Virus record (IMG/VR): IMGVR_UViG_3300028392_000216
Location: 1 to 30,544 of that record
DNA: 30,544 nt
Source of the DNA: a virus
Direction: 5' to 3' (one strand)
Within the stretch, counting starts at the first letter, position 1. Each line of letters begins with the position of its first letter. Below, piece after piece: positions 1 to 30,544 of this stretch. Position numbers and translations under genes: made by a program. The notes below the pieces were generated by a model. It was not told the DNA's origin. It did no database searches and saw nothing but the letters and a program-made list of their open reading frames with translations.

Positions 1-63
1 GGTCTCGCCGCTTGGCTCTAATGTAGGCTGTTTTCAATAGATTTCTTAGGGGGGATAGCAGGG

Positions 64-687
64 CTATTTCTTTAATTGTTTCTGTTTAATTGAGCGAACA
101 ATAGCGGAAACACGCATTGAGTTCACTTCGTCTTCTGGACGCATAAACTTGGAAGGCTCTAGTCCTAATTGTCTGAGCAGAGTCCTGCACTTATGACTCA
201 CCGCACTGCGAGTAAGTTTGTGACGCTTTGCTAACTCCGACATTCGTGGTGGGTTTCCCTCACCGATGACTAAGCGTATGATGTCTGCCCTTAGCCTCAT
301 CTCTGAGTCTGTTGAGTGATCCAGTCCGTCCAGCAAGAAGTGGATAACGGAACGCAACCGGAGAGAGGCAAGGTTAAGTGATTGAAGCAGCTGTGAGTCT
401 ATGTCCTCCAGTGCTTGCACTTGGTCAGGAACGCTGGGCGTTTTGTCCTGCACGTCAGCCTCAGTCATAAACGCTCCACGTCTGCGATTGTCTCCGTCTT
501 GGAACGATTGCTCTGCCATATTGTAATCCACTGGAGTGTCGTCTGATACAGTCCTAAGTGGCTCAGCGTCCGCTGGTTGCTCTGCTCGGAAAGCACCGGA
601 AGAAATAAGTCTTTTCTTTTCTTCTTTGGTGAGTTTATCCCACCACTTTTTATACTCTTTGCCTAGAAAGTTTTGCAAGGTGCGCAC
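64..687 (-). CDS. HTH regulator-like protein
   Basis: A 207-residue protein with a GTG start, since the nearby ATG is in another frame. The N-terminal 80 residues are polar and acidic. The helical residues 90-145 precede a helix-turn-helix at 149-176 (M-S-E-L-A-K-R-H-K-L-T-R-S-A-V-S-H-K-C-R-T-L-L). The pattern resembles region 4 of sigma factors or LuxR-type HTHs. It could be a late-gene activator or other regulator. The start codon lies inside a GTGCGCAC palindrome (680-687), with GTCGCGAC at 691-698 just upstream. To its left, up to base 1, I see no gene. Confidence 0.55.
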   Translation of the reverse strand: MRTLQNFLGKEYKKWWDKLTKEEKKRLISSGAFRAEQPADAEPLRTVSDDTPVDYNMAEQSFQDGDNRRRGAFMTEADVQDKTPSVPDQVQALEDIDSQLLQSLNLASLRLRSVIHFLLDGLDHSTDSEMRLRADIIRLVIGEGNPPRMSELAKRHKLTRSAVSHKCRTLLRQLGLEPSKFMRPEDEVNSMRVSAIVRSIKQKQLKK

Positions 688-717
688 ATTGTCGCGACTT
701 CCAAACCTTTTGCAAAC

Positions 718-1065
718 TTAGGCAATTAGGCTAAGGTTTTTCCAGAGTCCATCGTCTAGGCGAAACTCAACAAACTTATGCCTAATCATTAGCCTAAAGA
801 TTGAAGCAGGACTGCGAGTGTCGTCCGCAGACATACGCAATTTAATCCGCTCAGTAATTTCTTCCTTGGTGAAGAAACTAGGCTGAGTCTTAAGCCAATC
901 ACATATCCAATCACGATTGGCTTGGTGTTGTTTCTCGACAGCTGCACGTCCGACCTTGGCAACTTTTAGCATATGATCACGGTTGGCTTCCCACATTTCT
1001 TTATACCTTAATTTCGTTTTAATTCTCAGGTGAGTTGGAACGTATCTTTTCTTTTTAGGTTTCAT
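718..1065 (-). CDS. Basic helical protein, putative DNA-binding
   Basis: A 115-residue protein with a very basic N-terminus (K-P-K-K-K-R-Y, H-L-R-I-K-T-K-L-R-Y-K) and a helical middle. The C-terminal part (F-F-T-K-E-E-I-T-E-R-I-K-L-R, ... S-I-F-R-L-M-I-R-H-K-F-V-E-F-R-L-D-D-G-L-W) resembles a winged helix that binds DNA. It is the first gene after the candidate origin. The leader is AACCCGGAAACTAATAACTAAA before ATG. Function is inferred from charge and fold only. Confidence 0.5.
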   Translation of the reverse strand: MKPKKKRYVPTHLRIKTKLRYKEMWEANRDHMLKVAKVGRAAVEKQHQANRDWICDWLKTQPSFFTKEEITERIKLRMSADDTRSPASIFRLMIRHKFVEFRLDDGLWKNLSLIA

Positions 1066-1162
1066 TTTAGTTATTAGTTTCCGGGTTAAAGTTTATATTT
1101 AAATGCCTCTGTATTTCCCAAGCCTAGGCTGGGGGCAGTAAGCCCCCCAAAGCCGTAGGCGT

Positions 1163-1200
1163 CAACTGTATGGCTTTCCCCGAAGGGGAAGCCACAGTTG
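1163..1200. repeat. Long imperfect hairpin
   Basis: The arms are CAACTG, TGGC and TTCCCC, pairing with GGGGAA, GCCA and CAGTTG, with a 2-nt and a 1-nt bulge and a 3-nt GAA loop. It comprises 16 bp in total and lies 4 nt before the iterons. Confidence 0.75.
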
Positions 1201-1204
1201 CAAC

Positions 1205-1251
1205 GATTGTCTATTAGATTGTCCATTAGATTGTCTATTAGATTGTCATCG
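1205..1251. repeat. Iterons GATTGTCYATTA, about 3.9 copies
   Basis: GATTGTCTATTA (1205), GATTGTCCATTA (1217) and GATTGTCTATTA (1229) are followed by a partial copy GATTGTCATCG (1241). The array is flanked by AACGAT and ATCGTT, which form an inverted pair. Equal 12-bp spacing is just over one helical turn and is common for initiator-binding iterons. Confidence 0.85.
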
Positions 1252-1321
1252 TTTTTGGCGATTTGGCGTCACAGAGGCTTCTTCTAGGCGTTTTGGTTAT
1301 TAGGGGGTAGGGTGGCTTAGG

Positions 1322-2662
1322 TTATAGCCCGAAACCCCCACCAGAAGCCAAACCAGACCCCTTTATTGGGTGCTTGGCTGGTTGGGCTTGGTCGCCCTGC
1401 CCTTCCTGCTCTGGGCTGAGGCTTCTCTCCCACTTGATTATGCCCCGAACTGGGGAGTGGCGTATATAGATTTCCCCAGCCCAGTTTCCGTGCAGGTCTT
1501 TAAGGTCTGAGCGTGATCTGCGTTTAGTCAGCCCGAACTTATAAATGGGCAGGTCGCCTTGGCAACGTGCCAGCACCGCAACCTCTCTGAAGTAATTTGT
1601 GAGTTCAGAAGAACCTAGTCCGCTATACGCTAGGTCTGCAATCGTCTGCCCTTCCTTGTCAGACTTAGAGCGTGGCTTTCCGGTGTGGTGCATAGCCACA
1701 AGGATTACGCCAGTCTCGTTTAAGATTGGCTGAATGATGTGTCGCAGAAAGTGAGAGGCTTCTTTCTGGTCGGTGATGTCGATACCTGCGAAAGCCAGAA
1801 GTGGGTCAACGAACACGATGTCCGCTTCGTGCGTCTTAACCAAAGTGCGCAGTAATTTGCCAAAGGCTTCACCTGTCGCAACTGCTTCACGATAGATAAA
1901 AAGTCTGTCCTTCAGTTCTTCTATTTCTGAGACATTGAGGAACAAGCCCTGCACCAAGTCTTGAAGGCTTTCCGCAACGTCACCTAGGTCATTCTCCGCC
2001 TGTATGCAAATCGTCCGCAAAGGCTTGGTGGCTTTAATGCCAAAAAAGTCGCGACTTATGCACCAGTTGATTGCAGCTGTGTTCATTAAGGCTGACTTGC
2101 CTGTTCCCGATTGTCCCACGATTAGAAGGCTTGAGCCTTTCGTGAGCCAGCGGTTTCCGATCACGTTGGCTGGGTCAGCCTTGCGGTCAAAAGAAAGCAG
2201 TTCTTCCACAGTCATCTTTTGGGGCAGAGCCTCACGCCTGTCCGATTGGATAGACTCAATAGCCTGTAGCCCCATTGTAGCCACAGCCAGAGGGTCAGCG
2301 TGTTCGTCATTTGCCAGAGCGTCCACTTGTCGGGCGACCTCTGATAGTTTCCGCAACTGAGCAGTCTGTTTGATACCCTTCTCCCAACCGGGATTAAGCA
2401 GAGAGAAACCGACCTGCGAAACGCAGTCAGAAATATAAAAAGCCTCAACTGGGCTGTTGAGTTTTTTAAGCCTTAAGAAGACTGAGTCCTCTTGAGCCAG
2501 TGATCCTTCTGCCCAGAGGGAAGTGATAGCCTGTGCAATGTCTTGGTGCTTAGGCTCAAAGAAGTCGCTAGGCTTAAGCAGCTGTGGCAGAGGCAAGGCG
2601 TCACGCATTAGGACGCCCAGCAGGTATTTCTCAGCCTCTATTGTATTAGGTGGTAGGTTCAT
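1322..2662 (-). CDS. Replicative helicase: DnaB N-domain joined to a RepA-type ATPase
   Basis: I choose ATG at 2662, which has the A-A-C-C-C-T-A-A-A-T-A-A-A-A-C-A leader. A TTG at 2716 would add 18 residues. Residues 5-95 match the DnaB N-terminal domain (E-A-E-K-Y-L-L-G-V-L, then D-F-F-E-P-K-H-Q-D-I). The ATPase follows with Walker A G-Q-S-G-T-G-K-S at 183-190, Walker B I-V-F-V-D-P-L-L-A-F and V-I-L-V-A-M-H-H-T-G-K as sensor region. That second domain resembles RSF1010 RepA / AAA_25 helicases rather than the DnaB C-terminal domain. No primase is seen in the window. The C-terminus is Gly-Gln-rich. Confidence 0.8.
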   Translation of the reverse strand: MNLPPNTIEAEKYLLGVLMRDALPLPQLLKPSDFFEPKHQDIAQAITSLWAEGSLAQEDSVFLRLKKLNSPVEAFYISDCVSQVGFSLLNPGWEKGIKQTAQLRKLSEVARQVDALANDEHADPLAVATMGLQAIESIQSDRREALPQKMTVEELLSFDRKADPANVIGNRWLTKGSSLLIVGQSGTGKSALMNTAAINWCISRDFFGIKATKPLRTICIQAENDLGDVAESLQDLVQGLFLNVSEIEELKDRLFIYREAVATGEAFGKLLRTLVKTHEADIVFVDPLLAFAGIDITDQKEASHFLRHIIQPILNETGVILVAMHHTGKPRSKSDKEGQTIADLAYSGLGSSELTNYFREVAVLARCQGDLPIYKFGLTKRRSRSDLKDLHGNWAGEIYIRHSPVRGIIKWERSLSPEQEGQGDQAQPAKHPIKGSGLASGGGFGL

Positions 2663-2719
2663 TGTTTTATTTAGGGTTGGAAACTTCTGTATCTCAAACC
2701 CCTTAGGCTGGGACAAGCC

Positions 2720-3016
2720 TTACTTCTGGTGCCACTCAGAGTTGCGGTATTTCAAGGGTTTCCAGCCGTAGAAATCTTTTAGGTTGTGCTGGCACGTGGG
2801 CTGTTTTTGCTCAAAGCCTCCGTGGAAATATGAAGTGACCACAACTCTAATTTCTAGGTTTTTCTTTTTAGCGTAATGAGCCACAGCGTCTGGACTAACT
2901 CCAAAGTGCTTGGCAATTTCTTTGCGAGTAAGCCACTGGTCATCTTCAGCTGCACGTGATCCATATGAGGCAAGCAGTTGCCTAATTTGTTCCGGTGTCC
3001 TGCTTTCCGTTTCCAT
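2720..3016 (-). CDS. Helix-turn-helix DNA-binding protein
   Basis: A 98-residue protein with a helix-turn-helix at about 27-50 (W-L-T-R-K-E-I-A-K-H-F-G-V-S-P-D-A-V-A-H-Y). The rest is basic with aromatic residues and ends Y-R-N-S-E-W-H-Q-K. The ATG overlaps the TAA of the phosphoesterase. It lies just upstream of the helicase gene, so a replication initiator or helicase loader is possible. Transcription regulation is the alternative. Confidence 0.6.
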   Translation of the reverse strand: METESRTPEQIRQLLASYGSRAAEDDQWLTRKEIAKHFGVSPDAVAHYAKKKNLEIRVVVTSYFHGGFEQKQPTCQHNLKDFYGWKPLKYRNSEWHQK

Positions 3017-3822
3017 TAGATTAAATTAAAACCTTCTGAGTAAATGAACTTACCAGCAAAGCGGTGAGCAGTCCAAACCTTGCAAAGCCCAGTGTTGTTT
3101 TCAATCACTCCGTGCGTCCAACCATTAGCCCAGCGTGTCGTGGCTGGGCGAGTGAGAGCGTAGTCTGCCAAGTTAATGTCCATTAGGCACATTGACGAAA
3201 CGCCAACGATTGCGTCCTCTAGGTGCGGTATGGTCACCATATGAAAGTCGTGAGTATGTCCGTGAATAACAACGTCACCGGGTCGTCCGCAGATTTGTGC
3301 CATAGTGCGTGTGGCATTTGTTCCAGCTGCAAAGCCGTGAGTGGTCACCAACTTTCCTTTTCTATTTAATCCGACAGCCTTGGCGTCCGAACCGCGCACT
3401 GAATAGTTGTGAACTTCTTTGCAGTCAATTGCGGTGAGTTGGTCAAACAATCGGACGCAGACGTTATTAGCACACTCTGCCCGATCACCGTTGTAAGACT
3501 CCCTTTGCTCTAAGGCTCGCTTGTCGTGATTGCCTAAGTGAAATACTTGAGGCTTGAGCATACGGAGAAACTCTAACCCGGCGTCCACGTCTTTGTTCGT
3601 GCCTTGCGATTGGTCGTCTTGGCTTGCACCTGTTCGCCACGCACCAAGGTCTAGCAAATCACCAAGGTGAACACGTATGCCAGGGTTTTCTTTAATTAGA
3701 AAAGCGTCAAAGGCGTCCAGAGCAGACTTGTCCACTAAGTCTCCGTGGTTATCACCAACGCATACGAAAGTTTCGTAAGGCTTGGTGTTTATATTCGGGA
3801 CGTTGAACTTTGGGCTACGCAT
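3016..3822 (-). CDS. Calcineurin-like metallophosphoesterase
   Basis: I take ATG at 3822, which overlaps the upstream stop. A TTG extension to 3846 is less likely. The 268-residue protein carries the five metallophosphoesterase motifs in order: V-G-D-N-H-G-D (Asp24, His26), L-G-D-L-L-D, H-L-G-N-H-D-K-R, V-T-T-H-G and V-I-H-G-H-T-H-D. These bind two metals for hydrolysis of phosphomonoesters or diesters. Phage members include nucleases and phosphatases of unknown substrates. Neighbouring replication genes suggest nucleic acid or nucleotide substrates. Confidence 0.88.
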   Translation of the reverse strand: MRSPKFNVPNINTKPYETFVCVGDNHGDLVDKSALDAFDAFLIKENPGIRVHLGDLLDLGAWRTGASQDDQSQGTNKDVDAGLEFLRMLKPQVFHLGNHDKRALEQRESYNGDRAECANNVCVRLFDQLTAIDCKEVHNYSVRGSDAKAVGLNRKGKLVTTHGFAAGTNATRTMAQICGRPGDVVIHGHTHDFHMVTIPHLEDAIVGVSSMCLMDINLADYALTRPATTRWANGWTHGVIENNTGLCKVWTAHRFAGKFIYSEGFNLI

Positions 3823-4183
3823 AAAAGAAAGGTTCTTCGTCTTCAACCGCTGGGCTTAGGAGCGTATAATACGCACAACCTTGGGTCTTTGCATAAGTTG
3901 TTTTCTTTGGGAACTTAATTCCAAAGTGATCAGCGATTGTCTGAGTGTCTTTTACTTTCCACTTAAACATCTTTGCAGTGTCGCGTATGTCAATGCCTAG
4001 CCTTGCAGCTTCTTTTAATTGTGCGAACCCTCCGTCAAATCCCCTAGAGGCTTCTAGGCTCTTACCGGGTTCTCTAATCGGGCAGGAAAGAAGAAACTCT
4101 GCACGTTCAATAGAAAGGTTAAGCAATTTGATACGCTCTAAAAGACTTAGCGGGTAAGTCTCTTTGTTATTATAGCAGACCAT
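3815..4183 (-). CDS. Small HTH-like protein, unknown
   Basis: A 122-residue protein with two helical regions. Residues 70-95 (R-D-T-A-K-M-F-K-W-K-V-K-D-T-Q-T-I-A-D-H-F-G-I) could be a helix-turn-helix. A Leu-rich N-terminal helix precedes it. It overlaps the metallophosphoesterase gene at its stop. It may be a transcription factor, but no family is certain. Confidence 0.45.
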   Translation of the reverse strand: MVCYNNKETYPLSLLERIKLLNLSIERAEFLLSCPIREPGKSLEASRGFDGGFAQLKEAARLGIDIRDTAKMFKWKVKDTQTIADHFGIKFPKKTTYAKTQGCAYYTLLSPAVEDEEPFFYA

Positions 4184-4185
4184 TG

Positions 4186-4767
4186 TCAGAGATTTAAAGT
4201 CCTAGCAAAGTGCGCACCTTGTTTTAAAACTGCTTCAGAATTGTTAGGGGAGAAATAGAACTCATAGTCCCACGTCATCTCTCTCTTAATTTCTGCAATC
4301 GACTTGGCTTCTTCTTCGTTGGCTGGGTGCAAGCCTAGCGTTTCAATATACACTGTGATCACCTTGAAGTCTGGCATTACTTCTTTGGCTCTCCGGTATT
4401 CGTTTAAATAACGCCAGTCGGTCACGATTACATTTGCACCGACATTCTCAATCGCAGTCGGGAAGTTTGAACGCCTTAAGGCTAAGTCCACCCATACGTC
4501 TGGGTCTATCGAACGCATAGCAACGCCCAAGTGAACCAGAGCGTCCCTGTTCTTTACTTTAAAGTTATCATTAAAGAAAGTGTCCTTAAGACTATGTCGT
4601 AAGTTTGCTAAGCCCAGAACTTCGTCACCAATCTCTTTAAGTTGGTCTGCGAACGCTACCAGAAAAGTGAAGTCTGAGTTTTTTAAATTAGTCGCCAGCA
4701 TACCAGCTGCAAAGGTATCCTTTCCAGCACGTGAGTAACCGGAAATAAGAACAAGCGTCTTGTTCAT
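4186..4767 (-). CDS. Deoxynucleoside monophosphate kinase-like P-loop protein
   Basis: I take ATG at 4767 (M-N-K-T-L-V-L), which directly follows the upstream TAA. A longer frame to 4812 overlaps that gene. The P-loop G-Y-S-R-A-G-K-D-T is at 10-18, and T-D-W-R-Y-L-N-E-Y near residue 120 matches the mid-domain block of phage dNMP kinases that bind the nucleotide base. The enzyme would phosphorylate dNMPs to supply phage DNA synthesis. Adenylate kinase-like variants are the alternative. Confidence 0.75.
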   Translation of the reverse strand: MNKTLVLISGYSRAGKDTFAAGMLATNLKNSDFTFLVAFADQLKEIGDEVLGLANLRHSLKDTFFNDNFKVKNRDALVHLGVAMRSIDPDVWVDLALRRSNFPTAIENVGANVIVTDWRYLNEYRRAKEVMPDFKVITVYIETLGLHPANEEEAKSIAEIKREMTWDYEFYFSPNNSEAVLKQGAHFARTLNL

Positions 4768-4768
4768 A

Positions 4769-5221
4769 TTAGAAGGGTGGGGCTTCGGTGGTTTCTGGGG
4801 CTTGCTCTGCACCAGCCTCTCCGTTGCCTACGATTGACGTGATCTTAGCAAACTTGTATTTGAATTGAGGCTGACCATTCCAAGGCGTGTCTGGGGTCAC
4901 TTCCACCTGCACTTCAGCGGTGCAGTTTTCCGCCTGTTGCAGAAAAGCGTAGAACTCTTGAACCGTCATTCCTTCTTTGGGCGGTGAAATATATTTGTTA
5001 GTGAACTTGCCAACCATTGTAGCCAAAGACTTTGGGTATTGGGACGTATAGCGTTTGTTCAGATTGTTCCCAAGGTTATCCACAAACCAAAGAGTCACAG
5101 AGTGAATACCCTCTGCGTTGGTTTTAAACTTTTCAGTTTTAATTGTGGTGAGCCTTAAATTGAAACTACCGCTTTCAGTAATCTTTTTAAGGGGTGGGCG
5201 TGTGTTATTTGGTGTGGTCAT
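4769..5221 (-). CDS. Putative single-stranded DNA-binding protein
   Basis: A 150-residue protein. Residues 15-115 have the strand content of an OB fold (F-N-L-R-L-T-T-I-K-T, then V-T-L-W-F-V-D and later P-Q-F-K-Y-K-F-A-K-I). The C-terminal 18 residues are acidic and end E-A-P-P-F, resembling the acidic Pro-Phe tip by which SSB recruits partners. It lies between the exonuclease and kinase genes, the usual setting. DUF669-like and other OB proteins are alternatives. The DNA-binding role is inferred. Confidence 0.55.
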   Translation of the reverse strand: MTTPNNTRPPLKKITESGSFNLRLTTIKTEKFKTNAEGIHSVTLWFVDNLGNNLNKRYTSQYPKSLATMVGKFTNKYISPPKEGMTVQEFYAFLQQAENCTAEVQVEVTPDTPWNGQPQFKYKFAKITSIVGNGEAGAEQAPETTEAPPF

Positions 5222-5225
5222 AGGA

Positions 5226-5345
5226 TTAGGAATGAAGGTATTTCCAAGCTGCTAAGAGCAAAACAATCCGGTAGGCTAAAACACAGCCACCGATGAATAG
5301 CCCAACAATAACTTTGGCGATTTCTTTTATAGTTTCGTCAGTCAT
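5226..5345 (-). CDS. 39-residue membrane peptide
   Basis: A short frame with ATG at 5345 and TAA at 5226, filling the gap between exonuclease and SSB candidate. A charged N-terminus (T-D-E-T-I-K-E) precedes one hydrophobic helix (V-I-V-G-L-F-I-G-G-C-V-L-A-Y), a short break and a second hydrophobic stretch. The stop lies close to the next ATG. It is a likely inner-membrane peptide of unknown function. Confidence 0.45.
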   Translation of the reverse strand: MTDETIKEIAKVIVGLFIGGCVLAYRIVLLLAAWKYLHS

Positions 5346-5346
5346 A

Positions 5347-6153
5347 TTAAGCAAAGTTGATAGGTGCAGCTGAGAGGCTGGGTGGGTTAGTTAATGTGAT
5401 CACTTGGACTTCCGTAGGATAGCCACACCAGTTATTAGTCTCCGTGGCTTGAATGTAAAGTTTTAAAGCACGCTTGTAATCTAAGAAGGCTTTATACATA
5501 AACTCAGCGTCTAGTTCAAAGATACCGCCAGCGTTGGGTAGGTCTTTCTCAATTGCGATAAACCGGAAGCCCTTAGGTTTCTCCCCAGTGGCTAGTTCAT
5601 ACAGTCGTGAATAGACGAACGCTTGCAAGTAGTAGCGATACATTAAGGCTGTTTTCTTAAATCCATAAACAGAAGCGTCTTCTGTTGTTTTGATGTCGTA
5701 GAGAAACCCATCGTCACCAATTGCGTCAATGGAACACTTTAAAGGAACTGAATGGTCAACAGCGGTCACTGCGACTTCGGTGCGCACGAATTGAACGCCT
5801 AGGCTAGACTTCAACCCTTCAGCTGCACTGGCGACTCGCACGATCACTTCGTGTTCCTCTAGGTCAACGACTTGCTCACTTGGCTTTAATGTCGCGACAA
5901 AGTCAGCGTAGACTTGTTTGCCTTCCTTGGTTCGTTTGTCACAGGCTGGGGCTGGCTTAAAGTTCTGCCAAAGTTCCGGTTGAAGGACTGCAAGGTGAAC
6001 AAGCGTTCCAATACGGAGAGCCTTGGTTTCTACATTCTCACGTTTTAAATAAGTCTGATAGTGAAGGGGACTCTTAAGAAGTTCCTTCATACCTGAATAG
6101 TTTAAGGCGTTGATGTTTTCGTATTCTTGACGTGTGGCGTTTGGTTTAATCAT
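5347..6153 (-). CDS. RecE-like PD-(D/E)XK exonuclease
   Basis: A 268-residue protein of the RecE C-terminal / DUF3799 type. The order fits a nuclease core: a helical N-terminus with N-Y-S-G-M-K-E-L-L-K-S-P-L-H, G-T-L-V-H with His53, Glu126 in R-T-E-V-A-V, S-I-D-A-I-G-D-D-G with Asp143, and Y-D-I-K-T-T with Asp153 and Lys155. Y-Y-L-Q-A-F-V-Y-S follows as the conserved helix after the core. Such 5'-3' exonucleases resect double-strand ends so that the annealase can act. ERF, SSB and RuvC-like partners are in the same operon. The start is preceded by the folded leader noted separately. Confidence 0.85.
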   Translation of the reverse strand: MIKPNATRQEYENINALNYSGMKELLKSPLHYQTYLKRENVETKALRIGTLVHLAVLQPELWQNFKPAPACDKRTKEGKQVYADFVATLKPSEQVVDLEEHEVIVRVASAAEGLKSSLGVQFVRTEVAVTAVDHSVPLKCSIDAIGDDGFLYDIKTTEDASVYGFKKTALMYRYYLQAFVYSRLYELATGEKPKGFRFIAIEKDLPNAGGIFELDAEFMYKAFLDYKRALKLYIQATETNNWCGYPTEVQVITLTNPPSLSAAPINFA

Positions 6154-6258
6154 TGGCGTGGTGGGTAAATTAGATGGTTTGCTTTAGGTCAAATAGGGTA
6201 ATGAATAGAAACCCCTGCCGTCCTTTCGGGTTCGGTTCTTCCGTGGCAAACCAAAGTG
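6154..6258 (-). promoter_or_regulatory. Exonuclease leader with inverted repeats
   Basis: This 105-nt gap upstream of the RecE-like gene contains, on the minus strand, GGTTTGC and GCAAACC about 65 nt apart, enclosing CCCGAAAGG, a possible GNRA-capped hairpin. The arrangement suggests a folded mRNA leader. I cannot assign it to a known riboswitch class. Confidence 0.3.
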
Positions 6259-6609
6259 TTAAAGTTCATCGTCCTCCGTGGACGTTTCGACTGCGTGTGA
6301 GATTTCTTTAACAGCTGCTAAGGCTTCGTCCGCTTGGGCTTCTAATCTTTCTAAATTATTTCTTACGCTTCTGAGGCTCACGACGATTGCGTGGACTCTG
6401 TCGTGAAGTGCTTTAACTTGGTAGGCTTCTTCAATAACCGGAAACATAGCGTCAAGTTTTACAAGTTCGTTTCTAGAAGTTTGTATTGCAGACTCAGTTA
6501 TCATTAAATCTGTCTTAGCAACTTCGAGGTCAAAGAACCAGTCCAACCTATTTAAGTTTCCGTTTAAATCGTCTTTAAGTTTTTTAAGATACGCTTGGTT
6601 AGGTGTCAT
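6259..6609 (-). CDS. Coiled-coil protein before the exonuclease
   Basis: A 116-residue, mostly helical protein, with heptad-like spacing over residues 3-105 (L-K-K-L-K-D-D-L-N-G-N-L-N-R-L, later V-S-L-R-S-V-R-N-N-L-E-R-L-E-A-Q-A). The C-terminus is acidic (T-S-T-E-D-D-E-L). It is the last gene before a 105-nt leader region and the RecE-like exonuclease. A structural or partner-binding role is plausible, but unproven. Confidence 0.5.
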   Translation of the reverse strand: MTPNQAYLKKLKDDLNGNLNRLDWFFDLEVAKTDLMITESAIQTSRNELVKLDAMFPVIEEAYQVKALHDRVHAIVVSLRSVRNNLERLEAQADEALAAVKEISHAVETSTEDDEL

Positions 6610-6830
6610 AATTCAGTTATCTCCGTTTTCTCTTTGACGTAAAGTCTATAATTAGACCTTGCCAGGGTTTCCATATTACGATCACCCCAAGCCTCCAGTT
6701 TCTTTTTAAAGTTCTTAAGAAACTTGTCAGAGACTTCCAGATAAGGTCGTCCGTCCAGCCAAAGGATTAAAGCGTGAGGGTGCGGACAATCGTCAGCCTT
6801 TCTAATTACTGCTAGGGGTATGTCTGTCAT
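6606..6830 (-). CDS. Hypothetical protein, unknown
   Basis: A 74-residue protein with an early A-V-I-R-K-A-D-D-C-P-H-P-H segment, a D-G-R-P-Y-L-E-V-S-D strand turn, and a basic helix (K-F-L-K-N-F-K-K-K-L-E-A-W). It has loose resemblance to the gene above. Start and stop both overlap neighbours by 4 nt, so it is a real operon member. Function is unknown. Confidence 0.5.
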   Translation of the reverse strand: MTDIPLAVIRKADDCPHPHALILWLDGRPYLEVSDKFLKNFKKKLEAWGDRNMETLARSNYRLYVKEKTEITEL

Positions 6831-7084
6831 TCTACAGTGGGAGAGTTGAGGTTAATGGTTTTGTATTCTAGTTTCTTTTTTACCCAGCCTATAAAGTGCG
6901 CACCTTTCAATTGCTTAGGGTGCAGAGCCTTTTTAAACTTCCACATTTCTTCAAAGTAAGAGTCCAAGTCCCAGACGCAGAACTCAGCGTTCTCAACCTT
7001 GCCGTTCTTAATAACCCAGAAGGCGTAAGAGTCTTTAGGCATACGTGCAGCTTGGGCTAGAATTGCGTCTGGTGGCTTAGGCAT
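6827..7084 (-). CDS. Hypothetical protein, possibly related to its neighbour
   Basis: An 85-residue basic protein with A-F-W-V-I-K-N-G-K-V-E-N-A-E at 21-34 and a C-terminal W-V-K-K-K-L-E. The gene downstream has a loosely similar layout (L-I-L-W-L-D-G-R-P and L-Y-V-K-E-K-T-E), so the two may be diverged copies. It overlaps the gene below by 4 nt (ATGA). A GTGCGCAC palindrome at 6896 encodes Gly-Ala-His. Function is unknown. Confidence 0.5.
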   Translation of the reverse strand: MPKPPDAILAQAARMPKDSYAFWVIKNGKVENAEFCVWDLDSYFEEMWKFKKALHPKQLKGAHFIGWVKKKLEYKTINLNSPTVE

Positions 7085-7278
7085 TATACGCTGGACTGAG
7101 ATTTAAAAAGTTCAGTTAAGTGCAAGACAGTGTGCTTAAGTTGCAGGTTTTCTTCTTCTAGTTTTTTTACTTTGGCTTCTAACTGCTCTATAACAATTGC
7201 GTCTCTTAAGGCTTTGTTGTAATTGTTCACCATATGGAACGCTTTAGTTAAGTCTGCGTTGTAATCTGGTTCGCTCAT
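7084..7278 (-). CDS. Small coiled-coil protein
   Basis: A 64-residue protein. Residues 20-60 are a clear coiled coil (I-E-Q-L-E-A-K-V-K-K-L-E-E-E-N-L-Q-L-K) preceded by a short polar segment. Its ATG overlaps the ERF stop (AAATGA), so it is likely translationally coupled to the annealase. It could be a recombination accessory protein. No motif supports a function. Confidence 0.55.
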   Translation of the reverse strand: MSEPDYNADLTKAFHMVNNYNKALRDAIVIEQLEAKVKKLEEENLQLKHTVLHLTELFKSQSSV

Positions 7279-7763
7279 TTCTTTAATAGGTTAGGTTGGG
7301 TTATTGTTTGCGGTTTGAAAGCCGGTGCAGCTGTGGGTGTCGCGACTAATGGCTTTGGCTGGAATGTATTTGCGGTGATCCCAGAGGCTATGTTGCCGTC
7401 ATCGTCTAAGTCCACAGAGATACCGCAGGCGGTCTGAATAGATTGACGCTTGATGTAAGTGATTGAACCGCCAATCTGCTGGGCAGTTAAGTTTTCAGAC
7501 TTAACCATCAGTTTGCCAAATTGGAAAGCCTGTCCAGAGGCGTGAAGAAAAGAAGTCTCTACGCCAATCTTTCCGTCATCGGAAACTAGCGTCTGGATTA
7601 AAGCCAGATTGTATTTGTGAAGCACTGGCTTAATGGCTTCTAACAAAGCGTCCAGTGAAACGTAGCGTGCTTTAAACGCCGGGTTAATCTTATTTGCTTT
7701 GACGTTCTCAAACTCCGCTAGGGCGTTGATTAAGTCTTTAGTGGCTGTGGTTTCTTTTGTCAT
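7275..7763 (-). CDS. erf: ERF-family single-strand annealing protein
   Basis: A 162-residue protein with the ERF core. N-P-A-F-K-A-R-Y-V-S-L-D-A-L-L-E-A-I at about 27-44 is the signature N-terminal block, followed by N-L-A-L-I-Q-T-L-V. G-G-S-I-T-Y-I-K-R-Q-S-I-Q-T-A and D-L-D-D-D-G-N at about 98-126 complete the core. ERF proteins form rings that anneal complementary single strands after an exonuclease has resected them. A RecE-like exonuclease is encoded downstream. The C-terminus is Ala-Pro-rich and ends with two Lys. The protein is shorter than P22 Erf (about 200 residues) mainly in the tail. Confidence 0.88.
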   Translation of the reverse strand: MTKETTATKDLINALAEFENVKANKINPAFKARYVSLDALLEAIKPVLHKYNLALIQTLVSDDGKIGVETSFLHASGQAFQFGKLMVKSENLTAQQIGGSITYIKRQSIQTACGISVDLDDDGNIASGITANTFQPKPLVATPTAAPAFKPQTITQPNLLKK

Positions 7764-7782
7764 AAGCGTGGGTTGTTAAAAG

Positions 7783-7986
7783 TTATTTCTTCGTGAGGCG
7801 GTTAAGGTCGTCAATTAGTTCTGGCTTGGCTTCCTTTTTAATTGTGACGCTGAAATAAGTCTTACCGTTTTTCACGCTAGGCGTGAGTAATCGGGCGACA
7901 TATTTGTCCGCTATAATAACGTAGGAAGTGTTTGGTATCACTTTAATTTCTGCGTTGGCTGGTATTTCGATTAGGGGTTTCTTCAT
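7783..7986 (-). CDS. Small basic protein, unknown
   Basis: A 67-residue protein (P-N-T-S-Y-V-I-I-A-D-K-Y-V-A-R-L-L) with a strand-rich first half and K-T-Y-F-S-V-T-I-K-K-E-A-K in the second. It may be a tiny beta fold that binds DNA or a partner. The resolvase stop codon region supplies AAAGGACTAACTCTT before ATG, one of the few real Shine-Dalgarno sequences here. No family is recognised. Confidence 0.5.
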   Translation of the reverse strand: MKKPLIEIPANAEIKVIPNTSYVIIADKYVARLLTPSVKNGKTYFSVTIKKEAKPELIDDLNRLTKK

Positions 7987-7991
7987 AAGAG

Positions 7992-8462
7992 TTAGTCCTT
8001 TCTAGTGTGCCTTAGCCCCACGTCAAGTAAAAGTAATGCGTCAGCGTTCCAGAGGGTCACTTTAATCTGAGGGAACAGGCTCTGGGCGTGATCCTTTAGG
8101 CGGTTCTTCCACTGGGTCGTGGTCTGCTTTGCCTTAGCCCCAAGGATAGGGTGTTCCTTCTGCCAAGCCTTAGGCGACAGGACGGTGGTCTTGTATCCGA
8201 TTGCCACAGCTGCACCCCAAAGGACTCCAGTGTTTAGCATAAGTTTTCCAATAGCAGAACCGGGAATGTTTCGCCCAGTGAATAGCGGGGGCAGTTCTAG
8301 ATACAATTCGTGCGCACCTTCGTGCAGTTTGTATATCATTAATAGAAGGCTAGTCACTTGCTCTGGCGTCTCAGGCATTTTAATTGTCGCGACTTCTCCG
8401 GTGTTCAAATCTTTCCAGACCACGCCACCATTAACTCCAGGGTCTATGGCAACCGTGATCAT
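7992..8462 (-). CDS. RuvC-like Holliday junction resolvase
   Basis: A 156-residue protein of the RuvC/RNase H fold. The first strand carries A-I-D-P-G-V-N-G-G with Asp7, the second acidic residue is likely Glu56 in L-Y-L-E-L-P-P, and the C-terminal helix has W-N-A-D-A-L-L-L-L-D with Asp141. These acidic residues bind two metal ions that cut branched DNA. In phages such enzymes resolve recombination and packaging intermediates. The ATG overlaps the endolysin stop (ATGA). It lies next to ERF, exonuclease and SSB genes, which supports a recombination role. Confidence 0.85.
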   Translation of the reverse strand: MITVAIDPGVNGGVVWKDLNTGEVATIKMPETPEQVTSLLLMIYKLHEGAHELYLELPPLFTGRNIPGSAIGKLMLNTGVLWGAAVAIGYKTTVLSPKAWQKEHPILGAKAKQTTTQWKNRLKDHAQSLFPQIKVTLWNADALLLLDVGLRHTRKD

Positions 8463-8935
8463 CGGTTAATTAAATTGTGAACTCTCTGCACGTAATCTTT
8501 TTTACTTGGGCTGGCGTTCCGATAGTTAAAGTTAATCCTAGAAGCGTAGCCCCAACCGCAGTGCCAAACCAAAGCCAGTTGTTCTGGGCTAGGCTCTGCT
8601 ATTCCCCTAGCCTTAAACCTGCCCCTAGTAGCCCTTAGAAACGCCTCTGCAACGGCGTCTTGAGCCTCTGGACGCCTCCATTGGCTAAACCCATAGGAAA
8701 CCTTGCCTTCCCTTTTTAACTGGGCTGAGCCTTCTGTCCACGCTGGGCGGTGCAACTGATACCTGCCCTTTGCTTTTCCGTGGTCACCTTGGACTTGGTA
8801 GTCATTTAAATAACTCCCAGTCTCCACAGCTGCGATTGCCTCCAACAACAAGTTATCGTTGGAAGCCTTACTTTCAGAAATAGAAAGCAGACCGCCAACG
8901 ATAACGGAAAGGATTAACTGGGTCGTCTTGCTCGC
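8459..8935 (-). CDS. Secreted lytic transglycosylase-like endolysin
   Basis: I take GTG at 8935, since the product then begins M-A-S-K-T-T-Q followed by a hydrophobic core (L-I-L-S-V-I-V-G-G-L-L) and a likely cleavage near S-K-A-S, a good export signal. A longer frame to 8956 is possible. The mature part has A-I-A-A-V-E-T-G-S-Y, where Glu is the likely catalytic residue of a goose-lysozyme/SLT type fold. G-R-Y-Q-L-H-R-P-A-W follows and a W-H-C-G-W-G-Y block near the end resembles the conserved substrate-groove region. It should cut peptidoglycan glycan strands at lysis. Signal-dependent export would make it partly independent of the holin. Confidence 0.75.
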   Translation of the reverse strand, partial: ASKTTQLILSVIVGGLLSISESKASNDNLLLEAIAAVETGSYLNDYQVQGDHGKAKGRYQLHRPAWTEGSAQLKREGKVSYGFSQWRRPEAQDAVAEAFLRATRGRFKARGIAEPSPEQLALVWHCGWGYASRINFNYRNASPSKKDYVQRVHNLINR

Positions 8936-9201
8936 CACGTCCCCATTATAGCACACTTGCCTTCTGGGGGGATATAAGATGAAGCCAGCACCAGACTGCC
9001 ACCCTCTAGGCTCACGCTAAGCCAGACGTCCGTTGCACCGCTGGCTTCTAGTTTGGCTTTATATTCTGGTAGCAGTTTTTCCTTAGCCCTAGCCACTGCG
9101 AACTTTCCGATCACGTCACCGAACACAACCCGGTCATTTAAGTAATAAACTTCCCAGAGTAAGCAGTTCATTGTGCAGTCAATTTCTTCTAGGTTAGTCA
9201 T
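8914..9201 (-). CDS. Hypothetical protein, unknown
   Basis: A 95-residue protein with alternating strand-helix pattern: F-A-V-A-R-A-K-E-K-L-L-P-E-Y helix, D-V-W-L-S-V-S-L-E-G-G-S-L-V-L-A-S strands and a basic C-terminus (T-W-R-A-R-R-P-S). Its last 22 nt overlap the start of the endolysin, which suggests translational coupling. No family is recognised. Confidence 0.5.
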   Translation of the reverse strand: MTNLEEIDCTMNCLLWEVYYLNDRVVFGDVIGKFAVARAKEKLLPEYKAKLEASGATDVWLSVSLEGGSLVLASSYIPPEGKCAIMGTWRARRPS

Positions 9202-9436
9202 TGGGCTGTTCTGTTAATTGTTTATGATAGGTTAATTTCTGAACCTTAACTATGAGCCTGTGGCGGTCAAGTTTCAGAGCCTCTAAGTCCTGCTCTAAAA
9301 TCCTCTGGGAAGCCTCTAGGCTTTCAATGTAGGCTTGCAAGGCTCGCACCGCTCTAAAGAGCCTTACAGCCATAGCCCAAGGGTTGAGAAACCAGAACCG
9401 TGGGAGAACCTGCGTGAATATATTTAGTCGCGACAT
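9194..9436 (-). CDS. Coiled-coil small protein, unknown
   Basis: An 80-residue protein starting at the ATG at 9436 (M-S-R-L-N-I-F), immediately after the stop of the gene above. A longer frame to 9529 overlaps that gene and is less likely. Residues 1-30 are aromatic and basic, and residues 33-70 form a coiled coil (L-E-A-S-Q-R-I-L-E-Q-D-L-E-A-L-K). It may be membrane-peripheral or an adaptor. A GTCGCGAC palindrome lies right at its start (9427) and provides codons for Ser-Arg. Confidence 0.5.
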   Translation of the reverse strand: MSRLNIFTQVLPRFWFLNPWAMAVRLFRAVRALQAYIESLEASQRILEQDLEALKLDRHRLIVKVQKLTYHKQLTEQPND

Positions 9437-9437
9437 A

Positions 9438-9926
9438 TTAGGCGTTCTCCGTTTTGAGTGCAAAGTGATAGGTAAGCCAGAGGGCGTGTTCGTCATTTGG
9501 CATACGCACCAATTTGCAGTCGTCCGCATTTAGGTTCTGGTAGGCTTGGTAAAGAAACTTGCTGGCACGTTCACGTATCTCAATTGAACCATACCAACTA
9601 ACGCAGTATTCCCAATATATAATACCGTGGGCGTATCTATTAAAACGAAACCCGGTGTTACTTGAACTGGCAGTTTCAATTAAGCCACGTGCTATAAGTT
9701 CAACTGGATAGTTCTTAAACCAGCCCCATAACTTCTTAAGTTCTCTGGTCTGACGGCGCACTTTGTTGATGTCTGCTTTCCAATTGACCAAAGTCTGCGG
9801 GTCAAATGGATCACCGTAATCTTCAAAACGGATACGGACGTTAGCCTTAGAAAAGACGTAGCGTTTAAAGGCTTCGACTATTTGTGCAGCTGTGGGGGTT
9901 GCTGTTATTTCTTTTGTGTTTTTCAT
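9438..9926 (-). CDS. Hypothetical protein, unknown
   Basis: A 162-residue protein with a basic central region (V-R-R-Q-T-R-E-L-K-K-L-W-G-W-F-K-N) and many aromatic residues (G-I-I-Y-W-E-Y-C-V-S-W-Y-G-S). No signal, membrane segment or known motif is seen. The stop codon TAA overlaps the next ATG (TAATATG). The leader is ACCCTAACCCAATAACCC before ATG, without a Shine-Dalgarno sequence. Confidence 0.55.
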   Translation of the reverse strand: MKNTKEITATPTAAQIVEAFKRYVFSKANVRIRFEDYGDPFDPQTLVNWKADINKVRRQTRELKKLWGWFKNYPVELIARGLIETASSSNTGFRFNRYAHGIIYWEYCVSWYGSIEIRERASKFLYQAYQNLNADDCKLVRMPNDEHALWLTYHFALKTENA

Positions 9927-9950
9927 TTGGGTTATTGGGTTAGGGTGAAA

Positions 9951-10214
9951 TTACTTAGAGCGGTCAGCCCACTCTTTCTCTTGGCGTTCTAGGGCTTTCT
10001 TTACCTTGGCGTAGAAGGCTTTGTTCCACTTCATCTTATTAGGACTAATAAAATCGTAGCACTCATAGCACCAGCCAGCAAAGGACACTTCGATTTCGTT
10101 GTCGTCCTCAAACAATATGAACCAGAGGTTCTCATATTGGGCACAGCGTTTAACAGGCTGGTAGATACCTCTGTTGCCTAGGTATTGTTCGCATTGTTGT
10201 TTTATTTTACTCAT
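9951..10214 (-). CDS. Hypothetical protein, unknown
   Basis: An 87-residue protein with a high aromatic content and several cysteines (C-E-Q-Y, C-A-Q-Y, W-C-Y-E-C-Y-D). It starts with a helix and ends with a charged helix (K-V-K-K-A-L-E-R-Q-E-K-E-W). A small zinc-binding fold is possible, but cysteine spacing is not diagnostic. The leader reads ACCAATAACCAAATAACC-AAA before ATG, a tandem form of the leader at 9926. Confidence 0.5.
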   Translation of the reverse strand: MSKIKQQCEQYLGNRGIYQPVKRCAQYENLWFILFEDDNEIEVSFAGWCYECYDFISPNKMKWNKAFYAKVKKALERQEKEWADRSK

Positions 10215-10248
10215 TTTGGTTATTTGGTTATTGGTTTAGGGTGAAGGG

Positions 10249-10332
10249 TTAGTCGCAGTATGATAATAGCAAGCCAGCCAATATAATGGCGGTTGGAAGG
10301 ATCACTGCGTCTGCAAATAGGTCGTAGGACAT
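10249..10332 (-). CDS. 27-residue hydrophobic peptide
   Basis: A short frame beginning M-S-Y-D-L-F with ATG at 10332, downstream of the previous stop. The remaining residues (A-V-I-L-P-T-A-I-I-L-A-G-L-L-L-S-Y) form one transmembrane helix. A longer upstream frame to 10455 exists but overlaps the acidic gene above, so I take the internal ATG. The leader A-A-C-A-A-C-C-G-G-A-A-A-C-T resembles those of neighbours. Expression is unproven. Confidence 0.4.
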   Translation of the reverse strand: MSYDLFADAVILPTAIILAGLLLSYCD

Positions 10333-10351
10333 AAGAGTTTCCGGTTGGTTG

Positions 10352-10771
10352 TTATTCGTGGTCAGAGCAGCTGTTGAACTCGTCTTCAGTCTGGGGGTTT
10401 TCATTTCCAACATTTCCAATGTAGCGTTCTCCAGCCACTTCCAGTGCTTCGTCAATTGAAGTCATAACTTCTGAATTGGCACGTTGGTAAAGTCGCAGAG
10501 CGTGGGCTTCTTCAAACTCAAAGGCTCTCAAATGGTGCGCGATTTCGTCATCGTGGTCTTTGCAGATAGCCTCAGAGAAACTTCTGAGTGCCAGCATAAC
10601 GTGCTTGTTCGTAATCCACAGAAGGTATGGAGTTTCTTCTGTGCGTGAGTTTCTTCTCAGTAATTTAACTGCGTCACGCAAAGGCTGGCGTCCGATTTGA
10701 GTCGAACACTGAGCCAGCGTATTTAACGCTGTTATAATTTCTGAGGCTGTTGGGATTTCTGGGTTGTTCAT
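10352..10771 (-). CDS. Hypothetical protein, unknown
   Basis: A 139-residue acidic, helical protein (S-E-I-I-T-A-L-N-T-L-A-Q, later F-E-F-E-E-A-H-A-L-R-L-Y-Q-R) with no recognised domain, signal peptide or membrane segment. The C-terminus is very acidic (N-E-N-P-Q-T-E-D-E-F-N). The leader is CAACCCAATAAAACA before ATG. It belongs to a run of five unknown genes between the lysis block and the endolysin. Confidence 0.55.
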   Translation of the reverse strand: MNNPEIPTASEIITALNTLAQCSTQIGRQPLRDAVKLLRRNSRTEETPYLLWITNKHVMLALRSFSEAICKDHDDEIAHHLRAFEFEEAHALRLYQRANSEVMTSIDEALEVAGERYIGNVGNENPQTEDEFNSCSDHE

Positions 10772-10803
10772 TGTTTTATTGGGTTGAGGGTGAAGTGATC
10801 GGA

Positions 10804-11100
10804 TTAGAGAGTTCCGGTGAAGGGTTGAACTTTTCCGTCCGCTAGTGCTTTGTTAAGCCATAGGGAAAGAATGTGAGCGTTCGTGTTCATCGACACTTTG
10901 TTGCCGTATAAGTGGTTAATCACGTAAGCTGCACGTCCTGCCCAAATAAGTTCGTTAGCCTTTCTGCGTGTCTTTCTGTCATAAACTTTCTGGTATAGTG
11001 CCAGCAGTTCTGCAACTGCGTGAGAAAGAACTTCTGGTGAGTTTCCTTCTGGTGAGTTAAGGGTGTATTTGAATGGTGAGTGCTTTGAGTTTTGTTTCAT
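10804..11100 (-). CDS. Hypothetical protein, unknown
   Basis: A 98-residue basic helical protein. The middle (V-A-E-L-L-A-L-Y-Q-K-V-Y-D-R-K-T-R-R-K-A-N-E) looks like an amphipathic helix pair, and the end is G-K-V-Q-P-F-T-G-T-L. It may bind nucleic acid, but no motif supports this. It is the first gene after the 131-nt gap, has no Shine-Dalgarno sequence, and carries a CAACCCAATAC leader before ATG similar to its downstream neighbours. Confidence 0.55.
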   Translation of the reverse strand: MKQNSKHSPFKYTLNSPEGNSPEVLSHAVAELLALYQKVYDRKTRRKANELIWAGRAAYVINHLYGNKVSMNTNAHILSLWLNKALADGKVQPFTGTL

Positions 11101-11179
11101 ATTAGTATTGGGTTGAGGCGTAAAGTCTCCCAGACCCTAGCCTCCGTTCAATAGAAAAGACAGCAAAGGCGTTCTAGGC

Positions 11180-11196
11180 GTAAAACAATGTTTTAC
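11180..11196. other. Hairpin GTAAAAC-AAT-GTTTTAC in a 131-nt gap
   Basis: A perfect 7-bp inverted repeat with a 3-nt loop lies in the gap 11101-11231. A T-tract follows on the plus strand, where no gene is seen, and none follows on the minus strand. It may be an operator or an mRNA processing element rather than a terminator. Confidence 0.4.
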
Positions 11197-11231
11197 CCTT
11201 TTTACTCCGTTTTAGACTTCCGTAAATAGCC

Positions 11232-11564
11232 CTAGGAAGCCTTAGCAGGTTTAAGCCTTAGCCTTAGCCCTAGGCAAATAAGCACCCCTAGGTTTCCTAT
11301 CCCCAGAGCCAAACCGAAGTCGCGACAACTTTTCAGACCGATCACTGCGGTGTTCACGTTTGTTTCTAAAGCTGCACTGTCTGATTTAATGCCGTCCGCA
11401 GTTATCAAAAGTGCGCACGCTTGAGTGTTCTGGAACGTATCCAAAACGAACGTGCAAATGTATGAGCAGATTAAAGCGGTCAAAAGAGAACACAAAGCCA
11501 GTGCCAAAACAACCAGCAGAAGGTTGTGATCACTTCCGGGTTTTTGTTTTTCTTTTCTTTGCAT
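11232..11564 (-). CDS. Two-segment membrane protein of the lysis block
   Basis: A 110-residue protein with a basic N-terminus, a first hydrophobic helix (L-L-L-V-V-L-A-L-A-L-C-S-L-L-T-A-L-I-C) at about 15-35, a hydrophilic middle of about 40 residues, and a second helix near the C-terminus (L-A-L-G-I-G-N-L-G-V-L-I-C-L-G). Three cysteines sit in or beside the first helix. Second-holin, antiholin or inner-membrane spanin roles are all possible. It is the last gene before a 131-nt gap. Confidence 0.6.
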   Translation of the reverse strand: MQRKEKQKPGSDHNLLLVVLALALCSLLTALICSYICTFVLDTFQNTQACALLITADGIKSDSAALETNVNTAVIGLKSCRDFGLALGIGNLGVLICLGLRLRLKPAKAS

Positions 11565-11874
11565 TAGTCGTATCCAGTTCTTTCTGACCTCTGGCTTTCA
11601 GGTATTTAATTAAGAAGTCGCAGACCTCCGGTGTTGCGTAGCCACATATCCCAATCACGCACAAGCGTAGTGACTCACTTTGTATCTGGTCTTTGATACC
11701 GAACCCAACCAGCACTGCAGTGATTGAAGCAGCTGCAAGTCTGCGAACGACCCAGCCAAGGCTCACAGGGTCAGTTGAAAGTAAGAGTCTGGCTGTCATC
11801 GCAAGCCCACCAAGGACTGAGGCAATTAGTCCGTCCTTCACTAATCCATTAAAGTCGTCTGGTAGAGGCTTCAC
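11530..11874 (-). CDS. Holin-like membrane protein
   Basis: A 114-residue protein starting at GTG. It has hydrophobic stretches at about 15-33 (A-S-V-L-G-G-L-A-M-T-A-R-L-L-L), 42-60 and 69-90 (L-C-V-I-G-I-C-G-Y-A-T), and a strongly basic C-terminal tail (K-K-R-K-T-K-T-R-K). Three membrane segments plus a charged tail fit class I holins of the lambda S type, which time lysis by forming membrane holes. It overlaps the HEXXH gene by 4 nt and the next gene by 35 nt. Function is inferred from topology. Confidence 0.6.
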   Translation of the reverse strand: MKPLPDDFNGLVKDGLIASVLGGLAMTARLLLSTDPVSLGWVVRRLAAASITAVLVGFGIKDQIQSESLRLCVIGICGYATPEVCDFLIKYLKARGQKELDTTNAKKRKTKTRK

Positions 11875-12164
11875 GAAATAAGTGGGGGCTTAGCGTTCTT
11901 CTCTAAAAGCACTCTGCGGTAGTTTTCTTTCCAAAGGACTTTACAAATGTATTTGCCTAGGGCGTCTATCTTAGCCTCTGAGAAGTCTGGCAGAGCCAAG
12001 TGGCTGGCTTCGTGTATTAAGACTTCTAACTGACGCTTAGCACCCAGCCTTGGGTCAATCTCAACCAGAGGTGATCGTGAGTCGTGATGTGCCTGACCCC
12101 ACGCACGTTCTTTTCCTAACTTCCTGTAAATGACTTTAGGACTTTTGTTCTTCACTGGCTTCAA
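11871..12164 (-). CDS. Minimal HEXXH metallopeptidase-like protein
   Basis: A 97-residue soluble protein with L-E-V-L-I-H-E-A-S-H-L-A-L-P-D at about 47-61, a zinc-binding HEXXH motif on a helix, followed 10-20 residues later by D-F-S-E-A-K-I-D-A-L, which offers the third acidic ligand. The last part is a helix rich in aromatic and basic residues (C-K-V-L-W-K-E-N-Y-R-R). Similar small proteins occur in various phage genomes without assigned function. It overlaps the lipoprotein gene at its start and the holin candidate at its stop (TGA within GTGA). It may cleave a host protein or assist lysis. Activity is inferred from the motif alone. Confidence 0.65.
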   Translation of the reverse strand: MKPVKNKSPKVIYRKLGKERAWGQAHHDSRSPLVEIDPRLGAKRQLEVLIHEASHLALPDFSEAKIDALGKYICKVLWKENYRRVLLEKNAKPPLIS

Positions 12165-12555
12165 CCTTTCTAATCTTCCACCATAGGTGGTAAATTAAGA
12201 TACCGCCCACAGCTGCACCGGCACTGGCGACAATATAATTGAAGGAGGTGGACTGCACAACGTATGGAACTGCCCCAGCGACTGCACCGCAAAGGATTAA
12301 CTTAAGCCCAGAGTCTCTGGCGATTGTCGCAAAGAGAATTGCACCAATAGCAAACAAGCCAAGCCCCACGTAGGTAAAGGCTTTCGTTCCGCTGGCAGTT
12401 CCGATTGCTAGGGCTTCAACTGCTGAGTCAGAAAGGTCTGCTTCCGATAGGTCGTCCAGAAACCCTGGCATTGGCTCAGTGATCGGATTGTCGCCAACAG
12501 AAAAGCACCCTGCTAAAAGGATTGTCGCGACAATTAACAGCAGTGCCTGTTTCAT
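12136..12555 (-). CDS. Lipoprotein with additional membrane segments
   Basis: A 139-residue protein with a lipoprotein signal: K-Q-A-L-L-L-I-V-A-T-I-L-L-A-G-C, giving lipidation at Cys17. An acidic stretch follows (D-D-L-S-E-A-D-L-S-D), then about three hydrophobic segments between residues 58 and 128, and a basic-then-acidic tail. A lipobox plus several membrane segments is unusual. A spanin or holin-related lysis role is possible given its neighbours, but I recognise no family. It overlaps the next gene by 29 nt. A GTCGCGAC palindrome at 12524 codes for V-A-T within the signal peptide. Confidence 0.65.
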   Translation of the reverse strand: MKQALLLIVATILLAGCFSVGDNPITEPMPGFLDDLSEADLSDSAVEALAIGTASGTKAFTYVGLGLFAIGAILFATIARDSGLKLILCGAVAGAVPYVVQSTSFNYIVASAGAAVGGILIYHLWWKIRKVEASEEQKS

Positions 12556-12556
12556 C

Positions 12557-12697
12557 TTAGCGTCCTTTTAAAGCGTCTAACAAGCGTTTGCCTTCCATCT
12601 CTTTGGCAGTGAGAGTGCGCACGTTGTTGCGGAAGAACAAAGCACCAATGATAAAGCCAAGGACAAGTGCAGCTGTGAATGTATAGACGTAGGACAT
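12557..12697 (-). CDS. 46-residue membrane peptide
   Basis: A short frame with ATG at 12697 and TAA just before the next gene. It encodes an N-terminal hydrophobic helix (F-T-A-A-L-V-L-G-F-I-I-G-A-L-F-F) followed by a basic, helical tail (R-N-N-V-R-T-L-T-A-K-E-M-E-G-K-R). One N-out or N-in transmembrane segment is expected. It begins the membrane/lysis block, and such peptides are often spanin subunits or antiholins. A GTGCGCAC palindrome (12615) lies inside it, coding V-R-T. The end, A-A-A-G-G-A-C-G-C-T-A-A, supplies a fair Shine-Dalgarno sequence to the next gene. Confidence 0.65.
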   Translation of the reverse strand: MSYVYTFTAALVLGFIIGALFFRNNVRTLTAKEMEGKRLLDALKGR

Positions 12698-12698
12698 A

Positions 12699-12902
12699 TT
12701 AGTTTGTGGGTAAAAGTTCGACCTTAACCAATGCCCCTAGGTCAACAGGGGTCTGCTCAGTTTGAAAAGTCACAGTGATCTTTGAGTCTGTAAGCGTGAC
12801 GGGTTCGCCATTGAAATTAGGAAAGATTACAGGCACGATTGCTGGTGGACAGGTTGAGGTGTCTAGTTTGCCGAGTAAGTAGGTGATGCGGTATGTAAAC
12901 AT
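12699..12902 (-). CDS. Small protein downstream of the tail fibre, unknown
   Basis: A 67-residue beta-rich protein (F-T-Y-R-I-T-Y-L-L-G-K at the start, then K-I-T-V-T-F-Q-T-E-Q). It starts just after the fibre stop codon. Genes in this slot often encode fibre chaperones or attachment proteins, but no motif supports a specific role. No transmembrane segment or signal peptide is visible. Confidence 0.6.
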   Translation of the reverse strand: MFTYRITYLLGKLDTSTCPPAIVPVIFPNFNGEPVTLTDSKITVTFQTEQTPVDLGALVKVELLPTN

Positions 12903-12904
12903 AA

Positions 12905-15655
12905 TTATGAATTTACTTGGGCGAAGAAATCAGAACCTAAAATAACCATTCCTCCGTTACTTAGTGTTGCAGTGTTTTGCGTTTCAAAACTTAAGCATAA
13001 ATAGTTTGTTCCTTGTGATGATGTCGGGCCACCTGTGGAAGTTGCGACTGATGATCCGTTGACGTATAGAGTTACATTACCCGAACCATCGCTGACAATA
13101 ACTACATCGTATGCGGATGAATTGCTGGGAGTAAAAGATGAAGTTGTGGTCGTTAACGCTGAACCATTAGCCACATAGAGTACAATAGCACCAGAACCTG
13201 ATACTTTAATTCCAACCATTTTATCCGAAGCAGTAATGTCGCTTGGGGTTTGTGATGAGAATCGTCCAAGACTATATCTGAAAACGGAGTTTGTATCTGG
13301 AGTGGTTACATTTCGAGCAAATCGTCCTCCAAAGATTACACGCTTAGACCAGTCAATGCCTGCTGTGTAAGCACCGCCACGAGTTGAATTATAAATATTT
13401 GCAATATTTTGACCGTAACCAGTTGCTGATGTTGGGGCTTGTGCGACACGAGCATTTACTGCGTTCGCAGCTGCGGAAGCACCTGCACCAGAAGTTGCCG
13501 TTGCCCAAGTTATACCTGTGATAAATTTACCACCAGCAAAGTATTTAGCGTCCAGTAGCGTTGAAGGATTGATGACTGTCGTGGTAGAAGTTCCGGCTTG
13601 GGCTTGTGCCGTGGTTGAGTAAGCGTCCGTTGATACTGCACCGAGTCCGAGATTTGTGCGAGCTGTGGAAGTGCTGGCGAGTCCGCTTAAATTATCTGCC
13701 TTTGCTAAATAATCAGTAGCAGTTGCCGTAGCCATTGTGCCTAGCCCAAGATTAGTGCGAGCCGTTGATGCCGTGACATCGGATAGATTGTTAGCCGTCT
13801 GTAAAAATGTTCCAGTGGTTTGAGTCGCAGCTGTACCAAGTCCTAAGTTTGTTCTGGCAGTTGACGCGGAGGCAAGTCCTGATAGATTGTCTGCTTTAGC
13901 CAAATAGTCCGTGGTCGTGGCTTGTGCCATTGAACCTAGACTAATCCATTCCGTGTTGAAATTGGTCGAGTTGACTTTGGCCAATACCTGACCGGCAGTA
14001 CCAGATACGGGCAAAACTGCCCCTGCCACCCCGCCAACATTAACTTCCCAATTTGAATAAGTGCCACTACCTGAGTGAGTGTTAGAATCCCAAGTCATCA
14101 CACCTGTCGTGGAGTTATAAGTTAAGACCGTTCCGTGCATGTGGTTTGCCGTATTGTAGGAAACCGTGATGTCTTGTTGCGGAGAGTATGATAAACCTGT
14201 GCCGACTGTCATCGTCTTTCCGTTACCGCTATCGACTGTCAGCGTGGAAGTTGAGGAAGTTAGGTAGCGATCACCAACCGGAGGGAATGTAACCAGTGAA
14301 CCTGTACCTGTGATGTATTGGCTAGTCGTTCCTGTTGGCTTTGGGAAGTAAGTTGAGGACGCCGAAGATTGCGTTAGGAAAGTTGAATAAGCGGCTGATG
14401 TAGAGAGATAGTCGGCTGGAATGAAGGCGGTTGCTTGAGTGCTTGAGTCTGGGAATTTTAAATATGTTCCTAAACTTTCATTAGCAAAAAAACCAATCTC
14501 GCCTGCTATAATTGCATTAGATAATTTTGCATAAGCAACACCATTACCAAATTCATCGTGATATTTACCAAATGAAAAAGTGCCTAAAGTATAATCATCA
14601 GTTGCGTTAAGAATTTCCCTAGTTAAAGTATCTGCACTTTGTGAAGTTATTGGAAGATAACCATTCAAAACCGCAGGGTCGTAAGCCGTAGTCTGCGTGG
14701 TCTCGTCATTGAAGTTTATGCCATTCGGAGTCAGCGATGTGCCGTTGGTGTAAGTGTTGTCGTAAATCCTAATTTGCTGTGACTCTAAATATGCAGTTTT
14801 ACCGTCAGCGTTTTCTACGCCAAAGCCACCAGCCCAAACTTGTGAGTCGTTTCCAGAACCGTCATTTGAGTAAATCTTAAGAAACCCAGAAGTTAGTTCG
14901 GTCGTATAGAAAGTTCCTTCCTTCCAGAAAAACCCACTTCCATATTCACCATAGGGAAACTCTACATTTCCAGTAAGTCGCCCACCAGTGAGTGAGAGTT
15001 TTCCGTCTAGTGCAGCTTGAAGGTCGGTCTGACTGCTGAGCGTTCCGGTTATTGAACCCCACGAGCCACCACCAGAAGTTGGCGTGATCCACTCGGTGTT
15101 GTAGTCCGTTCCGTCCACTTTGGCGAGTACTTGCCCAGTTGAGCCACCAGAGGCTACGCCAGCACCAGTGTCCCCTTTGTCCCCTTTCTCACCTTGGATA
15201 CCCTGCTCACCTTGTATGCCTTGCTCTCCACGCTCCCCTTGGTCGCCCTTGTCGCCTTTAACACCTTGAATACCTTGGTCGCCTTTGACGCCTTGGATAC
15301 CCTGCTCACCACGATCACCCTTGTCTCCTTTAATGCCCTGTATGCCTTGGTCGCCTTTGTCTCCCTTGACCCCTTGGATACCTTGGACGCCTTGCTGACC
15401 TTGCGCACCTTGTTCGCCTCTGGGAATGGTAAAGTCTAGGACTGCATTAGCAGCTGTGCCGACATTAACGACATTTGCATTTGTGCCAGGGTTTCCAGTT
15501 GTTGTCGTTCCGACTTCCACGGTTGCAGAAGCACCCGGTGTATTTAACCCAATGTTAAGAGTCGCGGACGTCTGCGTAATTGTCGCTAAGATACCATTAC
15601 CGCTAACTGACGCAGTGAGTGAGGCGTCTGTTATGACTGTGATCGTAAGTGCCAT
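12905..15655 (-). CDS. Collagen-containing tail fibre / receptor-binding protein
   Basis: A 916-residue fibre. Residues 1-79 are a beta domain ending F-T-I-P-R. Residues 80-166 are about 29 Gly-X-Y triplets (GIQ, GVK, GDK and GDQ types), which should form a collagen-like triple helix. A Q-V-L-A-K-V-D-G-T-x-Y-N-T-E-W-I unit occurs once after the collagen and again about 380 residues later. Three N-L-S-x-(L/V)-x-A-S-T-A-R-T-N-L-G-L-G type repeats follow, a known tail-fibre spacer. The C-terminal 200 residues look like a LamG-like jelly roll (F-G-G-R-F, V-T-L-Y-V-N-G-S-S), the likely receptor-binding head. Part of the gene (about 14455-14660) is very AT-rich, which suggests mosaic origin. Neither GTCGCGAC nor GTGCGCAC occurs in it. 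Confidence 0.92.
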   Translation of the reverse strand: MALTITVITDASLTASVSGNGILATITQTSATLNIGLNTPGASATVEVGTTTTGNPGTNANVVNVGTAANAVLDFTIPRGEQGAQGQQGVQGIQGVKGDKGDQGIQGIKGDKGDRGEQGIQGVKGDQGIQGVKGDKGDQGERGEQGIQGEQGIQGEKGDKGDTGAGVASGGSTGQVLAKVDGTDYNTEWITPTSGGGSWGSITGTLSSQTDLQAALDGKLSLTGGRLTGNVEFPYGEYGSGFFWKEGTFYTTELTSGFLKIYSNDGSGNDSQVWAGGFGVENADGKTAYLESQQIRIYDNTYTNGTSLTPNGINFNDETTQTTAYDPAVLNGYLPITSQSADTLTREILNATDDYTLGTFSFGKYHDEFGNGVAYAKLSNAIIAGEIGFFANESLGTYLKFPDSSTQATAFIPADYLSTSAAYSTFLTQSSASSTYFPKPTGTTSQYITGTGSLVTFPPVGDRYLTSSTSTLTVDSGNGKTMTVGTGLSYSPQQDITVSYNTANHMHGTVLTYNSTTGVMTWDSNTHSGSGTYSNWEVNVGGVAGAVLPVSGTAGQVLAKVNSTNFNTEWISLGSMAQATTTDYLAKADNLSGLASASTARTNLGLGTAATQTTGTFLQTANNLSDVTASTARTNLGLGTMATATATDYLAKADNLSGLASTSTARTNLGLGAVSTDAYSTTAQAQAGTSTTTVINPSTLLDAKYFAGGKFITGITWATATSGAGASAAANAVNARVAQAPTSATGYGQNIANIYNSTRGGAYTAGIDWSKRVIFGGRFARNVTTPDTNSVFRYSLGRFSSQTPSDITASDKMVGIKVSGSGAIVLYVANGSALTTTTSSFTPSNSSAYDVVIVSDGSGNVTLYVNGSSVATSTGGPTSSQGTNYLCLSFETQNTATLSNGGMVILGSDFFAQVNS
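13637..13900 (-). repeat. Three tail-fibre spacer repeats
   Basis: Three units of about 31-40 codons share the block S-T-A-R-T-N-L-G-L-G preceded by N-L-S. The first and third units also share D-Y-L-A-K-A-D before it. They read in the same frame as the fibre and are a familiar trimeric shaft element. Confidence 0.8.
15158..15418 (-). repeat. Collagen-type Gly-X-Y repeat in the tail fibre
   Basis: About 29 nine-nucleotide units encode Gly-X-Y triplets. X is often Val, Ile, Asp or Glu and Y is often Gln or Lys. Interspersed blocks such as GIQGVKGDKGDQ recur several times. The unit is not a CRISPR repeat, because the variation follows codon positions. Confidence 0.92.
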
Positions 15656-15660
15656 TAGCC

Positions 15661-15972
15661 TTAGGAAACAGTTATGTTATCTACGATGTTTAAGACTGCG
15701 GTGTCAGAAAAGAAAACTACCCCATTGTTCGCAAAGCGTATGTCCCAATAGGCTGACCCAAGGCTCCACGCAGCTGTGGCGTCATAAGAAACGCTAAAAG
15801 TCGTTGGGGAAGTTAAAGTGACTGCACAAGCGTATATTTTTCCGTGGGCGTCCCGAACGTCTGAAGTAATCGTGACTCCGTCTAAAGTTGGGGCACCACC
15901 AGAGTCTGGCGTATAGGTGACAGAAGCGTAAAAAGTTGACGCTCTCTTAAATGTTATCGTTTGCGTAGCCAT
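15661..15972 (-). CDS. Small beta-sandwich tail protein (BppU-N-terminus-like)
   Basis: A 103-residue protein with the pattern of a single immunoglobulin-like beta sandwich: M-A-T-Q-T-I-T-F-K-R-A-S-T-F at the start, then D-G-V-T-I-T-S-D-V-R-D, A-W-S-L-G-S-A-Y-W-D-I-R-F and a final T-A-V-L-N-I-V-D. This arrangement resembles the N-terminal attachment domain of baseplate upper proteins, which anchor fibres to the tail. It stops within a few nucleotides of the fibre start. It may be the fibre adaptor. Family assignment is by impression of the fold. Confidence 0.5.
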   Translation of the reverse strand: MATQTITFKRASTFYASVTYTPDSGGAPTLDGVTITSDVRDAHGKIYACAVTLTSPTTFSVSYDATAAWSLGSAYWDIRFANNGVVFFSDTAVLNIVDNITVS

Positions 15973-15989
15973 TAGAGTCGGGTGGTGCC

Positions 15990-16010
15990 TTACTCTGGCG
16001 ACCCAGTCAA
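15990..16010 (-). promoter_or_regulatory. Bipartite leader motif, copy 5 (small tail protein)
   Basis: On the minus strand this reads TTGAC-TGGG-TCGCCAGAGTAA. It ends 17 nt before the ATG at 15972 and lies inside a 55-nt gap. The spacer matches copy 3 exactly. Confidence 0.6.
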
Positions 16011-16027
16011 GGGGTCTGGATTGCCCT

Positions 16028-17524
16028 CTAAAGCGTTTCTTTTGGCGACTGGTAGTCGCCTATGGCTATGTCCCCAGCGTAGGCTGGTATTTGCTGGGCT
16101 GGGGCTGGTGGGACGTAATAAGCGTGATTAAGGTCTTTCGTATATCCGCTTAGGCTGGCTGTGATTTGAGAGCAAAGGTCAAAGCCAGTGTCCCACTTGG
16201 CAATCTGAGTAGGGGAAGTAAGCAGTTTGTTTTTAAATGAGCCTAGAGGGTTTTGCCTTAAATGGATCACGCCATATTGGATTTGATAAATCTGGAAACG
16301 ATTAAGCCCAGCGTTCCATTTAATATACGCTATGTCTTGGCGGTAGCAATCGGTATGAACAAACCCAGTGCCTTCGTCCGTCATTTCTCCGACTGTCTTA
16401 ATCTGCGTTGTATTGTCCGCTTTAATTTCAATACCGCCCTCAAACTCTATAACTGGTGGCTGAGTTGGGGTATAGTCCGCGACTCGTATTCTAAAAGCGT
16501 CTTCTGGTGCAATTAAACCAGAGACTAGTGGATTAACTGTATAGCCGTATAAAGTTCCAACGTCTTTAGCCCTGACTACGTTCTCCATTAACCAGTTAAA
16601 GTTTCCGGGTGGCTGTTCGTTTGTGTTTCCAGCACCATAAGCCAGACCTCCCATATTATAATACCAAGCACCAAACTCTCCACCGTCCACGTATCTAGTG
16701 AAATTAACGTCATCAACAGCAGACGGAACTCCGTCTATTGTCATACCATCTGGCTGTCTTAAATTAGGGTTGGTGCTTTTCTCAGCAAAGATTGGGACAT
16801 TGTTTGCAAGCCAAGCCGTCATACTTGCTGGGTAGTTAGCGTCATTGTTATCAGTCACTAGCAACTCTTCCACGTGGAAAGTAACAAGGCTATTAAGTCC
16901 TGCTGTATCTAGGCTCGCTATTCTACCAATGGTATCTGCTACAACGACATTGTCCGTGGTGCTTGCACCGTCTAGGCGTATATAGGACTGAAGGAAACCG
17001 CCACCATTCCGCTGAGTGCGTATGTAAATGTTAGGGTCGTCGTACGCTTTAGAAATACCTAGCTGCGGTGCTTTGGCTTCCCACAAGTCGTTGCTGTCTT
17101 TCCAGTCTGGGGTCGTCTTATAGAGAAAAACAAAGTAATCGTTTTCCGGTGTCAGTTTTATAAATCCGTTTTTACTTATAAACTCAGAGGCTTCTTCTGT
17201 CCCTTCGGTCAGTGATCCATTAGGAAACAAGTTAAACTTGTTAATATAAAAGAACATATTCTGGCGGTTGAAACTTCCAATGCCACCAAGGCTGTCTAAG
17301 TCTATAATACCTTTTTCGTCTGAAGTATAGTAATCAAACTCTACCAAGCCTTTGCGGACGTGCAGGCGGTATTCATAAGACTCTCCCACTTTAGCCCCAG
17401 TGATCGAACACTCAAACTGACGCCCAATGTTTCGTGCAGAAGACTCGACACCAGCGTCAATGGTAAGCCCAGAGGCTTCACCTAGATTTGCAGACGTATA
17501 TCCAACTCCAGGGTTTAACTTCAT
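16028..17524 (-). CDS. Tail tip / baseplate protein, unknown family
   Basis: A 498-residue protein with Tyr, Asn, Gly and Pro enriched throughout, as in beta-structured tail proteins. Segments such as G-F-I-K-L-T-P-E-N-D-Y-F-V-F-L-Y-K-T and E-F-E-G-G-I-E-I-K-A-D-N-T-T look like beta-sandwich strands. No catalytic motif is visible. It lies between two other tip proteins upstream of the fibre. The leader carries TTAATTTTAC-TT before ATG, like those of portal and protease. It could be a hub or upper baseplate component. Confidence 0.4.
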   Translation of the reverse strand: MKLNPGVGYTSANLGEASGLTIDAGVESSARNIGRQFECSITGAKVGESYEYRLHVRKGLVEFDYYTSDEKGIIDLDSLGGIGSFNRQNMFFYINKFNLFPNGSLTEGTEEASEFISKNGFIKLTPENDYFVFLYKTTPDWKDSNDLWEAKAPQLGISKAYDDPNIYIRTQRNGGGFLQSYIRLDGASTTDNVVVADTIGRIASLDTAGLNSLVTFHVEELLVTDNNDANYPASMTAWLANNVPIFAEKSTNPNLRQPDGMTIDGVPSAVDDVNFTRYVDGGEFGAWYYNMGGLAYGAGNTNEQPPGNFNWLMENVVRAKDVGTLYGYTVNPLVSGLIAPEDAFRIRVADYTPTQPPVIEFEGGIEIKADNTTQIKTVGEMTDEGTGFVHTDCYRQDIAYIKWNAGLNRFQIYQIQYGVIHLRQNPLGSFKNKLLTSPTQIAKWDTGFDLCSQITASLSGYTKDLNHAYYVPPAPAQQIPAYAGDIAIGDYQSPKETL

Positions 17525-17532
17525 AAGTAAAA

Positions 17533-18432
17533 TTAAGCAGTTCCAGAACCAAGTCCACCAGAGCCACCAGAGCCACCAAATGTTGGTGTCGGATAAACAA
17601 CGTATGGGAAACCTTCACGTGAGTATCTTATCTCGTAGTTAATCTTATAAAGTGCGCCGTAATTCTCGCAGTTCATCTTAGAGACTAGCAATTGTGGGTT
17701 GCCATTTGCAGCTGTCCAATTTGTTCCGTATTCAAGTGGCACTAATTTAGGAAAGCCACCAAAGCCTAAGTCGTTCTGGTTTGTTGCAGACCCAACTTTC
17801 TCACGCATTAAAGTCACGTTACCAGAACTAGTCGTATAAACAATTCCAGTGAATACGGTTGTTGGTGCTAAGTAGGAAGTTTTTCCGTAATAGACAGGGT
17901 AGTTCTCATTAAAGAAACCTAGGAACTTTCCACCCTTACCGGGTTCTGAACAAGGTTGAAAAGTTGCCCCATTGTTTCCCTCCATCAAATTAGTTTTGTT
18001 GTCTATAATTATAGGGGAAGGGTGCCACGTAGCCTGCTTACCTGCAATTGGCTGGTCAGAACCAGAGCCTACAGTGATCGTGAAGAAATTAGGGTGCGTC
18101 TCAATCTTTTCTGTGCTTAGTCCATCGTCTCCGTGGCAGTTAGGTCGAGTGAACTCTCCAGTTTCAATCCCGACATAATCTCCGGTGACTGTCGCGACTC
18201 TTGCGTTGTTATAAGTTACAGACCACTTGTGCAGCTTAAGTCTAGTGTCCTTTTCAAATGCCTCACCACGTGCCAGCCTTGTTGAAGGCGGTGGCAACAT
18301 AATTGAAGTGTCGAACTTATAGGTGGCTCTGCACGTGAGCAGTCCGTAGCCGTCATTCTCAATTGTATAACCGGGTTGAAGGACGCCTGACTCTAGGTCG
18401 TTTCCGTATCTGATTAAAGTGTCGCTAGGCAT
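17533..18432 (-). CDS. Tail tip structural protein, unknown family
   Basis: A 299-residue protein directly after the tape measure, where distal tail or tip proteins are encoded. It is beta-rich with many Thr, Gly, Asn and Tyr residues and has a paired cysteine layout (near C-R-A-T, N-C-H-G, Q-P-C-S and N-C-E-N). The C-terminus is Gly-Ser rich, with repeated G-G-S-G after Y-P-T-P-T-F, like a flexible tether. A GTCGCGAC palindrome at 18191 encodes V-A-T. I do not recognise the family. A role in the tail tip or baseplate is inferred from order. Confidence 0.45.
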   Translation of the reverse strand: MPSDTLIRYGNDLESGVLQPGYTIENDGYGLLTCRATYKFDTSIMLPPPSTRLARGEAFEKDTRLKLHKWSVTYNNARVATVTGDYVGIETGEFTRPNCHGDDGLSTEKIETHPNFFTITVGSGSDQPIAGKQATWHPSPIIIDNKTNLMEGNNGATFQPCSEPGKGGKFLGFFNENYPVYYGKTSYLAPTTVFTGIVYTTSSGNVTLMREKVGSATNQNDLGFGGFPKLVPLEYGTNWTAANGNPQLLVSKMNCENYGALYKINYEIRYSREGFPYVVYPTPTFGGSGGSGGLGSGTA

Positions 18433-18435
18433 AAA

Positions 18436-19707
18436 TTACTTTGAGGGGTTTGGGATAGTTGGTGTCGGTGGCACTTTTATATTCACCATAGACTTAGTAA
18501 AGTCTGGGGCGTAATTAGGACTGCGTGAGTTGTCTAGGATTGTCTTAATTTCTTTAAGCACGTCAAGTTGGTCAGTCATTAAAAGCAGCTGTGAGTTGTT
18601 CCCGAAACCGATCACGCCAGAAGACGGCGCACTTTCGCCCATTCCCATACCGCCACCTGCACCTTGCTCTGAGAACTTTCCGACTTTTGGGGCTGGTGCT
18701 TCTTTTTCCATAGCACTTAGAATTGCACTGAAAACTTCATCTCTTATGTTTTGTTTAACTGAACTTTCGTCACCAGTTGCATACGGACCGTGCTGGAACG
18801 CTTGTTGTGAGTTTTTGTAAAAGAACGCACCAAGTTCCGTTGGTATTTCTCTCTTTTCATATTCTTTTAACAAGTTTTCAATAAAAACTTTTTTATTTTC
18901 TTCCGGTGTTCGTTTAAATTGCTCATCTCCCATCTTTAAATACGCTTCACGTTCTGCGTTAATTAGATCACGTTCACGTTCGTGAACAGCAACTGCAACA
19001 ACTGCTTCTCTTTCCATTATAGCTTTTTTACGTTCTATGTTTCTGATAACTTTATCTAAGGCTTCAGCTGCTTCTAATTCTGCGTCAGTTAGTTTCTTGG
19101 TTTCTTCCGCTTGTTTCTTAATAGCCTTACCAGATTGCTCAAACATTGGTACTAAATTAAGACCTGCTCTTTTACCAAGTATTTCTGAAATCAGTGCCAG
19201 CACGTCGCCTTCTTGTGAAGCGTCTTGGAAAGCGTCTGCTAGTCTATAAACAACGTCACTGGCTTTAAGAGTAGAATAATTTAAATCTTCTGTTGTATTA
19301 AATAACGTTCGCAAAGTCTTTCTGTGCGACTCAGAGCCAGCCTGTGCTTTTGCAATATAGACGTTGGCAAAGTTTAAAGCCTTACCCAAGTCCTGCATAG
19401 AAATACCAGACTCACGTGCAACAGCTGCTAATCCTTGAAACTCTTGTGAGTCTAATCCCGACTTCTTAATTGCGTGGTTTATTTCTCTGATCACCGTCAA
19501 TTGTTCACGCATACCGTGAACGAAGTCTTTAATTTGTCCTAGGATTGCGTCAGCTGCAAAGAAGCCAGCAATCGGGGCTACGATAGATTTACCGAAGTCT
19601 TTAAACCAGTCCTTCATAGCAGTGCCAGCGGTCTTAGCAGCTTGTTCTGCACCCTTAGGAACTTCTGAGAAGTCGCCACCAAACTTTACTTTTACGTCAT
19701 CTGCCAT
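18436..19707 (-). CDS. Tape measure protein (short)
   Basis: A 423-residue protein with the features of a small tape measure: an N-terminal A-A-K-T-A-G-T-A-M-K segment, a hydrophobic stretch I-V-A-P-I-A-G-F-F-A-A-D-A-I-L at about 41-55, then long helices rich in Ala, Glu and Lys (residues 60-310), including EEAEALDK-type repeats and an R-E-R-D-L-I-N-A-E-R-E-A-Y coiled coil. The C-terminus is Gly-Met- and Pro-rich. The protein should set tail length. By the usual rule of roughly 1.5 angstrom per residue it predicts a tail of about 60 nm. A minor tail protein is the alternative. Confidence 0.7.
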   Translation of the reverse strand: MADDVKVKFGGDFSEVPKGAEQAAKTAGTAMKDWFKDFGKSIVAPIAGFFAADAILGQIKDFVHGMREQLTVIREINHAIKKSGLDSQEFQGLAAVARESGISMQDLGKALNFANVYIAKAQAGSESHRKTLRTLFNTTEDLNYSTLKASDVVYRLADAFQDASQEGDVLALISEILGKRAGLNLVPMFEQSGKAIKKQAEETKKLTDAELEAAEALDKVIRNIERKKAIMEREAVVAVAVHERERDLINAEREAYLKMGDEQFKRTPEENKKVFIENLLKEYEKREIPTELGAFFYKNSQQAFQHGPYATGDESSVKQNIRDEVFSAILSAMEKEAPAPKVGKFSEQGAGGGMGMGESAPSSGVIGFGNNSQLLLMTDQLDVLKEIKTILDNSRSPNYAPDFTKSMVNIKVPPTPTIPNPSK

Positions 19708-19709
19708 TG

Positions 19710-20297
19710 TTAGTTGTTTCTTTTATAGGGTTTTTGTTTTTCGGTTTCCAGTTCTGACAATTCTTTCTGCATAACTTCCCACTCGTGATCACTGACCAAT
19801 TTAATGTCGCACCCAGAGCGTTGCAGGAACGCCATATGAAGCCACACAGCCTCTGACTCTGGCATTGTCCAAGCCTCTGTCAAACTCAGCCCATTTGCCA
19901 CCAAATTGGCTACCACGATTAACTTCCAGTCGATTGGGTTGTCCTTGGCTGGCTTGTCGCTTTCCCAGAACCTTGGGTATAGGGACTGGGCTTGGAAATA
20001 AACAAGCAGCTTGTAGGCTTCTTCTCTCAGTTTCTTTTTACTGACCTGCATATTCTTGAGAGTGACTAACTCCCAGAAAGACAAAGGCTCACGAATGTCT
20101 GCTAAGTTATGAGTTGAGAGTATTCGCGCACCTGCGATCACGTCCTCTGCACCGATAGGCTGAGAGAAGTCTAAAAGTGGCGAGTCAATCGACTCCAGAG
20201 CAACCCGGTGTCGTAAAGAGAAAGGTAGCAACTTTCTGCCACAGACCTTTATAGTCGGTGGCAATATGGTTGCCGATTGTGTCCACCGTGAAGCCAC
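19710..20297 (-). CDS. Tail assembly chaperone-position protein
   Basis: A 195-residue protein directly upstream of the tape measure gene, the usual place of tail assembly chaperones. It starts with GTG. The sequence is helical, with S-F-W-E-L-V-T-L-K-N and a tryptophan-rich middle, and ends in a highly charged tail (E-L-E-T-E-K-Q-K-P-Y-K-R-N-N). Unlike lambda G/GT, it is one open frame and I see no slippery heptamer. No motif identifies the family. The role is inferred from location, and an alternative tail protein cannot be excluded. Confidence 0.4.
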   Translation of the reverse strand: MASRWTQSATILPPTIKVCGRKLLPFSLRHRVALESIDSPLLDFSQPIGAEDVIAGARILSTHNLADIREPLSFWELVTLKNMQVSKKKLREEAYKLLVYFQAQSLYPRFWESDKPAKDNPIDWKLIVVANLVANGLSLTEAWTMPESEAVWLHMAFLQRSGCDIKLVSDHEWEVMQKELSELETEKQKPYKRNN

Positions 20298-20306
20298 TAG
20301 TGGGAA

Positions 20307-20322
20307 AACCCCAAGTGGGGTT
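20307..20322 (-). terminator. Short hairpin at the stop of the tail-tube candidate
   Basis: On the minus strand AACCCC-ACTT-GGGGTT forms a 6-bp stem with a 4-nt loop, followed by two more T and then CCC. It overlaps the stop codon and ends 9 nt before the next GTG start, which itself sits inside the palindrome CCACTAGTGG. It may attenuate transcription to reduce expression downstream of an abundant protein. Confidence 0.4.
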
Positions 20323-20662
20323 AGGCGATGTTTTGGTATTTAACCAGTTTAAGCGAAACCTTACGGAAGCCGTTGTTCGTGCCGTTATCAGTCACGTCTT
20401 TAATGATGTAGGTCGTTCCGTCGTAAGCAAATGTTTCACCAATCACTGGGTAAGTGGACTTAACTTTTAAAACTCCGCTGACGCCTGTTTCAATTCGAGT
20501 GTCGTCTAAACGGTCAGTGATCACAACGCCAAACTCGTCAGTGACTTCTACGTCCAGAGCCTTCTTTTTAGAAATGTCGTCCGATTGGATAGTCGCGAAA
20601 GCGAGCGTTCCGTTCAGTCCGTATGCGTGGGTGGTTCCGTAAGTAATTGAAGTGTCTGACAT
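20321..20662 (-). CDS. Tail-tube or tail-associated protein candidate
   Basis: A 113-residue, beta-rich protein with many Thr, Gly and Asp residues (G-V-L-K-V-K-S-T-Y, then G-E-T-F-A-Y-D-G-T-T-Y-I-I-K-D-V). It occupies the major tail protein slot, between the terminator-like gene and the chaperone-position gene before the tape measure. It is shorter than usual tube proteins, so a second neck protein is possible. Its C-terminal strands resemble those of the protein at 22068-22406. Leader motif copy 4 lies just upstream and a hairpin overlaps its stop codon. Confidence 0.4.
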   Translation of the reverse strand: MSDTSITYGTTHAYGLNGTLAFATIQSDDISKKKALDVEVTDEFGVVITDRLDDTRIETGVSGVLKVKSTYPVIGETFAYDGTTYIIKDVTDNGTNNGFRKVSLKLVKYQNIA

Positions 20663-20674
20663 AGGGTTGGTTCT

Positions 20675-20695
20675 TTACTCTGGCGACTGTGTCAA
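20675..20695 (-). promoter_or_regulatory. Bipartite leader motif, copy 4 (tail-tube candidate)
   Basis: On the minus strand this reads TTGAC-ACAG-TCGCCAGAGTAA. Its first bases overlap the TGA stop of the upstream gene, and it ends 12 nt before the next ATG. Confidence 0.6.
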
Positions 20696-21132
20696 ACAGC
20701 CTCCGGTGGATATACGCAGACCAGCGTATAGGTCAAAGCGTTGCCATATCTGCGGTCTGCCACGCCTTCATCGTCTGCGTTAATCCAAGTTGCGTATAAT
20801 TGACCCTGCGTCCACGCCGTCTTAAGTCCGTCATCGTGTTGCATTATACCCTGCACAGCCTCAACTCTTGCTCTGTGTTCTTCCAAAGTGTTGTCGTCCG
20901 CAGACGAGTAGATGTATATCTTAAACGTGATCTCAAAGTTTCCGCTAGGCTTAGCCCCGAAGTCTCTGTGGGCTTGGGCAGACTCAGCGTGTAAAATTAT
21001 AATAGGCACAGACCGAATGTCAGCGGTTTGTCCTTTAACAATTTGAACACCGGGGAGTGCAGCTGAATTAGTCGTGAACCAGTCTAGGACAGACTGCTCT
21101 GCAATTGTGCGTATGCCGTATAGGGTAGTCAT
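20692..21132 (-). CDS. Tail terminator-like protein (gpU position)
   Basis: A 146-residue protein with alternating helix and strand: an N-terminal helix, I-I-I-L-H-A-E-S strand, a F-E-I-T-F-K-I-Y-I-Y-S-S strand, a charged helix (EEHRARVEAVQGIMQ) and a final strand G-N-A-L-T-Y-T-L-V-C-V-Y-P-P. This plan and size match phage tail terminator proteins, which cap the tail tube and join it to the head. It ends with TGA inside leader motif copy 4. Assignment is from predicted topology and gene order. Confidence 0.5.
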   Translation of the reverse strand: MTTLYGIRTIAEQSVLDWFTTNSAALPGVQIVKGQTADIRSVPIIILHAESAQAHRDFGAKPSGNFEITFKIYIYSSADDNTLEEHRARVEAVQGIMQHDDGLKTAWTQGQLYATWINADDEGVADRRYGNALTYTLVCVYPPEAV

Positions 21133-21135
21133 AAA

Positions 21136-22068
21136 TTAGTCGTCTGTGAAAAGGTGCGGAGTGCCTAAGAGTTTTCCTTTAGCAATTGCCTTGGCGAGTA
21201 CGCCTTTCTGTGAACGCACGTAAGCTGCCATTTGGTTTCTCATTTTATTTGCTCTGAGATTTAACACCCACTTATACCTAGGGTCAACCACCATACCGAT
21301 TTTGTTTCCAACGGTGACGGAAGGTGCGATTGAATTGCTTAGGCTGTTTTCACCAATGGCTTGGGTTTGTGCAGAAGCCTTTTTAACCCACGCTGGAAAG
21401 GACACTTTCTTGTCTCCAATTTGCTGGGCAGAAAAGAAGTAGCCAGACTTCTGGTAGCCAATGTTCTTAACTTTACTGGCTATGTAATTGTTAATCAACT
21501 TCTGGTCTTGAACTATAAAGCACAATTTAGACTCACTCCACTTTCCTCTAGTTGTCGCGACACTTCTTTTTAAGCCTCCGTAGCCTTTGTATCTAAGCCC
21601 AGAGTGGACGCTCTCCATTTGCTGTTGAGTCGTAAGTAATTTAGAACCGCCTCTTTGTCTGGCGAAATTGTTTTCAAACACTTGCCAAGTAAAGTGCCTT
21701 GGGTTTCTAGAAAAGTAATCTCCATCTCCACTAGAGCCTTTGTGGAACGTGATCCATTCTTTGTAAACTGACTCAGAACCCAGGAAGGCGACCTGACTAG
21801 GGTTGGCTTTGTCCAATGGTTTAAAGATTGAGTTAATTTGAACACGTATGATTTCTTCCTGCACTTTCTTTGCCTCACCACTTAATCCAGTTCCGGGTGA
21901 TTTCCCAGCAAAGGGTGGAGAGTATTTGCACATATCCTTGCAGAACAGTGCAGCTTGATTTTGAATAACCACACTTAATTCTTTGCCTAACAATCGGGAG
22001 TAGTCTTGCAGGTGCTTAGAAAGCAGAGAGGTATCAACCTCAACGCCTTTTAGTGCTGTATAGCCCAT
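21136..22068 (-). CDS. Minor tail / tail-completion protein candidate (gpZ-like position)
   Basis: A 310-residue basic protein. The N-terminal part (residues 1-45) is helical, then K-Y-S-P-P-F-A-G-K-S-P-G at about 48-59 resembles the P-P-x-T-G-x-L turn found in HK97 gp10 and lambda gpZ-type tail completion proteins. Many Lys and Arg residues are spread along the length, for example in SGLRYKGYGGLKRSVATTRG. Neck-gene order (joining protein, this gene, then a terminator-like gene) supports the role. Internal Met codons near a GTCGCGAC palindrome at 21554 do not suggest a second start. The call is positional with weak sequence support. Confidence 0.5.
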   Translation of the reverse strand: MGYTALKGVEVDTSLLSKHLQDYSRLLGKELSVVIQNQAALFCKDMCKYSPPFAGKSPGTGLSGEAKKVQEEIIRVQINSIFKPLDKANPSQVAFLGSESVYKEWITFHKGSSGDGDYFSRNPRHFTWQVFENNFARQRGGSKLLTTQQQMESVHSGLRYKGYGGLKRSVATTRGKWSESKLCFIVQDQKLINNYIASKVKNIGYQKSGYFFSAQQIGDKKVSFPAWVKKASAQTQAIGENSLSNSIAPSVTVGNKIGMVVDPRYKWVLNLRANKMRNQMAAYVRSQKGVLAKAIAKGKLLGTPHLFTDD

Positions 22069-22406
22069 TACGCTGGCTCACCCTTGGACTGGACTCGCAC
22101 GATCACCCAAGCGGAAGGCGGTCTGTCGTTAATTGCCACAATACGATAGTCCGCTCCATTAAAGTGAATTAAATTACCATACTTCACAGAGTCTGGGTGC
22201 GCACTTAATTGTGACTTGAGAAACTTGACGTCATAAGAAGTGGAAGACATAAACCCACCAGTCTCTAAGTCTTGAGAAACCATAGGTGGCGACATTAGGA
22301 CGTTAAAACTCACAGCTGCACCAGAGCCTCTGCGGACAGTCACAGACTTGGGTATCTCTGCCAGTATTTCTGAGGCGTCTGACGCCCACTCGTCTTGTAT
22401 TGCCAT
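22068..22406 (-). CDS. Neck / head-tail joining protein candidate
   Basis: A 112-residue protein of mixed charge with an N-terminal acidic helix and a beta-rich C-terminal half (G-N-L-I-H-F-N-G-A-D-Y-R-I-V then A-W-V-I-V-R-V-Q-S-K-G). The short beta-barrel look with a late G-x-x-Y-x-I strand is common in gpFII-like joining proteins. It is the first complete gene after the capsid terminator and overlaps the next start (TAATG-type). I do not recognise a specific family. The role is inferred from position. Confidence 0.45.
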   Translation of the reverse strand: MAIQDEWASDASEILAEIPKSVTVRRGSGAAVSFNVLMSPPMVSQDLETGGFMSSTSYDVKFLKSQLSAHPDSVKYGNLIHFNGADYRIVAINDRPPSAWVIVRVQSKGEPA

Positions 22407-22427
22407 TTACTCTGGCGACCCAGTCAA
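22407..22427 (-). promoter_or_regulatory. Bipartite leader motif, copy 3 (neck gene)
   Basis: On the minus strand this reads TTGAC-TGGG-TCGCCAGAGTAA, directly abutting the ATG at 22406. The spacer is identical to that of copy 5. It lies in a 42-nt gap after the truncated PP-loop gene. Confidence 0.6.
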
Positions 22428-22448
22428 TAGAAGCCTAGGGGTAGTCTA

Positions 22449-22721
22449 TCAAAACGCCTCTGAGAGCCTCCTAGGTGGGCTTAATAGGCGGTTGCCTAGG
22501 GCTTTACAGACCGCACATTCCCTCTGCTTTTCTAACCAATCTAACCACTTATAGACACTTTCTGGTTCTGACTGAGTGTCCGCAAAGATTGCAAAGTCAG
22601 GCATTGGCGTCACTTCTCCTTTAGCTGCCATTAGAGCGAGGGTTGAGGACTGAACCCCAGCACCTAAGGACAAAACATTCCACTTTGTTTTTGGTGGCTC
22701 ATCGAAGTAAGTTTTAACCAT
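22449..22721 (-). pseudogene. Truncated PP-loop (PAPS-reductase-like) fragment
   Basis: The 90-residue ORF begins like phage proteins of the PAPS reductase / adenine nucleotide alpha-hydrolase family: N-V-L-S-L-G-A-G-V-Q-S-S-T-L-A-L at 15-30 is the ATP-pyrophosphatase loop, and F-A-I-F-A-D-T-Q-S-E-P at 43-53 is the next conserved strand. Intact members are usually several times longer, but this one ends after C-A-V-C-K-A-L and about 14 further residues. Three CCTAGG hexamers cluster in and just after its 3' end (22434, 22470, 22495), possibly marking a deletion junction. It lies between the capsid terminator and the neck genes, where head-decoration or morons are common. It could be an expressed short protein, but catalysis looks impossible. 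Confidence 0.65.
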
Positions 22722-22772
22722 AAGAAAAGATTACGTCCTTTGTTTTAAACTTTCAACTGTTTAATAAAACAA

Positions 22773-22804
22773 AAGACCCCACTAAGTTTCCCTAGTGAGG
22801 TCTT
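22773..22804 (-). terminator. Rho-independent terminator after the major capsid gene
   Basis: A 12-bp stem (AAGACCTCACTA with TAGTGGGGTCTT, one G-U pair) closes an 8-nt loop. On the minus strand it is followed by TTGTTTTATT. It starts about 20 nt past the capsid stop codon and is the best terminator in the window. It separates head genes from neck and tail genes. Confidence 0.85.
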
Positions 22805-22826
22805 GCTTCCTTTACGTTAATCTAGA

Positions 22827-23744
22827 TTAGGAAGTAAAAGCAATACGCTGAGCACCAGCAGGATTACCAACTGCGTGACCAGTGATCCAAGAAGCCGACA
22901 AGTTCGACTTACCTTTTGTCCAATCGTACCACATACGCAGAGCAAACGTGAAGTTCGAGTCTGGGTCGGTTACGTTGATTTGTTCGCCACCACCAGTGGT
23001 AGGTGCAGCTACTGTGCGAGTCACCACAACGTGACCTTCACGTGCTGAAGCAATACCATTAAGACCTTGAGTGTAAGCAGTGCCAGAAGTTGGGAAACCG
23101 TTATACTCGTAGATGTCTAAACCGTGCAAGCGACCAACTTTTCCGTCACGGATAACTGAGGTGTCTCCGATTGAGAGGTATTGAGCGACTGAAGGGTCTT
23201 GTAAGAGTTGACCAAAAGCGTCTGGGCTTAATAGTAAAGCACGACCATCAAAAGGAAGGTTGGCTTTGGTGAGTGACGTTGCAACGTTAGCGATAGCAAC
23301 ACGATTGAAATCAGCCTTAGCACCGGAGTAAGCGGCGGTGGCGTAGTTAGCAGTGATGGTGCTGTTGACGACATCGTCAAACAGACTCTTAACAACTGCG
23401 TTGCTCATAGGTGCGATAAACACGCGACGTAACATTTCCAAAGAAATGGTGGCTACTTCGGTATCGGTGAAACTGGTCATCACGTAACGGTGGTCACCAA
23501 GTGTGATCGCAACGTCAGTTGAAGTAGCGTCAGCTGCAACGAAACCGTCAGCTGCTACGTAGTCGCTGGCAGTGAACTTATTTGCAAAACGAGTGTGGAC
23601 GACTTGACCTTTTTCTGCGACATAAGAACCGAAGTCGGTTACTGCAATCTTAGAAAGCGGTGCAAGGATTGGGGTCAAGGTGCGAAGCGTTTCAGCTGCA
23701 ACGAACTGTGGGGCTAAGCCTTGATTTAATACGGAGTTAGACAT
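22827..23744 (-). CDS. Major capsid protein
   Basis: A 305-residue protein rich in Ala, Val and Thr with few Cys or Lys, as in HK97-fold coat proteins. The N-terminal third is followed by features seen in coat proteins: G-D-H-R-Y-V-M-T-S-F-T-D-T-E, a long helix around SLEMLRRVFIAPMSNAVVKS (the spine-helix position), a L-L-L-S-P-D-A-F-G-Q-L-L block, and the conserved G-L-D-I-Y-E-Y-N-G-F-P core strand. It follows protease and scaffold genes and is immediately followed by a strong terminator, which would give the high separate expression expected of the coat gene. The fold is inferred, not modelled. Confidence 0.88.
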   Translation of the reverse strand: MSNSVLNQGLAPQFVAAETLRTLTPILAPLSKIAVTDFGSYVAEKGQVVHTRFANKFTASDYVAADGFVAADATSTDVAITLGDHRYVMTSFTDTEVATISLEMLRRVFIAPMSNAVVKSLFDDVVNSTITANYATAAYSGAKADFNRVAIANVATSLTKANLPFDGRALLLSPDAFGQLLQDPSVAQYLSIGDTSVIRDGKVGRLHGLDIYEYNGFPTSGTAYTQGLNGIASAREGHVVVTRTVAAPTTGGGEQINVTDPDSNFTFALRMWYDWTKGKSNLSASWITGHAVGNPAGAQRIAFTS

Positions 23745-23773
23745 ATTGTGTTTTTAGGGTATGAGTAAAAAAG

Positions 23774-24211
23774 TTATTTGATACCAAGGTGCGCGATAAT
23801 CGCTACACGATTGGCGTTATAAAACGCTTGTTTCTTTGCAGGGTCTTTTTCTGCAACGTAAGACTCCCAGATTTCTGAGTTAGATTTAGGAGTGATCTCG
23901 TTAGGGCTAATCTCGACAGGTGAAGCACCAAGTGAGGCGACAATAGAAGCGGACTTTTTACCTACGCTTTCAATTTGTGCGACAGCGGACTTTTTAAGTT
24001 TTTCGCTTTCTTCGTATTTAGCAGTGATGTCGGCAACCGCAGCTGTGAGTTCTGCAACCTTGCTGGCTTCAACTTCTAAAGAGGCTAGTTTGGCAGTAAG
24101 GTCTGCATTGACAGCCTTGGCTTGCTCTAGGTCTGCTGAAAGGGTTTGAGCCTCTTCGGACTTGCCTGTGAAAGCGTCCTTAAGAGCCTTAAGTGATTGT
24201 TCAAGCGTCAT
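23774..24211 (-). CDS. Coiled-coil protein, scaffold candidate
   Basis: A 145-residue protein between the head protease and the major capsid protein. Residues 5-90 are a long coiled coil rich in Ala, Glu, Lys and Leu with heptad spacing (KALKDAFTGKSEEAQTLSAD and onward). A short Pro-containing linker follows, then a compact C-terminal segment ending A-I-I-A-H-L-G-I-K. Size, composition and place fit a capsid scaffolding protein that guides prohead assembly and is then removed by the protease. A capsid decoration or delta-domain role cannot be excluded. Confidence 0.5.
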   Translation of the reverse strand: MTLEQSLKALKDAFTGKSEEAQTLSADLEQAKAVNADLTAKLASLEVEASKVAELTAAVADITAKYEESEKLKKSAVAQIESVGKKSASIVASLGASPVEISPNEITPKSNSEIWESYVAEKDPAKKQAFYNANRVAIIAHLGIK

Positions 24212-24213
24212 AC

Positions 24214-24234
24214 TTAATCTGGCGAACGTGTCAA
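24214..24234 (-). promoter_or_regulatory. Bipartite leader motif, copy 2 (scaffold-like gene)
   Basis: On the minus strand this reads TTGAC-ACGT-TCGCCAGATTAA, with one change from consensus (GATTAA for GAGTAA). It ends 2 nt before the ATG of the coiled-coil gene and begins just after the protease stop codon. A GTCGCGAC palindrome lies 4 nt upstream of it. Confidence 0.55.
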
Positions 24235-24246
24235 ATAAGTCGCGAC

Positions 24247-24675
24247 TTATCGGTGGCGGTTAGTTCCACTGCGGTCGTGCTTTTCGTCAGTGTCGATTGG
24301 CTTCTTCCCGGTGTCGTTTTCTTCTTCCGCCTGTTTCTTAGCCTCAGCAGACTCTTCTTTGTCTGGGTCGCAATCTGGGTCTTCTGGGTCATAGTCTGGG
24401 TCATCTGGATCACACTCGTCAGCCTTGGCGTCTGGTTTCTTTTCGTGCGGACGACCACATTCTGGACATTTGTCCTCATCTTCAGAACCAGCGTCATCTT
24501 CTGCCTTCTTTTCTTCTTCTTCTTCCATCTTTGGAACGACTTTGCGACTAGAGTCATCTTCTGGCTGGGCTGGGTAGCCTTTCTCGTCCTCATCGTCTTT
24601 ACCGACTGCTGGTTTCTCGTCAGTTAATTTAATACCAGACAAAGCACGTGCTGAGGCGGTTAATTTCTTAGACAT
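24247..24675 (-). CDS. Possible nested Nu3-like product from an internal start
   Basis: Met301 of the protease is preceded on the minus strand by CCCAGAGAAAGAA-ATG. This is purine-rich and resembles the CCAGAGTAA-ATG context used by other genes here. Initiation would give a 142-residue acidic protein from the C-terminal tail, the same arrangement as lambda C/Nu3. This is an inference by analogy. A separate coiled-coil gene just downstream (23774-24211) is a competing scaffold candidate. Confidence 0.3.
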   Translation of the reverse strand: MSKKLTASARALSGIKLTDEKPAVGKDDEDEKGYPAQPEDDSSRKVVPKMEEEEEKKAEDDAGSEDEDKCPECGRPHEKKPDAKADECDPDDPDYDPEDPDCDPDKEESAEAKKQAEEENDTGKKPIDTDEKHDRSGTNRHR

Positions 24676-25575
24676 TTCTTTCTCTGGGTGCGCACTTTCT
24701 TCTGCTTCTTCTTCACGTGCGTCGTTTTCTTCGTCCGCTTCCATTTGTTCTGCAACTCCAGGGTTTAAAGTTTCCATAAGTTCGTCAAAGCCATTGACGA
24801 GTCCAGTGACTAACCCAGCCACTGCACCTTTTTTACCAGAGAAGCACTGACCCTCTAAGGCGGAGTCTTCAACAAACTCACGAACAGACTTCACAGCTGC
24901 TTTAAAGTCGTTGTGAATTTCTACGACTTCTTCCTGCAACATCTTCTTCTGGTTTTCATCAAGTGAAGTACCTTCGATACCAGCACCCTTATATAAACCA
25001 GATTTAATTACTTCCACGCTATAGCCTTCGTTGCTGTAAGCCTTAGAAGCGTCAAGGTATGCAATATATACGCCCACGCTACCAACAGTGCTGGACGGAG
25101 TCGCGTAAAACTCACTGGCTTGGCTACCAATCCAGTAAGCAGCTGAACAGGCTTCGCTTTCAGTGAACGCAATTGTTTTCTTAGAGTAGTTTTTAACTTT
25201 TTCTGCGAGTTCAGGAACTCCGACTGAGACGCCACCCGGTGAGTCGATGGAAAGAATGATCGTGCTGATCGTGCTGTCACGTTCGCAATCTTCTAACATT
25301 TCTTCCACTGAATTAAGGTCACAGCAACCGCACATTCTTTCTAATGTCGTTAAGTTTTTACCAATAACGCCTTTGACCGGAACGACTGCAAAGGGTGGGA
25401 ACTTTTGAAGAGTAGGAACGCCACCAAAGATTGACGCCAACATTTCTTCCATATCGGAAGCCTTAGCGGTTAAAGGTATCTCTACGTTATCAACTCTAGA
25501 AAGGTATTCTGAGGCTTGATCACGTTGAATGAGAAGTGGGCGGTTAGACTTAAAGTCTTTCTTTAGATGTCGCAT
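24247..25575 (-). CDS. S49-family head maturation protease with a long acidic tail
   Basis: A 442-residue protein. Residues 60-265 form an SppA/ClpP-like serine protease of the lambda gpC type, which processes capsid proteins during head maturation. Visible elements are S-I-D-S-P-G-G (109-115, oxyanion region), the likely nucleophile Ser144 in EACSAAYWIG, TVGSVGVYI, and the likely general base Lys196 in SGLYKGAG. Residues 278-442 are highly acidic and low in complexity. They include E5 runs, CPECG (370-374) and a Asp-Pro repeat with two more cysteines (388, 402). In lambda the C-terminal part of gpC is also made alone as the Nu3 scaffold, and Met301 here could start such a product. The leader is AATTTTAC-like. 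Confidence 0.88.
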   Translation of the reverse strand: MRHLKKDFKSNRPLLIQRDQASEYLSRVDNVEIPLTAKASDMEEMLASIFGGVPTLQKFPPFAVVPVKGVIGKNLTTLERMCGCCDLNSVEEMLEDCERDSTISTIILSIDSPGGVSVGVPELAEKVKNYSKKTIAFTESEACSAAYWIGSQASEFYATPSSTVGSVGVYIAYLDASKAYSNEGYSVEVIKSGLYKGAGIEGTSLDENQKKMLQEEVVEIHNDFKAAVKSVREFVEDSALEGQCFSGKKGAVAGLVTGLVNGFDELMETLNPGVAEQMEADEENDAREEEAEESAHPEKEMSKKLTASARALSGIKLTDEKPAVGKDDEDEKGYPAQPEDDSSRKVVPKMEEEEEKKAEDDAGSEDEDKCPECGRPHEKKPDAKADECDPDDPDYDPEDPDCDPDKEESAEAKKQAEEENDTGKKPIDTDEKHDRSGTNRHR

Positions 25576-25586
25576 TGTATGTAAAA

Positions 25587-27128
25587 TTAAAGGGGGTCAT
25601 TACCTTCGTTCAAAGGTATCTGGCTATCGTCAATTGGCGCACTTTCATCTGGAGTTCCGGTTATGTCAGCAGTCGGAGTATTCTCTGGCTTATACATCGT
25701 CCAGAACGGAACGTTTAATTGTTCAGCAATGTCCATCTTATGACGAATGTCAGCTGCACGACGAAGGTCGTGATCACGTGAGTCGTTTCCGTTCTCTGCG
25801 TGGTATTCTGAGAAGGACTTAAGCCCTAACTGAATAGCCTTAAAGGTTGAGGCTTCTTCTTTGCCAGCGTCCACTGTAACTTTCTTAGGCGTCACCCAAT
25901 TGACTCTGTGCCAATTGTCATTTGCTGGTAAATCACCGTTGGCAACGGCATTGGCAATAACGTAACCCCACGTTGGTGTTAGAAGTCGCGACATAAGCAC
26001 GTGCTGACGTGCGTCAAATACACGCCCAGCCTTGGCTACGACTAAACGCATAGCAGACCCAGCCTTGTTTGGCTCAACAACAAACTCGTAAGGAAGGACA
26101 CCCATTGTCGAGTCACGTTGCAAGTGTTCAATAAAGCCAGTGAAGGTGCTGTTAGGTCTTGCGGACTCGATGGATTTAATTTCTTCACCCGGTGCCATCA
26201 CCAAAGTTTTGCCACCAATAAAACTACCCACTTGGTCTGGGTTGTCATAGACCTGTTTCGGGTAGTCTTGAGGACGCATACCAAACGCTTCAAAGTCAGA
26301 CTGAGAACCGTCAAATTGTGGGTTCTCTCTGGTTATGAACATAGCCTTGTCGCCGTTTGCTTTAACTGCGACTTTTTCCAGTGAAAGTATTTCTAGTATG
26401 TCGATTAAGTTGTTAATCGAGTGTTGCATTGGCGAGTATGCACGTGATCCACTCGCTTGCTCTGGGTGGTGAATATGAAGAATAGACTGAGCAGGAACTA
26501 GGCGACCTGTTCCGTCTGAACGGATAACGTTATAGCCAACGACTGCACCATATTTGTCGAAAAGAATACCGTCAAACATTCCAGCAGCTGTGCCAGAAGC
26601 GTCTTGTGAAACCCCAACCCGGTGCGACTCAATTAACTGCAACAAAACTTGTCCGTCTTTGCCGTAGGTTTTCAACGCAAACATTTCTCCGTCCCTATCT
26701 ATTAGTTTGCACACAATCTGTTGTACTTCCCAGAAGTTATAGCGTCCAGTAATTTCGCAGGGTCTATTAGCCCAGTCCTTAAAGTAGTTTTCCGCTTGAA
26801 CGTCCCAGACCGCATTACCAGAAGACGCTTGTGGTTTGATACCATCACCAACGCTATAAAGACACATATCGTTTATCATTTGGCGCACCAATCCAGCGTT
26901 GACGTAGAGCCAACGCATCTTTCGTGTCAGTTCTTGTCTGTCGAACGATGACATCGTCCGCTTTGCGTCATTAGGGAAAGGGGTGTTAATCCACGAACGC
27001 TTTACGGAGTACTTTGCACCTTCGAACTGAGAAAAGATACCAGCACCACCACCAGAGATTGCCTTGGCTTTCAAGTCGTTCTTTTTAGATACGGAACGAG
27101 TGGACTTTGGTTTCTTTGGTGATCGCAT
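25587..27128 (-). CDS. Portal protein, lambda family
   Basis: A 513-residue protein that should form the twelve-subunit ring at the head vertex through which DNA enters and leaves. The basic N-terminus and the following block around residues 40-130, with RQELTRKMRWLYVNAGLVRQ and later DMCLYSVGDGI, are typical of lambda gpB-type portals. The stretch GKTLVMAPGEEIKSI followed by P-N-S-T-F is the conserved central region. Length matches the family. It sits between gpW and the head protease, the canonical place. The start is preceded by AATTTTAC-T rather than a Shine-Dalgarno sequence, a leader also seen at 25575 and 17524. Confidence 0.92.
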   Translation of the reverse strand: MRSPKKPKSTRSVSKKNDLKAKAISGGGAGIFSQFEGAKYSVKRSWINTPFPNDAKRTMSSFDRQELTRKMRWLYVNAGLVRQMINDMCLYSVGDGIKPQASSGNAVWDVQAENYFKDWANRPCEITGRYNFWEVQQIVCKLIDRDGEMFALKTYGKDGQVLLQLIESHRVGVSQDASGTAAGMFDGILFDKYGAVVGYNVIRSDGTGRLVPAQSILHIHHPEQASGSRAYSPMQHSINNLIDILEILSLEKVAVKANGDKAMFITRENPQFDGSQSDFEAFGMRPQDYPKQVYDNPDQVGSFIGGKTLVMAPGEEIKSIESARPNSTFTGFIEHLQRDSTMGVLPYEFVVEPNKAGSAMRLVVAKAGRVFDARQHVLMSRLLTPTWGYVIANAVANGDLPANDNWHRVNWVTPKKVTVDAGKEEASTFKAIQLGLKSFSEYHAENGNDSRDHDLRRAADIRHKMDIAEQLNVPFWTMYKPENTPTADITGTPDESAPIDDSQIPLNEGNDPL

Positions 27129-27135
27129 AGTAAAA

Positions 27136-27402
27136 TTACAGACCTCTGAAGTTCCAGAGTCCGTTATAGACTCTTACTCGGTCAATAGAACCATACTGGT
27201 TAGGGTCTTTAATTTGCAAAGCGTACCGGCACTCGATTAGCGTCTGCTGTATGTCCATAGGGAACGTTTTGGAAACAGAAGTACCGCTATCACTATAACT
27301 CATCATTGTTTTACCTTCGGTGAGAAGTGAAGCTGCACGGTCTGCGATTGCCTCAATCCTTGCTTGAGATAAGATAAGAAAACACCCAGTTGCACGTGCC
27401 AT
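27136..27402 (-). CDS. gpW-like head-to-tail connector protein
   Basis: An 88-residue protein between terminase and portal, exactly where lambda places gpW, the small joining protein that stabilises filled heads and lets tails attach. The middle segment has the same plan as gpW: an amphipathic helix, a short hairpin with G-T-S-V-S-K, then a helix D-I-Q-Q-T-L-I-E-C-R-Y-A-L. It is slightly longer than lambda gpW because of an extra C-terminal stretch ending W-N-F-R-G-L. The start is the ATG immediately after leader motif copy 1. Assignment rests on size, position and weak sequence resemblance. Confidence 0.6.
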   Translation of the reverse strand: MARATGCFLILSQARIEAIADRAASLLTEGKTMMSYSDSGTSVSKTFPMDIQQTLIECRYALQIKDPNQYGSIDRVRVYNGLWNFRGL

Positions 27403-27423
27403 TTACTCTGGCGAGTAAGTCAA
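27403..27423 (-). promoter_or_regulatory. Bipartite leader motif, copy 1 (gpW-like gene)
   Basis: Read on the minus strand this is TTGAC-TTAC-TCGCCAGAGTAA, directly abutting the ATG of the gpW-like gene. It is one of five full copies of TTGAC-N4-TCGCCAGAGTAA in the window. No Shine-Dalgarno sequence is present, so the motif itself may set translation initiation. Confidence 0.6.
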
Positions 27424-27428
27424 AAGTA

Positions 27429-27451
27429 TCCACCCCTGTTAAAAGGGTGGA
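27429..27451 (-). terminator. Hairpin between terL and the gpW-like gene
   Basis: There is a perfect 7-bp stem (TCCACCC and GGGTGGA) around a 9-nt loop. On the minus strand it is followed by TACTTTTGAC, so the U-tract is weak. It lies in the 130-nt gap after terL, one of the longest gaps in the late region. It could be a leaky terminator, an RNA-processing site or an mRNA stabiliser. Confidence 0.35.
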
Positions 27452-27532
27452 CTGCAGCTGTAAAAAACGAACCACGCCAGAAACGTTTTCTTCAATCTGC
27501 ATAACTGAGAGTGGCAAACAAATGGATCACTG

Positions 27533-28882
27533 TCAAACTTGAGGCTCTGGGGCTTCGTCTGGGTCTTGGGCTTCGCTAGGCTTGCGTGGGGCTATTAGTC
27601 GCCACCCTAGGGCTGGCAACATCTGCATAACTTCGCAGTCCCAGAAGTGGTTGTCGCGACTCGCTATCTGTTCCCAGATTGCACGACCCGATTGAGAAAC
27701 AGTCCTACGCTCAGACTGCATTTGTTGGACGTATTCGTCTGGGACATTGTCAGCCCTTGTGTGCTTTCCTTGCCTAATAAGCAGAGCCAGTTGGTCTTTA
27801 AATCTAAGGTTAGAAAAGTAAGTCCGCTTGGTTCTCTTTGTGCCTATATTCTCCACGACAGGCGGTGAGTAAGGTCTGTGCTCAGACTTCATTCCAACTG
27901 GGGTGCGCACTTTCCACGTGAACTCATTTCTCTGATCGCCTCTGGTAGCGTGCCAGCCATTAACCGCACAAGCGTTCAAGACTTCGTCCTGCTGATCACC
28001 GCTATCCACAAATACATTGGCTGGGTGAACTTCAAACTTCTTATGAATGTCAATTACTTCACCCCACGCAAAACAATAGCCACATTGAACAAGTCGCGAC
28101 AAACCCTCTCCGTTCCAAGACCTAACAACCCAGTAGAAGCCACGTCTCTGAACGTCCACAGTCATAAACCGCATACGCACAAAGTCTGGTGCTAGTTTCA
28201 TTTCTGGAGTTAATAAAGAACCCGGAACTGGACGACCTTTAACAAACCCACCTTCTTCTTCCCAGTTAGTTTCTAAAAGATAGCCACCCGCAGCTGTGGC
28301 TAAGTTAATCTCGTCCGCTTCTTCTTTAAACTCTTGAGCCAGACGTTTTTGTATAAAGATTTTAATCGGCTCACGATCACCGTAATCTTTTAAATAAGAC
28401 TTAGCCTTAATTCTTTCCACCGCCAACTCACCCCACGACATCGTGGCAAGTGCGTTCCATTGTAAGCCAATTGCACCAGTGGGTTTGTTTGAAACTTTGG
28501 AAACAAATGAGCCACGCTTGTTCGCTTCTAAACGTATTCCTGGGTTATCTGGCAACAGGGTTTTGCACTGCTCACATTCGTAAGTTGTTTGCTTCTGAAC
28601 TTTTAATAAGTCCCAGTCTCCGTTCACTTTTGCGTCCTGCGGAAACTTAACTTGTTCCCAAACCCAAGGTTGCAGGTAATCACATTGAGGACACCGGAAA
28701 CACCAGTCTTTAATGTCAGTGGTTGAGTGCAGCTGATGGAACTCTTGACCCTCTGACCCGCCTTGACTCATTATAATACGCTTACCCAAATAGCCGAAAG
28801 CGGTAACACGTGCGGACGCTTCCGCTAAATGTCCCTGTGGGGCTTGCCACGCTTCATCTATAATTAAATACCGCAAAGACAA
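27533..28882 (-). CDS. terL: Terminase large subunit, Walker B and nuclease part (frame broken)
   Basis: This is the second part of the GpA-family terminase. Its open frame extends upstream beyond the TTG at 28882, so that TTG is probably not a real start. Walker B is LIIDE at residues 6-10, then comes the family stretch QGHLAEASARVTAFGYLGKR. Cysteine clusters CFRCPQC (61-67) and YECEQC, a little further on, look like zinc-binding sites before the nuclease. MTVDVQRRG and NVFVDSGDQ look like the acidic motifs of the RNase H-like nuclease that cuts concatemers. The domains present here complement the N-terminal half exactly, so the protein is complete apart from one base. Confidence 0.88.
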   Translation of the reverse strand: MSLRYLIIDEAWQAPQGHLAEASARVTAFGYLGKRIIMSQGGSEGQEFHQLHSTTDIKDWCFRCPQCDYLQPWVWEQVKFPQDAKVNGDWDLLKVQKQTTYECEQCKTLLPDNPGIRLEANKRGSFVSKVSNKPTGAIGLQWNALATMSWGELAVERIKAKSYLKDYGDREPIKIFIQKRLAQEFKEEADEINLATAAGGYLLETNWEEEGGFVKGRPVPGSLLTPEMKLAPDFVRMRFMTVDVQRRGFYWVVRSWNGEGLSRLVQCGYCFAWGEVIDIHKKFEVHPANVFVDSGDQQDEVLNACAVNGWHATRGDQRNEFTWKVRTPVGMKSEHRPYSPPVVENIGTKRTKRTYFSNLRFKDQLALLIRQGKHTRADNVPDEYVQQMQSERRTVSQSGRAIWEQIASRDNHFWDCEVMQMLPALGWRLIAPRKPSEAQDPDEAPEPQV

Positions 28883-29337
28883 ACGCTGTAAGTTTGCTTC
28901 ATTAAATATACCACGACAATAAAGTCTATAGTCGTTGACCTTTCCATATCGTCGTTGCGTAAGCGTTTTTTAACTGGTGGGCAATTGTTCCAGACTGGAC
29001 GCAGGTATCGCAAAGCAAAGTCTTTGGCTTCTAAGTCTGTCTTTTGTAAAAACATCATTGGGGCTGGGTGGTTTGCGATCACGTAGCAAGTGAACAAACG
29101 AGCAAACAAAGTCTTCCCCGATTGAATAGAAGCCAAAGTGGTTAATAGTTTTGTTTCTGGGTCAGCTGCAATTCGCAACGCTTCCGCAACCCAAGGAGTT
29201 CGGTCTGCTTTAAAAGAACCGGGCATTGGTGAGTCTGGGATAGCCAGCACGTTGTTTTCGCACCATTCGACAATGTCGCCAGAGTCTGTTGGCTTTAAGA
29301 CTTCTTTTCCAATTAGTAGAAGGTCGTCTTTTGTCAT
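28864..29337 (-). CDS. terL: Terminase large subunit, N-terminal ATPase part (frame broken)
   Basis: This is the first part of a GpA-family large terminase, the motor ATPase that pumps DNA into the prohead. Walker A is S-I-Q-S-G-K-T at residues 70-76, followed by the QKTDLEAKDFALRYLRP segment typical of the family. The frame goes wrong after P-V-K-K, at a run of six A on the minus strand (28966-28971), and ends about 30 residues later. Adding one A there joins it to the downstream half and gives one frame of about 601 codons across 27533-29337, a normal GpA length. In the -1 frame the sequence V-N-D-Y-R-L-Y-C-R-G leads straight into the Walker B region. This could be a homopolymer sequencing error, a real mutation, or slippage at the A6 run. 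Confidence 0.85.
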   Translation of the reverse strand: MTKDDLLLIGKEVLKPTDSGDIVEWCENNVLAIPDSPMPGSFKADRTPWVAEALRIAADPETKLLTTLASIQSGKTLFARLFTCYVIANHPAPMMFLQKTDLEAKDFALRYLRPVWNNCPPVKKRLRNDDMERSTTIDFIVVVYLMKQTYSVCLCGI

Positions 29338-29936
29338 TTGCTTAAGTCGGTGCGCACTTTGCGAGTCCAGTTTTCCAAAACCTTAAGAGCCTTGGCTGGG
29401 TTCTCTGGGTTGCACTGCTCTGCCACGTCCAAGCCAAGTTTGTCTAGGCGGTTAATGACTTCGCCCATAAGCGAACGCATAGCCTCAGTTGCGTCTGTGG
29501 CTCTGATGTATTCCCTATTCATCACTGCCAGCCTGTCAGCCTCTGCTTTTAATTTGGTTAGAGTATTAACAGTCTTGTCGTATGAGGCGTAAAGTTTCGA
29601 CTGCTGGGGAGAGCCTTCCCTAACCGCTTTGATGTATTGGTTTCTCGACAGCTGCACTAGGATACGCTGACGTTCGACTATGGAGTCAAAGGTTTCTAGA
29701 TTGGACGCTGGCTTGGCTTCAGAAGTTGTCGCGACAATAGGCAAGTCCACAGCCGATGGATCACCGTCCAACTTAAAGTTTCCCGGTGGGCGTCCTGTTT
29801 CTAAATGTCGCTCTGCTCTCCACTTCTCTGCGTCCTCAATTGAAGTCAGTGGCATACCTTCAGACACTAGTTGCGATATACGCCCACGTGTAAGTTCCCA
29901 ACGCTCTGCCAATTGGCTTTGAGAAACCTCAGCCAT
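29334..29936 (-). CDS. terS: Terminase small subunit-like DNA-binding protein
   Basis: A 200-residue protein with an N-terminal helix-turn-helix (residues 4-40, including SQLAERWELTRGRISQLV). It resembles the Nu1-type winged helix that recognises packaging sites and loads the large terminase. A Gly-Arg-Pro-Pro-Gly linker follows, and the C-terminal two thirds is helical and charged, as expected for an oligomerisation and large-subunit-binding region. It overlaps the large-terminase start by 4 nt. Its ATG directly follows the TAA of the Mom-like gene in the context CCAGAGTAA-ATG, which matches the half-motif seen before several other structural genes. The role is inferred from the HTH and from its position before terL. 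Confidence 0.8.
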   Translation of the reverse strand: MAEVSQSQLAERWELTRGRISQLVSEGMPLTSIEDAEKWRAERHLETGRPPGNFKLDGDPSAVDLPIVATTSEAKPASNLETFDSIVERQRILVQLSRNQYIKAVREGSPQQSKLYASYDKTVNTLTKLKAEADRLAVMNREYIRATDATEAMRSLMGEVINRLDKLGLDVAEQCNPENPAKALKVLENWTRKVRTDLSK

Positions 29937-30544
29937 TTACTCTGGTGGTTTAAATTGGTGCGTAGAGGTCGGAGTTGCACCGCCTTCTTCAGACTGGAAG
30001 TCTGACACACTGCTACCAGTGCTATCTACGCTTTCTTTGGGTTTGCCGAGATACATCTTTGCACCTCTGCGTTCAATTTCACTAAAGGGTAAAATCGGAA
30101 CTGTCAACCGTTGCTTATATTCTGGGTCTAGGAAGTAAATGTATCTTAGTTGAAAACCTTTAAGTGGCTTTGCTCCGTTCTTCTTCCACCAGCCAGAAGT
30201 TTTTCCAGTTTTCCTACCGGAGACATTCAGAGAAAGGTCAGTCACTCTGCGTCCGTCTGGCAGCTGTAAGATTGTGCGGTTCTCTTTAATGCCTGTTAAA
30301 TAAAAACCGCTGGCACGATATATTGTTCCGTCACCGCACTGCGTTCCGTCCGCAAATGATATGACCCAACTTATGTGAGGGTAATTCTTTTTAATCATAC
30401 GCAGAGCCACGCCCAAGGCTCGCGACTCGCTATTCTTTGGAAGCCAGTCCGCAAACGCCATACGATTAAGTTCTAGAAAAGAGTTCCAGCCTGTGCCTTC
30501 TACCAAGCCTTGTATTTTACTTTTATCCATTGACGAACCAAAGG
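29937..30544 (-). CDS. mom: Mom-like DNA adenine modification protein, 5' end outside the window
   Basis: The protein resembles the phage Mu Mom family, GNAT-fold enzymes that convert adenine in phage DNA to an N6-carbamoylmethyl form and protect it from restriction. The match rests on the core counted from the ATG at 30530: a P-K-N-S-E-S-R stretch (31-37), a WVISFAD stretch (55-61) and a DGTIYRASGF block (67-76). These recall the corresponding blocks of Mu Mom. The reading frame stays open from that ATG to the right edge with F-G-S-S, and known members have a further N-terminal part, so the true start probably lies outside the window. The C-terminal 40 residues are rich in Ser, Gly and Pro and look disordered. 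The stop codon directly abuts the small-terminase ATG, which implies co-expression with packaging genes. The family call is from recognised motifs, not from a search. Confidence 0.8.
   Translation of the reverse strand, partial: FGSSMDKSKIQGLVEGTGWNSFLELNRMAFADWLPKNSESRALGVALRMIKKNYPHISWVISFADGTQCGDGTIYRASGFYLTGIKENRTILQLPDGRRVTDLSLNVSGRKTGKTSGWWKKNGAKPLKGFQLRYIYFLDPEYKQRLTVPILPFSEIERRGAKMYLGKPKESVDSTGSSVSDFQSEEGGATPTSTHQFKPPE

Follow-up and report, generated by a model that had tools for sequence, protein, structure and literature searches.

The motif copies and the genes behind them

The window, meaning the whole stretch of DNA analysed, is a 30.5-kb phage contig whose head module is Verrucomicrobia-phage-like. 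Its minus strand carries five copies of a two-part motif, TTGAC-N4-TCGCCAGAGTAA, each lying before a structural gene that heads a putative transcription unit. The relevant features are listed by their coordinates in the window.

64..687, minus strand: candidate late transcription factor of 207 aa, with a sigma-region-4-like helix-turn-helix (HTH)
15661..15972, minus strand: small tail gene (phrog_1084, unknown function), first of putative unit 5, with the tail fibre
15990..16010, minus strand: copy 5 of the motif, TTGACTGGGTCGCCAGAGTAA, ahead of the small tail gene; start predicted at A 15991, predicted leader 19 nt
20321..20662, minus strand: tail-tube-like gene, named by position, first of putative unit 4 (tube to tape measure)
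20675..20695, minus strand: copy 4 of the motif, TTGACACAGTCGCCAGAGTAA, ahead of the tail-tube-like gene; start predicted at A 20676, predicted leader 14 nt
22068..22406, minus strand: neck gene, named by position, first of putative unit 3 (neck and two minor genes)
22407..22427, minus strand: copy 3 of the motif, TTGACTGGGTCGCCAGAGTAA, ahead of the neck gene; start predicted at A 22408, predicted leader 2 nt
22766..22802, minus strand: intrinsic-terminator-like hairpin and T tract, 3' of the major capsid gene and upstream of the neck unit
23774..24211, minus strand: scaffold/decoration-like gene, named by position, first of putative unit 2 (with the major capsid gene)
24214..24234, minus strand: copy 2 of the motif, TTGACACGTTCGCCAGATTAA, ahead of the scaffold-like gene; start predicted at A 24215, predicted leader 4 nt
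27136..27402, minus strand: gpW-like head-tail joining gene, first of putative unit 1 (with portal and S49 protease)
27403..27423, minus strand: copy 1 of the motif, TTGACTTACTCGCCAGAGTAA, ahead of the gpW-like gene; start predicted at A 27404, predicted leader 2 nt
27429..27451, minus strand: hairpin TCCACCC...GGGGTGGA with TACTTTTG after it, immediately 5' of copy 1

The position and start of the gpW-like gene are conserved across relatives; it had no Pfam or PHROG match, and its name is taken from the original prediction. Four of the copies match the motif exactly, and the one at 24214..24234 carries a single mismatch (GATTAA). Searching the window with up to 3 mismatches returned 6 matches against 0.10 expected, a number reached by none of 100 shuffled windows. 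The sixth match (29267..29287, plus strand) has 3 mismatches and falls within a gene, on the strand opposite to the five copies. The original prediction had placed five copies at these positions and on this strand, 0 to 17 nt from the start codon and with a variable N4 between nearly invariant halves. All of this was borne out, the distances being 0, 2, 0, 12 and 17 nt for copies 1 to 5. A further half copy, said to be formed by the Mom stop and the small-terminase start, fared differently: the sequence is present at 29937..29945, but it lacks TTGAC, and the motif occurred in 0 of 34 distinct small-terminase upstream regions of relatives. On these grounds we regard it as a coincidence. A coding explanation (Leu-Thr-x-Ser-Pro-Glu-stop) was rejected, since the upstream genes stop at or before the motif and the frames vary; the ORF upstream of copy 4 (20692..21132) ends with a stop codon that overlaps this copy.

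Conservation in relatives and the fixed pyrimidine-A

Around 60 relatives carried TTGAC-N4 followed by a lineage-specific half at the same five junctions, in the search of gene junctions in related phages that had been proposed at the outset. Counting distinct upstream regions, the motif was present in 35 of 42 at the gpW-like junction, 56 of 57 at the scaffold, 48 of 57 at the neck, 44 of 46 at the tail tube and 28 of 28 at the small tail gene. Upstream of eleven other structural and packaging genes of the relatives it was seen once in about 500 regions. Complete relatives had five strong copies each, all in the same orientation. The CGTA half of the commonest version becomes CCTA, CGTT, CGGA, CGCT, GGCTA, CGCAT or CGCCA in other lineages, and several versions coexist among related phages. 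Copies differed by 0.85 mismatches in 10 positions within a genome and by 3.66 between genomes; permutation gave 3.56 (standard deviation 0.11). Such uniformity within genomes and divergence between them implies one shared, co-evolving trans-acting factor. Exact matches in six unrelated contigs (L009, L010, L011, L013, L014 and L015) were single copies with a different placement relative to gene starts, and were treated as chance or unrelated occurrences. The phage group is apparently Verrucomicrobia-related. No relative of the capsid protein was found in GTDB genomes, and the open-licence literature yielded no earlier description of the motif or of a regulatory signal for this group.

A logo of 183 sites, numbered from the predicted start, showed TTGAC at -19 to -15, a GCGTAG-like half at -10 to -5, a pyrimidine at -1 and an A at +1 in the great majority, with little information upstream of -21. 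This pyrimidine-A lies 14 nt after TTGAC, and at three of the five junctions its A usually begins the ATG. At the scaffold and tube junctions the ATG is found 10 to 18 nt further on, and YAA is kept at the same distance from TTGAC. Among the sites with a leader, YAA stood at the expected position in 77 of 88, against a background of 7.1%. The gap between TTGAC and ATG was never shorter than 14 nt in the relatives. Across relatives the A is fixed whether or not it is part of the ATG, as expected of a transcription start. Indirectly, the fixed pyrimidine-A at the first position of the ATG and the equally spaced YAA elsewhere suggest that the start nucleotide may lie at the ATG or within a few nucleotides of it. 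Shine-Dalgarno-like words were near chance frequency in most genomes of the group.

An intrinsic terminator was called within 130 nt upstream of the neck gene in 50 of 62 relative upstream regions (81%), compared with 0 to 12% at the other junctions, and in several relatives its T tract runs into TTGAC. In the window this is the hairpin at 22766..22802, and a near-identical one was called in two close relatives (L007 and L008). A PAPS-reductase fragment lies between this hairpin and the neck unit in this phage. The hairpin at 27429..27451 was also scored in an identical relative (L012; -13.2 kcal/mol), and folding of the gpW upstream regions gave z of about -2.

A probable late promoter and its alternatives

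Taken together, the sequence evidence suggests that the motif is probably the core of a multicopy phage late promoter whose five copies each start one structural unit and lead to mRNAs with short leaders or none. Phage late promoters in general are repeated copies of a single element that each precede a structural unit, as is seen here. Transcription would begin 14 nt downstream of TTGAC, at an A that in the window is the first of the terminal TAA, and would give the starts and leaders listed above for the units gpW-portal-protease, scaffold-capsid, neck with two minor genes, tube-tape measure and small tail gene-fibre; in most relatives the mRNAs would be fully leaderless. No match to T7-like RNA polymerase (PF00940) was found in 14 near-complete genomes, in a search that detected the T7 positive control, and no genes for a beta subunit or sigma region 2 were recognised in the phage genomes. 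The host RNA polymerase would therefore be used, presumably redirected by a phage-encoded factor.

The known promoter classes were set aside one by one. A sigma70 promoter has a -35 TTGACA and a -10 TATAAT 16 to 18 bp apart and starts about 7 nt after the -10, and the logo has no -10 element at 17 bp; sigma70-like sites scoring at least 11 of 12 were rare, and none was one of the five copies in the window. The original prediction had argued from the closeness of the motif to the ATG against any promoter. The argument holds for a sigma70 promoter, whose -10 element would have to lie 17 nt after TTGAC, but not for promoters in general, given the A fixed 14 nt after TTGAC and the terminator usual before the neck copy. 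In a sigma54 promoter (GG at -24, GC at -12) the blocks would be further apart than TTGAC and (G)CG, and the first block has no GG. A promoter for a T7-like or multisubunit phage polymerase was rejected, as no such enzyme was recognised.

Some observations sit less easily with a promoter. In most lineages positions -12 to -7 are rich in GC, which a sigma70-type polymerase would not easily melt, and we know of no sigma factor that TTGAC at -19 would match. No clear terminator is seen at the scaffold, tube and small-tail-gene junctions, so transcription from upstream could extend over them, and the pyrimidine-A-A could instead close an RNA motif. Standard sigma70-like promoters are present elsewhere in one relative (G003), so that a reason for a second promoter class has to be assumed.

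The strongest rival, which we consider rather unlikely, is a signal in the RNA: a phage protein or RNase would bind or cleave the transcribed motif, or the motif would recruit ribosomes without Shine-Dalgarno pairing, and how much of each unit's first gene is translated would be controlled in this way. The motif falls within the ribosome-binding window of three genes, Shine-Dalgarno sites are hardly used by these phages, and uniformity within genomes fits any shared factor, an RNA-binding one included. Yet the same motif stands either 0 to 2 or 10 to 20 nt from the ATG, which is odd for a translation signal, and the non-Shine-Dalgarno translation signal of the original prediction fits poorly for this reason. 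The terminator just upstream of the neck copy also speaks against it, as do an Rfam search without family matches at the motif and the lack of a conserved stem evident by eye. A Shine-Dalgarno signal proper (AGGAG core 5 to 10 nt before the ATG) was rejected, since the window and most lineages lack a GGAGG-like core; one lineage does have CGGAGG, at a distance of either 3 or about 16 nt from the ATG.

A DNA operator or roadblock, at which a phage repressor on asymmetric sites would block initiation or elongation of the structural units, seems improbable. Asymmetric sites in one orientation relative to transcription, short intergenic positions and divergence between related phages recall the stoperators of cluster A mycobacteriophages (PMC9283540, PMC6550527). 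Those, however, number more than 20 per genome, in temperate phages with a known repressor, compared with five sites here, all at starts of structural units. No phage integrase was found in the 14 near-complete genomes, which, with no capsid relative in GTDB genomes, makes lysogeny unlikely, and an operator would leave the fixed pyrimidine-A and the upstream terminator unexplained.

Even less probable is promoter recognition by an alternative host sigma factor. In its commonest version the motif has GCGTAG at -10 to -5 and a predicted start 5 to 6 nt downstream, which resembles the -10 elements of ECF sigma factors, such as CGTA or CGTC. The logo has no -35 element at the ECF distance, though, and the CGTA half is replaced in other lineages, with several versions among related phages. 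Finally, the linker first proposed, which would promote module exchange through homologous recombination, is very unlikely. The motif does mark module borders in all relatives, but pairwise gene distances correlated as well across motif junctions (mean rho 0.58) as across others (0.61), giving no sign that recombination breakpoints coincide with it. Its 3' half also varies by lineage, as a shared linker would not be expected to do, and leaves little homology between lineages.

The reading factor, known systems and significance

For the late promoter, the best candidate for the factor that reads it is the putative sigma-region-4-like protein encoded at 64..687, present in almost all near-complete relatives carrying the motif. 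Nearly all its top structural matches were sigma regions 3-4, at Z scores (5.2 to 6.0) below the reliable range, and its match to Pfam Sigma70_r4 was sub-threshold. A distance-matrix search for the trans-acting factor gave the HTH protein a partial rho of 0.38 (rank 6) and was not discriminating, as portal, a minor tail gene and DnaB scored equally or higher. The recognition helix reads SHKCRT or SHRCRT in two TCGC-type phages and SLRCRK in most GCG types, a contrast in which kinship was not controlled and which two phages with no motif seen (L149 and L150) may break. We tentatively propose that this protein, with a sigma-region-4-like HTH and no sigma region 2, might bind TTGAC at -19 rather than -35 and recruit the host RNA polymerase to start at or beside the ATG, producing leaderless late mRNAs, with the second half of the motif co-evolving with it in each lineage.

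Parts of this arrangement are known elsewhere. The late promoters of jumbo phage AR9 (AACA-N6-T-A/G, the last base being the start) are likewise short two-part elements ending at the start, one per late unit, and differ strongly from those of the related phiKZ, as the lineages do here; the AR9 promoters, in contrast, are attributed to a multisubunit RNA polymerase encoded by the phage and have leaders of 26 to 491 nt, against no recognisable polymerase and predicted leaders of 0 to 20 nt in our phages (PMC5312081). The SAS/ESAS repeats of cluster K mycobacteriophages also lie immediately upstream of several start codons, with ESAS halves that differ between subclusters, but the SAS holds an AGGAG Shine-Dalgarno core, absent from the motif in the window and most relatives, where only five structural-unit starts are marked (PMC3203893). 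Leaderless promoters of Deinococcus-Thermus abut the ATG as well, with a classical -10 region where most of our lineages are GC-rich and TTGAC at -19 is invariant (PMC12340547). In Verrucomicrobia phage P8625, which has related head genes, inspection by eye showed repeated TTGACA-N17-TATTGG-like elements before several virion genes, with the predicted start at the ATG of some; there TTGACA lies at the normal 17 bp from a -10-like TATTGG, with a GTATCC...GGATAC dyad, whereas in our phages TTGAC stands nearer the start by about 16 bp.

These lake phages form a group that is common among the viral contigs searched. If the late promoter were confirmed, the motif would yield a map of the late operons of each genome from its sequence alone and would predict, with single-base precision, where transcription begins in dozens of uncultured phages. 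Its geometry, with an invariant TTGAC at -19 and no -10 element, would fall outside current models of bacterial initiation, and the lineage-specific halves could serve directly as a panel for identifying the protein that recognises them.

The junction element and its lineage-specific versions

Nearly all genes of this virus record (30,544 bases) lie on the minus strand. The portal is of the lambda family and matches, among others, Verrucomicrobia phage P8625 and Akkermansia phage Moulinsart, while P8625 gives the best coverage of the capsid protein among named phages. These matches make a verrucomicrobial host probable, but not certain. The features considered here are as follows.

27403-27423, minus strand: motif copy before the gpW-like gene
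24214-24234, minus strand: motif copy before the scaffold-like gene
22407-22427, minus strand: motif copy before the neck gene
20675-20695, minus strand: motif copy before the tail-tube gene
15990-16010, minus strand: motif copy before a small tail gene
64-687, minus strand: ORF for a 207-aa protein with a putative sigma-region-4-like helix-turn-helix
20309-20320, minus strand: hairpin CCCC-ACTT-GGGG, then TTTT, separating the tail-tube gene from its downstream neighbor
22449-22721, minus strand: PAPS-reductase-like gene fragment
27533-29337, minus strand: large terminase gene, as two overlapping ORFs (28864-29337 and 27533-28882)
29937-30530, minus strand: Mom-like DNA-modification gene (PF25680, E 6e-38), adjoining the small terminase gene

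The five minus-strand copies of the original prediction were recovered, four exactly and one with a single mismatch, compared with a mean of 0.10 matches in shuffled window sequence. Relatives were gathered by a portal search (18 loci) and a capsid-alignment search (80 loci). The exact window motif was found in very close relatives only and was absent from all the others, but every lineage carried its own version at the same five junctions, for example TTGACTnnnTCGCATA in loci L018-L020, TTGACAACATCGCATwaTAT in L021-L023, and TTGACTCCCGCGTAG, TTGACTGCCGCCTAG, TTGACTCCCGCGTTG, TTGACTCCCGCGGAGG, TTGACTCCCGCGCTA and TTGACnnnnGGCTAAA in further lineages. Counting distinct upstream sequences, the core was present at 35/42 gpW, 56/57 scaffold, 48/57 neck, 44/46 tube and 28/28 small-tail-gene junctions, and at 1 of about 500 elsewhere (small terminase, portal, protease, capsid and seven other genes pooled). 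Several gpW and neck upstreams scored as misses show degenerate forms, e.g., TTTAC. Complete relatives (31 to 36 kb) each have five strong copies, all of them confined to the structural region and oriented with transcription; in one genome (G007), four are identical over 20 bases.

Over the ten positions after TTGAC, copies differed by a mean of 0.85 mismatches within a genome versus 3.66 between genomes (3.56 with shuffled labels; sd 0.11). The motif is a conserved element that occurs in five copies, in one orientation and in lineage-specific versions, and its pyrimidine-A is fixed. Such uniformity of five separate loci within a genome, with divergence between genomes, points to a single trans-acting partner. 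It also leaves hardly any room for the earlier idea of a linker favoring module exchange, since a passive linker needs the same sequence across phages, and gene distances correlate equally across motif junctions (0.58) and other junctions (0.61).

Other window features were recorded. The large terminase is apparently one long ORF in complete relatives, the split being either a sequencing frameshift or a real break. Rfam matches a tRNA (39.6 bits, E 3e-5) at 29959-30031, within the 3' part of the Mom-like gene, where ARAGORN finds none. The palindrome GTCGCGAC (e.g., around 24237-24252) is one of the most repeated words, and GTCGCGACAA, TTGTCGCGAC and GTCGCGACTT occur six, five and five times on the minus strand.

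Anatomy of the element and its surroundings

We aligned 183 sites from relatives on TTGAC, numbering as +1 the A located 14 nt after it, the predicted start. In the logo, TTGAC is followed by a T at -14, by a further block spanning -10 to -5 (mostly GCGTAG), and by a -1 pyrimidine preceding the +1 A. Positions beyond -21 carry little information, and hence this alignment contains no -35 element. The gap from TTGAC to ATG is never below 14 nt and is exactly 14 at most gpW, neck and small-tail-gene sites, where the +1 A doubles as the first base of the start codon. In front of the scaffold and tube genes, the start codon usually lies 10 to 18 nt further downstream, and 77 of 88 such leadered sites have YAA at -1 to +2 (7.1% elsewhere within leaders); in the window, this is the terminal TAA of the motif. 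Transcription starts usually prefer a pyrimidine at -1 and a purine at +1. Base -20 is T in 87/89 ATG-abutting sites and C in 86/94 leadered ones, a difference that may be partly due to overlap with the GCT-TGA that closes the upstream gene; the split possibly marks two sub-classes, of different strength or set by that overlapping stop codon.

A strong intrinsic terminator separates the capsid and neck genes in 50 of 62 distinct upstreams (0 to 12% at other junctions). In several loci (L031, L091, L105 and L106) its T tract runs directly into the motif, and some 20 nt remain ahead of the ATG; neck transcription would have to start inside that stretch if the terminators are functional. The gpW junction has stable hairpins upstream of the motif (mean z of -2), few of which satisfy the strict terminator rule, and no clear terminator was found at the scaffold, tube and small-tail-gene junctions. 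The tail-tube 3' hairpin is kept in all relatives with varying sequence. The PAPS-reductase-like fragment, between capsid terminator and putative neck promoter, covers only positions 163-214 of the 460-position phrog_424, and L018-L020 have a short gap at the corresponding place. A gene inserted and decaying there would spare the operons.

Possible readings and a candidate reader

We favor, with reasonable though not high confidence, a late promoter whose mRNAs would be leaderless or carry a short leader. Shine-Dalgarno-like words precede 6 to 21% of genes versus 5 to 11% in shuffles; these phages would thus hardly use them, which makes leaderless or SD-free initiation plausible. RNA-level control is a distinctly less probable reading. 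The motif both abuts the ATG and sits 10 to 20 nt from it, which is unexpected for the translation signal once proposed, and, although similarly placed, it lacks the Shine-Dalgarno core of the cluster K SAS (PMC3203893). A repressor site is unlikely: stoperators (PMC9283540, PMC6550527) are alike in asymmetry and orientation but differ in number and temperate setting. Promoters of a host alternative sigma factor seem more doubtful still. Genome G003 has canonical sigma70-like sequences upstream of two further genes (TTGACA-N16-CATAAT and TTGACA-N18-TATAAA), which, judging by sequence, sets the late motif apart as a class of its own.

Neither a T7-like polymerase (T7 control positive), a beta subunit, sigma region 2 nor a phage integrase was recognizable in 14 near-complete genomes. 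Our best candidate for a reader of the motif, as a hypothesis, is the product of ORF 64-687, present in almost all near-complete relatives; the sole absence is G001, whose contig may be incomplete. The ORF lies upstream of the terminase genes in circularly permuted contigs, where late regulators are often located. Its AlphaFold model has a pLDDT of 78. Of the top 50 structural matches to residues 78-176, almost all are to sigma regions 3-4, at Z scores (5.2 to 6.0) that the tool considers weak. A distance-matrix comparison did not single it out as the motif's partner.

The window-type motif is absent from the isolate P8625. By eye, TTGACA-N17-TATTGG-like elements stand before several P8625 virion genes and put the predicted start at the ATG. 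The fuller form, TTGACA-N8/9-GTATCC-N3-TATTGG-ATAC, occurs upstream of 5448, 10772, 15594 and 17541, close before the ATG, and has the look of a near-leaderless promoter carrying an additional dyad. The nearest documented parallels to the window motif include the late promoter of AR9, a short sequence whose end coincides with the start site (PMC5312081), and, in Deinococcus-Thermus, leaderless promoters of the -10 type (PMC12340547). In function the motif would most resemble a set of late promoters, and its five copies would each produce virion gene mRNA with a short leader or none.
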